Shown: positions 1-49,520 of the stretch, in pieces | Position numbering within the stretch: the first letter of the stretch is position 1 | Layout of the letters: every line of letters starts with the position of its first letter | Source: Candidatus Kapaibacterium sp. | GTDB taxonomy: Bacteria; Bacteroidota; Ignavibacteria; Kapaibacteriales; UBA2268 | Direction of reading: 5' to 3' | Length of the DNA stretch: 49,520 bases | Assembly (NCBI GenBank): GCA_026390695.1 | Contig: JAPLFL010000043.1 | Coordinates: 1-49,520 of the forward strand | The notes under the pieces: model-generated | Told to the model about the DNA's origin: nothing | What the model saw: only the letters and a program-made list of their open reading frames with translations | Databases searched by the model: none | Program-made: the position numbers and the translations under genes

Positions 1-45
1 CGATGTATAATATATTTTATAATTTAATCTTCTTTATTGGGGGCT

Positions 46-172
46 CCGCCGCGCTTTTCCAGCATTTCATTCTGCACTAAATAAAATCCCCCCTGCCCCC
101 CTTTTTCAAAGGGGGAGAAGAATTTACTTTCATTCTGCATTAAAACCCCGCCGCCGCGCTTTTCCAGCATTT
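46..172. repeat. Short direct repeat flanking a family C hairpin
   Basis: The gene-free left edge (1-257) holds two identical 22-bp direct repeats at 46-67 and 151-172, GC-rich at their start (CCGCCGCGC) and ending in CCAGCATTT. They bracket a family C hairpin (97-115) and two copies of the phrase CATTCTGCA. The GC content is far above the surrounding AT-rich DNA. The arrangement suggests a small composite repeat element lying downstream of the minus-strand gene that ends at 258. No coding sequence is visible here. Confidence 0.6.
97..115. repeat. Family C hairpin repeat, copy 1
   Basis: A perfect 8-bp stem, CCCCCTTT (97-104) and AAAGGGGG (108-115), encloses a TTC loop. The same hairpin recurs at 29174-29192 and, with a slightly different centre, at 44626-44644, so it is a dispersed element rather than a single terminator. 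Here it could also end transcription of the gene at 258-2327. Confidence 0.7.
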
Positions 173-257
173 TATCTCTTATTTTTATCATTTCAATAAT
201 CTATATTATCTCAAAAACTTTACAATTTTATAATTTATCAACTTTTAACTTTTATAA

Positions 258-2327
258 TTATTTCTCTATTCTTATTTCTATATAATTTTTTTTAAGATAT
301 GCTGGTAGTGATTGTAATGGCGTTGATTCTTCATAGATAGTTTTAATTGTTACCGGATTTTTTAAATTGCTTGATATTAATTCAATTAGATCAGTTGCTT
401 TTTTCTTTTGAATATCGGAATCGTTGAAATATACCGAGATGATTTTTTTGCTGTTTGCGGCGCTGTCGGCAATAATTTTTAGATAATCATTGTATGCCTG
501 ACTAATTTTGTTTATATCAGTATCAGGGAAAATAATAAAGAATAGCTCGTAATACTTATTGTCAAGTTTAAATATTTTTCCTGTACTATGCGAATGGTGC
601 TCAATCAGCAGTGGTTTTTGCTGTTTTGCTCCATTCATGAAGACATCTTCGGCAGAAAATTCGACTATAACCGTATCTTTAAGCCAAAGCTGATCGACAT
701 AATTTTCTATTTTACTATTCCAGACAGCCGGAAGTTTTCCTTCGGACTCAATTGTATCAAGGGTAGTTACTCCCGACTTAATAGAACAATTCCATTTCAC
801 AATTTCATCCTTAGGTCGTGCGTCGAGGTTAAACTCCAAACTTTTCTGTTCGGGTACGATAATACTTGCTCCTGCTTCATAAGGTGTAAGAAGATCTGCC
901 TGATCGATTTCGAGTTTAATCCAGTTTGTATCGGTGGAATTTGTAGCAAATTTAATTCTGTTTTCGCTGATACCGTTGATAGAAAAGAAATCTTTAATTG
1001 CAGATTTAAAGCGACTGATATTTAAAAATGATTCTTCAGAGAAAAGGCTTAATGTTAGTTCTGAGTTCTTTAATTTATTCATCTGAGCAGCAATTTTATT
1101 CAGATTCATAAACTCGAGCCTGAATTCTTCGTTACGGGATTTGAATCCTTTAACGCTTAGATTCATCAAAAATTCACGGGAAATAAAAGGAATTATCGGA
1201 TAAAGAGTGAATTCGATATATTTTTTTAATGTAATAACTTTAATATTGCATTCCATGGCAAGATCAATATTTTTACGGACCCGTCCTGCGGATTGCTTAT
1301 TCGTTTGTTTTGACCAGAATAAATCAAGTTTGCCTTTGCCACCAGGTCGATCGGAAGCAAAAATGCAAATTCTGTTAGGAAGCAGAGTAAAATCGGATTC
1401 GTTATATTCTGAGTTCAGTTCTTTTACCGGAACAGGTTTTTGCCACAATCCATCTTTGTTCACGGACATAAATATATCGAAACCTCCAGCTCCTTCATAA
1501 CCGTCGGAGGCAAAAAAAAGCGTATCCTTGCTGAGTAAGAAAGGAGTAATTTCATTTCCTTGAGAGTTCAATTCATCGATACTATTGGGGTCGGAGAAAT
1601 TTCCTTTATCATCGCGGAAAGAAACCCAAAGATCTGTTTCGGAAAATTTTGAATTACGGTCAGAAACAAAAATCATCAAAGAGCCATCAGGAGAAATAGT
1701 GGGATGGGAATTAAATGAACCATTTTCCAAAGCCTGAATTGGACTTGGATCAGTCCAGGCTTGCTTTTTTTTATTAATTTTAAATAAATTCAGATATGGT
1801 CTTCTCGCCGTTTGAATAAAAGTAGAAAAAACAGCGAAATCATCACTGAGGAAACTAATAAAGGACTGATTATTTTTGGGTTTATTCAGTTGACCGCGAA
1901 CTTGATGAGGAATTGAAAATAAAGAATCATATAACTTGCTTATATAAAAAATCGAGTATCCGCTTATTTCCGAATTGAAATATAACTGCTGTTCAAAATT
2001 GTTCCAAACAGGAGCAAAATCATTTTCACATGTATTCAGACTGTCACAAGAAAGCGGTTTTTGCCAGTAAAGCTGGCTTTGCGCAGAGATCTTTACACTA
2101 TTGATTTGAGAAAGAATAAAGAAGCAACTGAGGAATAATATAAATATAGATTCATTAATAGAAGGTATGAAATTTTTTAATAATCTAAGACCGAGTGACT
2201 GACTGAAAAGTAAATTTCTTGTCAATTTGACGCTTCGATAATTGCTTTGCTTTTCAGCTTTAGAAAATGACAATTCCAAATTACTTAATCTCGAATTTTT
2301 TAAAATACAACTGCTGTTTAATTTCAA
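258..2327 (-). CDS. PD40 beta-propeller envelope protein with degenerate OmpA-like C-terminus
   Basis: This is a predicted periplasmic or outer-membrane-associated protein of 689 residues. A hydrophobic segment at about residues 55-80 (FILFLSCFFILSQ) looks like a signal peptide or anchor. It is followed by WD40-like PD40 repeats such as SPDGSLMIFVSDR, FASDGYEGAGGFDIFMS and ASDRPGGKGKLDLFW at about residues 205-345. The C-terminal half resembles the linker and terminal part of OmpA-family proteins and ends KKNYIEIRIEK, where the family usually has an NRRVE-type motif; the peptidoglycan-binding residues are not convincing. The start is uncertain. The first ATG overlaps the CHAD gene by 47 bases and leaves a 50-residue extension before the hydrophobic segment, so a later non-ATG start is possible. 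It is probably co-transcribed with the CHAD gene. Peptidoglycan association is inferred from the domain pairing. Confidence 0.75.
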   Translation of the reverse strand: MKLNSSCILKNSRLSNLELSFSKAEKQSNYRSVKLTRNLLFSQSLGLRLLKNFIPSINESIFILFLSCFFILSQINSVKISAQSQLYWQKPLSCDSLNTCENDFAPVWNNFEQQLYFNSEISGYSIFYISKLYDSLFSIPHQVRGQLNKPKNNQSFISFLSDDFAVFSTFIQTARRPYLNLFKINKKKQAWTDPSPIQALENGSFNSHPTISPDGSLMIFVSDRNSKFSETDLWVSFRDDKGNFSDPNSIDELNSQGNEITPFLLSKDTLFFASDGYEGAGGFDIFMSVNKDGLWQKPVPVKELNSEYNESDFTLLPNRICIFASDRPGGKGKLDLFWSKQTNKQSAGRVRKNIDLAMECNIKVITLKKYIEFTLYPIIPFISREFLMNLSVKGFKSRNEEFRLEFMNLNKIAAQMNKLKNSELTLSLFSEESFLNISRFKSAIKDFFSINGISENRIKFATNSTDTNWIKLEIDQADLLTPYEAGASIIVPEQKSLEFNLDARPKDEIVKWNCSIKSGVTTLDTIESEGKLPAVWNSKIENYVDQLWLKDTVIVEFSAEDVFMNGAKQQKPLLIEHHSHSTGKIFKLDNKYYELFFIIFPDTDINKISQAYNDYLKIIADSAANSKKIISVYFNDSDIQKKKATDLIELISSNLKNPVTIKTIYEESTPLQSLPAYLKKNYIEIRIEK

Positions 2328-3156
2328 AGAATGAATTTACTCTTTCGTGCAGAGTTTCGCTAACAAAACCGGAAATCAAAGAAATTTCCGTGAATGGGAA
2401 TGAATTTTGAAATAAATAATTATTAATATCGGCATCAAGCACTGTCCAGTCTTGAATTTCACCCATAAGAGTCTGATAGGATTTTAATTTTTTACTTATA
2501 TTTTTACTGAATTTTAATAAAGGGTCAAATAATTCAATTGCATATCTGAAATTTTTAAAAATCAGCCTGACTCTGTGAATTGTTTTCGGATCTTTTGGAT
2601 CAACAATATCTAAAGCGGCTGTCAGTTCGCCTAATAAATCATTTAAAATATTTATGATTGTCTGCTCATTGACCTTATCATCAGCCGACATTTCTTTAAG
2701 CTTCAACTTTAGGAAAAATATCAAACCATTTAAAATATCAAAATCATAAGAACGGATAAATTCATGAATTTCCTGAATAAGAATTTTTTCCAGATTCAGA
2801 AGATGAATTGAAAAAGATGTTAGTTCAGGAGAATTCCATTTAAGTTTGTTGACAATTTGAATCTGAACTTGAGTATCACGCAGTTTATTGAAAGATTTTA
2901 TTGTTGATTTAAGTTCTTTTTTAAGGCATTTAATATAATTTGATTCAATAAGTTTTTCAAGAACTTTGAGAAAAGCAAGCAAGCGCCTCATCGAAACCCT
3001 AAGATCATGGACGACTTCCTCTGAAAAATCTGTTTCGCACCTATTAAATAAACTAATAATTGAATTTCTGCTTTTTTCTATAGATGAAACAAAATATAAG
3101 AAATATTTATTTTGTATTTTAATTGAATTCGACATAATCTTTATAAATATCAACAA
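2281..3156 (-). CDS. CHAD domain protein
   Basis: This 291-residue helical protein carries the CHAD domain, a conserved histidine alpha-helical domain that binds inorganic polyphosphate. The diagnostic halves are visible: VHDLRVSMRRLLAFLKVL near residue 49 and IHRVRLIFKNFRYAIELF near residue 193, each with the conserved His and Arg/Lys residues on one helix face. There is no CYTH/triphosphatase domain, so this is a stand-alone CHAD protein, probably a polyphosphate-binding or polyphosphate-granule-associated factor. It is the first gene of a minus-strand pair and overlaps the start of the PD40 gene. The family call is secure; the cellular role is inferred from the family. Confidence 0.9.
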   Translation of the reverse strand: MLIFIKIMSNSIKIQNKYFLYFVSSIEKSRNSIISLFNRCETDFSEEVVHDLRVSMRRLLAFLKVLEKLIESNYIKCLKKELKSTIKSFNKLRDTQVQIQIVNKLKWNSPELTSFSIHLLNLEKILIQEIHEFIRSYDFDILNGLIFFLKLKLKEMSADDKVNEQTIINILNDLLGELTAALDIVDPKDPKTIHRVRLIFKNFRYAIELFDPLLKFSKNISKKLKSYQTLMGEIQDWTVLDADINNYLFQNSFPFTEISLISGFVSETLHERVNSFFEIKQQLYFKKFEIK

Positions 3157-3437
3157 AATCTCATAACAAAAATAAGAATATTTGCTGAATAGTTAATGTG
3201 TTGACAAAAAATATATACAATTTTAGAGAATTATCAGATTATTTAATTTTAATAAAATCGATTACAATAAAGCAATAGCCATTCCGTCAATTATAAGTTT
3301 AATAATTGATATTATCTTTTTAACCTTGAATTATGGATTTAAAATATAAACAAATTAATCAATCAATCAACCGATGACTAAAATAAGTTCGGTGAATTTG
3401 ATCAAACTCATTTTAAGAAAATTATTATAGAGAAATA

Positions 3438-6347
3438 GTGAATAAAGAATTGACGCCTAATTACGAAAACAATTATCCAATAAGCAATGAACTGACCCAT
3501 ATTTCCGTTCGTGGTGCCAGAGAACATAACCTTAGAAATATTAATCTTGATATACCCAGAGATAAATTTGTTGTAATAACAGGTTTATCAGGATCAGGCA
3601 AATCAAGTCTGGCTTTCGATACACTTTATGCCGAAGGCCAAAGGCGATATGTCGAATGTATGTCGGCTTATGCAAGACAATTTCTCGGAATACTAAAAAA
3701 ACCTGATGTAGATATAATCGAAGGGCTTTCACCTGCAATCTCAATAGAACAGAAGTCAATAAGCCATAATCCCCGGTCAACAGTTGGTACTGTTACCGAA
3801 ATTTATGATTATATCCGTTTACTTTTTGCAAAAGTGGGAGTTCAATATTGTATAAAATGTAATATTCCAGTAAAGCTAAAATCACTTGACCAGATTATCA
3901 GTGAAATCATGAAGGTTTATTCCGAAATGAAGATTCAGATACTTGCCCCATTAGTACGAGGTAGAAAGGGACATTATCGCGATTTATTCGAGCAATTACA
4001 AAAACTCGGTTATACTCGTGTTCGGGTGGATGGTGAAATTGTTCAGATCAAGCCGGAGATGCAGCTTAATCGCTATCAGGTACACAACGTTGAGCTAATT
4101 GTTGATCGTTGCGATGTGACAAATGATCAGGAACAGAGAATTTCCGAATCCGTATCGCTGGCACTGAAACGTGGCGAAGGAATCATGATGATTTTATTTG
4201 AACAGGAAGAGAAATGGAAAGAGAAATTATTCAGCACTTTAAATACATGTCCTGATTGTGAACGTTCGTATGAATCACTTGCACCTAATTCCTTTTCCTT
4301 CAACTCCCCTTACGGTTCATGCACAATATGTGACGGATTAGGTGAAAGAATGGATTTCGAGGAATCCCTTGTAATTCCCGATAAATCATTATCAATTGAT
4401 AAAGGTGGTATAACCGCCATTGGTGAAAAACACAATACATGGCTCTGGCAGCAGGTAGAAGCCTATTGCAAATTATGTGAAATTCCACTTGATGTTCCCA
4501 TTGAACAAATTCCCGAAAAAGATATTGATGCAATTCTTTATGGAACGGAAAATACAGAAATAATCGCAAAATATAGTTTTGGAGGCAGTAGTTCATCAGT
4601 ATATAAACATAAATTCATCGGAATTTTACCAACTTTAAAACATCAGTATAATACTGCTGCACCGGGTATGATCAGGCGAAGTATTGAGGAATTTATGAGT
4701 CCTACTCAATGTTCCGAATGTAAGGGTGGCAGGCTGCGTCCAGCCAGTTTAGCCGTAAAAATAAATGATAAAAATATTCAGGATATTGTTTCCATGGATA
4801 TTAGTGATTCGATAACTTTTTTTAATCATTTACCCGGACAACTTGAAAACCGTGAAAAAATCTTAGCAGAAATTATCATCAAGGAAATCATAACTCGTTA
4901 CCATTTCCTGATTGATGTCGGATTGCCATATTTAAGCCTTTCACGCACTGTGCGTACACTTTCGGGCGGTGAGTCACAACGTATCCGTTTAGCTTCACAA
5001 ATAGGCTCACAGCTTGTCGGAATCATGTATATTTTAGATGAACCAAGTATCGGTTTGCATCAGGATGATAATTACAAACTGATTGATTCCTTAAAAAAAT
5101 TACGTGATCTGGGAAACAGTGTAATTGTTGTTGAGCATGATAAATCAATGATAGAGGAATCCGATTATCTTGTAGATTTAGGCCCGGGAGCCGGAGTGCA
5201 TGGCGGCGAATTAATCTTGACATCAAGCCCTTCAGAACTGAAGAATCTGAGCAAAGAAACGCTCCGAAAATCTCTGACTGCTCAATACTTAATGAATAAA
5301 AAAAGTATTGATATTCCAAAAGAACGCAGAAAAGGTAATGGCAAAAATATCAGACTTAACAACGCAACTGGAAACAATCTTAAAAATGTTACTTTAACAA
5401 TTCCATTAGGAAAATCCGTTTGTATCAGCGGAAAGAGCGGCTCTGGTAAATCTTCACTAATAAATGAAACTCTATATCCGATTTTATCAAGCTATTTTTA
5501 TTCCTCGAATCAGAAGCCGCTACCATTCTCTTCAATTGAAGGATTGGAAAATGTGGACAAAGTCATTGAAATAGATCAAACTCCCATCGGGCGCACTCCG
5601 CGCTCTAATCCGGCAACTTATACAGGATTATTTACACAAATTCGTGACTTCTTTGCTATATTGCCCGAATCTAAAGTTCGCGGATATAAATCAGGACGCT
5701 TCTCTTTTAACGTAAAAGGAGGCCGCTGCGAAGAATGCGAAGGAGCAGGACTTAAAAAGATAGAAATGAACTTCCTGCCTGAAGTTTATGTAAACTGCGA
5801 TGTCTGCAATGGAGCCCGTTATAATAAAGAAACTCTAACTGTAAAATATAAAAATAAATCAATAGCTGATGTCCTTGAAATGACTGTAGAAGAGGGAACA
5901 GAGTTCTTTAGTGAAATTCCAAAAATAAAGAATAAATTAGTTACACTTTCAAATGTTGGTCTTGGATATATAAAACTCGGTCAGCAGGCTCCCACCCTGT
6001 CCGGTGGCGAGGCTCAACGAGTTAAGTTAGCTACTGAGCTTTCCAAAACACAAACCGGAAAAACAATATATCTTCTCGATGAACCCACAACAGGACTGCA
6101 TTTCGAGGATGTGAGGATATTACTTAATCTGTTGTCTCAATTAGTAGATCGCGGAAATACCATAGTAATAATCGAGCATAATCTTGATGTTATCAAATGG
6201 TCGGACTGGGTGATTGATCTTGGTCCTGAAGGAGGCTCCGGTGGCGGTTATATAATTGCCGAAGGAACCCCGGAACAAATTTGCGAAAACAAGGATTCAC
6301 TTACTGGGAAATACCTGAAAAAAGAACTTTATCCTGATAGGAAATAA
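3438..6347 (+). CDS. uvrA: UvrABC excinuclease subunit A
   Basis: This is the DNA-damage recognition ATPase of nucleotide excision repair, 969 residues with a GTG start. It has two ABC modules. The first has Walker A GLSGSGKS (residues 49-56), signature LSGGESQR (508) and Walker B ILDEPSIGLH. The second has Walker A GKSGSGKS (665-672), signature LSGGEAQR (854) and Walker B LLDEPTTGLH. Zinc ligands are visible as C271/C274 with C295/C298, and C764/C767 with C787/C790, the canonical C-x2-C-x19-C-x2-C. Length and order fit a standard UvrA. It stands alone, divergent from the CHAD gene and convergent with purD. The 281-base upstream gap is AT-rich and presumably holds divergent promoters, but no clear consensus was picked out. 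Confidence 0.98.
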   Translation: MNKELTPNYENNYPISNELTHISVRGAREHNLRNINLDIPRDKFVVITGLSGSGKSSLAFDTLYAEGQRRYVECMSAYARQFLGILKKPDVDIIEGLSPAISIEQKSISHNPRSTVGTVTEIYDYIRLLFAKVGVQYCIKCNIPVKLKSLDQIISEIMKVYSEMKIQILAPLVRGRKGHYRDLFEQLQKLGYTRVRVDGEIVQIKPEMQLNRYQVHNVELIVDRCDVTNDQEQRISESVSLALKRGEGIMMILFEQEEKWKEKLFSTLNTCPDCERSYESLAPNSFSFNSPYGSCTICDGLGERMDFEESLVIPDKSLSIDKGGITAIGEKHNTWLWQQVEAYCKLCEIPLDVPIEQIPEKDIDAILYGTENTEIIAKYSFGGSSSSVYKHKFIGILPTLKHQYNTAAPGMIRRSIEEFMSPTQCSECKGGRLRPASLAVKINDKNIQDIVSMDISDSITFFNHLPGQLENREKILAEIIIKEIITRYHFLIDVGLPYLSLSRTVRTLSGGESQRIRLASQIGSQLVGIMYILDEPSIGLHQDDNYKLIDSLKKLRDLGNSVIVVEHDKSMIEESDYLVDLGPGAGVHGGELILTSSPSELKNLSKETLRKSLTAQYLMNKKSIDIPKERRKGNGKNIRLNNATGNNLKNVTLTIPLGKSVCISGKSGSGKSSLINETLYPILSSYFYSSNQKPLPFSSIEGLENVDKVIEIDQTPIGRTPRSNPATYTGLFTQIRDFFAILPESKVRGYKSGRFSFNVKGGRCEECEGAGLKKIEMNFLPEVYVNCDVCNGARYNKETLTVKYKNKSIADVLEMTVEEGTEFFSEIPKIKNKLVTLSNVGLGYIKLGQQAPTLSGGEAQRVKLATELSKTQTGKTIYLLDEPTTGLHFEDVRILLNLLSQLVDRGNTIVIIEHNLDVIKWSDWVIDLGPEGGSGGGYIIAEGTPEQICENKDSLTGKYLKKELYPDRK

Positions 6348-6393
6348 ATTATATTCAATGAGGTCGAGCCTGAGTGTCATTCTGATGCGTTGT

Positions 6394-6428
6394 GAAGAAT
6401 CTCTCGAGAAGTCGAAGATAGATTCTTC
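6394..6428. terminator. Intergenic hairpin between convergent uvrA and purD
   Basis: GAAGAATCT (6394-6402) and AGATTCTTC (6420-6428) form a perfect 9-bp stem with a 17-base loop. It lies between two genes that end toward each other and could act as a bidirectional terminator. No T-tract follows on the plus strand, so it may instead be a copy of a dispersed intergenic repeat. Confidence 0.45.
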
Positions 6429-6530
6429 ATTTCCTTAAGTATGATATTATTAAATTTCTCAGTTTTTACACAGTCTCATGTGTGAGAATGAAAATTTTGA
6501 AAATAAATCTACTTTTGAAAAAACTCTCCA

Positions 6531-7799
6531 TTATAGCCCCTTAAAGCCAATATCTCTGCGGTAATACATCTTTTCAAAAGAAATACAATTCACCCCTTGA
6601 TATGCAGCATTTATCGCCTCTTTCAGATTAGCTGCCACTGCCGTAACTCCAAGGACACGTCCGCCACTTGTCTGAATCAGCCCATCTTTTTCAATTGTTC
6701 CAGCATGGAATACGATAGCTCCTGTTTTCTCAGCTTCTTCTATCCCCTTTATCACAAACCCTTTCTCAAATGAATCAGGATAGCCGCCGGAAGCAAGAAT
6801 AATGCAACACGAAGATAAATCACTAATTTCTGAGATACAACTATTATCAAGCCTTCCTTTAGCAGCACTATACAGTAAACCGGCAAAGTCTCCCTTAAAA
6901 ATCGAAAGTATAGTCTGAGTTTCAGGATCACCAAAACGAACATTAAATTCAACAACTTTCGGGTCGCCGCCTTCAATCATCAATCCGACGTATAAGCACC
7001 CGTTAAACGGATTACCTTCGGCAGCCATTGCCCTCAATACCGGTGATATAATCTGTGTTTTGACTTTATCAAGAACCTCGTTACTAACAATTGGTGCAGG
7101 AGAATAGGCTCCCATACCTCCTGTATTCTTACCCTCATCATTATCAGCGATTCTTTTATGATCCTGAGCTGATGATAAACATACAAAATCAGAGCCATCG
7201 CAAATTGCAAGGATAGAAGCTTCTGTTCCGGTCATAAATTCTTCAATTACAACATTTGATCCGGCATCACCGAAACAACCACCGAACATCTCCTCCAATG
7301 CATTAAAAGCTTCTTCCTTGGATAAAGCAACAATGACACCTTTCCCGGCAGCTAATCCATCTGCTTTTAAAACAACTGGAATATTTCCCGAATTAATATA
7401 ATCTTTTGCATCATCAATCTGATTCGATGGAAATGTTCTGAATGCCGCAGTTGGAATACCATGGCGTTGCATAAATTGTTTTGCAAAATCTTTGGAAGAC
7501 TCAAGTTGGGCTGCTAATCGGGAAGGGCCAAATACATTAAAACTACCGGCTCTTAAAATGTCAGCCAATCCTTCTGATAGAGGCTGCTCCGGCCCTATTA
7601 CTACCAAATCAATACATTCATTTTTACAATAATTCAAAATCTGATCGTAATCACTTGTATTTATATCAGCTCTATTTGCAATTTTAAATATACCGGGATT
7701 TCCGGGCGCTGCATAAATTTCATGCTCGTACGGAGAATTTGAAAGGCAGAGCGTAAGAGCATGTTCACGGCCACCAGCTCCGATAATTAATATTTTCAT
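6531..7799 (-). CDS. purD: Phosphoribosylamine-glycine ligase (GARS)
   Basis: This enzyme makes glycinamide ribonucleotide from phosphoribosylamine, glycine and ATP in de novo purine synthesis. It is 422 residues, the normal length for a monofunctional PurD. Visible signatures are the N-terminal GAGGREHAL, the PEQPLSEGLAD region, the ATP-grasp segment VVLKADGLAAGKGV at about residue 140, and the metal-binding FNVRFGDPETQ at about residue 282. The start ATG overlaps the stop codon of the upstream L,D-transpeptidase by one base (TAATG), indicating translational coupling in a minus-strand run. No other purine genes are nearby. Confidence 0.98.
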   Translation of the reverse strand: MKILIIGAGGREHALTLCLSNSPYEHEIYAAPGNPGIFKIANRADINTSDYDQILNYCKNECIDLVVIGPEQPLSEGLADILRAGSFNVFGPSRLAAQLESSKDFAKQFMQRHGIPTAAFRTFPSNQIDDAKDYINSGNIPVVLKADGLAAGKGVIVALSKEEAFNALEEMFGGCFGDAGSNVVIEEFMTGTEASILAICDGSDFVCLSSAQDHKRIADNDEGKNTGGMGAYSPAPIVSNEVLDKVKTQIISPVLRAMAAEGNPFNGCLYVGLMIEGGDPKVVEFNVRFGDPETQTILSIFKGDFAGLLYSAAKGRLDNSCISEISDLSSCCIILASGGYPDSFEKGFVIKGIEEAEKTGAIVFHAGTIEKDGLIQTSGGRVLGVTAVAANLKEAINAAYQGVNCISFEKMYYRRDIGFKGL

Positions 7800-8719
7800 T
7801 ATTGATTAGCGATTAATTTTGAAGAAATGAGATCAAGTGCGACACTTTGTAATTCTGTGACAGATATAAATATTGGTATTTGTAAGTTATCAGCTTTGAC
7901 CACGGGCTCAGAAGGCAGATCTATCGGTCTTGATTGGCGGAATGGAATTTTTTGGTAGAATCCAATATCATAGCCACCGGGACGCAGTGCGGTTTTTGAA
8001 TCCATAAATAATTTGCCTCTTGTCTGAATATAATATTCGCCTTTATATAAGGATTCAAGGCGCTGCTTTAAAATTTTAGTTGCAGATTTACTTGCTGAAC
8101 TTATAATCAAATCCTTTCCATCTCTGAAATGATAATAATCAGCAAAAGTTAATCTTCGAGCCGGAACTTCATCGAAGACCAGTACAGGTGTGCCTATATT
8201 GACATATTTATATAATGTATCACCATCTTCACGACTTATTCGAACACAACCATGAGATGATGGGCTTTTGCCTAAAGTACGATAATAGGAGTTACCTTCA
8301 AGGCCATGGAAGCCAATGTTATAATTAAAACCGATCCAATTATAAAGTTTTGCGTTATTAAATTGTTTGGAAGTAGTCAAACGTGATTTGGATTGAACCG
8401 AAAACAAGCCAGTAGGTGTATCTTTACCCTTATTAATACGTGAATTTCCCGAAGAGATTCGCATTGATTTTGTTGAATCACCGCGGACATGTAAATAGAC
8501 AAGTTGTTCCGATAGAGAAATTTCGATAAAACTTTTCCCAAGAACATAGACTGAATCTACAATTGGCTTAAACTCAAGTGGAGCAGTCTCTAAGTTGTCA
8601 TTTAATATATATTCGGTATTTTTATGGAATTGTACCGAAAAATCTGAATTTACTGCATAAAGCAACAAGACACTGAAAGCAAGCGCCGGGAACAATGCCG
8701 GCGCAAATTTATATTTCAT
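7799..8719 (-). CDS. L,D-transpeptidase (YkuD family)
   Basis: This is a predicted periplasmic or cell-wall enzyme that forms 3-3 peptidoglycan crosslinks or attaches proteins to peptidoglycan. It has 306 residues with an N-terminal hydrophobic signal segment (APALFPALAFSVLLLYAV). The YkuD domain covers roughly residues 60-190 and carries the catalytic motif: HG at about 138, then SHGCVR with the nucleophile Cys158. The C-terminal ~115 residues have no recognised domain. The gene sits between the flippase and purD on the same strand and overlaps purD by one base. The proximity to a polysaccharide flippase fits a general envelope role. Confidence 0.92.
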   Translation of the reverse strand: MKYKFAPALFPALAFSVLLLYAVNSDFSVQFHKNTEYILNDNLETAPLEFKPIVDSVYVLGKSFIEISLSEQLVYLHVRGDSTKSMRISSGNSRINKGKDTPTGLFSVQSKSRLTTSKQFNNAKLYNWIGFNYNIGFHGLEGNSYYRTLGKSPSSHGCVRISREDGDTLYKYVNIGTPVLVFDEVPARRLTFADYYHFRDGKDLIISSASKSATKILKQRLESLYKGEYYIQTRGKLFMDSKTALRPGGYDIGFYQKIPFRQSRPIDLPSEPVVKADNLQIPIFISVTELQSVALDLISSKLIANQ

Positions 8720-8785
8720 TTTTTTAATCAGTTTAAAAATAAATACAAATTCAAAATTATATCATAGAAATATAATAAACAAACA

Positions 8786-10249
8786 TTATTTCAATTTAAA
8801 TAATCGTGCGAGTTTTTGTTTCTCATCTTTATCAAAAAAGTCAGATATAATGAGGTACATTATAAAGACAATCATTCCGAATAGTTTCAAAAGAATTCCA
8901 TTTATGGCTCCCATAGCCGGACTAATGTAATATATAGGGAAATAAATTAATGATGCCAAACTAATTATCGAAATAATACGCTTCCATTCATAATTAATTG
9001 GATACACTTTCCTTTGATAGTAAAATATAAGAACCGCACTAATAAAATAAGCCACAAAGGTAGCCCATGCAGCGCCCCAAATGCCATATATCGGAATCAG
9101 GAGAAAATTTAGAATAACATTAATAACAGAGGCAAGACCTACGGTATAAGCCAGATATTTAGTCTTTTTTTCGATATTGAACCCAGCAGCAAAGTTCAGA
9201 TAAACACCATTGAAATAATATGCGCCGAGGATAATAGGTACAATGCCAAGTCCTGTCCAATACTGAGGATTAATAAATTTACCACCAATAAAAGGAAATT
9301 TTACTATTTCACGCAGGAAAAGGCTGCTGATCAGGAAAATAAAGCTACAAACAAGAGTGAAATATGTGAAAACTCTTGCATAAGTTTTTTTTGCATCACT
9401 TTCCGTAAAATTTGTTAGATAAAATGGCTTCCATGCATAATCAAATACCGAGACAACGAGCATCATGACTATTCCGAGACTATAATTCACACTGTAGATT
9501 CCAACATTTGCTTCATTTGTAAGAAATTTTAAGATTGGACGATCACCAACCTGCAAAATGATAGCAGAAAAATTTGCTGGTAAAGTCGGAAGACCGAACA
9601 GAAGCATTTCTTTGAATAGTTTCTTATCAAATTTAAATAATAAATAATTGCGAATCGTTGGGAGAAAATACACGGCACCGGCAAGTGAAGATAGAGCCTG
9701 AGCCATAAATACGCCATTTATTCCATATTTCAGTATAACAATGAATAAAAAATTCAATGCTACTGCTAATATTATCATAAATAAACGAATGTACGCAAAT
9801 TTCCTTGCCTGTCTTTGAAGCCTCAGTAGCGCAAAAGGAACCATAGTTAGTGCATCAAGAAATGGAATAAACGCAACTAATCTGATTGACGACGGATCAG
9901 CTTTTAAAGAAGGGAACATTTTGACAATACCATTACTATTAAAAATAAATAGTAAAGTTGCGGTTAAGGAAAGTGAGAATATAAATCCGAATGCAAGAGT
10001 AAATGCTTTTCGTGATTGTGAAATATCATCCTTAGAATAGAAGCGGAAGAACGCGGATTCCATTCCAAATGAAAAAAGTATATTTATAAAAGCTAAAATG
10101 CTGAAAATTTCTTTCACAGCACCATTTTCGGGAACACTAAGAAAATTGGTGTATAGTGGCGTAAGCATGAATGTCAGAAATCTACCGACAATTGTAAACC
10201 CGCCATAGATGATTGTATCACCGGCTAATGATTTTATTTTCCCTGCCAA
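8786..10249 (-). CDS. Polysaccharide/oligosaccharide flippase (MOP superfamily, Wzx-like)
   Basis: This is a 487-residue integral membrane protein with about 12-14 hydrophobic helices spread over its whole length and no soluble domain. The N-terminal pattern (AGDTIIYGGFTIVGRFLTF, then FYSKDD) and the internal symmetry match the polysaccharide biosynthesis/MATE-like flippases that move lipid-linked glycans across the inner membrane. The substrate cannot be assigned because no glycosyltransferase or polymerase lies in the window. It lies 55 bases downstream of the HIT gene and 66 bases upstream of the L,D-transpeptidase gene on the same strand. Confidence 0.9.
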   Translation of the reverse strand: MAGKIKSLAGDTIIYGGFTIVGRFLTFMLTPLYTNFLSVPENGAVKEIFSILAFINILFSFGMESAFFRFYSKDDISQSRKAFTLAFGFIFSLSLTATLLFIFNSNGIVKMFPSLKADPSSIRLVAFIPFLDALTMVPFALLRLQRQARKFAYIRLFMIILAVALNFLFIVILKYGINGVFMAQALSSLAGAVYFLPTIRNYLLFKFDKKLFKEMLLFGLPTLPANFSAIILQVGDRPILKFLTNEANVGIYSVNYSLGIVMMLVVSVFDYAWKPFYLTNFTESDAKKTYARVFTYFTLVCSFIFLISSLFLREIVKFPFIGGKFINPQYWTGLGIVPIILGAYYFNGVYLNFAAGFNIEKKTKYLAYTVGLASVINVILNFLLIPIYGIWGAAWATFVAYFISAVLIFYYQRKVYPINYEWKRIISIISLASLIYFPIYYISPAMGAINGILLKLFGMIVFIMYLIISDFFDKDEKQKLARLFKLK

Positions 10250-10304
10250 TTAAATCCTAATAATAATTTTGAATATTTTAATCCTTATCCTTGCACCATT
10301 TGTA

Positions 10305-10649
10305 TTAACCCGGTGGCCAAGCCATGGTTCTGCCTCCTAACAAATGGCAATGGAGATGAAATACTGTTTGACCTGCTTCGGAGTTGCAATTAATTACTAA
10401 CCTGTATCCTCTTTCTGCCAATCCTTGAGATTTAGCAATAGATGCCGCAGCCAAGAGAACTTTTCCTAATAATTCGGCATCTTCTGGACTTGCATCATTG
10501 ATTGTAGGAATTTCTCTTTTTGGGATAACTAAGGCATGCAGCGGTGCTTGAGCATTAATATCCTCGAAAGCCAATACAAAATCATCTTCATAAATTATTT
10601 TTGCAGGAATTTCACGGTTAATGATTTTTGAAAAAATTGTTTCTGCCAT
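10305..10649 (-). CDS. HIT family protein (HinT-like purine nucleotide phosphoramidase)
   Basis: At 114 residues this is the standard size of a bacterial HinT-type histidine triad protein, which hydrolyses AMP-linked phosphoramidates. The N-terminus CxxxxF-type region is replaced here by ETIFSKIINREIPAKIIYED, and VFHLHCHLLGG near the C-terminus is the histidine triad (His-x-His-x-His). The C-terminal AWPPG tail is also typical. It is the first gene of the minus-strand run leading to purD and is divergent from the gene at 10749, with a 99-base promoter region between them. Confidence 0.97.
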   Translation of the reverse strand: MAETIFSKIINREIPAKIIYEDDFVLAFEDINAQAPLHALVIPKREIPTINDASPEDAELLGKVLLAAASIAKSQGLAERGYRLVINCNSEAGQTVFHLHCHLLGGRTMAWPPG

Positions 10650-10748
10650 AATTTCTTTATTAAATTAATACAATTGATGATTTAAGAAATATACGTCTAT
10701 ATATCCCGTCTATTCATAAAATTAACATTTTTTTCATAAACGAAAGTT

Positions 10749-13529
10749 ATGATAATGAAAAAGCCTTTATTAATTTTGATAGCTCTCTTAACTCCATTAC
10801 TCTTATTCTCTCAAAATGCGCATGATGAGCTGCTTGGCAAGCACTACAACCTCTATATGGGCACAAAATTTTATTTTGCAATTCCCCCTAATGAACTCAA
10901 TTCCTTCCTTGGTGGCAATGACGTAGAAGTAATTGTAAATTCAGAGCGAGATTGCGAAGTATCTCTTGAATCACCCCGCCAGAGCCTACTTCAGGCTGGG
11001 CTTGTGAAAGCAGGGATACCATATACTTTTGTAATTAATAAAGATAATTATGAAGTTTTCGGGTCTGATAGTATCAAAGATAAAGGAATTGTGCTCACTG
11101 CCACAAAACCTGTCTCAGTGATGGTTATGAATATCAAGACAGGTTCATCCGATGGATTTATGGTTTTACCCGAACAGTCTCTTGGGATGGACTATCTACA
11201 CTGTGCATATTTTGATTTCAACGAATCAAGCCCATGGGCGAGCGGATTTCTAATAGTTTGTACAAAAAATGCAACTACTATTAATATTGATTTAAATTCG
11301 CGTGGCAGCGGAAAGACAGCCGGTGGTAAAGTTATGGGATCAAGTATAAAAATTATTTTAGATCAGAATCAAACTTACCTGATTAATGGTGAAGCTGCAT
11401 CGAGAGGTAGCTTTGATCTTAGCGGAACACATATAACGAGCGATAAACCAGTTGCTGTTATAGCATTCCATCAGAAAACAATGATCCCTTCTTTCAATTT
11501 AACTGGCGGTAGAAGCTGTATGGCAGAGATGTTGCCATCCACTGACTTTTACGGGACTAAATTTGCCGTATCAGAGCTCCAAAGAGGCAAAGGGCAAGGT
11601 GATTTTTTTAGAATGTTAGCACATGAGGATAATACATATTTTAAAATCAGAAGTTACGATCAAAAGACCAAACAGTTGATCTACTCTTTTGATAGCGTGA
11701 TTACGAAAGCAAACGATTTTTGGCAGTATCTGGAAATTAACGCATCCGATGGTAATATTCAAAAATCCATACGAGGGGTAACTTATATCGAAACAACTAA
11801 GCCTGTTATGCTGATGCAGTACTCCTACAGCTCTAATTGGGATGCCAATACTAAATTTAACCCATTTATGAGTTTTGTGATGCCTATTGAATCTTATGCT
11901 AAGGGATTCGTATTTTCTACTCCAAAAAAATCTCTTTTTACTTCAAATTTTCTAAATATATTTGCTGCTGCTGATACAAGTGATGCTAATAAAACTGATC
12001 TGAAATCATTAAAAATAGATAATACCGCATTGAGTGTGAAGGATACAGCATTTTTGAAGAATAATATACCCAATACAAATATTTATTGGAGTTCAATTGC
12101 TTTAGATACTGGTTTTCATACAATGGGAGGGAATGCAAAGTTTTCTGCTGAAATATACGGCACCAGTACTGGTAGCGGAACTTTTATTAATGTTAGCTAT
12201 GGCACTACCATAGGAGGTAATTTTATTACTGCATCTTTGATTGATACAGTCGCACCTGTAATAAAACTCAATAAATTTTATAATAACGGTGATTTCGATT
12301 ATGCCGTCTCAGAGCTAACTAACGACCTTGTTTCAACTCCCGTGCGGCAAGTTGATCAAGGAATAATGGATATACGGCTATTAGATTCAAGTTACAATTA
12401 TAATCTTGAATTTTCCAAACCTCTTGCAATTTTTCCTCGTCAGTATAGCAATTTAGCTCGATTAACTGTTAAGGATTATGAAAAACCTGCAAAAGCCTAT
12501 TTAGCAGCAGTGGATCGTGTGGGTAACTGTTCTATGGATTCGATTATTTATTCTCCGACAATTGAAGTTATGGGCGGTAAAACAGCCTGTACTCACAACA
12601 TTAATAGATATTATATTGTACATAATCCTATGTATTCTTATCAATGGGGCATTCAGGGCGGCAAGTTAGTTAGTCCAGAGACTGGTGATTCTATTTTAGT
12701 CCGTTGGGATTCCGCCGGTACTGCTATTTTTAACATTATCCAAACAAATACCCAAAATGGCGCTGTAAGTAATTATATAATTAATCTTGTTATTTATGAT
12801 GTTCCAGTGGTCTCATTTTCCGGCTCCAAACAAAGCTGCCAAGGCAGTTCCGAAGCCTATATTATAAATAGTATGGTTGATGTAAAATCCAATTGGAAAT
12901 TTAAGGGCTGCACCATGACTGATAGTGTCTCAAACAGGATAGTCGTTACTTGGGATTCTCTTGGAACAGGGAAGTTGACGCTTATTCAAACAAATTCTGA
13001 TGGTTGCTACGATTCTTTGGTTTTTGACGTAAAAGTCAATCCTATTCCGGTTAAACCAACTGTTACTAATAATTCAAATGTCCTTATTTCAAGTGCTGAT
13101 AAAGGTAATCAGTGGTATTTTAACGGGGCTAAAATAGCAGGTGCCACATCGAAGATATATCCCGCCGATATTAACGGTGACTATACTGTTCAAATAACTG
13201 ACTCTAATGGCTGCGTATCGAAGATGTCGGATATTTATAAATTTATCAAAAATGATGTTAATGAACCTGTATTCGGGTGCAATAGTTTTAAAATAAATAT
13301 TTCTCAAAATTACAACTATTTGTTGATTGAGTTCGATGCATCCTGTGTTATTGAGGATTTGACAATGTATTTATTTGATTTGACTGGTAATTTAATCAGT
13401 ACCAATGCGATCACAAACGTTTCCGGAGGGACAAAACTTAATATTTCATCCTTGAAAACCGGCATCTATCTTATGAAGATAGGTTCGGGAGCAAAAGTTG
13501 ATTTCAGAAAATTGAATATTTTAAGATAA
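10749..13529 (+). CDS. T9SS-exported surface protein with IgGFc-binding-like and PKD-like domains
   Basis: This is a 926-residue predicted secreted protein. It has a signal peptide (KKPLLILIALLTPLLLFSQ), then a large region resembling IgGFc-binding domains: HYNLYMGTKFYFAIP near residue 32, and the recurring pattern of PVSVMVMN/PVAVIAFHQ-type strands. Two PKD-like units at about residues 605-770 contain W...G.G....IQTN, and a further Ig-like unit has NQWYFNGAKIAGATS. The last ~75 residues are a T9SS type A sorting domain (FDLTGNLIST, ISSLKTGIYLMKI, FRKLNILR). The PKD-like and GNQWY units closely resemble those in the 2341-residue protein at 19938, suggesting shared module origin. Two ATGs lie at the start (10749 and 10755) and either could be used. 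Its role is presumably adhesion or surface binding. Confidence 0.85.
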   Translation: MIMKKPLLILIALLTPLLLFSQNAHDELLGKHYNLYMGTKFYFAIPPNELNSFLGGNDVEVIVNSERDCEVSLESPRQSLLQAGLVKAGIPYTFVINKDNYEVFGSDSIKDKGIVLTATKPVSVMVMNIKTGSSDGFMVLPEQSLGMDYLHCAYFDFNESSPWASGFLIVCTKNATTINIDLNSRGSGKTAGGKVMGSSIKIILDQNQTYLINGEAASRGSFDLSGTHITSDKPVAVIAFHQKTMIPSFNLTGGRSCMAEMLPSTDFYGTKFAVSELQRGKGQGDFFRMLAHEDNTYFKIRSYDQKTKQLIYSFDSVITKANDFWQYLEINASDGNIQKSIRGVTYIETTKPVMLMQYSYSSNWDANTKFNPFMSFVMPIESYAKGFVFSTPKKSLFTSNFLNIFAAADTSDANKTDLKSLKIDNTALSVKDTAFLKNNIPNTNIYWSSIALDTGFHTMGGNAKFSAEIYGTSTGSGTFINVSYGTTIGGNFITASLIDTVAPVIKLNKFYNNGDFDYAVSELTNDLVSTPVRQVDQGIMDIRLLDSSYNYNLEFSKPLAIFPRQYSNLARLTVKDYEKPAKAYLAAVDRVGNCSMDSIIYSPTIEVMGGKTACTHNINRYYIVHNPMYSYQWGIQGGKLVSPETGDSILVRWDSAGTAIFNIIQTNTQNGAVSNYIINLVIYDVPVVSFSGSKQSCQGSSEAYIINSMVDVKSNWKFKGCTMTDSVSNRIVVTWDSLGTGKLTLIQTNSDGCYDSLVFDVKVNPIPVKPTVTNNSNVLISSADKGNQWYFNGAKIAGATSKIYPADINGDYTVQITDSNGCVSKMSDIYKFIKNDVNEPVFGCNSFKINISQNYNYLLIEFDASCVIEDLTMYLFDLTGNLISTNAITNVSGGTKLNISSLKTGIYLMKIGSGAKVDFRKLNILR

Positions 13530-13554
13530 TTTAATATAATTATAAGATGAAATA

Positions 13555-14925
13555 ATGAATGATATTATAACTATTAACCCTTCAACCGGCTCTCCACTGG
13601 CTGAATATCGGCACCTTGACAATAATGAAATTGATGAAAAAATTAAGTTATCCGATAAAGCATTCAAGCAATGGAGCAAAATACCCATCAGTAAAAGAGC
13701 TGATCTAATGATGGAAGCAGCCGATGTTATTAATACTAACAAAGCTGAGTATTCCAAGCTGATGGCACTTGAAATGGGCAAACCGCTTGCTCAGGGTTTA
13801 GCTGAAGCAGAAAAGTGTGCTTGGGTTTGTCAATTTTATGCCCAAAATACTGAAAAATTCCTAAAGGATCAGAAAGTAGCGACTGAAGCCAGTTCAAGTT
13901 ATGTTACTTTTAATCCCTTAGGAGTCATTCTGGCGGTCATGCCTTGGAATTTTCCTTTTTGGCAGGTGTTCCGATTTGCCGCACCTACCCTAATGGCTGG
14001 TAACACCGGAGTATTAAAACATGCTAAAAATACGATGGGATCAGGTATTAGCATTGAGAAAATATTTCTTGAAGCAGGATTTCCTGAAGGAATTTTTACA
14101 AATCTTGAAATAAGTTCAGGTTTTGTCGAAAGAGTTATTGATAATCCTTTGATTCGGGGTGTTTCACTAACCGGATCAACACCTGTTGGGTCGCAGGTAG
14201 CTTCCCGTGCGGGTCGAAATATAAAAAAAACAGTTTTGGAACTTGGAGGATCCGATCCATACATTATTCTTGAAGATGCTCCGATTTTAGAAACAGCAGA
14301 AACTTGTGCCATAGCCAGATTAATCAATAGCGGGCAAAGTTGTATAGCAGCTAAAAGATTTATAGTTGTCGAAGAGGTTTATGATCATTTTTGCAGAGTG
14401 TTTCGAGATCAATTAGCAAGTTATAAAATGGGTGATCCTTTGGATGAAACTGTTGCAGTTGGCCCTCAGGCAAGGAAAGATTTGCAGTTGACGCTGCAAC
14501 AGCAAGTTGATGACAGCATTAAAGCCGGAGCCAAATGTGTTTTAGCTGGACAATTTCCCGATAGTCCAGGGTTTTTCTATCCGCCAACTTTACTTATAGA
14601 TGTTCAAAAAGGCAGTCCTGCGTATGATGATGAACTCTTTGGACCTGTGGCTGCAGTTATTTGTGCAAAGAACGAGCAACATGCTATAGAAATAGCTAAT
14701 GATTCAATTTTCGGACTCGGTGCCGCAGTATTCACAGCAGATTCGGAAAGAGGTGATAGAATTGCACGAGATGAGTTAAATGCCGGATGCTGTTTTGTTA
14801 ATTCTTATGTTAAGTCAGATCCAAGGCTACCTTTTGGTGGGATTAAACAATCCGGTTACGGACGTGAATTAGCTGAATTTGGGATTCATGAATTTGTAAA
14901 TATTAAAACCGTAGTGGTAAAATAA
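13555..14925 (+). CDS. NAD(P)-dependent aldehyde dehydrogenase, succinate-semialdehyde type
   Basis: This 456-residue enzyme of the ALDH superfamily oxidises an aldehyde, most likely succinate semialdehyde, to the acid. Visible features are the cofactor region VMPWNFPFWQVFR near residue 125, the catalytic general base in LELGGSDP (Glu229) and the nucleophile in NSGQSCIAAKR (Cys263). The short length and the MPWNFPFWQ/GSDPYIIL pattern fit the YneI/GabD-like short SSADH subgroup rather than betaine or lactaldehyde dehydrogenases. It starts 25 bases after the preceding surface-protein gene but is functionally unrelated to it. Substrate choice is inferred. Confidence 0.93.
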   Translation: MNDIITINPSTGSPLAEYRHLDNNEIDEKIKLSDKAFKQWSKIPISKRADLMMEAADVINTNKAEYSKLMALEMGKPLAQGLAEAEKCAWVCQFYAQNTEKFLKDQKVATEASSSYVTFNPLGVILAVMPWNFPFWQVFRFAAPTLMAGNTGVLKHAKNTMGSGISIEKIFLEAGFPEGIFTNLEISSGFVERVIDNPLIRGVSLTGSTPVGSQVASRAGRNIKKTVLELGGSDPYIILEDAPILETAETCAIARLINSGQSCIAAKRFIVVEEVYDHFCRVFRDQLASYKMGDPLDETVAVGPQARKDLQLTLQQQVDDSIKAGAKCVLAGQFPDSPGFFYPPTLLIDVQKGSPAYDDELFGPVAAVICAKNEQHAIEIANDSIFGLGAAVFTADSERGDRIARDELNAGCCFVNSYVKSDPRLPFGGIKQSGYGRELAEFGIHEFVNIKTVVVK

Positions 14926-15402
14926 ATATTTGAATCTTTATAAATGCGAAATTACTTATTTGGAATAAATAGAGATTGATGCTAATAGATTGGGAAATTT
15001 AACTTGTTCCTAAATTTTTGTTCTTTATTGTTGTAAAACTGACAATAATGCTTAGAAACATTGATTTGGTGTTCTGAGTTGCTGATAGCCCACTTTCCAC
15101 TGCTGTTAAACAATGTAATTACATTTGACAAAGCAGGAGCTATGTAACGAGTGGTAAAATCCTCTTGTAACCAATCTCTTACTTGGTATAAAAAGATGTC
15201 ATTGACAGAGTTCGATAAACGCTGCACATTTAAAGCAGAGGGAAAGATAAAAACAATAGAGACACTCTAACAGCAATCCCACAAGATTAGCATTTTATTC
15301 TGGAAATGAAATTATATTCTATACATCATATAACGTACACGATATATTATTAATTTTCCGTATATTTGTAATCTGTCAATATTAGAATTAAAAAGAAATT
15401 AA
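14926..15402. other. Gap without a convincing gene
   Basis: This 477-base stretch between the aldehyde dehydrogenase and the polyprenyl synthase has no convincing gene. A minus-strand open frame of 81 codons with a GTG start (14982-15227) has no recognisable domain and no good ribosome site; it could be a decayed gene fragment. A promoter -7-like box lies at 15361-15368. Confidence 0.4.
15361..15368 (+). promoter_or_regulatory. Putative Bacteroidota -7 box upstream of the polyprenyl synthase
   Basis: TATATTTG matches the TAnnTTTG -7 element used by the primary sigma factor of Bacteroidota, 35 bases before the ATG. No good TTTG -33 element is present at the expected distance, so the promoter call is tentative. 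Confidence 0.4.
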
Positions 15403-16386
15403 ATGGCTGTTATCAATCTGAAAGACATTAATAAACCGGTAAAAGAGCATTTAGATAAATTTAATGATTATTTTAAAGATCTGATGCGAACTGAAGTGCC
15501 TCTGTTGAATCTTATTATTAAATATATGACTCAAAAAAGGGGTAAACAGATTCGACCAGCATTAGTGTTCCTTTCTGCTATGATTTGTGGAGAAATAAAT
15601 AAAAGAACTTATACCGGTGCCGGTTTAGTCGAGCTTTTGCATTCGGCTACATTAATCCACGATGATGTTGTTGATAAATCGGATAAAAGGCGTGGCATAG
15701 CCACAATTAACGCTGAATGGAATAATAAAATCGCTGTTTTGATTGGTGATTATTTGCTGGCTTGCGGTCTGCTCAGTGCAATTGATAGCGATGAATATTA
15801 TTTCCTTAAACTTATGTCCCAGTCTGTCCGTAGAATGAGTGAGGGCGAGCTGTTGCAGATTCAGAAATCAGGTGAGCTTGAAACAAGTGAGGAAACTTAC
15901 TTTACGATTATTGCAAATAAAACTGCTTCCCTGCTTTCAACCTGTTGCTCTCTGGGTGCAGCAAGTACGAGTGATGATAAATCTTTACACGAAAAAATGG
16001 CTGAGTATGGAGAACTTGTCGGTATTGCTTTCCAGATTAAGGATGACATTATGGATTACGAATCAAGTTCGATTATAATAGGAAAACCTGTTGGCAATGA
16101 TTTAAAAGAGAAAAAACTTACTTTGCCACTGATCCATGCAATCCAAAATGTACCCAAAAAACAGGCAAAAGAGATTCTAAAAATTGTGAAAAGTGGAAAT
16201 ATCAAGAATGATAATCTTAAAAGGGTAATCGATTTTGTTCATGAAAATAAAGGAATCGAGTATTCCGAACAAAAAGCATTAGAATATTCCGACCGTGCAA
16301 TTCAGATCATTTCTGGCTTTGATAGTAGCGCGGCAAAAGAATCACTAATAAATTTTTCAAATTATGTAGTAAAAAGAGAAAAATAA
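15403..16386 (+). CDS. Trans-polyprenyl diphosphate synthase
   Basis: This enzyme condenses isopentenyl diphosphate units into long-chain polyprenyl diphosphate for quinone side chains. It has 327 residues. The first aspartate-rich motif is HDDVVD (Asp87, Asp88, Asp91) followed by KRRG; the second is KDDIMD (Asp214, Asp215, Asp218). The upstream GKQIRPALV segment supplies the IPP-binding Lys/Arg. Residues before the first motif (GLVELLHSATL) lack bulky aromatics, consistent with a long-chain (C35-C45) product, but chain length is not certain. It is followed 57 bases later by the S9 peptidase gene on the same strand. Confidence 0.95.
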   Translation: MAVINLKDINKPVKEHLDKFNDYFKDLMRTEVPLLNLIIKYMTQKRGKQIRPALVFLSAMICGEINKRTYTGAGLVELLHSATLIHDDVVDKSDKRRGIATINAEWNNKIAVLIGDYLLACGLLSAIDSDEYYFLKLMSQSVRRMSEGELLQIQKSGELETSEETYFTIIANKTASLLSTCCSLGAASTSDDKSLHEKMAEYGELVGIAFQIKDDIMDYESSSIIIGKPVGNDLKEKKLTLPLIHAIQNVPKKQAKEILKIVKSGNIKNDNLKRVIDFVHENKGIEYSEQKALEYSDRAIQIISGFDSSAAKESLINFSNYVVKREK

Positions 16387-16443
16387 CTGTTATTGTATTA
16401 ATTGTTTTGTTCACAAACGTTATTTTGAAATTTGGAGTTTTTA

Positions 16444-19221
16444 ATGAGAATAAATATTTTAGCTTTTGGTCTGATAATAATTAGTTTATTATTCCAAAAT
16501 AGCACTGCCATTGCAGGCAAACAAAAATTTACAATTGAAGATGCAATGAAATTCAAGACTCTGTCTTCCGGATCGTCAATCTCGGATGACGGCAACTGGG
16601 CTGCTTATTGCGTTTCTATGGATCGAGGAAATCCTACGGCTTACCTGCAATCTCTCAAAGATTCGGTAAAATTTACTATTGAAAAAGGCTCACGGGTAAT
16701 AATTGCTAAAAAATCAAATTTTGCAGCCATAACTCTAAAGCCAGATGCAATAGAAACTGAGAACCTGAAACCAAGTGATGATAAATTGAAAAATGGAATG
16801 GCTCTCATTAATCTTCAAACGGGAAAATTAAAGAAATTTGAAAATATAGGATCATACTTGTTTTCCAATGATTCAAAATGGATTGCATACAAGGTTGATG
16901 CCCCAAAAGCAAAGGATGCTAAAGATTCTAAAGATGAAAAGAATAAGAAAAAAATTCTTGGCTCATTATGTATTTTAAGACATCTGGAGTCGGGTACGGA
17001 AATTAATATCTCAAACGTTAATGAATTTCAATTTGATACTTTATCAAAATATTTCTTTTATATAGTTTCCGAAAAAAACGGAAAAAATGATGGTGTTTAT
17101 TTCCGTGATCTTAATCAGAATTTTTGCCCCGAAACAGTAATCCACTCAACTGAAAATACTCTATACGGAAACATATGCTGGAATATGCAAAATAATATAC
17201 TCGCTTATACATCGAGTAAACTCGAAAATAATGGCGATCCTAAAGAAACAATCCTGAAATTCTTTTATATGGAATCCAAATTAATGGAGAACGCTATATT
17301 AGCAGATAAAACTCCAAAAGGATGGTTTATTCCTTACACCAACACTCTTAAATGGAGTGAAGACGGACAAAGACTGTTCTTCGGATTCAAACCGGTATTA
17401 GAAAAATATTCAGAAGACAAACCCGAATCAAAATACAGTGATTCAAATTTCTATAATATTGATACTATTTTGAAAAGGACTACACTTCAAATCTGGCATA
17501 GTAAAGATCTCACGATTAATTCAAATCAAAAAACAACATGGAAGCAACATAAAGACAAAATTTATAATGCGGTTTATCATTTAAAAGGGCAAAATTTCGT
17601 GCAACTTGCCGATTCTGCTTGTGACGATGTTTTAACTGTTGATAATCCTGATTATACGATCGGCAGAGCCGACCTGCCATTCAGAAGAGAATCCACTTGG
17701 AATACCAATTTCTCTGATCTTTATCTTATTAGCCTTAAAGATGGAAAACGCAAAAAAATTGCTACACATATTAAAGAAGAATATTCAACTATTTCTCCAC
17801 ATGGTAAATTCGTTGCTTATTTTGCTAAAAAACAATGGATGATGTATCATATCGAAGATGATACAACTGTTACTGCAACTAAATTATGTGTAAATGCTTT
17901 TTGGGATGAAGATAATGATGTACCTAACGAAGCTCCGCCTTATGGATATTTAGGATGGATGGATGATGACCTAAGTTTCTTTGTTTATGATAAATATGAT
18001 GTCTGGAGATTATATAATGATAAAGGTGGAACATTACTTAGCTTATCCGGAGCTGACGGACGCAGTTATAAGCACATAATCAGAATTGCCAATCTGGAAC
18101 CTGATAAAAAATATTTTACTGAAAAAGACACAATGCTTGTTGTTGCTTTCAATGAAGAAAAAAAAGATTTTAGCTTCTACTATGTTGAACCTAAAGTATT
18201 AGGTGTTGCTCCACTCTTGGAACTTAAAGGTGTTCGGGTTAATCCTGTAGCTTATTCCAAAGGAACAAAGAAAATTTTATTTACAAAGGAAGCTTACGAT
18301 ACTATTCCTGAATTATGGGTAACAAATTTCTCTTTCAAAGATGTTAGACAATTAACAAATCTGAATGAGCAGCTTGATAATTTCAACTGGGGAAAAACCG
18401 AACATATTAGTTGGAAAAGTCCGGGCTATAAAGAACTTGAAGGCTATATTATAAAGCCCGGAAATTATGATCCCAAAAAGCGCTACCCTGTTATTACATA
18501 TTACTATGAAAGATATTCCGACAGATTGAATTATTGGGTAAATCCTTATATCGGTCACCGCCCATGTTTCCCTATCTATTCAGATGACGGCTATGTTATT
18601 TTTGTACCTGATATCCGTTACCATGCTGGACGTCCGGGTTACGATGCTGTTGATGCTCTGGTATCAGGAGCAAAAAAATTAGTAGAGATGGGAATTGCAG
18701 ATTCCAATGCAATCGGGCTTATTGGACATTCATGGTCGGGCTACCAGACCTCTTTTGCTATCACACAAACTAATTATTTTAAAGCAGCGGTTGCAGGTGC
18801 GCCGGTTGGAAATATGACAAGTGCTTATAGCGGTATCCGCCTTGAATCAGGTTTAGCACGTCAATTCCAATATGAGCGTGAACAGAGCCGAATTGGCGGT
18901 AATCTCTGGGATTCGCTTCAAGCATATATTAAAAATTCACCAGTTTTTCAGGCTCAGGGTGTGAAAACTCCTTTGTTGATAATGTTTGGAGACGAAGATC
19001 CTATGGTTCCGTGGCAACAAGGAATTGAATTATATCTGGCAATGCGCCGATTAAATAAAGATTGCATCTTCCTCCAATATGAAAAAGAGCCACATTGGCC
19101 AAATAAATATTATAATCGAATTGATTATGCAATAAAAATGAAGCAATTTTTCGATGCTCATCTGAAAAATGCTGAACAACCCGATTGGATGAAAAATGGA
19201 AAACCATACAAAGGTGAGTAA
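16444..19221 (+). CDS. Secreted S9-family (prolyl oligopeptidase-like) peptidase
   Basis: This is a 925-residue predicted exported serine peptidase. The ATG at 16444 was chosen because GGAG lies at 16434-16437 and it begins a good signal peptide (ILAFGLIIISLLFQNSTAIA). A long N-terminal beta-propeller-like region is followed by the alpha/beta hydrolase domain at about residues 650-925. The catalytic triad can be read directly: Ser763 in GHSWSGYQT, Asp852 in GDEDPMVP and His884 in EPHWP. The motif is GxSxS rather than the common GxSxG, with the nucleophile unaffected. It probably digests peptides in the periplasm or outside the cell. The small secreted protein that follows starts five bases after its stop. 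Confidence 0.93.
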   Translation: MRINILAFGLIIISLLFQNSTAIAGKQKFTIEDAMKFKTLSSGSSISDDGNWAAYCVSMDRGNPTAYLQSLKDSVKFTIEKGSRVIIAKKSNFAAITLKPDAIETENLKPSDDKLKNGMALINLQTGKLKKFENIGSYLFSNDSKWIAYKVDAPKAKDAKDSKDEKNKKKILGSLCILRHLESGTEINISNVNEFQFDTLSKYFFYIVSEKNGKNDGVYFRDLNQNFCPETVIHSTENTLYGNICWNMQNNILAYTSSKLENNGDPKETILKFFYMESKLMENAILADKTPKGWFIPYTNTLKWSEDGQRLFFGFKPVLEKYSEDKPESKYSDSNFYNIDTILKRTTLQIWHSKDLTINSNQKTTWKQHKDKIYNAVYHLKGQNFVQLADSACDDVLTVDNPDYTIGRADLPFRRESTWNTNFSDLYLISLKDGKRKKIATHIKEEYSTISPHGKFVAYFAKKQWMMYHIEDDTTVTATKLCVNAFWDEDNDVPNEAPPYGYLGWMDDDLSFFVYDKYDVWRLYNDKGGTLLSLSGADGRSYKHIIRIANLEPDKKYFTEKDTMLVVAFNEEKKDFSFYYVEPKVLGVAPLLELKGVRVNPVAYSKGTKKILFTKEAYDTIPELWVTNFSFKDVRQLTNLNEQLDNFNWGKTEHISWKSPGYKELEGYIIKPGNYDPKKRYPVITYYYERYSDRLNYWVNPYIGHRPCFPIYSDDGYVIFVPDIRYHAGRPGYDAVDALVSGAKKLVEMGIADSNAIGLIGHSWSGYQTSFAITQTNYFKAAVAGAPVGNMTSAYSGIRLESGLARQFQYEREQSRIGGNLWDSLQAYIKNSPVFQAQGVKTPLLIMFGDEDPMVPWQQGIELYLAMRRLNKDCIFLQYEKEPHWPNKYYNRIDYAIKMKQFFDAHLKNAEQPDWMKNGKPYKGE

Positions 19222-19225
19222 TTTT

Positions 19226-19702
19226 ATGAGAAAATATTCCCTTATTCTCGGATTACTTTTTTTATTATGTATAAATAAATTGAGTTCTCAGACTTATGGA
19301 ATTTATTCTTTTCAGCAAGCAGATTCCATGAAGATTAGTTTCGATAAACTTGGTAAAAAATATAAATTCGTGCAGGATTCCAATTTTTTTGATGCGAAAT
19401 ATTTCAAAGATTCGGTTTCATTTAAAGAATTGAGGGGGCAGGACTGGTCAGAATTTATTCAAAGCTTGCAGATGAATTTTTTAGATAATCATTTTAAATG
19501 GCAAGGAAAAGTTACAATTTTGTTACAGGTTTATAGCAACAAAAACGGTAAATTAGATTATATATTCTTCAAATCCAATAGTAGAGATTTTCAGGAAACA
19601 AAAGAATTCAGGAAGATTCTCAAAGAATTTTATCGTAAATTCAAATTCAAAATGAAATATAGAAGTGGATTTGTCCATTCTGGCGGAATAAATTTAGGTT
19701 GA
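19226..19702 (+). CDS. Small secreted protein of unknown function
   Basis: This 158-residue protein has an N-terminal signal peptide (KYSLILGLLFLLCINKLSSQ). The ATG at 19226 is preferred over an upstream in-frame ATG because AAGGTGA lies at 19211-19217 at normal spacing. The mature part is lysine- and phenylalanine-rich. Its C-terminal half (VTILLQVYSNKNGKLDYIFF, then a basic helix) loosely resembles a TonB C-terminal-like fold, but no motif is decisive. It begins five bases after the S9 peptidase stop and is likely translationally coupled to it, so it could be a partner of the peptidase. Confidence 0.7.
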   Translation: MRKYSLILGLLFLLCINKLSSQTYGIYSFQQADSMKISFDKLGKKYKFVQDSNFFDAKYFKDSVSFKELRGQDWSEFIQSLQMNFLDNHFKWQGKVTILLQVYSNKNGKLDYIFFKSNSRDFQETKEFRKILKEFYRKFKFKMKYRSGFVHSGGINLG

Positions 19703-19741
19703 GAAAAATTCAATAAAGTTTAAAAAATAAACTAACAAGGA

Positions 19742-19780
19742 TGTCTGTTCTACAAAGAGTAACTCAGACATTCTTGTCTG
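19742..19780. terminator. Intergenic hairpins between convergent genes
   Basis: CAGACA-TTCT-TGTCTG forms a perfect 6-bp hairpin at 19765-19780, and a second TGTCTG arm at 19742-19747 can pair alternatively with the same CAGACA. A separate hairpin, TGAACT-GTGA-AGTTCA, lies at 19865-19880. All lie between genes ending toward each other. A terminator role is plausible but no T-tract is present. Confidence 0.4.
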
Positions 19781-19937
19781 ACTTTGCATGTATATTTCGG
19801 TTTTTATTATATCAATTCTTATCTAAAACGAGAATTATTGTAATCTCATTTCGACACCGATTAATGAACTGTGAAGTTCACTGAACGAAGTAGAAGTGAA
19901 TATTATTCCGATTTCAAATAGGAAACGATTTTACAAC

Positions 19938-22900
19938 TCATTTTATTATCTCAATCTTTTTTGTATAAACTGTTGACTGGGTTTGCAAAAAAAGAAAATA
20001 TGTGCCGTTGCTAATATCATTAATATTGATTTTTTCTGTACCGGCACCTATTTTCATAGATTTATTATATATTATTTTTATTTCTTTTCCGGCTAAATCA
20101 AGTAATGACAATTTACTAATGCCGTCTTCCCTAATAAAATATTCAATCTCAATTTCATCTTTCCCTGGATTTGGCTTAGTGATCATCAGTTTTGCTGAAT
20201 TCTCTATTTCTAATAATCTTAAACCTCCTTGCGAGCAAAGTCCTTTCAATTTAAAATTACCGTTTATTATTGTGACTCTCAGGTTGGAATCGCCCAAAGC
20301 TTTTGCATTTGAAATGCTTAAAACTGTACTTGTATCATTGCCAAGAGCTGCAATAAAATCATAATTTTTAAAAAGATTCGGACTTAATGGATTTAAATCG
20401 CTGACAAATGTAATTGTTCTTTGCGAATCCGAAACTATACCAGCGGGACTATTATTTATAGGAGCAAGCAAAGTCTTATTGAAGGATAAATCAAATTGAT
20501 AACCCTGAACTAATTTGGTATTTGAAGAACTGTCCATGTAAAGAGGAATTTTGAAATGTTCACCCGGACTTGCTTCGGTATTGCCGATATGAAAAGCAGC
20601 AAAGCCTTTGACCGGAACCGATCCTACGGTTGCAGTTATTGAAATCATAGCAAAATTATTGCAGACAGGTTCGGTAAGATTATAGGAAGTAGTGAGTTTA
20701 GTTCCACTTGGGCCTCCTGAATATCTGATATTAATCGTAGCCGATGAATTAGGAAGTAGTGGATTTGGGCTGATATTTGTAATTGAAAAATCATTATTAA
20801 TTTTAATAGGCAAATTAAATGAAAGCGGCAATGATCCGGTGTTAGTCATTCCAATTTCGAGTGTTGCCGGAGTATTTGCATTTAAATTATTAAAGTCAAC
20901 TGAATTGTTTGTCAAAATAAAGCCACTGCTATCTTTGCTACCGGTCATATCAACATTGAATTTGGAATTATTCGTAGCGTTACTATTAATAATTAGATTT
21001 GCAGTTTTTAACCCGACTGATTGAGGTAGAAAATTAATAATAATCTTAGCATTTTTCATTGAATCAATAGTTAATCCGCTATAATCTTTCTCCAAGGCGA
21101 ACTCTTGTTTATTATTTCCATTAATAAGTATTGAGCTTATTGTTAGAGGATTAGCACCAAAATTTTTAATTAGCAGAGTATCTTTTTCTACTTTATAACA
21201 AATTATATCTTCACAAACTATCGTAGTTTTTGCAACAATAACCGGATTCCTGCCACCGCTTGGATAAAAATGAGGAGCATCCGCCCTGCTTTTACAGCCA
21301 AAAGCATCTGTAACTTCCACATCATAAATCCCCTCTTTGGTTGGTTTATAAGAAGTTCCCGTCGCACCGACAAGCAAAGTATCCTGATAATACCACTGAT
21401 TTCCGCTTGGAGCGTCGGAGTACAAAACCGAATCAATTTCAGTAATATTAGGTTTAGCAGGCAATGGATGAACGATAATTGAAGACCAGCTTGAATCAGT
21501 ACATCCATCAGTTGAAGTATATGTATAAGTTATCGTGTGCGATCCCTGACCGGCAACTGAAGGATCGAATTTATTTGCGGTGACCGCCAATCCACTATAT
21601 CTGCCACCGGTAGGTAAGCCACCTGCCAGATCAATTTTTCCGGCATCAAGACAAATATCAGGTAAATTATTAATACTAACAATCGGCATCGGATTTACAA
21701 TAACATCTTTAACAAGTGAATCTCTGAAACCCTTAGATTTATCCTCTTGAATCAAGGTAATTTTACCAGCTCCTGCATTAATCCACTTGATTGTAACCTG
21801 ATCACCGATGTTAGTTCCGGTTATCGTCCCGATTGAACTAACAGACCAGCTACTGGTTGCTCCATTCGGAGTAATTGTTTTATAATCGGCGCTAAGTCCT
21901 TCGCAAATATTAGTAGCTCCAGTGATTGATAATCCGGGTTTATTGTTAAGTGTAACGTCAAGAGCTATTGAATCGGTACATCCTTCCGGGCTTGTCTGAA
22001 TTAAATGTACAACTCCGCTTGCAGTATTTCCCCACAAAATATTTACCGTTGTTCCGTTATCAGCACCTTGGATGATTCCACCGTCAGCTCTCCATTTGTA
22101 AGAATTATTTGTTGCTGCCGTTGCATAATAATTTTGCACTGTCAGATTTACAGCAGAATTCAATCCATTGATTTTCGGTTTAGGCAAAGGATTTATAATC
22201 ACAATAATTGAAGCCGTATCATGAAGTTGATTAGCTTGAATCGTTTGAATTAAGGAAAGATTTCCTGTTCCGGCTGCACCCCATTTGACAGTTACAATAT
22301 CAGCGGTATTTACACCTTGAACAATCCCACCAAGCACATGCCAGTCATTTGTTCTGTTAGGAGTTGCCGGAGTAGAAAAAACAGATATTGAATTTTCACA
22401 AACATTAGTATTTCCAGTTATAACTATATTTGAGTTTGAAATAGTTACGTCAAGTGAAATAGAGTCCAAGCAGCCAAAAGCATTGGTGACGTAAAGAGTA
22501 ATTTTTTCTTTCCCTGTATTCCCCCATTGAATTGTAACAACTTGCCCGTTATTAGAACTCGTAATTGTTCCACCGCTGCTAACTTTCCAAAGCCATGTAC
22601 TTGCATCCGATGGTCCTGAATATTGTTGTGATGAACCTTTTTGCACAGCTGCAGGCCCGGTTATTGATTTATTAGGCAATGGATGTACAAGAACAGTAAG
22701 AGAATTGGAATCATTGCAATTTGAGGTAGTATTTGTCCTTGTAGCTTTAACAAATCCAGTACCAACGGCATCCCACCTTATTCTAATTATCGGGCCAGTG
22801 TTTGTTCCTATTATTGTGCCGGCAATTGAACTCCATGCAAGAGTAGTTCCTGCTATATCGGTTGCAGAATAAATATATTCATTACCTACACAAACTGAAA

Positions 22901-25900
22901 TAGTACCCTGAATATCAGGTTTTGCAGGTAAGGGATAAATTGTGATAGTCTGATAACTTGAATCTTTGCAACCAGTTGCCGAGATTGTTTCAATACATTT
23001 AACTGTCCCGCTTCCGGCACTTATCCAGGTAATATTTACTTGATTTCCTGTATTTGGACCATTAAATGTTCCGCTAATAGCAGACCATTGATATGAGTGA
23101 CCGGAAACTGCCGAGACAGTATAATTAGATGAACTATTAACACAAACCGGATTTAATCCGCTTATTGTTGGCTTGGGCAGAGGGTTAATATTAATTACTG
23201 TAAAATATGTACCTGAGCAACCGGTTATGGTACTTGTTTGTACAATAGTTAAAGTACCACTTGGACCAGCGCCCCAATTAATTATTACGGGATTTGAAGT
23301 AGAAGGACTTGAAAAAGTTCCACCAACCACAGACCATTGATAAGTTAAGGAGCCCGAATTGGAATTATAAGAATTTTGACTTTTCTCACATACATTCATA
23401 CTTCCGGATATGCCGGGAGAAGGAAGAGGATTAATTGTAATAGGTAAATATACAGTATTCGAGCATCCGGTCAAAGTATTTGTTTCAATGAGAGTAACCG
23501 TACCTGATCCCGGAATTACCCATGTAACAGAGACAGGATTATTTGTTGCACTGCCATTGATAAATCCACCGGTTACACTCCACTGATAAGAGTATGTGCC
23601 GGTATTAGCCGTATATGATAATGTAGTGTATTTACACACAACATTAGTTCCACTGATCATAGGTACCGGTAGAGGATTTATTATTGTTGAAAATGAGACG
23701 GATTTTGAGCAACCGGTAATTGTATTCGTTTCAATAAGAGTTACAGTCCCACTACCGGCTGTTCCCCAAATTATCGTAACGGGATTTGCCGTTGAGCTTC
23801 CGTTAATTATTCCTCCGATAACCAACCACTGGTAAGAATAAGTTCCGGTATTAGCTGAATAAGTATTGGATGAATTTGAACAAACATTAGTAAGTCCTGA
23901 TATAGTTGGATTTGGAAGAGGATAAACGCTTACAATGACTGTATCTCTATAAATACATCCATTATTGTCAGTAACCATTAAGGTATATGTTTGTGAGCTT
24001 AGAGGACTTGTAACCGGATTTGCCACTACGTCACTGCTTAAACCAGTTGTTGGAGTCCATTGGTACTCATAAGTGCCATTTGGCCCGCTTGCTGACGGTG
24101 CTCCACCTATTGTTGCACTGCCGCTTCCGCAAATAATAGCATCAGACCCGGCATTTGCAATGGTTGGCAAAAATTTTACAACTTCAACAGAATCTTTATA
24201 GGTACATCCGTTTGCGTCGGTTATAGTAACGTGATATTCAACCTGACTTGTTGTGGGGGTGCAAGTCGGCTGGGCAATATTATTTGCACTTAGATTTGTC
24301 GAAGGCGTCCATGTATATGAGTAAGGTGCGGTTCCTCCGCTCGCAATAGCGCCAATCTGAACACTATTTTGATAGGAACAAAGTTCATACTCATAAGTCA
24401 TTGTGGCTGATGGCGAAGAATAAACAGTGATATTAACTCCATTGTCAGAACCAGTAATAGCTGGATTGGTAGAAGACACTCTGACTCTGTACCCTGTGCC
24501 GGCGGGAGTATTCCTTGAAATTGTACCATTAACAGTCCCGGCGCTTGTTCCGGCTAAATTTCCAATATTAGTTGGAGAGGAGAAATTTCCAGTTGCATCC
24601 GATAGCTCGGCAAAAAATGTATTGCTGGAGTTATAAGTTCCAGTTATTGTAAAAGGAATTGATATAAAGGAGCCTGCGCAATAAATTAAAGGAGAAATTG
24701 TTGAGGTGTTGATAGCATTTGAAGCGATTGATGTTGAATCAAATTTCACTAAGAAGGCATCATAAGTTCCTGTACCCCCTCCGAAGCTTTCCTGATGTGC
24801 TCCACTCGAAGCAATAGCACTTGTTGAGGAAGCACTCCCGGCAATAAATACATTTCCTAACCCGTCGGTTGCAGCAGCATAACCCAGATCACCTGCACTT
24901 CCGCTGCCACCGTAATAAGTTCCCCATCTTCTTACTCCGCTACTGGTAAATTTTACTAAAAATGCGTTTGTACCTGAAACGAAATTTTCTTTATACGCTC
25001 CACTTGATGATATTGCATTTGTTGAGTATGTATAACCAACAATAAAAACATTTCCATAATTATCGGTTGCAGTTCCATAGCTCCTATCGTAACTTGATCC
25101 TCCGTAATAAGTACCCCATTGCCTTACACCATTACTATTAAACTTAACTAAAAATGCATCATCACTTCCACCAAGACTAACCTGATGAGCTCCGCTTGTA
25201 GCAATTGCTGTTGATGATGATGTAATACCTGATAGATAAACATTACCTGAACCATCTGTAGCAAGGCTCAAACCATAATCCGTATTAGAATCATTTCCTC
25301 CGTAATAAGTACCCCACTGCCTAACCCCATTATTATTAAATTTAACTAAGAATGCATCACCATAACCACCCCCATAACTGTTTTGATGAGAACCAGTTGT
25401 TGAGATAGAACTGCTTGATGTTGTTAAGCCTGTTAGATAAATATTTCCAGAAGCATCCGTTATGATACCATGACCTCTTTCATCACCGGTACCTCCATAA
25501 TAAGTGCCCCATTGTCTGACCCCACTGTTATTAAATTTTACTAAATACGCATCCGAAGCCAAACTACTGATATATTCCTGATGTGCCCCAGAGGTAGATA
25601 TAGCATCTGTTGAATTTGTCTGACCTGTTAGATAAACATTGTTACTACCATCTGTTGTAACGCAATAGCCATCTGAACCATTAGCCCCTGCATAGTAAGT
25701 GCCCCATTGTCTGACCCCAGTGCTATTGAATTTTACTAAAAAGGCATTAAAACTCGTTCCATTATAATTTTCCTGATGAGCTCCACTGGTTGATATTCCT
25801 ATAGAAGATAATGTACTCCCAGCCATATAAACATTCCCTGATCCGTCAATTGCAACCCCATATCCATAATCAGCACCCTCTCCACCATAATATGTCCCCC

Positions 25901-26963
25901 ACTGCCTAACTCCATTACTATTGAATTTAACAAGAAATGCATCATCCCAGGCATAAAGACTTACCTGGTGCGCACCGGTTGTGGAGATTGCACTTGTTGA
26001 ACCAGCCTGACCTGTGAGATAAACATTACCAGAGCCATCGACCGCTACTCCTTTTCCCGCATCATAATTAGACCCTCCATAATAAGTCCCCCATAGCCTG
26101 CTTGGCGGATCTATTATTAATGGGAATTCATTGTTATAGTTTTTGGCTAAAAATGAAATTGAATTATCAGAATTTAATACGAATTTACTATTTATTGATA
26201 GTGAGTTTGGCGGAATTTTGCGTGAATTTGTATATGTTGAAAATTCTAAAGGTTGGTAACTTATCGGGGCTTTCTGTTCTAAAAAACCAAAAGGAGTGCT
26301 GATTTTCAAGTTCCCATTCTCTGTTATTTGTATTTCATCAGCTCCTTCGAATGTAAAATTAATTTGAACCGGATCGGCACCGGGTTTTATAACAAAGTCA
26401 TATTGAAAATTATGGTCAGAATTTGAATATATAACAAAATCTATATTCGGATATATATTTTCCATCATTACTGTTCTGTATTTTCGGACAACTGTCAATC
26501 CATCGGGGCACTGAGCAAGATAATAATTATCATAATCATCAGTAATTTCTTTTTTGATTATTTTCGGATTCGGATTTGCATTATTAAATTTCATATCAAC
26601 TCGGTAAATATCCAGAACTATGCTATCATCCTCATTCTTTGAGAATTTATCAGGTAAATGTGTTGCTGGCTCTGTCTGAAATGAATTATTCTTATTTAGT
26701 TTATTAGATTTTATAAATGCAAAGCTGAGACTGTTTTTATTTATATAAATATTCCCAAATTCAACTTGAGCCACAAGGCTAACTTCATTGTTCACTTTGC
26801 CGAACTGATCGGCGATTTGCCCTTTGTTTTCTATGAAAGCTTCTTTCATCTGGCCGTTAAATGCAAATTTTGATTGCATTGATAATTGCGGCGGCTGGGC
26901 GGCATAAATAGAAGAAGCTATAAGAAGTGCCAGCAGGCTGATGTTAAGTAAAATTCTATTCAT
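19938..26963 (-). CDS. Giant T9SS-exported SBBP/PKD-like repeat surface protein
   Basis: This is a 2341-residue predicted adhesin-like protein. The order is: signal peptide (ILLNISLLALLIASSIYA); an N-terminal domain with the AFIENKGQ motif that typically precedes SBBP repeats; seven SBBP beta-propeller repeats at about residues 289-750, each with WGTYYGG, GNVYLTG and DAFLVKFN; two Ig-like/SprB-type units; about a dozen PKD-like units (YSYQW, GSGTVTLIET, TGC) to about residue 1830; a GNQWYYQDT unit; HYDIN-type Ig domains near 1920-2090; a cohesin-like domain (PGEHFKIPLYMDSS); and a T9SS sorting domain (KPNPGKDEIEIEY, DISNGTYFLFL, KKIEIIK). It is a single-gene unit. Calcium or glycan binding and surface attachment are inferred from the domains. 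The near-identical PKD-like repeats at about 23400-23900 suggest recent unit duplication. Confidence 0.88.
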   Translation of the reverse strand: MNRILLNISLLALLIASSIYAAQPPQLSMQSKFAFNGQMKEAFIENKGQIADQFGKVNNEVSLVAQVEFGNIYINKNSLSFAFIKSNKLNKNNSFQTEPATHLPDKFSKNEDDSIVLDIYRVDMKFNNANPNPKIIKKEITDDYDNYYLAQCPDGLTVVRKYRTVMMENIYPNIDFVIYSNSDHNFQYDFVIKPGADPVQINFTFEGADEIQITENGNLKISTPFGFLEQKAPISYQPLEFSTYTNSRKIPPNSLSINSKFVLNSDNSISFLAKNYNNEFPLIIDPPSRLWGTYYGGSNYDAGKGVAVDGSGNVYLTGQAGSTSAISTTGAHQVSLYAWDDAFLVKFNSNGVRQWGTYYGGEGADYGYGVAIDGSGNVYMAGSTLSSIGISTSGAHQENYNGTSFNAFLVKFNSTGVRQWGTYYAGANGSDGYCVTTDGSNNVYLTGQTNSTDAISTSGAHQEYISSLASDAYLVKFNNSGVRQWGTYYGGTGDERGHGIITDASGNIYLTGLTTSSSSISTTGSHQNSYGGGYGDAFLVKFNNNGVRQWGTYYGGNDSNTDYGLSLATDGSGNVYLSGITSSSTAIATSGAHQVSLGGSDDAFLVKFNSNGVRQWGTYYGGSSYDRSYGTATDNYGNVFIVGYTYSTNAISSSGAYKENFVSGTNAFLVKFTSSGVRRWGTYYGGSGSAGDLGYAAATDGLGNVFIAGSASSTSAIASSGAHQESFGGGTGTYDAFLVKFDSTSIASNAINTSTISPLIYCAGSFISIPFTITGTYNSSNTFFAELSDATGNFSSPTNIGNLAGTSAGTVNGTISRNTPAGTGYRVRVSSTNPAITGSDNGVNITVYSSPSATMTYEYELCSYQNSVQIGAIASGGTAPYSYTWTPSTNLSANNIAQPTCTPTTSQVEYHVTITDANGCTYKDSVEVVKFLPTIANAGSDAIICGSGSATIGGAPSASGPNGTYEYQWTPTTGLSSDVVANPVTSPLSSQTYTLMVTDNNGCIYRDTVIVSVYPLPNPTISGLTNVCSNSSNTYSANTGTYSYQWLVIGGIINGSSTANPVTIIWGTAGSGTVTLIETNTITGCSKSVSFSTIINPLPVPMISGTNVVCKYTTLSYTANTGTYSYQWSVTGGFINGSATNNPVSVTWVIPGSGTVTLIETNTLTGCSNTVYLPITINPLPSPGISGSMNVCEKSQNSYNSNSGSLTYQWSVVGGTFSSPSTSNPVIINWGAGPSGTLTIVQTSTITGCSGTYFTVININPLPKPTISGLNPVCVNSSSNYTVSAVSGHSYQWSAISGTFNGPNTGNQVNITWISAGSGTVKCIETISATGCKDSSYQTITIYPLPAKPDIQGTISVCVGNEYIYSATDIAGTTLAWSSIAGTIIGTNTGPIIRIRWDAVGTGFVKATRTNTTSNCNDSNSLTVLVHPLPNKSITGPAAVQKGSSQQYSGPSDASTWLWKVSSGGTITSSNNGQVVTIQWGNTGKEKITLYVTNAFGCLDSISLDVTISNSNIVITGNTNVCENSISVFSTPATPNRTNDWHVLGGIVQGVNTADIVTVKWGAAGTGNLSLIQTIQANQLHDTASIIVIINPLPKPKINGLNSAVNLTVQNYYATAATNNSYKWRADGGIIQGADNGTTVNILWGNTASGVVHLIQTSPEGCTDSIALDVTLNNKPGLSITGATNICEGLSADYKTITPNGATSSWSVSSIGTITGTNIGDQVTIKWINAGAGKITLIQEDKSKGFRDSLVKDVIVNPMPIVSINNLPDICLDAGKIDLAGGLPTGGRYSGLAVTANKFDPSVAGQGSHTITYTYTSTDGCTDSSWSSIIVHPLPAKPNITEIDSVLYSDAPSGNQWYYQDTLLVGATGTSYKPTKEGIYDVEVTDAFGCKSRADAPHFYPSGGRNPVIVAKTTIVCEDIICYKVEKDTLLIKNFGANPLTISSILINGNNKQEFALEKDYSGLTIDSMKNAKIIINFLPQSVGLKTANLIINSNATNNSKFNVDMTGSKDSSGFILTNNSVDFNNLNANTPATLEIGMTNTGSLPLSFNLPIKINNDFSITNISPNPLLPNSSATINIRYSGGPSGTKLTTSYNLTEPVCNNFAMISITATVGSVPVKGFAAFHIGNTEASPGEHFKIPLYMDSSSNTKLVQGYQFDLSFNKTLLAPINNSPAGIVSDSQRTITFVSDLNPLSPNLFKNYDFIAALGNDTSTVLSISNAKALGDSNLRVTIINGNFKLKGLCSQGGLRLLEIENSAKLMITKPNPGKDEIEIEYFIREDGISKLSLLDLAGKEIKIIYNKSMKIGAGTEKININDISNGTYFLFLQTQSTVYTKKIEIIK

Positions 26964-27189
26964 AATAAATTTATATTAAACTCTAAAACAATGAAGAATG
27001 AACATATAATAAATCAAAAACAAATGTATGAAAAAATAACCAATTATGCAAATCTTGAACGAATTTTATTTAATGTTGATAATGATAAGATTTACACGAA
27101 ACTGATTTTTCACTCATCAAACTCGTCTCAAAGCAGAAGAGATAGTATGCAAGCGGGAATATTTTTGATTCTGTTATTTGTTGTTTCAT

Positions 27190-27243
27190 GCAGGAATCCA
27201 CTTCCAGTGCCACGTTAGGGGATTCCTGCATCCGCAGGAATTA
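27190..27243. repeat. Family B repeat core (partial copy)
   Basis: GCAGGAATCC (27190-27199) pairs with GGATTCCTGC (27220-27229), followed by CATCCGCAGGAATT. The same core, including the CTTCCAGTGCCAC loop, forms the middle of the complete element at 49193-49323. No clear GCTGTCTCAAAAG termini are present here, so this copy is partial or degraded. Confidence 0.65.
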
Positions 27244-27392
27244 CAAATTTAACAATACTCTACTTATGAGACATCCTAAGCAAAAAGATGAATCTAACAA
27301 AGATGCAATGAATCAAGAAATGGCTGTTGGACTGAATCCTTGGCAAGAGAAAATTAATTTAATATAAAATTTCTTTAATGCTTAAAAAACAA

Positions 27393-27423
27393 TTGTATTT
27401 TCTAATGAATTTTTGTAAATTTG
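27393..27423 (+). promoter_or_regulatory. Bacteroidota-type promoter of the di-haem peroxidase gene
   Basis: TTG at 27393-27395, a 20-base spacer and TAAATTTG at 27416-27423 match the TTTG/TTG-N19-21-TAnnTTTG promoter of Bacteroidota. It lies about 35 bases before the ATG. Confidence 0.65.
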
Positions 27424-27458
27424 TATTGTGAAATATTTTATTAAATAAAGGAATAATT

Positions 27459-28457
27459 ATGAAACGAAATCTTTACTTAGTGTCTCTCATCCTTATTATG
27501 TATATCTTTAATTCCGGATGTGGTGATAAAAAGGCAGCTGTTAATCCATCTGAGCTGCTCACTCAAGCTAAAACATTTTTTGCTCCTCTACCGGCTAAAA
27601 TGCCAGGAGCCGAGAATGATAGCCCCGAACTTATTGCATTAGGTAAAAAGTTGTATTTTGAGACACATCTTTCTTTTAATAACAGTCAGTCTTGCAATAG
27701 TTGCCACAATATTGAAAACGGAGCTGCAGGCGTGGATAACAAGCAATTTTCAATTGGTGCTGATGGCGGAAAGGGTGGAAGAAATAGTCCAACTGTACTT
27801 AATGCTGGATTTCAATTCGTTCAGTTCTGGGATGGTCGGGCAAAAGATTTGTTTGAGCAAGCTAAGGGGCCGATTCTCAATCCTAAAGAAATGGGATTGA
27901 AAAGTGATAAAGATGCTGAAAAAGCCATTTCAGGATTTTCAGAATACAAGAATATGTTCTTAAAGGCTTTCCCAGCGGATAACGGAGCAATTACTTTTGA
28001 TAATATCGCAATGGCTATAGCTGCATTCGAGCGTACTTTAATTTCTAAGTCGCGGTTCGATAATTTTTTATCAGGAAATGTAACGACTTTAAACGAAGCT
28101 GAACTCGCAGGTTTGAAAGCCTTCATGGCTGCCGGTTGCAATGCATGCCATCAGGGAGCGATGATCGGTGGAAATATGTATCAGAAGATGGGTCTTCTAA
28201 AACCATATCAAAATACAAAAGATTTAGGAAGATTTGAGGTTACAAAGTTAGAGTCCGATAAATTCATATTTAAAGTTCCAACATTGCGTAATATAGACCG
28301 AACAAGTCCGTATTTCCACGATGGGTCAGTAGCTTCGCTATATGATGCTGTGAAAATGATGGGATCGCTTGAGTTAGGGAAAGAGCTTTTACCCGAAGAT
28401 ATACTTTCAATTGTAATTTTTTTAAAAGCACTTAATGATAAGGATGCAACAAAGTAG
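27459..28457 (+). CDS. Di-haem cytochrome c peroxidase/MauG-family lipoprotein
   Basis: This is a 332-residue predicted lipoprotein, lipidated at the Cys in the lipobox FNSGC. It carries two c-type haem-binding motifs, CNSCH (residues 79-83) and CNACH (227-231), the arrangement of bacterial di-haem cytochrome c peroxidases and MauG-like enzymes. The family hallmarks LGKKLYFETHLS, SPTVLNAGFQFVQFWDGRA and FKVPTLRNIDRTSPYFHDGS are all present. It probably reduces hydrogen peroxide in the periplasm using electrons from a cytochrome or copper protein, none of which is encoded nearby. It has its own promoter (27393-27423) and is followed by a hairpin at 28480-28505. Confidence 0.95.
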   Translation: MKRNLYLVSLILIMYIFNSGCGDKKAAVNPSELLTQAKTFFAPLPAKMPGAENDSPELIALGKKLYFETHLSFNNSQSCNSCHNIENGAAGVDNKQFSIGADGGKGGRNSPTVLNAGFQFVQFWDGRAKDLFEQAKGPILNPKEMGLKSDKDAEKAISGFSEYKNMFLKAFPADNGAITFDNIAMAIAAFERTLISKSRFDNFLSGNVTTLNEAELAGLKAFMAAGCNACHQGAMIGGNMYQKMGLLKPYQNTKDLGRFEVTKLESDKFIFKVPTLRNIDRTSPYFHDGSVASLYDAVKMMGSLELGKELLPEDILSIVIFLKALNDKDATK

Positions 28458-28479
28458 ATATATATCCCAAACTTTTATT

Positions 28480-28516
28480 GTCATTCCTGCATGCGCAGGA
28501 ATGACGCAGGAATGAC
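28480..28516. terminator. Family B-like hairpin downstream of the peroxidase gene
   Basis: GTCATTCCTGC (28480-28490) and GCAGGAATGAC (28495-28505) form a perfect 11-bp stem with an ATGC loop, and the second arm is repeated immediately at 28506-28516. It is related to the GCAGGAATGACAG part of family B elements. Its position 23 bases after the peroxidase stop suggests it also acts as a terminator, though no T-tract follows. Confidence 0.55.
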
Positions 28517-28632
28517 AAGAAATTGCAGCTTTCACACAAGCTCATTCGCAGGAATGAAAGCAGCGGATAGAGATCCCCGCAATCGCGAGAAAAATAAGAA
28601 ATGTTTTTTTTCAAATATTTAAGGAACATTTT

Positions 28633-28716
28633 ATGAAACACACAGAACGTGCAAGACTATTTCTTGCAACACTTGCACCTGAATTAATGGCTTTGGATGA
28701 ATTGATACCACCTTAA
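28633..28716 (+). CDS. Possible 27-residue small protein
   Basis: The open frame MKHTERARLFLATLAPEL... ends in DELIPP and has an AAGGAAC ribosome-site-like sequence 6 bases before the ATG. It lies in the gap 28458-28966, after the hairpins downstream of the peroxidase. The peptide is amphipathic and not low-complexity. It could be a genuine small protein or the preserved 5' end of a gene whose remainder was lost. No family is recognised. The rest of the gap (28717-28966) is AT-rich with nothing else recognised. Confidence 0.3.
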   Translation: MKHTERARLFLATLAPELMALDELIPP

Positions 28717-28966
28717 CTAAATCTATTTTCGTAATTCCTCACCTAAAATCTTAGCAGTTACTAAGTCAAATCCAGCATATACTAATTTTAATTTTTACTT
28801 CTCTTAAAATTTAATTAATTTGCTTTTTTAGTTTAAGTAAATTGTAGTGTAGTTATGAAAGAAAAAAATGAGGAGCGAAATTAAAATCAAAAATCATCTT
28901 AGCGAATTATTCATAGTCATAAATATTTAGTTTTATTTTATATTGTATTCAAAGAAAGGTTCACTA

Positions 28967-29260
28967 ATGAAAAAGTTCCTGCAAATCATTTCGACAATTG
29001 CTTGTGTCGTTTCTCTTCTTTCATGCAATAAATCTGATAGCAGCCCGAATTCTGCTTCTGATGAGATCATACCTGATAATTCCAAAGGGATCATCAGCCT
29101 TCAGGCAGCCCCAAGTATCTCAAGTATCTCGCCGACATCAGCCGAAATTGGTGATGGAACATGTTTTCTTGTTCCCCCTTTTTCAAAGGGGGTTAGGGGG
29201 TTTCTCCAGAGCTTACAGAGCTTACTCCAAAGTTATAATATTTCCTTACAATTCTACTAA
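28967..29260 (+). pseudogene. Truncated TIG/IPT-domain lipoprotein, interrupted by family C repeat
   Basis: The ATG at 28967 follows AAAGGT and begins a lipoprotein signal (KKFLQIISTIACVVSLLSC, then NKSDSS). The mature part reads APSISSISPTSAEIGDG, the typical opening of an IPT/TIG immunoglobulin-like domain. The domain breaks off exactly where the family C hairpin begins (29174-29192): from there the frame reads PPFSKGVRGFLQ, a translation of the repeat, and stops at 29260. The remainder of the protein is missing and a different T9SS gene starts at 29280. The remnant could still produce a short lipoprotein. Confidence 0.7.
29174..29192. repeat. Family C hairpin repeat, copy 2
   Basis: CCCCCTTT-TTC-AAAGGGGG, identical to the copy at 97-115, followed here by TTAGGGGG. 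It sits at the breakpoint of the TIG lipoprotein remnant. Confidence 0.75.
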
Positions 29261-29279
29261 TTCATTTATGGAGTTTTTT

Positions 29280-30638
29280 ATGAAACATTTTTACATTATC
29301 CTCATCCTTTCTCTGTCAATTATGACAGCTTATTCTTTTGATAGAAATAAGCCGAAAGAAAACAAAATCTGTGCGAAGATCGATTCAAGCCGTTTCGAGA
29401 GTGTTGTGGAATATTCAACGGGTTCTTCTAAGAGTAAATATTCATTTACTTATGATACTATTGGCAATATTAGTTATATGTTATATCAATTATATCAGGC
29501 AGGGACATGGGTAAATTCTTACCAGCTTACCAATATATATGACTCAAAAAATAATATGATGGTATCATTCTCTCAAAATTGGTATAATAATGACTGGATT
29601 AATGCCGGACGTGGCACATATACTTATGATTCTAATGGAAAGAATCTTACCTATATTCTCGAAACATGGTCGAATAATCAATGGACTACCACAGTTCGTC
29701 AAACATCAACTTATGATGTTAGAGGTAATTTGCTGACATATTTAAGGGGAGATGGGACTACCGATACCTATCGGGAGACATATACTTATGATTCTAAGGA
29801 TCAAAATACCGGTTATTTATATGAATTATGGCAGGCAGGACAATGGGTTAATTCGGAAAGATATACTTACCCTTGGGATGCGAAAGGAAATAATACTGGA
29901 TATATATATGAATATTGGCAGAATGGTCAGTGGCTTTATTATAGTCGTGTTACAACTACTTTTGATTCCACTTCAAAGGATATTGCGGGCTTGCGCGAGA
30001 CATGGCAGAGTGGTCAATGGGGAAATGCAGGTCGTTACACCAATACTTATGATACCAAAGGGAATTTGATGAATGAAGTATCTCAGTTGTGGCAAACCGG
30101 TCAGTGGGTAAATTATAGAAATTGGGATTACACGTATAATTCTACTGGTAAGGAGCTTGGTTACTTGTGGAAGGAATGGAAAAACAATACTTGGGTTAAT
30201 TATGAACGTAATGCGACAACTTATACAGCTAAGGATTGGGTATTAATTAATACAAATGAGAGGTGGCAAAACGGTCAGTGGACTAATTACAACAATAATT
30301 TTGCTTTCAAAGATACGAAGGGGATTGATTTCACGTTTAACGGATATAGAATAGAGGTAAATTATCCCGGAATGGTTGATGTTGAGGAAGAAATAAATAG
30401 TATTTCAAATAGTTTGAATATTTCGCCGAATCCTGCAACTGATATTATAGATATTTCCATTGGAATTCAGCAAGCAGAATCCTTGCTATTGGATTATAAT
30501 ATTTATAATTCGTTAGGAGAAATACAGGAGACGATACATCCGAAGACTTCAAGTCATCGGATGAATTTATCAAATTATCCGGCAGGAATTTATTTTGTGA
30601 GAAATGGAAATCAAATTGGGAAATTTATTAAGAGATAA
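29280..30638 (+). CDS. T9SS-exported protein of 29-residue W..GQW repeats
   Basis: This is a 452-residue predicted secreted protein. The ATG at 29280 is chosen because GGAG lies at 29270-29273 and it starts a signal peptide (KHFYIILILSLSIMTAYS); the frame is open further upstream but only through repeat DNA. Residues ~60-355 consist of about nine degenerate 29-residue repeats with consensus Q.GQWVN..R.T.TYD.KGN....YE.W, one of which lacks the tryptophan block. The last ~80 residues are a T9SS sorting domain (ISPNPATDIIDISIG, LSNYPAGIYFVRNG, KFIKR). The fold of the repeats resembles short beta-hairpin repeats of Bacteroidota surface proteins; the function is unknown. A strong hairpin follows at 30650. 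Confidence 0.85.
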   Translation: MKHFYIILILSLSIMTAYSFDRNKPKENKICAKIDSSRFESVVEYSTGSSKSKYSFTYDTIGNISYMLYQLYQAGTWVNSYQLTNIYDSKNNMMVSFSQNWYNNDWINAGRGTYTYDSNGKNLTYILETWSNNQWTTTVRQTSTYDVRGNLLTYLRGDGTTDTYRETYTYDSKDQNTGYLYELWQAGQWVNSERYTYPWDAKGNNTGYIYEYWQNGQWLYYSRVTTTFDSTSKDIAGLRETWQSGQWGNAGRYTNTYDTKGNLMNEVSQLWQTGQWVNYRNWDYTYNSTGKELGYLWKEWKNNTWVNYERNATTYTAKDWVLINTNERWQNGQWTNYNNNFAFKDTKGIDFTFNGYRIEVNYPGMVDVEEEINSISNSLNISPNPATDIIDISIGIQQAESLLLDYNIYNSLGEIQETIHPKTSSHRMNLSNYPAGIYFVRNGNQIGKFIKR

Positions 30639-30649
30639 TTGAAATGATT

Positions 30650-30683
30650 AACCTTCCGAAGGTTGGGAAACCTTCGGAAGGTT
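30650..30683 (+). terminator. Strong terminator-like hairpin
   Basis: A perfect 13-bp stem, AACCTTCCGAAGG (30650-30662) with CCTTCGGAAGGTT (30671-30683), closes an 8-base loop 11 bases after the T9SS gene stop and is followed by GTTTTGAG. The stem strength and position support transcription termination of the GQW-repeat gene. Confidence 0.75.
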
Positions 30684-30724
30684 GTTTTGAGAATCATTTT
30701 ACTTTAAAATAAACGTTCTTTGAT

Positions 30725-30970
30725 AAATATTTTACATTCGATAATAAAAATTATTGATGATTTATATAATCTAATTCATACGAAATAGATTTTAATTCGT
30801 TCGGAATAAATTCTTTTCTTTACAAAATATACTCTAATTCATTCAAAATAGATTTTATTTCGTGAAATGATGATTTTTAACCGATGAAAAGCATAAATTT
30901 TTGATGCAAATTATCTTCCGTCGGGTTGAAATTATCTTCCGTCGATGGAAAATTATCTTTGTAAGCATTT
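30725..30970. repeat. Degenerate tandem repeat tract with ~21-nt period
   Basis: The gap 30639-31037 between two convergent genes is occupied mostly by an AT-rich tract in which an AAAT-starting motif recurs at about 30725, 30746, 30762, 30783, 30804, 30825, 30846, 30865, 30887, 30908, 30929 and 30950. The last three units begin AAATTATCTT exactly 21 bases apart, two of them continuing CCGTCG. Units at 30783 and 30846 share AAATAGATTTTA. No gene is visible. A similar tract lies at 35720-35976. Confidence 0.7.
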
Positions 30971-31037
30971 TAAAGTATTTTTTTCTCAAGTCAGAAGTTC
31001 ATTCTGACTTGAGAACTATTTTAAACTTTATAACTTA

Positions 31038-32387
31038 TTAAGGTACAATCCTGTGGATCATTCTCGGAACAGGAATTGTCTCACGGATATGTTTAGCACC
31101 GGTTATCCATTTCACAGTTCTTTCGACTCCCAAGCCAAAGCCCGAATGAGGAACCGATCCGAATTTACGCAGATCCAAATACCACTGAAATGCTTCCACC
31201 GGCAAATTCTCATGTTCAATACGTGACAAAAGAAGTTCATGGCTGTCCTCCCGCTGAGATCCGCCAATAATTTCACCGGCTTTTTCAGGTGCAAGCATGT
31301 CCATTGCCATTACTACTTTTTCATTCTCAGGATCACGTTTCATGTAAAATGCTTTTACTTCAGTCGGATAACGATGAATAATACAAGGTTTATCGAATTG
31401 TTCCATCAATGCCTCTTCCTGAGTTGCTCCAAAGTCTTCTCCCCAAGGAAAAGGACGTATTTCAACATCTTTGCCATCTATTTTCCGAATCAGAGGGATG
31501 TCATTTTTGACAAGCCAATCGACCGCTTCCGTATAACTCATTCTATAAAATGGTCTGCGGATTTTTTCCAATTTAGTTGTATCACGCTCTAAAATAGCTA
31601 ACTCCTTCTGGCATGTTTTAAGAACATATTGAACAATATATTCAACCAAATCCTCAGCTAAATCCATATCATCATTCAGATCGAAGAATGCCATTTCCGG
31701 TTCAACCATCCAAAATTCGGTCAAGTGCTTACGTGTTTTGGAAAGTTCAGCACGGAATACCGGTCCGAATGTATAAACTCGTCCCAATGCCATTGCAGAA
31801 GCTTCGGCATAAAGCTGACCTGATTGTGACAAATACGCTTTTCCCAAATCAAAATACTCAGTCTCGAACAAAGTCGATGTACCTTCGCAAGCGTTCGGAG
31901 TAAGAATCGGTGAGTCCATTAATTTAAAGCCATTAGCATCGAAAAAGTCCCGAATTGCTTTCACAACCGCCGAGCGGACCCGCATAATTGCATGTTGCAT
32001 CGAAGAACGTAACCATAAATGGCGGTGCTCAATTAAAAATGTATCGCCATGATCTTTTGGAGTTATTGGATAGTCAGTTGATAATTGAAATATTTTTACA
32101 TTAACAACATCAATTTCATATCCGCCGGGAGCACGCTCTTCTGCACGAACCGTACCCGTAATTTCAAGTGATGATTCCTGTGTTAGGCTCTTAGCTGCTT
32201 CAAAAGCTTCTTCGGAAACATTTTGTTTGAAGACCACACATTGAACTGTGCCTGTTCCATCACGCAAAAGAATGAACTGCAATTTCCCTTTGCCACGGAT
32301 ATTATACACCCAGCCACGAAGCTTTACTTCCTGACCAACATATTTAGCAAGATCTTCTACGTAATGAAATGATTTGTAAGCCGACAT
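31038..32387 (-). CDS. asnS: Asparaginyl-tRNA synthetase
   Basis: This class II enzyme charges tRNA-Asn with asparagine; 449 residues. It has an N-terminal OB-fold anticodon-binding domain (VKLRGWVYNIRGKGKLQFILLRDG) and a catalytic core. Motif 2 is visible as FRAELSKTRKHLTEFWMVEPE and motif 3 as GFGLGVERTVKWITG, with the C-terminal IPVPRMIHRIVP typical of AsnRS rather than AspRS or LysRS. It is a lone minus-strand gene divergent from the FISUMP leader copy at 32584. Discrimination from a non-discriminating AspRS is based on the HLTEFWMVEPE pattern. Confidence 0.96.
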   Translation of the reverse strand: MSAYKSFHYVEDLAKYVGQEVKLRGWVYNIRGKGKLQFILLRDGTGTVQCVVFKQNVSEEAFEAAKSLTQESSLEITGTVRAEERAPGGYEIDVVNVKIFQLSTDYPITPKDHGDTFLIEHRHLWLRSSMQHAIMRVRSAVVKAIRDFFDANGFKLMDSPILTPNACEGTSTLFETEYFDLGKAYLSQSGQLYAEASAMALGRVYTFGPVFRAELSKTRKHLTEFWMVEPEMAFFDLNDDMDLAEDLVEYIVQYVLKTCQKELAILERDTTKLEKIRRPFYRMSYTEAVDWLVKNDIPLIRKIDGKDVEIRPFPWGEDFGATQEEALMEQFDKPCIIHRYPTEVKAFYMKRDPENEKVVMAMDMLAPEKAGEIIGGSQREDSHELLLSRIEHENLPVEAFQWYLDLRKFGSVPHSGFGLGVERTVKWITGAKHIRETIPVPRMIHRIVP

Positions 32388-32541
32388 AATTTCCTCAAGG
32401 TATATTAAATAATTTTATTTCCCGTAATTTTAATTTTAATTTAAGACGATTAATCCTCTATTTATTGTATAATCTGATTAGAATTTTTAAAATTTAAATT
32501 AAAATTATTTCCAATCTGTTTTTTACTTAAAAAGAATTCGT

Positions 32542-32549
32542 TATATTTG
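32542..32549 (+). promoter_or_regulatory. Putative -7 box of the first leader-repeat gene
   Basis: TATATTTG matches TAnnTTTG and lies 34 bases before the ATG at 32584. The -33 region is only weakly matched. Confidence 0.45.
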
Positions 32550-32583
32550 TAATAACTTATTATTAATAATCAGGAAGAAAAAT

Positions 32584-32841
32584 ATGCACCCAACAATTTT
32601 AACGCTAATGATACCGATTCTCCTGAATTTATTAATAAATATGCAAGCGCAGCAGCCAATAATCAAATTTTATCTCGCAGATGGCTCTTCTAAGCAGTAT
32701 AATCTTTCGGAGATTGACTCGCTTTCTTTTTCTAATAAAACAGAGAAATCTCAGCTCCAGATTTTTTATTCACAAACCAAAACGGCATATTATCCGCCTT
32801 ATCTGATTGATAAAATAAGGGTGGGGAATTTTGTTTGTTAA
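32584..32841 (+). CDS. Truncated FISUMP-type secreted leader protein, copy 1
   Basis: This is an 85-residue protein with a signal peptide ending MQAQQ and a mature segment IKFYLADGSSKQYNLSEIDS...YYPPYLIDKIRVGN. The mature segment is the short domain that precedes FISUMP domains in the full-length gene at 34693. The two are alignable over nearly the whole length, but this copy stops (NFVC) where the full-length gene continues. Its DNA is one of three near-identical direct repeats (32641-32840, 33858-34057, 34741-34916). Either it makes a short exported peptide or it is a non-functional remnant. The end of its coding sequence also forms part of the promoter for the nucleotidyltransferase gene that follows. 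Confidence 0.7.
   Translation: MHPTILTLMIPILLNLLINMQAQQPIIKFYLADGSSKQYNLSEIDSLSFSNKTEKSQLQIFYSQTKTAYYPPYLIDKIRVGNFVC
32641..32840 (+). repeat. FISUMP-leader direct repeat, copy 1
   Basis: This ~200-bp block is nearly identical to 33858-34057 and, for its first ~175 bp, to 34741-34916. Copies 1 and 2 both end in TTTGTTA, which supplies the -33 element of the next promoter. Confidence 0.85.
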
Positions 32842-32864
32842 GTCACAGAAATTGATTAATTTTG
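32834..32864 (+). promoter_or_regulatory. Promoter spanning repeat copy 1 end, driving the MNT gene
   Basis: TTTG at 32834-32837, a 19-base spacer and TAATTTTG at 32857-32864 fit the Bacteroidota promoter consensus. The -33 box lies in the repeat and the -7 box lies outside it. The MNT ATG follows 33 bases downstream. The same geometry recurs after repeat copy 2. Confidence 0.7.
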
Positions 32865-32897
32865 TAAAATATTGACTTAAATTAAAAGGGAAATATA

Positions 32898-33173
32898 ATG
32901 AGCACAGAAGAACGTTTGAATGAAGCAGTTTCCAAAATAGCTAATGATTACGGATTAAAAAAATTAATACTCTTCGGTTCGGCAATTGAATCATTCGATG
33001 AGGCAAGAGATATTGATTTAGCGTGTGAAGGACTCACAGGCAGAAAATTCCTCAGCTTCGGAGCAAAATTAGAAGAAATTTTCAACAAATCCGTTGATTT
33101 AATCCAAATTGAAGAGAACAGCAAATTCATTAATGAAATCAAAAAGAGGGGAATAGTCATCTATGAATCATAA
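32898..33173 (+). CDS. MNT-type nucleotidyltransferase (antitoxin-like)
   Basis: This 91-residue minimal nucleotidyltransferase has the family motif LILFGSAIE...ARDIDLA (Gly-Ser followed by Asp-x-Asp) at about residues 22-42. In HEPN/MNT toxin-antitoxin systems the MNT protein neutralises the HEPN RNase, often by adenylylation. An AAAGGGAAA ribosome site precedes the ATG. The normal HEPN partner is absent: only a 10-codon overlapping frame remains (33163-33195). The next genes are a DUF6883/DUF4926 pair instead. The family call is strong; function as an orphan antitoxin is inferred. Confidence 0.88.
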   Translation: MSTEERLNEAVSKIANDYGLKKLILFGSAIESFDEARDIDLACEGLTGRKFLSFGAKLEEIFNKSVDLIQIEENSKFINEIKKRGIVIYES

Positions 33174-33195
33174 TTATAAAAATGAAATAGAATAA
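33163..33195 (+). pseudogene. Possible vestigial start of a HEPN toxin gene
   Basis: An ATG at 33163 overlaps the last 11 bases of the MNT gene and reads MNHNYKNEIE before a stop at 33193-33195. Genes for HEPN partners commonly overlap the MNT gene end in exactly this way. The short frame may therefore be the surviving 5' end of a deleted HEPN gene. It is too short to assign by sequence alone. Confidence 0.3.
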
Positions 33196-33201
33196 TAATG
33201 A

Positions 33202-33546
33202 GTGGAACTTAAATTGATAATCCCAAACTCCGATAATGCCTACATTGATGATGAAAAGATTTACGGATATTGTCTAAATTCTGAGCATCCTATTGGAAAA
33301 CATAAGGCAAAGATGTTTCAATACTTGTTGAATCTTAATCAGGGCAATGGATTTATATTAATAAATGCCCTGAAAGAAGCTATAAAGAGCAATAATACTG
33401 TTTTTGAAAAAGAAACCCAACATGGGAAATATTATTTATTAGATTTTGAGATGGAAAATTCCCAAAATAAATATACAATTCATTCGTCTTGGATAATTAA
33501 AGTTGATGAAGACTTCCCGAGACTTGTTTCTTGCTATGTATTATAA
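33202..33546 (+). CDS. DUF6883 domain protein
   Basis: This 114-residue protein with a GTG start matches the DUF6883 pattern: LIIPNSDNAYIDDEKIYGYC at the N-terminus, then HPIGKHKAKMFQYLL. An alternative ATG four bases upstream leads to an immediate stop. The family is of unknown function and is commonly encoded next to a DUF4926 gene, as here (15 bases apart). The pairing and the toxin-antitoxin neighbourhood suggest a two-component module in which one partner may be toxic; this is inferred, not shown. Confidence 0.75.
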   Translation: MELKLIIPNSDNAYIDDEKIYGYCLNSEHPIGKHKAKMFQYLLNLNQGNGFILINALKEAIKSNNTVFEKETQHGKYYLLDFEMENSQNKYTIHSSWIIKVDEDFPRLVSCYVL

Positions 33547-33561
33547 AAATAAAGGTGAATA

Positions 33562-33783
33562 ATGAATAATGAACCAAAACTTCTCGATGTCGTAGCTCTG
33601 AATGAGGACATCCCAGCCAAACATCTTATCAAAGGGCAAGTCGGAGCCATCGTTGAGGCATTCGGAGACGATACCTATCTCGTCGAATTCTCCGATAAAA
33701 GCGGCCGGGTTTATGCCAGTGAAGAACTAAAGCCAAATAGATTCTTAAAATTATATTATGAATCGGCACCAGCATATATGTAA
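33562..33783 (+). CDS. DUF4926 domain protein
   Basis: This 73-residue protein has the DUF4926 pattern: LLDVVALNEDIPAKHLIKGQ, GAIVEAF and YLVEFSDKSGRVYASEEL. It is a small SH3-like barrel by appearance. It starts 15 bases after the DUF6883 gene with an AAAGGTG ribosome site at 33551-33557, so the two are translated together. The family often accompanies small toxin-like genes; an antitoxin or immunity role is a reasonable guess only. Confidence 0.8.
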   Translation: MNNEPKLLDVVALNEDIPAKHLIKGQVGAIVEAFGDDTYLVEFSDKSGRVYASEELKPNRFLKLYYESAPAYM

Positions 33784-33809
33784 TACAAACTAATCATGTA
33801 AGGTACCCC

Positions 33810-34076
33810 ATGAAACCACCCCTAATCCTCACGCTTCTCCTTCTTGCTGCAATAAATCTGCAAGCGCAGCAGCCAATAATCAAATTTTATCTCGCAGATG
33901 GCACATCTAAGCAGTATAAACTGGCGGATATTGATTCGCTTACATTTTCTAATAAAACAGAGAAATCTCAGATGCAGATTTTTTATTCGCAAACCAAAAC
34001 GGCTTATTATCCGCCCTATCTTATTGATAAAATAAGGGTAGGGAATGGTGTTTGTTATATTGAAAATATTTCGTAA
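33810..34076 (+). CDS. Truncated FISUMP-type secreted leader protein, copy 2
   Basis: This is an 88-residue protein with signal peptide KPPLILTLLLLAAINLQAQ and the same mature segment as copies 1 and 3 (LADGTSKQYKLADIDS, YYPPYLIDKIRVGN), ending GVCYIENIS. It starts 27 bases after the DUF4926 gene with AAGGTA at 33800-33805. The first 50 bases are almost identical to copy 3 at 34693, more so than to copy 1. It stops before any FISUMP domain. The 3' end of the coding region overlaps a promoter for the BrnT gene. Confidence 0.7.
   Translation: MKPPLILTLLLLAAINLQAQQPIIKFYLADGTSKQYKLADIDSLTFSNKTEKSQMQIFYSQTKTAYYPPYLIDKIRVGNGVCYIENIS
33858..34057 (+). repeat. FISUMP-leader direct repeat, copy 2
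   Basis: This block is the same 200-bp length as copy 1, ends in the same TTTGTTA, and lies about 1.2 kb downstream of copy 1. The similarity to copy 3 extends upstream to the start codon at 33810. Confidence 0.85.
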
Positions 34077-34081
34077 GTTTG
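34051..34081 (+). promoter_or_regulatory. Promoter spanning repeat copy 2 end, driving brnT
   Basis: TTTG at 34051-34054, a 19-base spacer and TAAGTTTG at 34074-34081 reproduce the geometry of the promoter after copy 1. Both are followed by TAA(A/G)A. The -33 box again belongs to the repeat. Confidence 0.7.
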
Positions 34082-34132
34082 TAAGAATTGTTTTTTTAAG
34101 ATAATAATTAAAATAAAATAGCTGGAAAATGT

Positions 34133-34411
34133 ATGTCGCTCAAATTCGAATGGGATGAAGATAAAGCAAAATCAAATTTGAAAAAGCACGGAATCACTTT
34201 TGAAGAAGCAATTTCCGTATTAAACGATCAATTTTCTTTAACAATAGAAGACATCGAGCACTCTGTCACTGAACAAAGATTTATTGATATCGGATTTTCA
34301 AACAAAAATAGATTATTAGTCGTCCATTATACTGAACGACATGACAAAATAAGAATAATAAGTTCAAGATTAGCCACAAAAAAGGAGATTAAAAATTATG
34401 AAAACAATTAA
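34133..34411 (+). CDS. BrnT family toxin
   Basis: At 92 residues this is the standard BrnT size. Family motifs are FEWDEDKAKSNLKKHGITFEEA at the N-terminus, then RFIDIGFSNKNRLLVVHYTE and IRIISSRLATKKEIKNYE. BrnT toxins are RelE-like ribonucleases that stop translation. The gene has a promoter at the end of leader repeat copy 2. It overlaps the next gene by 14 bases, the usual coupling with an antitoxin. The downstream partner is not a canonical BrnA. Confidence 0.9.
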   Translation: MSLKFEWDEDKAKSNLKKHGITFEEAISVLNDQFSLTIEDIEHSVTEQRFIDIGFSNKNRLLVVHYTERHDKIRIISSRLATKKEIKNYENN

Positions 34412-34679
34412 AAATAATCCCGAAGAATCAATTCAGAGTTACGATTTTTCAAAAGGTGTGCGCGGAAAGCACTTTAAGCAAATGCAAGAAGGATATACCG
34501 TTACCGAATTCTCTCCAAACAAGGAAGAATATCAAAAACAAATTGCCGAACAAACAAATTACATGAAAATAGATAAAGATGTAAGTGAAATTTTCAAAAC
34601 ATCAGAAGAAATAAACAATGCTTTAAGAGCCATTATTGCAGCAATCCCCAAACAATCAAGAAATGCAGCTCATATATAA
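34398..34679 (+). CDS. Antitoxin paired with BrnT (YDFSKGVRGK family)
   Basis: This 93-residue protein starts inside brnT behind a strong AAAGGAGA ribosome site (34381-34388). It carries SYDFSKGVRGKHFKQMQEGY and DVSEIFKTSEEINNALRAII. This pattern is seen in a widespread group of small antitoxin-like proteins rather than in canonical BrnA. The C-terminal helix could be ribbon-helix-helix-like. By position it is the neutralising partner and probable autorepressor. It ends 13 bases before the full-length FISUMP gene. Confidence 0.7.
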   Translation: MKTIKNNPEESIQSYDFSKGVRGKHFKQMQEGYTVTEFSPNKEEYQKQIAEQTNYMKIDKDVSEIFKTSEEINNALRAIIAAIPKQSRNAAHI

Positions 34680-34692
34680 TAATCTAAATATC

Positions 34693-35583
34693 ATGAAAAC
34701 ACCACTAATCCTCACGCTTCTCCTTCTTGCTGCAATAAATATGCAAGCGCAGGCGCCTATTATGAAAGTATATCTCGCAGATGGCTCTTCTAAGCAGTAT
34801 AAACTGGCGGATATTGATTCGCTTACATTTTCTAATAAAACAGAGAAATCTCAGATGCAGATTTTTTATTCTCAAACCAATACGGCTTATTATCCGCCTT
34901 ATCTGATTGATAAAATTGTGATTGAAAATTCATATTTTTTAACAATATATATCTCTGGGTATCCAAAATACTATATTTTGAAAGAGATTGATAGCATAAT
35001 TTTCTATCCGACCGAGTATCCGGCAATAACAATAGGTAATCTAGTCTGGATGTCAAGGAATCTGGACGTGGATCATTATAGAAATGGGGATTCAATTCCT
35101 GAAGCGAGGGATTCAGCTACTTGGTCAAATGATACAAATGGAATCTGGTGCTATTATAATAATTCGGATTCCCTTGGAAAAATATACGGCAAGCTATACA
35201 ATTGGTTTACGGTAGATGATAAAAGAGGATTAGCCCCCAAAGGATGGCATATACCAAGGCACGAAGAATTTTTAGCATTAAGAGATTACTTAGGAGGAGG
35301 TTTAAATATTGGAGGTGGATTGAAAGAATCAGGAAAAATTCATTGGAAATCGCCAAATAGAGGAGCCACAAATGAAACTGGATTCTCCGCTTTTCCAAGT
35401 GGTCAACGATGGGGAGGACAACCAACTGAAGGACTTGGAATAATATGTAGATATTTAGTATCTACTGAGTGTGAAACCAAATGGGCATGGAATTGGTGTT
35501 TATCTTCAACAGATATAATGTTCTTTGGAGATGGATTTAGTAAAAAAGTAGGGTGTGCAATCCGATGTATCAAAGATAAATAA
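34693..35583 (+). CDS. Secreted FISUMP-domain protein, full-length copy 3
   Basis: This is a 296-residue protein. The ATG at 34693 is preferred to an upstream in-frame ATG because it begins the signal peptide (KTPLILTLLLLAAINMQAQ) shared with copies 1 and 2. Residues ~20-80 are the repeated leader domain, residues ~80-115 a second similar half (YYILKEIDSIIFYPTE), and residues ~115-296 the FISUMP domain (IGNLVWMSRNLDVDHYRNG, YNWFTVDDKRGLAPKGWHIP, ETGFSAFPSGQRW). FISUMP proteins are abundant in Fibrobacter and Bacteroidota and have no assigned function. There is no C-terminal sorting domain, although a remnant of one lies at 35637. It is the only full copy of the three. Confidence 0.88.
   Translation: MKTPLILTLLLLAAINMQAQAPIMKVYLADGSSKQYKLADIDSLTFSNKTEKSQMQIFYSQTNTAYYPPYLIDKIVIENSYFLTIYISGYPKYYILKEIDSIIFYPTEYPAITIGNLVWMSRNLDVDHYRNGDSIPEARDSATWSNDTNGIWCYYNNSDSLGKIYGKLYNWFTVDDKRGLAPKGWHIPRHEEFLALRDYLGGGLNIGGGLKESGKIHWKSPNRGATNETGFSAFPSGQRWGGQPTEGLGIICRYLVSTECETKWAWNWCLSSTDIMFFGDGFSKKVGCAIRCIKDK
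34741..34916 (+). repeat. FISUMP-leader direct repeat, copy 3
   Basis: This is the third copy of the leader block. It matches copies 1 and 2 until GATTGATAAAAT, then continues as the full gene and lacks the TTTGTTA promoter end. Confidence 0.85.
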
Positions 35584-35636
35584 ACAATTAAACATTCCAG
35601 ATTTTAATATATAAATCATAAATAATCATCCAATCC

Positions 35637-35664
35637 CTTCAAGTCATCGGATGAGTTAATCAAA
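35637..35664 (+). pseudogene. Remnant of a T9SS sorting-domain coding sequence
   Basis: This 28-base stretch matches 30547-30574, inside the sorting domain of the GQW-repeat gene, at 26 positions, including CTTCAAGTCATCGGATGA. It lies 53 bases after the FISUMP stop. It probably marks an older 3' end of a T9SS cargo gene or a recombination scar. Confidence 0.5.
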
Positions 35665-35719
35665 ACCAAAATACATTACAAAAAATGCTCATTATTTTCA
35701 CGCAAATACTCATCCAAAG

Positions 35720-35976
35720 ACATCAAAAGTTCAATCAATAACAACTTATGTTTAAATAGTCACGCAAAAGTTCAACCAATAACAACAAAATATTAAAATA
35801 TTCACACAAAAATAAAATAAATACTCTAAATGAACGTTTTACTCAATATAATGAACTTTTTTTGTTATTAAATCAATTTTTATCGTAATTAAATCATCTT
35901 TTGTTGGCTATGAATCTACTTTTTTGATAATTATATGAACTTCAGACTCAATTATATGAACTATATTTCCCTTAAT
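35720..35976. repeat. Second degenerate tandem repeat tract with ~21-nt period
   Basis: The gap 35584-36020 has no gene. Its main part is an AT-rich tract. AAAAGTTCAA(T/C)CAATAACAAC occurs twice, 43 bases apart. Further on, ATGAAC/AAATCA-type motifs begin at 35830, 35851, 35870, 35891, 35910, 35935 and 35956, a mean spacing of 21. The layout parallels the tract at 30725-30970, which also follows a T9SS-tail sequence. Confidence 0.65.
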
Positions 35977-36020
35977 ATATACTTTATAATTGTTTTTTTT
36001 CACTTTTGGGTCGATTTGTT

Positions 36021-36974
36021 ATGAATAGTAAACCTCCAACTCGCAATTACAATATGACTGATTCTGAATTAGTCATGTTGGGTTATAATTTGTGCCAAAA
36101 TATTACTCGCGATCAAACGCAGTTTACTCCCCGTGGCGTTACCGCTACGCTTGTTACAGCTCTACGTACATTAGTTGAGGCTTTCGAGATATTTCCGCCT
36201 GATTCATATTATCAAGCCGATGTATCGATTGCCGTTGAGGATAAGGATAATGCTCGTGTGGCTCTGGACATTTTAGTTCGGGATGTTGTGCAATGTGCTA
36301 TGATTAAGTGGGGCGTGGATTCGCCGAAGTACAGGAAGTTTGGGACGATTAATATGGGACGTTTTTCTGATAAAGAATATCTTACGGCTTGTCGGCAAGT
36401 GGTTACGACGGCGACCGGTTATCTTTCGGACTTGACCGCTGTTGGTTTGACGACTGGTATGATTACTGCGGTAACAACCGGTGCTGATGGATTTCTTGAT
36501 ATTCTTGATAATTTGAACGAGGCTATCACTGTGCGTGATGTAAAGAAGGGTGAGCGTATTGAATATGGCAATGAGATTTATTCATATATTAGTCAGTATT
36601 GCATGATTGGGAAAGTGATTTGGGACGATGTGGATGAGACGAAGTATAATGACTATGTGATTTATCCCGCGACATCTTCGGGCTTATCCAAACCTGATAA
36701 TGTGATTGCTAATTGGGCAATGGGAGATACAGTTGTCCATTTGAACTGGGATAATGTGACCGGGGCAGCGACCTATGATGTTTATCACTCGGCAGTTAAT
36801 TTTGGTTTGCCATCTGATGCTTATACATTATTAAGTAATTATCCGAATCCTCCTCAGGGTGTATCTTTTACAGTGAACAAAAGAAATTATTATAAGATTA
36901 AAGCAAAAAATGGTTCTGTAGTTAGTGATTTTAGTGATGAGGCGTGGACGGAGGTTGTGGACGGGACAGTTTAG
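36021..36974 (+). CDS. Protein with C-terminal fibronectin type III domain
   Basis: This is a 317-residue protein without a signal peptide. The ATG at 36021 is preferred to an in-frame TTG at 36006. The N-terminal ~210 residues (from NYNMTDSELVMLGYNLCQN) look mostly helical and match no family I recognise. The C-terminal ~95 residues resemble a fibronectin type III domain (VVHLNWDNVTGAATYDVYHS, NYYKIKAKNGSVVSDFSDEA). Third-position G/C use appears higher than in neighbouring genes, so it may have been acquired. A 231-bp palindromic element (37077-37307) lies downstream. Its function is unknown. Confidence 0.65.
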   Translation: MNSKPPTRNYNMTDSELVMLGYNLCQNITRDQTQFTPRGVTATLVTALRTLVEAFEIFPPDSYYQADVSIAVEDKDNARVALDILVRDVVQCAMIKWGVDSPKYRKFGTINMGRFSDKEYLTACRQVVTTATGYLSDLTAVGLTTGMITAVTTGADGFLDILDNLNEAITVRDVKKGERIEYGNEIYSYISQYCMIGKVIWDDVDETKYNDYVIYPATSSGLSKPDNVIANWAMGDTVVHLNWDNVTGAATYDVYHSAVNFGLPSDAYTLLSNYPNPPQGVSFTVNKRNYYKIKAKNGSVVSDFSDEAWTEVVDGTV

Positions 36975-37076
36975 TTAATGTATAATGTAGAATTAATAAT
37001 GTAAAATGCAGAAGAGAAGAACTATATTTAGGATTTTCATTCTGCATTTTTCATTTTGCATTCTACATTTTATATT

Positions 37077-37307
37077 AAGAGACACACCCCCCAACCCCCT
37101 CTTATTAGAGGGGGAGTTTTGGAACGCTCCATTTGGTTTTATTCTCCATCTAATAAGAGGGGGCTCTATTCTATCATGGTTTATTCCCCCTCTAATAAGA
37201 GGTGGTTCTATTTTATCATGGTTTATTCCCCCTCTAATAAGAGGGGGTTCTATTTTATCATGGTTTATTCCCCCTCTAATAAGAGGGGGTTAGGGGGTGT
37301 GTCTCTT
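37077..37307. mobile_element. Family A MITE-like element with 42-bp palindromic tandem units
   Basis: The element occupies most of the gap 36975-37329. Its ends are near-perfect inverted repeats of about 38 bp: AAGAGACACACCCCC at 37077 and GGGGGTGTGTCTCTT ending at 37307, each continuing into the palindrome CCCCCTCTAATAAGAGGGGG. Inside are three consecutive 42-bp units (37141-37182, 37183-37224, 37225-37266) and a partial fourth, each one palindrome plus a TCTATTTTATCATGGTTT linker. It encodes no protein. The 42-bp period makes both strands open for long stretches, but those frames are repeat translations. Confidence 0.8.
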
Positions 37308-37329
37308 CAGGTATTTAGGAATGAACTTT

Positions 37330-39669
37330 TTACTCAACCAAAGCCTCCACTGCCTCGCTTATATTCGATTCCCCGCCGTCTTTTGTGAAAACTTTTACGG
37401 CATAACTATTAATTCCCTTCTTTAGAGAGGAATCCGTGAACGTCAAACTGTCCGAGCGCTGATATTCTTTAAGATTTCCTTTGCTATCTTTTTTATAAAT
37501 CACAAAAAATGTATTTTTATTGAATGATTTATATTCCCAATTCAGCACTATATTTGCTTTTTCCTTTGCTATTTTGAGATTTTGCACGGCGGGACGAACT
37601 CCATTATCGTAAGGCTTGCCAAATACTGCATTTGCATAATGGGAAAACAAACCCGAATCATCTTTTGCGCGGATAGAATAATAGTAAGTTGTGCCCTGTT
37701 TAACATTTGTATCGATATAATTATTTTGATTTATATTTATTTTAGTAATTGAATCCCAAGGAGAATCAGGTGACAATTTTCGATATAAAATATGCATCAC
37801 TACATCTTCGCTCTCGCTAAGTGCGAAGGATAATTCGACTTCCTTTTCGCGTACGAGCAGGCCCGTGAATACCGGGGTTGTGGGCGGTATGGTATCGGGA
37901 CGCTTTATTTTCAAATATTCCGAGTATTCTGAAGGATTGAAGTGGAAATCTAATGCCTGAACCTTGTAATATATGTAAGGGGTAAGGGAATTTAGAGTTA
38001 CGGTATCTATGAATATGGTTTGAACTTGCTGATTTGAGGAATCGAGATCGACAAATCCTTCATAAATAACGGAGAATTCGTGTTCAGGGCCATTAGCTTT
38101 AAATAATCTATATCCCATTAGATCTTTTTCTTTATTTTTTTCAATAATAATCGTGACAATTCCCAAAGAATCAATCTTGCCGGAAATAAAAGCAGGCTTA
38201 GATGGAGGAATACTATCGATTAATGTCACCATGGAGGTATTAGATATACTATAGTTGAGGGCAGTATCAAGTGCCTGAATTATATAATAGTTTTCGGCAT
38301 CCTTATCGAAAGATTTGTCGATATATTCCCTTGCATCGGTAGGGAGCAACTGGTCATTGATTCGGATAAACGGGCCTGTGTATTTGTTAGATCGAGCAAC
38401 GAGAAAGCCCTTTAAATCTCCTTCAATGGGCGGCGTCAAATTCCACTTCAAATATACTGCGCCTAAAGCATTAATTGGCAAATCGAGATTGGGCTTTTGA
38501 GGTGGGGTTCGGTCTTTTGGCATAACTTCAATCTCACCGACGAGAATTTGGTCGGCAAAAGCAGTATTTCCATATACCCGATAATAATATTTTGTGTAAT
38601 TTGTGAGGCTGTCGTTCTTAAAACCAGTTCGCTCAAAGCTTTCAAAACCTACGGGCTTGGATTTTAAAATTGGGGACTTGGTTAATCGAGAATATGGACC
38701 ATCCTTTGAAAGCGCGCGGTCGATATTATAGGAATTGAAGTCACGAACGGAATTCCAGGACAGCACAACTTCTTTATCGCCATCAATGAAATAGATTTCT
38801 TCTTTGTATTTTTCAGGTTTGAATGCCTCAGCTTTTACTTTTACATAAATATCTTTATCTTTGTAAGTTTTGGAATGCTCTACGAGAGACATTTTATAAA
38901 CGTAGGTCGTGCCATTTATAATATTTTTATCGACCGCACGAAGTCCGAGAGCTGTTGCTGCCGTTGAGGATTTATTAGCCATGACGAGGGAGAAGCCAAA
39001 TTTAGTTTCGAGATTATTTCTTGCCTCGGTGAGAGAGCCCAATCCATTTTGGAATGCGCTAAATGGCTGCGGGACAGAATCATTTTCCTGATCGGCAATT
39101 CCAGCCATGAGTCCTACCATGTAAACTGACTCTGCTTCGGGGTCTTGTTCGGTATGCGCTTGGAAATATGAAATAAATTGCTGCTCATTCCATGCTTTGA
39201 AAGGCGAGCCTGCGATTTCTTCAAACTTTAATTTAGAATAATCACTATCATTTACGTTTGTGAGTATGGCTCTTTCGATTTTGTAGCCCGAACGAGTGGC
39301 AATTTCCCAGACCGCTGGCTTTCCGACAGCCCAGCGGAGAATAATTGAATCCTGATAGCCTCGTGCGATTATTACTGATTTGATATTCAGAGATTTATTT
39401 AATTCTTCCTGCGAGGGTTGGGCTGAAGAGATTCCGTAGATGAGGAAGAAACAAATAAAATATTGAAATATCTTTGAACTTATATTGCATTTAACATTAT
39501 TATGTGGACTAAAAACAGCTTTCATTTGGAAACACACCCCCCGACCCCCTCTTATTAGAGGGGGAGTAAGAGAATTATTGATAAAGGGGTTTTGTTCCCC
39601 CTCTAAAAAGAGGGGGTTAGGGGGTGTGTTTATTGTTATCATGGTATTTATTTTCATTATATTTTTCAT
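37330..39669 (-). CDS. Secreted multi-FN3 protein, third gene of the surface operon
   Basis: The frame is 779 residues from the operon-spaced ATG at 39669, 17 bases after the preceding gene. A family A element (39528-39629) is translated as residues ~14-46 (TPPNPLFLEGE ... TPPLIRGGRG). The true signal peptide (IFQYFICFFLIYGISSAQ) follows an internal ATG at 39525 (residue 49). Translation for export probably starts there. The mature protein begins with IIARGYQDSIILRWAVGKP, then carries several fibronectin type III-like units with PP(K/T)-P and YYYRV/YYYSIRAKD strands. There is no T9SS tail. It resembles FN3 proteins that accompany TANFOR-type proteins in Bacteroidota; that link is from memory and tentative. 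Confidence 0.75.
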   Translation of the reverse strand: MKNIMKINTMITINTPPNPLFLEGEQNPFINNSLTPPLIRGGRGVCFQMKAVFSPHNNVKCNISSKIFQYFICFFLIYGISSAQPSQEELNKSLNIKSVIIARGYQDSIILRWAVGKPAVWEIATRSGYKIERAILTNVNDSDYSKLKFEEIAGSPFKAWNEQQFISYFQAHTEQDPEAESVYMVGLMAGIADQENDSVPQPFSAFQNGLGSLTEARNNLETKFGFSLVMANKSSTAATALGLRAVDKNIINGTTYVYKMSLVEHSKTYKDKDIYVKVKAEAFKPEKYKEEIYFIDGDKEVVLSWNSVRDFNSYNIDRALSKDGPYSRLTKSPILKSKPVGFESFERTGFKNDSLTNYTKYYYRVYGNTAFADQILVGEIEVMPKDRTPPQKPNLDLPINALGAVYLKWNLTPPIEGDLKGFLVARSNKYTGPFIRINDQLLPTDAREYIDKSFDKDAENYYIIQALDTALNYSISNTSMVTLIDSIPPSKPAFISGKIDSLGIVTIIIEKNKEKDLMGYRLFKANGPEHEFSVIYEGFVDLDSSNQQVQTIFIDTVTLNSLTPYIYYKVQALDFHFNPSEYSEYLKIKRPDTIPPTTPVFTGLLVREKEVELSFALSESEDVVMHILYRKLSPDSPWDSITKININQNNYIDTNVKQGTTYYYSIRAKDDSGLFSHYANAVFGKPYDNGVRPAVQNLKIAKEKANIVLNWEYKSFNKNTFFVIYKKDSKGNLKEYQRSDSLTFTDSSLKKGINSYAVKVFTKDGGESNISEAVEALVE
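39528..39629. mobile_element. Family A element inside the 5' end of the FN3 gene
   Basis: Inverted ends AAACACACCCCCC (39530) and GGGGGTTAGGGGGTGTGTTT (to 39628) each abut a palindrome, CTCTTATTAGAG or CTCTAAAAAGAG. The two palindromes start 52 bases apart. The element separates the operon-spaced ATG (39669) from the signal-peptide ATG (39525), and its CCAAA end directly touches the latter. Confidence 0.75.
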
Positions 39670-39686
39670 TTTCTATATTATTTAAT

Positions 39687-42600
39687 TTATTTCTGCTTTG
39701 TATTATCATTAACATTCGCATTTGCCACTTGCATTGCTCCAGTACGGAAATCTTTGTATTTTACTTGAATTACGGGTTGATTTGAATGATTTGTAGCTAT
39801 ATTCCAATTACCAGCTACCAATTCAAAAAGAACAGCCTGCACTGTAAATCTATAATTCATATTTCTTTCCAAATGATTAACTACGCTTGGAGGAGTAGGA
39901 GGTAAATTTCCATAACCGGGATCAACCGGTGGAGGTGTAGTATTATTATCATTATCAGTGCCATTAGCGACTTTAATTCCGCCGGTAGAAATTACTGCAT
40001 TTGTAGCCGGTAATTTATTAGCGTAGGAATTTGACGGCAAAGTACCGGAATTACTTGTTTTTTTCAAGTTAGTTATTAATGTTGCTCCAGTTGCGGGATT
40101 ATTATTAATTACCGGAGAAAAGATATTTGTAAATTCATATTGACCAAGTGCATTTACACCTTTTTCAAGCATATTAACAAGTTGTGGAGAGCCGTTAACA
40201 TATTTTTCGAGTTTGACCGAATATATGGCTTGAAAAGTTCTTGTTTTAACTGTTCCGTCTGCCTGACGTTCGGCCACATCAAAAGACTCACTGGGAGTAA
40301 AACCATAAGTGGCTTTCATAGTAGTTGCAGTATCAATATTATTACCAACTGGAAGGACTGTTTTAATTAATTGAGCTTGTTGTTCATCGGCAGCATATTC
40401 CTGAGCTCCGGTCGAAGGAACTCCAACAGGAACGTCCGCACAAGCATTTCCAAACTTAAAAGTTCCATGATAAGTACCTGTAACAATATCATCTATAGCG
40501 CTGTAATGGATATCGCAACCGCCTTCTAAGTACGTCGGGTGAGGAAATCCACCTGATGCCCAGACGCCAAACCCGAATGAACCAACATTAAAATCATGAC
40601 CTGAATGATAATTATAACAACAATATGCCAAACAAGTTGAGTTTGTGCATTGTGATTCGCCTGAATGATGTAATCTCCCCTTTGCTGACAGATGCCCTAC
40701 AACCGAGAAACCTCCATAAAGAGCTACATTTCCTTTAGCATACCAGCCGCTCATTCCTGTAATACAGCCTGGAGAATATTCCATTAGACTTAGGTTAAGT
40801 TCACCACCGATAGAGTATGTCCAATTTATACTAAATCTTCCTATTATTCCAATTCCATCAGCCCCGTGATCATTAATTCCAACTCCGAAAGCAAATCCTT
40901 TGCCTGCTTTAGTTTCTGAATTAACAACTTTAGAACCATCCAATGAACCAAGCGAACCGCCATTTGTGGCCGCAGCATACCCTGCAATAGTTTGTGGCAT
41001 AAAGTTTGGTGGAGGAATAATATCATTTCCAAACATCGCATAACTTGTTAATGGAATGCCAGCAACTTTAACAGTATTTGGATGAGTAGGTGTTCCAGCT
41101 ATAAAGTGCCATAAATTATTTTTACTGTCAATCATAAACTCCAGAGTAAGTGGAACAGGTGTCGTTATCGGGTCTTTATTTATTCCAACAGCAGCCTGAA
41201 GTAAGAATTTTTTTAAAGTGAAATCGTAATTTGCAGCTATGGCGCCATTCATGAACGCCTTATTATGTTCAGTAAAGCCAGCACCCACCCAAAATGCTCC
41301 GTCAAAGCGCAGAAAAGACATTCCACCATTATTGAAGAACTCACCACTTATCCCAGCTTCTCCGTTGAAAGTCTGTTCTTTAGGTGTAGTGGCAATTATT
41401 GCTTTTATTTTAAATCCGAAGGCTACATTATCATTCGGAGTAAATACAGCTCCTGACGTAGTGGACATATTGCTGTTGTTGGAAGGAGGAGGAAGATTTA
41501 CAGCGTTGTATGTTGCTGTCATATGGTGATAAGCACCAGCACCGAAACCTCTGAAAGCAAGTCCTGCCATAAATACAATTCCGGGTGGAGGCAGGATCAC
41601 TAATGCCTCAACTTTCCAGTATCTGTATCGAACATTGGCGCTATTGGTCTTATTGCCAAAAAATGCACCTACAGCCACATATAAATTTACTGAATTGAAT
41701 TTTGCGCTGATGTCGCCTTTAAAGCCATCTCCATATGTCGGATCATTATTAAAAAAGGCAACAGATCCTTCAATCTTTGCTGCCGACATGTTTGAATGAA
41801 TAGATATGGAATCTAAAGTAGTATTTATATATTTAGGATAGAATTTTTGCCCATGAGCAGCAGTACCGTCTTCAATGGCAAGGATCACACCCAATTTGGT
41901 CATTCCTCCGATAATATCTGTAAGATTAAATATTACATCAAAATTCAACTTCCCACGTAGCATTTCACCAGGGGCAGAAGTAAGAGTTGAGAATCCGATA
42001 TTCTTTATTGTCACCGGAAAATTAGCCATAAACTTTTGAGCACTTGCAAAAGCCCATGTGCCGGCATTGAATTTAAAACCTGTACCAGCAGAATTATAAT
42101 TAAATCCTAAATTTTGAAACTTTAATCCAATATTTACATTTTTAACAGGGCCTAACTGAATATTATTCCAACCGAATGACCCGTTCAAAATCATATCGAA
42201 TTTTTTTGTAGTTTTATCAACAAAAGCAGTAATATTTGATGTTTGAGCCAGATCCAATGTGCCCTTGAACAAATGAGCATAAATCGGTCCGGTCGGAACG
42301 ATGGATAATTGAAAGCTCTTGTTAACATTATTAAATAGGGCAGTATATTTTAAAGGATGCTGAACTGAGTCCTTTTTAACTGCAGGTAGTCCGATTTTAC
42401 CTTTAATGTATGCTTCGGTGAGAGAGCTGGCAACCATCTTTACTACAATTGTATCAATACTTGCCTCAAGATCAGCCACCTTACCGCTTGGAAACTGAAT
42501 CACATTCGTGGCTTTGGCACTGAAAGTTAACCCCATTTTATCAATTATCATATTTGATAGGCTTATCGTAGGTGCAGTGTTGTTCATTGTTTTCCAGGTT

Positions 42601-45059
42601 TCTGGCATTACCATTGTCAGATTTTTCATAAAGAAGCCATGGAATAAAACTGATTTATCACCGGCATAATTTGGAGGAAAAACTATAGATGCCGGATTTG
42701 CATCATCTGATAAATCGTAAGAAAGACTATCCGCTAAAATGGTCATTCCGTTAGTTCCAACAATTTCCGATTTCTTCATCCAACCGGTCAGAATCATACT
42801 GTACCAATCGCTGCCAATGCCAACTAATGTTGCTGTTGCTTGATTATTAGAATCAGGCGATGGAATAAGCCAATCACGAGTGAATTTTGCTTCGAGTTCA
42901 ACACCAAACTCTGAAAAACCTGTTTCATCCCACTCTACATAGCAACCAGAATGATTATCATCAGGTTTTTTCATTGATAAAACAATATTGGCATTTGTAT
43001 TCCCTATAGTAACGTCTTCTAATAACTCAATTCTTGCAGGTGGCAATTGAATTTGAGCTGGATGAAATCTGATTCCCATAGCTCTGAATCCGACTAATTG
43101 CGGATCTCCCCAGCTTGCAGGTGTTGTTTTAGCCGCTACCATAACAAACTGAGATGTATCTCGTGTGAAAGCCATTTCTGTTATCGCAAACTGGCTGCTG
43201 TCAGGAAAATTAAGACCTAATGGAAGTTTTACTGGATTAGTGTATGCTGTCAATCCATTATAAGGAATGGTCTGATTAAATTTATTTTTAACCCAATCAA
43301 CAACACTTGAAGCCATGTTATTTGTGAAAGCAAAATGTGCTCCAATTTCCAATGCCCAATCCTTTGGATAAACAGGAGCCGTATTGTCTATCTGACCGGA
43401 GATTTGACCTTTTAATAATCTTTTTGTGGTATCGACTGTTATTGAATCAAATTCCACATCCACACGAGCTTTCAGCCAATTGATATAACATGTTCCTTTG
43501 CCGGAATATTTATTATTAGTCATTGTGATTGAATTTGCAATAATTGTAAATTCACCGTTTTGACCTGCTTTTAATGTATCATTCGGATTCAAACTTCCCT
43601 GTGCAATTGTCGCACTGGGTGGAGTTACACCTATATTTGATTTTCCAAGTTTTCCACTTTTATTTGGATCGGTTAAACTTTTTTTAGAACCCAAATTTGT
43701 GGTAGTATCTGTTATAAGAACGGATTTTTTGGAAATTTTATTAACGGTATCAGAATCAACTGATTTTCCTTTTTTAAACAAAATGACATCAGGAGTTTTC
43801 AATGTAAACTTTCTTGCTTCGCTCACTCCGCTGTTTCTGAATTGGATTTTCTTAGATGGATCAATGGCAATCACTCGCCATGCGTAGGTTTTGCCAACTA
43901 TCAGCGGAGGATCATTGGGAAGGGAGAGGTAGCTTGTAGTGCTTAATGTTTTCTCGTAAAAGAAGCGTGAAGTTGAGTTCATCACTGCATCCGGTGAGCC
44001 GTTTGGCAGCAGCATTTCGGTCATCTGGAGTTTGAACTGAGTTCCCATCGGGGCTTGCGGAGAGCCTATCCAAGAGAATAGAATATTTGTTGAAAGTAGA
44101 GTATCTTCATTATTCGGCTGAATGAGTATAGGAGCTTCGGGATAGGCAATATCCACAGGAGCACAGCCCGAAGGACTGGTAGGGGAAAGTGGTAAACCAG
44201 AAGTATAATCATAAGCACGGAAACAAAAGTTGTAATTGCCTTCAGGCAGCATACCTGTCTGCATGAGAGTAGTTTTACTAAATCCCACAACATCGAAATT
44301 CTTAGTATCCGAATAATTTTTCATATTGGAATTATTAAGAATAGCAATTTGATTCGGATTTAAAATTAAAGGCTGTGGCGGTATAAACACCGCTTTGGAA
44401 CTGACTTTTACGCCATTATCACCCTCGATAGTATATCCGATTTTTATTTTCTGCTGTTTATTAGTATTATTTTTAACAATAATCGAAAGTTTATTCAATC
44501 CACCGAAATAATCAGCTATATAAGGAGAATATGGCATTGTTATTTGAGTTGTAATGTCGATGCTGCTGGTCTGGGCGAAGAGAAAGGTGGAAAAGAATAG
44601 GAAGAGGAGAAGAATCCCCCATAGTCCCCCTTTTAAAAAGGGGGAAACTTTGGACGTCATATTTAATTCCGAGTTTCCTATCGAAAAGAACCTATAGCTT
44701 TTAATTAGCAGCCCCCCCAACCCCCTCTTATTAGAGGTGGAGTTGAAACGAAGAGTGTTATATGACGCTGTCTCAAAAGTAGAAGATTTGCTAATATTGT
44801 CATTCCCGCGCATGCGGGAATCCCCTTCCTGTAGCACATTTGGGGGATTCCTGCATTCGCTGGAATGACAGAAACGAAACTTTTGAGACAACCTCGAGTT
44901 TGGGAATTGATCAGCTTCCGTCTCTAATAAGAGGGAGTTGGTATGCCTCCAATCCTGTTCCCCCTCTAATAAGAGGGGGTTTGGGGGTGTGTTTCCAAAA
45001 GTTGGATTAGTGGCTAATTGTTTTCTATCAGCTTTTATTTGTTCAAATATATTCTTCAT
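39687..45059 (-). CDS. Giant secreted protein of the surface operon (possible TANFOR-type)
   Basis: The frame is 1790 residues from the operon-spaced ATG at 45059. Residues ~23-140 are translations of nested repeats (families A, B and C). The hydrophobic signal core (ILLLFLFFSTFLFAQ) appears only at about residue 148, preceded by an internal ATG at 44660 (residue 134). Part of the signal's N-region (VSPFLKGGLWG) is itself repeat-derived. The mature N-terminus (ITMPYSPYIADYFGGLNKLSIIV) resembles the TANFOR domain of Bacteroidota, tentatively. Most of the remainder is beta-rich with no known domain, and a C-terminal Pro-rich linker and FN3-like segment end it. No T9SS tail is visible. It lies between an outer-membrane barrel and an FN3 protein and may form a surface assembly with them. 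Confidence 0.75.
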   Translation of the reverse strand: MKNIFEQIKADRKQLATNPTFGNTPPNPLLLEGEQDWRHTNSLLLETEADQFPNSRLSQKFRFCHSSECRNPPNVLQEGDSRMRGNDNISKSSTFETASYNTLRFNSTSNKRGLGGLLIKSYRFFSIGNSELNMTSKVSPFLKGGLWGILLLFLFFSTFLFAQTSSIDITTQITMPYSPYIADYFGGLNKLSIIVKNNTNKQQKIKIGYTIEGDNGVKVSSKAVFIPPQPLILNPNQIAILNNSNMKNYSDTKNFDVVGFSKTTLMQTGMLPEGNYNFCFRAYDYTSGLPLSPTSPSGCAPVDIAYPEAPILIQPNNEDTLLSTNILFSWIGSPQAPMGTQFKLQMTEMLLPNGSPDAVMNSTSRFFYEKTLSTTSYLSLPNDPPLIVGKTYAWRVIAIDPSKKIQFRNSGVSEARKFTLKTPDVILFKKGKSVDSDTVNKISKKSVLITDTTTNLGSKKSLTDPNKSGKLGKSNIGVTPPSATIAQGSLNPNDTLKAGQNGEFTIIANSITMTNNKYSGKGTCYINWLKARVDVEFDSITVDTTKRLLKGQISGQIDNTAPVYPKDWALEIGAHFAFTNNMASSVVDWVKNKFNQTIPYNGLTAYTNPVKLPLGLNFPDSSQFAITEMAFTRDTSQFVMVAAKTTPASWGDPQLVGFRAMGIRFHPAQIQLPPARIELLEDVTIGNTNANIVLSMKKPDDNHSGCYVEWDETGFSEFGVELEAKFTRDWLIPSPDSNNQATATLVGIGSDWYSMILTGWMKKSEIVGTNGMTILADSLSYDLSDDANPASIVFPPNYAGDKSVLFHGFFMKNLTMVMPETWKTMNNTAPTISLSNMIIDKMGLTFSAKATNVIQFPSGKVADLEASIDTIVVKMVASSLTEAYIKGKIGLPAVKKDSVQHPLKYTALFNNVNKSFQLSIVPTGPIYAHLFKGTLDLAQTSNITAFVDKTTKKFDMILNGSFGWNNIQLGPVKNVNIGLKFQNLGFNYNSAGTGFKFNAGTWAFASAQKFMANFPVTIKNIGFSTLTSAPGEMLRGKLNFDVIFNLTDIIGGMTKLGVILAIEDGTAAHGQKFYPKYINTTLDSISIHSNMSAAKIEGSVAFFNNDPTYGDGFKGDISAKFNSVNLYVAVGAFFGNKTNSANVRYRYWKVEALVILPPPGIVFMAGLAFRGFGAGAYHHMTATYNAVNLPPPSNNSNMSTTSGAVFTPNDNVAFGFKIKAIIATTPKEQTFNGEAGISGEFFNNGGMSFLRFDGAFWVGAGFTEHNKAFMNGAIAANYDFTLKKFLLQAAVGINKDPITTPVPLTLEFMIDSKNNLWHFIAGTPTHPNTVKVAGIPLTSYAMFGNDIIPPPNFMPQTIAGYAAATNGGSLGSLDGSKVVNSETKAGKGFAFGVGINDHGADGIGIIGRFSINWTYSIGGELNLSLMEYSPGCITGMSGWYAKGNVALYGGFSVVGHLSAKGRLHHSGESQCTNSTCLAYCCYNYHSGHDFNVGSFGFGVWASGGFPHPTYLEGGCDIHYSAIDDIVTGTYHGTFKFGNACADVPVGVPSTGAQEYAADEQQAQLIKTVLPVGNNIDTATTMKATYGFTPSESFDVAERQADGTVKTRTFQAIYSVKLEKYVNGSPQLVNMLEKGVNALGQYEFTNIFSPVINNNPATGATLITNLKKTSNSGTLPSNSYANKLPATNAVISTGGIKVANGTDNDNNTTPPPVDPGYGNLPPTPPSVVNHLERNMNYRFTVQAVLFELVAGNWNIATNHSNQPVIQVKYKDFRTGAMQVANANVNDNTKQK
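44626..44644. repeat. Family C hairpin repeat, copy 3
   Basis: CCCCCTTTT-A-AAAAGGGGG is a variant of the hairpins at 97 and 29174. It lies inside the coding frame of the 1790-residue protein and encodes the SPFLKGG part of its signal peptide N-region. Confidence 0.7.
44709..44998. mobile_element. Family A element carrying a nested family B element
   Basis: The left end (CAGCCCCCCCAACCCCCTC, 44711) and right end (GGGGGTTTGGGGGTGTGTTT, to 44994) are inverted family A termini with CTCTTATTAGAG/CTCTAATAAGAG palindromes. Near the right end two palindrome starts are exactly 42 bases apart (44918 and 44960), the same unit length as in the element at 37077. A family B element (44767-44893) is inserted in the middle. 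The whole composite is read through by the 1790-residue frame. Confidence 0.7.
44767..44893. mobile_element. Family B MITE-like element, nested copy
   Basis: Inverted termini TGTCTCAAAAGT (44769-44780) and ACTTTTGAGACA (44879-44890) enclose the family core (GCGGGAATCCCCTTCC, GGGGGATTCCTGCATTCGC, GGAATGACAG). Size and structure match the complete copy at 49193-49323. It is inserted within a family A element. Confidence 0.75.
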
Positions 45060-45071
45060 TTTTCTTTCTTT

Positions 45072-46730
45072 TTAAAAATTATAAATATAACCTACATTCG
45101 ACCTGTACTCGGTGAATGCTGGTGATAAAGCCTGGCTACTGCCACTATTAATTATATTAATATTTGCATTAACCGAATGATGTTTGCTAATCTGATAGCT
45201 TACCTGAATATTTGCTGAGGCAGTTCCACCGTTGCTCACAGAGTTTATTGTCTGTATCTGGTATGAAACTGAAGCTCCTATATTAAATTGTTCTATCGTT
45301 TTCCCAATTTGTGCGCTTGGTCCAAGAAATTCCATTTTATTGCCGCTCGTAAGTGACTGAATATAGTTAATACTGACACCAAAATTCAATCCTGAAGATA
45401 ATAAATTCCCTTGATATGCTAAATTTGCCATGTAATTATCACTTTGCGAAGTGGCGGCTGTACGGGAATTCAAATCGGCAAGAGTCTGATAACCGGCTAT
45501 CAGCATAATTAAATTCATTAGTGAATCAGTTTGAAATGAATATCTGGCTGAACCATTGAAACTACTGTTTACACGTGCAATTTTTAAACTATCAATCAAA
45601 GGATTTAGACCTTTATATTGAGTGATACCATAACTTGAATATTTTAAATCAATTCCGTATTCAGGCTTATTAAATGAAATACCAGCAGATGAAATTAACC
45701 TCTGTGATTGCTGGGCTTTTGTATTCATCAAATTATCTCTTTGAAATCCGAAACTGCCTGTCAGACTAAGTGAACGATCAAAGAGATTTAGGTTCGGTGC
45801 AATTAATATATTCTCGACATCACTCTCCATAAAGTAATTCCCCATTGATTTATAGTCTGGGTCTATACGCTTATAGGCTAATTTAATTCCGAATAAACTT
45901 GATCTCCAGCCAATAGATGTTTGGATTGCAGTCGAAAATTGTGATGAAGTTTTATATTGAAAAATACTTTTTATCGGCGAAACAAAAACTGGCAAACTGG
46001 AATCCGCAATAATTTCTGATCTTATATCATTAGTGTAGAAGCTGCTTGCAGCATCCAATTCGAAGAAAATAGAAGAAAATGGATTAAATTTGCCGGATAT
46101 CGCTAACACCATATTTTCTTCAGGTTTTATTAGAGTTTGCCCGGCTTTCAACGAAGTAGAATCGTCACTGGCTTTCAAAACAATCAAATCAAAGTAATTT
46201 GTTTGCGAACCGAAACCTAACTTTGCTGCAAACCCGCTTCTGGCATAGCTTGGTGGAGTATACAAACTTAAAGAATCAGCACCTGAATTTGCTTTATTAA
46301 AACGCCCGTACATTGCGGAAATCCTGAATAATCCCGGCATCAGGTCTATTCCTCCACCTAAAAAAGTATGTCCTGCTAAAGAAAAGGGGGAATAAGACAA
46401 GCTCCTCCAGCCTCCATGCAAAGTAATCCATTTGTATGCCGGACTAACTCCAATCTGGTTGGATGGCTGTGTGTAAGCTGATTGTTGTTCGCTCACAATC
46501 ATCGAAAATGGAAAATTAATTCCGAATATTTTGGCATTTACAGCTCCTGACAGAGAATATCGGAAATCTCTGTCGCGGGGACTTATACCGCTTACTTGGT
46601 AAGAAGCCGCATTTAGTCCCACTGATCCGTCAATGTTTATCGCACTCTCTGTTAAAGATTGATCAGGATCAGCAGAATATAAATTACAGAAGCCATAAGT
46701 TAGAATAAATAGTAAGATTAGTCGATTCAT
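45072..46730 (-). CDS. Outer-membrane beta-barrel protein, first gene of the surface operon
   Basis: This is a 552-residue predicted outer-membrane protein with signal peptide RLILLFILTYGFCNLYSA. The mature part consists of alternating amphipathic strands (SLSGAVNAKIFGINFPFSM, QFNIGASVSYQIQTI) and ends with the aromatic C-terminus NVGYIYNF typical of barrel insertion. No TonB-box or plug domain is visible. It precedes the giant secreted protein by only 12 bases, so the three genes 46730-37330 form an operon. It might anchor or export the two large proteins; this is inferred from context. Confidence 0.75.
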   Translation of the reverse strand: MNRLILLFILTYGFCNLYSADPDQSLTESAINIDGSVGLNAASYQVSGISPRDRDFRYSLSGAVNAKIFGINFPFSMIVSEQQSAYTQPSNQIGVSPAYKWITLHGGWRSLSYSPFSLAGHTFLGGGIDLMPGLFRISAMYGRFNKANSGADSLSLYTPPSYARSGFAAKLGFGSQTNYFDLIVLKASDDSTSLKAGQTLIKPEENMVLAISGKFNPFSSIFFELDAASSFYTNDIRSEIIADSSLPVFVSPIKSIFQYKTSSQFSTAIQTSIGWRSSLFGIKLAYKRIDPDYKSMGNYFMESDVENILIAPNLNLFDRSLSLTGSFGFQRDNLMNTKAQQSQRLISSAGISFNKPEYGIDLKYSSYGITQYKGLNPLIDSLKIARVNSSFNGSARYSFQTDSLMNLIMLIAGYQTLADLNSRTAATSQSDNYMANLAYQGNLLSSGLNFGVSINYIQSLTSGNKMEFLGPSAQIGKTIEQFNIGASVSYQIQTINSVSNGGTASANIQVSYQISKHHSVNANINIINSGSSQALSPAFTEYRSNVGYIYNF

Positions 46731-46956
46731 TTATTGTATTTAATTGGTAAAATAAATCATTATTTCAAGATGATTTTAAAAAACCAGTTCGAATCTGATA
46801 TTTTAAAAAACCAAGTACAAATATACATGAATTTATTTTAATTACCAAATTATTTTTTTAGGCTTTGTTAAAAAATTAATATTTGACCTTCTTAAATAAT
46901 TTATTAATCCAAGCGTCAATATTATACTTTTAATCATAATCATCAATATATTTACT

Positions 46957-47361
46957 TTGAATAGACTCACCGGATATATTACAGAAATACAATCTAATGA
47001 ACAGATTTCATTAGTTAAAGTGAAAGCAGAGGATCTAATTTTTACTTCAATCGTTCTTGATACCATGGAAACGTCCGATTACCTGAAAATCGGTAACAAA
47101 TGCAGTATCTATTTCAAAGAAACCGAAGTTATTATTTCTAAGGATTTAACTCCTGATATCAGTATTCGCAACAGAATCATATGTTTTATAAAATCAATAA
47201 AGCACGGACAGCTTTTAAGTCAGGTGAATTTAAAGTTTGCAAATTCTGAAATTAGTTCTATTATAACAACAAGTGCCTGCAAGGAATTAAATTTACAGCC
47301 TGATGATCATGTTCTGGCATTAATAAAAACAAATGAAGTGAGTTTGTCAACAAATGATTGA
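46957..47361 (+). CDS. Stand-alone di-Mop (TOBE) molybdate-binding protein
   Basis: This 134-residue protein with a TTG start contains two tandem Mop/TOBE domains: LTGYITEIQSNEQISLVKVKAED at residues 3-25 with its repeat GQLLSQVNLKFANSEISSIIT at about 87-107, followed by CKELNLQPDDHVLALIKTNEVSL. Such molbindin-like proteins bind molybdate or tungstate. The pair of domains corresponds to the C-terminal half of ModC, here without the ATPase. It overlaps modB by 8 bases and is translationally coupled to it. The 216-base gap upstream shows no recognisable molybdenum-cofactor riboswitch. Confidence 0.85.
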   Translation: MNRLTGYITEIQSNEQISLVKVKAEDLIFTSIVLDTMETSDYLKIGNKCSIYFKETEVIISKDLTPDISIRNRIICFIKSIKHGQLLSQVNLKFANSEISSIITTSACKELNLQPDDHVLALIKTNEVSLSTND

Positions 47362-48022
47362 TTTAGAACCACTCTGGCTGACAGCAAAACTTGCAACCAT
47401 TACCACTGTAATTTTATTCTTCATTTCTGTTCCATTTAGCTATTGGCTTGCTTATAGTAAATTTAAGTATAAAACAGCAGTTGAAGCTATCGTAAGCTTA
47501 CCTCTTGTTCTGCCACCTTCTGTTTTGGGATTTTACCTGCTTCTTGCTTTCAGTCCACAGAATTTGTTTGGTAAATTTCTTAGTGATTATTTTGATATTC
47601 GTTTAGTATTTACATTCCATGGTCTAATTATAGCATCTCTGATTTATAGTCTTCCATTTATGGTCAATCCGATTCAATCAGGATTTAAGAGTCTTCCGAT
47701 CTCTTTAAAGGAAGCATCGTTTACTCTGGGTAAGTCAAGATTTACAACAATGGTAAAAATATTAGTTCCCAATATCCGCTCTTCGCTATTGAGTGGTTTA
47801 ATAATGACTTTTGCGCATACAATTGGTGAATTTGGAGTAGTTTTAATGGTTGGAGGATCTATTCCGCATGAAACTCGGCTTGTCTCAATTGAAATTTATG
47901 ATGAAGTACAGCAGATGAACTATCGCGATGCTAATATTTATGCTATGATATTGATCGTGACAATGTTTTTTATGCTTTTACTTGTTAATATTTATAATAA
48001 TAAAACAAAGCGAGCTAATTAG
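47354..48022 (+). CDS. modB: Molybdate ABC transporter permease
   Basis: This 222-residue inner-membrane permease has about five membrane helices and the binding-protein-dependent transport signature. The key ModB segments are SLPLVLPPSVLGFYLLLAF near residue 49 and the EAA loop EASFTLGKSRFTTMVKILVP near residue 120, with GEFGVVLMVGGSIPHETR following. It would carry molybdate or tungstate inward with ModA and ModC, but neither gene lies in the window; the next gene is an unrelated envelope protein. Confidence 0.93.
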   Translation: MIDLEPLWLTAKLATITTVILFFISVPFSYWLAYSKFKYKTAVEAIVSLPLVLPPSVLGFYLLLAFSPQNLFGKFLSDYFDIRLVFTFHGLIIASLIYSLPFMVNPIQSGFKSLPISLKEASFTLGKSRFTTMVKILVPNIRSSLLSGLIMTFAHTIGEFGVVLMVGGSIPHETRLVSIEIYDEVQQMNYRDANIYAMILIVTMFFMLLLVNIYNNKTKRAN

Positions 48023-48113
48023 AATTAATTTTTTACTACAACTGAAACTTTTTTATTGATTGATTCGTTTAATAGTTTATGAAATATTTGTTAATAACTA
48101 AAAAGGAAATATC

Positions 48114-49058
48114 TTGAAATTCAAATTACTAATCATTGCCGGATTTGCTTTCTGCATCTCTTACGCTTATGCTCAGACCTCAAAAAATGATACTACCGGC
48201 ACTCAAACAATGCCAAAAGATTCAGTTCAATTCTTTCACGACACAATTTCTGGTGGCGAAGAAGATTTCGATTCCGGTATGCTGGACTTGAATTTATTTA
48301 ATAATAATTCTTTCGACCGCCGCCGATCGACAATAGAGGCAAGTTATGGCTTTGTAAATCCTGAATTCCACAAAGACGTTTACAAAGGAGAATTCTCTAA
48401 AACTAACTCATTGGATTTAAAACTCGGTTTTACACGATATATCAAAACACAAACCGATTACACACAAAAATATAGTTTGAGTGCATTATCATTATCGCGT
48501 CATTCTCAGGATTTTGGTAAGTTAGACACTTCAAAAACTAATATAGAGCTTTGGAACTTTGGACTGTTCAGCCGAGAAGGTTATGCTTATAAATTAGGAG
48601 AGGATGCGAGCATTGCCTTAACAAACGGCGGATTTACAGGCTGGAGTATAATGAATTATACCGGATCGCCAGATTCACTTGACAAAAAAGCATTAGATGT
48701 ATTTGGTGATAATTTAAGATTCTCAAAAACAACAGAAGCCGCAGTTATTGTGCGTGTTCATAAATGGGTAGCTGTTACCGGAAGTTTTGAGCGCCAGATT
48801 ATTTTCCCACGCTTTATGTTTTGGTACTGGTGCGGCTCTGAAATAATCGAAGAGATTGCAGATACCGGTTTGGAAAAATTGATTAAACCGATTTTTAAAA
48901 ATGCTCCTTCAATTGCGCCAGTAGTAAATTTCATTTTAAAAAATGGGCTAAAGATCGGTATGGATCAATTACGTCATAAATACATGAACTGGCCTATTAA
49001 AACAGCAGCACCGCTTACAAATGATGCTGTGAAAATAGGGCTTACGTTTACATTTTAA
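48114..49058 (+). CDS. Predicted outer-membrane or exported protein of unknown function
   Basis: This is a 314-residue protein with a TTG start behind an AAGGAAAT ribosome site, and a signal peptide (LLIIAGFAFCISYAYAQ). Alternating hydrophobic strands (TIEASYGFVNPEF, NSLDLKLGFTRYIK, AAVIVRVHKWVAVTGSFER) and the final aromatic residue of KIGLTFTF suggest an outer-membrane beta-barrel, although a helical segment (EEIADTGLEKLIKPIFKNAP) interrupts near the end. No family is recognised. It lies 91 bases after modB and is probably an independent unit. Confidence 0.65.
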   Translation: MKFKLLIIAGFAFCISYAYAQTSKNDTTGTQTMPKDSVQFFHDTISGGEEDFDSGMLDLNLFNNNSFDRRRSTIEASYGFVNPEFHKDVYKGEFSKTNSLDLKLGFTRYIKTQTDYTQKYSLSALSLSRHSQDFGKLDTSKTNIELWNFGLFSREGYAYKLGEDASIALTNGGFTGWSIMNYTGSPDSLDKKALDVFGDNLRFSKTTEAAVIVRVHKWVAVTGSFERQIIFPRFMFWYWCGSEIIEEIADTGLEKLIKPIFKNAPSIAPVVNFILKNGLKIGMDQLRHKYMNWPIKTAAPLTNDAVKIGLTFTF

Positions 49059-49152
49059 TAAGTAAATTTAATCCTGTGAAAACAATCAAGTGTCTCAAAT
49101 GACTGGTTTTACACAAGTCCGAATACAGGAATTTACTAAAGTACTACTCGAA

Positions 49153-49182
49153 GGGGATCCCTGCATGCGCACAAATGACAGC
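49153..49182. repeat. Partial family B core next to a complete element
   Basis: GGGGATCCCTGCATGCGCA followed by CAAATGACAG is a degraded version of the right-hand core of the family B element that starts at 49193. It indicates either a nested insertion or an older copy at the same site. Confidence 0.5.
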
Positions 49183-49192
49183 GATTTTTCTC

Positions 49193-49323
49193 GAGGCTGT
49201 CTCAAAAGCCACATATTTAACAAAAATGTAATCCCTGCGTATGCAGGAATCTCCTTCCAGTGCCACTTTAGGGGATTCCTGCATACGCAGGAATGACAGA
49301 AATGAGGCTTTTGAGACAGCCTC
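49193..49323. mobile_element. Family B MITE-like element, complete copy
   Basis: Perfect 18-bp inverted termini GAGGCTGTCTCAAAAGCC (49193-49210) and GGCTTTTGAGACAGCCTC (49306-49323) bound a 131-bp element. Inside, GCAGGAATC and GGATTCCTGC form a hairpin, with a second GCAGGAATGACAG arm. It encodes no protein. Related copies lie at 44767-44893 (nested) and 27190-27243 (core only). A non-autonomous element moved by an unlinked transposase is the likely nature. Confidence 0.85.
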
Positions 49324-49356
49324 TTTCCCATTTCTTCCATTCTGCATTAACCAGCA

Positions 49357-49520
49357 TTATTTTAAATAAATCAGTTCTCTACTCAGCAGCGTTCCGTCTA
49401 TCTCGGCATTAGACACAAGGATCTGGGAGTCAGGTGCATACTCTCCACTTCCTGAGTCTCTTCGCCAACAGCATGAATCTTGTAGTCGCTGTTGGCCAGG
49501 AAGTGTGGAAGAAAGATTCA
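49357..49520 (-). pseudogene. Possible 3' end of a gene, perhaps frameshifted
   Basis: The last ~160 bases are clearly more GC-rich than the preceding DNA. On the minus strand one frame reads GEYAPDSQILVSNAEIDGT... to LIYLK and a stop at 49357-49359. A plausible continuation further upstream (FLANSDYKIHAVGEETQEV) lies in another frame that also has a stop at the window edge. This suggests the tail of a protein with a frameshift, or a decayed fragment. The window ends too soon to decide. Confidence 0.3.

Follow-up and report, generated by a model that had tools for sequence, protein, structure and literature searches.

Two adjacent genes in the window (the whole 49,520-nt stretch of DNA analysed, which comes from a relative of the Ignavibacteria) each carry an ATG at operon spacing, then repeats in an open frame, and then a second ATG that leads into a signal peptide. 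The questions raised are why these frames are open and at which of the two ATGs translation begins.

Architecture of the operon and its repeat elements

Genes 0, 1, and 2 lie head to tail on the minus strand. Gene 0 (45072-46730, 552 aa, with a signal peptide) lies 5' of gene 1 in the operon (gene 1: 39687-45059, 1790 aa counted from ATG 45059), which is followed by gene 2 (37330-39669, 779 aa counted from ATG 39669); Pfam and NCBIfam scans returned no match for any of the three. The stop codon of gene 0 is 12 nt from ATG 45059, and that of gene 1 is 17 nt from ATG 39669. An earlier note on this DNA had placed two operon-spaced MKNI starts at these positions, followed by inserts of 399 nt (45059 to 44660) and 144 nt (39669 to 39525) with no in-frame stop, and both coordinates and lengths were confirmed; 133 open codons separate the outer and inner ATGs of gene 1, and 48 those of gene 2. 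The signal peptides were called by eye (MTSKVSPFLKGGLWGILLLFLFFSTFLFAQ, 44571-44660, for gene 1 and the region MKAVFSPHNNVKCNISSKIFQYFICFFLIYGISSAQ, 39418-39525, for gene 2; both minus strand).

Insert 1 contains an A element (44713-44999, minus strand) whose arms, 44959-44999 and 44713-44741, are interrupted by a nested 132-bp MITE-like unit (44764-44895, minus strand); an additional degenerate core lies at 44917-44941. The unit has C ends and B palindromes inside. Its ends (GAGGTTGTCTCAAAAGT / ACTTTTGAGACAGCGTC, read from the sequence) are inverted, and no clear target site duplication was seen by eye. The nesting of A, B, and C repeats described earlier holds, except that B and C are not separate elements but parts of this one unit. 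Family B (TGTCATTCC..) has what we take to be a CGTC-like appearance. Past the insert, an A'-type half-element (44616-44646, minus strand; core CCCCCTTTTTAAAAGGGGG at 44626-44644) codes for SPFLKGGLWGI, the n-region of the gene 1 signal peptide. The "true" signal peptide reported at 44660 is thus a signal, but one made partly of element (MTSKVSPFLKGGLWGI/LLLFLFFSTFLFAQ), and because the half-element forms its n-region, an element would be translated even if gene 1 started at 44660. No in-frame ATG, GTG, or TTG occurs downstream of 44660 within the first 160 codons.

The sole element of insert 2 is a 102-bp A element (39530-39631, minus strand) with 36-nt arms, 92% complementary and 30 nt apart; it consists of two inverted palindromic cores (CCCCCTCT..AGAGGGGG, then a second G-run) flanking a spacer. 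The 110-nt stretch that includes it folds into a hairpin of -64.6 kcal/mol, and one arm ends 5 nt ahead of ATG 39525. A third A element, to which no strand was assigned, lies 3' of gene 2 (37077-37307) and is enlarged by 42-bp units; one plus-strand frame is open from end to end of this array. Elsewhere in the window, the MITE-like unit has a second, diverged copy at 49193-49298, which carries B palindromes and the GAGGCTGTCTCAAAAG end, and tandem protein repeats of about 195 bp occupy 24789-26100 within a 2341-aa ORF (19938-26963, minus strand). At gathering scores, Rfam gave no match in the region 36900-45200, and phage records gave a single 37-base match and nothing else.

Orthologues lack the inserts

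Orthologues of genes 1 and 2 are adjacent in the relatives G009 and G024, in the same order as in the window. The check proposed earlier, a search for orthologues without the elements, succeeded for both genes in both relatives: the hydrophobic core follows directly on a short, element-free N-terminus. Judged against these orthologues, the window's genome thus shows the derived state, with the elements inserted inside the genes, and the long form is not ancestral.

Elements recur in frame in other genes and genomes

A third operon case was found in the window's genome, in an OMP-like gene on contig C25 (L233:1958-2896). Its start overlaps the stop codon before it (ATGA) and precedes two half-elements and then the signal. 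Among 14 orthologue frames examined, 10 had no such extension, two had other extensions, and two were not the gene. One of the two with other extensions (L267, G014:C65) carries other repeat peptides, of the HSERSEESRN type, in an open frame ahead of the signal; a site of this kind is thus occupied there by another repeat family. In the PorP/SprF protein of a Saprospiraceae MAG (L173; PF11751, TIGR03519), an element lies within the signal peptide, between MKKFQYAFFE and KKLFTFIFLLALAWQGQAQ, and no ATG, GTG, or TTG follows it. Provided that the proteins are made from ATG, GTG, or TTG starts, the sequence leaves translation of an element as the only option for the signal peptide of gene 1 and for this PorP.

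Insertion also extends to enzymes of the window's genome. The leucyl-tRNA synthetase carries an in-frame insert of 61 residues made of four half-elements, missing in 10 of 10 relatives searched; those of G009 and G017 have other, element-free inserts elsewhere in the protein. An adenine deaminase (L225, C78:15603-17666) has two separate in-frame arrays of different palindromes, one of the IPACAGMT type near the N-terminus and one of the A' type in mid-protein; 11 of 12 genomes matched this protein, all without the mid-protein array. Half-elements further occur in frame in T9SS C-terminal sorting domains (L113, L117, L118, L121, L123, L125, and L151), with the peptides SPSIKRGxGGV or SPSNKRGLGGV; in all seven domains scanned (from G009 and HGW-Ignavibacteriae-1), PF18962 covers the element. 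The six cases from G009 agree in position and context; domain duplication may account for their spread. Element signatures were also present in Saprospiraceae, Aequorivita, Membranihabitans, Desulfobulbaceae, and a Rhodocyclaceae MAG (59 stretches). Among the matches listed by a protein-level search for translated elements, most lay in short open frames and a few in long ones (G051:C54, G014:C65, G014:C67); motif inspection of the long-frame match in G051 found nothing.

Openness of the frames

Dinucleotide shuffling left insert 1 open in the fixed frame in 4 of 5000 shuffles and insert 2 in 197 of 5000, so that the openness of both exceeds chance. The other two forward frames contain 8 and 13 stops in insert 1, and 10 and 2 in insert 2. 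The earlier note had suggested that the elements evolved stop-free frames, and this proposal failed: other copies had on average 3.02 of 6 frames open per half-element, against 3.20 of 6 in dinucleotide shuffles (n = 123, all cores outside six hand-excluded genes, a few of them in other, mostly doubtful ORFs). Half-element 44955-45000 has 4 open frames out of 6, the complete gene 2 element 2 out of 6. What stood was the description itself, of elements inside genes, between operon-spaced starts and signal peptides, with the frame kept. Since no evolved openness was found, frame keeping is explained by the survival of tolerable insertions, and selection against frame-breaking insertions, with the signal n-region as a tolerant site, is the simplest account. 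Distances between neighbouring elements outside the six genes were multiples of 3 in 30 of 55 cases; because one 42/84-bp unit dominates them, they allow no conclusion on the 42-bp unit as a codon-sized adaptation.

A scan of 175 signal-like frames returned 32 with an element up to 450 nt upstream or just inside, a set that includes some membrane proteins and duplicates (some G009 stretches equal named records, with at least one pair, L129/L189) and from which the filter missed the open cases of gene 2 and L233. The frame was closed over the nearest element in 27 of the 32; the five open ones were gene 1, a window gene starting at 29280, L142, L212, and the PorP case. L142 and L212 have no ATG upstream of the element. 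In element-centred stretches, which the surveys covered, 19 of 119 element clusters lay wholly within called ORFs (some of them spurious, and the set contains duplicates), and 29 of 140 A/A' cores in the sampled stretches of the window's genome lay within called ORFs of at least 100 aa, some doubtful.

Which start codon

Start contexts were scored with a matrix trained on 110-111 called starts, and RNA opening energy was computed with 150 nt on each side and referred to 111 called starts that include those of the tested genes. ATG 45059 (45057-45059, minus strand) reached the 92nd percentile for context at an opening cost of 4.7 kcal/mol, and the internal ATG 44660 (44658-44660, minus strand) the 30th percentile at 10.0 kcal/mol (94th percentile of cost). 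Gene 1 thus probably starts at ATG 45059; the inner start is possible, but the upstream one scores better. In gene 2, ATG 39669 (39667-39669, minus strand) is at the 54th percentile and costs 0.9 kcal/mol, whereas ATG 39525 (39523-39525, minus strand), set against the hairpin, is at the 1st percentile and costs 29.4 kcal/mol, compared with a maximum of 13.5 among the 111 called starts. Given this hairpin and context, gene 2, if expressed, very probably starts upstream. The two candidate starts of L233 score alike (22nd and 19th percentile for context).

The scores can also return a negative answer. A look-alike Por_Secre_tail gene in the window (29280-30638, plus strand) has an open upstream frame with an element at 29174-29192; its ATGs upstream of the element, 29061 and 29154, are at the 1st percentile, and ATG 29280 is at the 55th. 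We therefore rejected it as a further true case, and its open upstream frame is probably chance openness. By both measures, context and predicted RNA opening, the outer start is the better candidate in genes 1 and 2, clearly so in gene 2. Peptides specific to such translation would be MKNIFEQIKADRK.. and TPPNPLLLEGEQDWR.. for genes 1 and 2. The gene 1 signal core would then lie about 149 residues from the N-terminus, an unusual position. In the passages available on T. cruzi GP82, a signal relocated inside the protein failed, although export did occur for the version that begins at the most distant upstream Met. Annotated starts of genes like these may err in either direction.

DUF559 nuclease genes flanked by palindromes

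The window's genome has four DUF559 (PF04480) genes (C24:40098, C30:321, C92:8728, and C25:12455; L308-L311), all bracketed by palindromes: those around three of the genes are of A/A' types, and the pair around the fourth differs in sequence but has the same architecture. The domain is present in 34 of 54 genomes of the family. We tested 66 places, which represent about 67 of 92 DUF559 rows, mainly the better-scoring ones (two rows are one gene); L354 and L355 among them agree in frame and in domain placement and may be copies. Forty-seven places were short genes (frames below 220 aa): 30 of these had at least 18 nt common to both flanks, 39 a C-run palindrome in at least one flank, and 23 in both. 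Same-family controls (58 genes, deduplicated, 700-nt flanks) gave no flank repeats (Fisher p 2e-14) and one palindrome (p 1e-19), and a wider control of 151 genes, partly from other families of the order and with slightly different flanks, gave one and three. Counting against the link, 8 of the 47 short genes had no palindrome and 17 no 18-nt flank repeat. The E-h-D-G-x-x-H motif was found at 59 of the 66 places, and a solved relative, 3hrl, is named 'Endonuclease-Like Protein'.

Among the 19 long-frame cases, 3 had common flanks and 11 a palindrome. A long ORF encloses DUF559 in frame, together with arrays to one side of it or both, in L346, L347, L350, L354, L356, and L359; five of these six ORFs contain methylase or specificity domains (Pfam). 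One such domain is present as two stretches in L354, L356, and L359, and the profile positions suggest that DUF559 splits it there. L360 and L364 are fusions in long frames that do not resemble insertions. No Hint/splicing (intein) domain was found at E 1e-6 in eight long ORFs scanned. Across genomes, the correlation between DUF559 and palindrome similarity was weak (r 0.14; 47 units; reached by 1 of 300 permutations), and among the 59 stretches DUF559 adjoins elements in L140, L142, and L168. In the papers searched, DUF559 is mentioned by 14, and by two together with 'palindromic', in no case in the title or abstract.

Discussion

The reading we prefer, at a probability of about 0.72, is that palindromic mobile elements were inserted in the n-region codons of two operon genes, that those keeping the frame survived, and that the outer ATGs are still used and the elements translated. 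At the level of sequence, insertion relative to the orthologues, the open frames, and recurrence in other genes are established. The course of events may be pictured as follows. Short GC-rich palindromic elements, presumed mobile, would insert into n-region codons of genes 1 and 2, one of which additionally acquires a nested second mobile unit and a further half-element, and frame-keeping insertions would survive. Ribosomes would start at the operon-coupled ATGs 45059 and 39669 and read through the elements, giving precursors with about 149 (gene 1) and 69 (gene 2) residues ahead of the hydrophobic core. We infer that these long precursors are exported and cleaved; the added peptide would lie on the cytosolic side and be removed along with the signal peptide.

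If translation instead started only at the internal ATGs 44660 and 39525, the elements would be 5' leader and the open frames accidental or recent relics. Convincing signal peptides directly after both internal ATGs, the acceptable context of 44660 (30th percentile), and the accidental openness at gene 29280 speak for this, yet we regard it as unlikely: only 4 and 197 of 5000 shuffles stay open, the far ends of both frames are well-placed operon ATGs, 39525 combines a 1st-percentile context with 29.4 kcal/mol to open, and 27 of 32 comparable frames are broken. The earlier note had also raised leaky or dual starts, with an exported form from the inner ATG and a cytosolic one from the outer, their ratio tuned by the hairpin. 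The idea is possible for gene 1, where both starts are usable (92nd and 30th percentile), and open frames would persist if both forms were needed; for gene 2 it is very unlikely, as the inner start, hairpin-blocked and at the 1st percentile, looks unusable. With the insert missing from the orthologues and the long form thus not ancestral, dual initiation as an account of the locus seems quite improbable.

An assembly or binning artefact, in which repeats joined unrelated sequence, has in its favour that the genome is a draft of 129 contigs with several element copies near contig starts. The shared order of genes 1 and 2 in G009 and G024, the frames open across the inserts, and similar cases in other genes and genomes make it highly improbable.

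The preferred reading, in-frame insertion with use of the outer starts, leaves room for a wider one. By correlation, DUF559 is a candidate mobiliser of the palindromes. More tentatively, and with more doubt than belief, the palindromes might be the short non-autonomous form of an undescribed mobile unit whose full form is the palindrome-bracketed DUF559 gene, both forms inserting in frame without splicing. Signal peptides, enzyme loops, and sorting domains would then host the short forms and DNA-methylase proteins the full ones, in the manner of an intein that is never removed. The DUF559 link offers a testable answer to what moves such repeats.

Several known systems resemble parts of this picture. 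In enterobacteria, the available passages on RU-2/YPAL in YPO1552 read the fusion as forming a new exported protein (Delihas 2007, PMC2759123), whereas here, according to the orthologues, an existing signal peptide was split. The autotransporter ESPR, described in the part of the source available as a signal extension of about 25 residues (PMC2805444), likewise places extra residues ahead of an ordinary signal; the extension here is longer, element-made, and missing in the G009 and G024 orthologues rather than shared. GTAG/CGTC REPs and RAYT REPtrons, as far as the passages of PMC3733652 go, also form dimers and arrays, some of them intragenic, and include a repeat-flanked gene. Here DUF559 takes the place of the tyrosine transposase as the flanked gene, and GTAG or CGTC occurs within 8 nt of only 1 of 45 A cores (window and L091-L110, overlap included). 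A Y1 transposase as partner of the elements found no support: none of the four Y1_Tnp genes in the window's genome has A/A' cores on both sides, and one (C52:70213, with an internal TGA) has A/A' cores in one flank and B in the opposite flank. The literature passages retrieved contained neither the splitting of orthologue-supported signal peptides nor an association with DUF559.

The closest parallel is with the palindromic elements of Rickettsia (Ogata 2000, 2002), described in the passages available as short, both intergenic and in frame in conserved genes (PMC2229807, PMC2759123); palindromic elements inside protein genes are described there above all from Rickettsia and Wolbachia (PMC2229807). 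Like these, the present elements are dispersed many-copy palindromes, mostly outside genes, and where they are in frame they are tolerated and missing in orthologues, as in leucyl-tRNA synthetase and adenine deaminase. They differ in belonging to another lineage and in their arrays, nested units, signal-peptide and sorting-domain cases, and DUF559 flanking; we liken them as a kind and claim no family membership. What keeps the frames open is tolerance as with the Rickettsia elements, and not an evolved openness. In-gene insertion of that kind is found here in a different lineage, down to leucyl-tRNA synthetase, and the insertions show where proteins are tolerant; the n-region of signal peptides and the sorting domains of T9SS proteins are among these sites.
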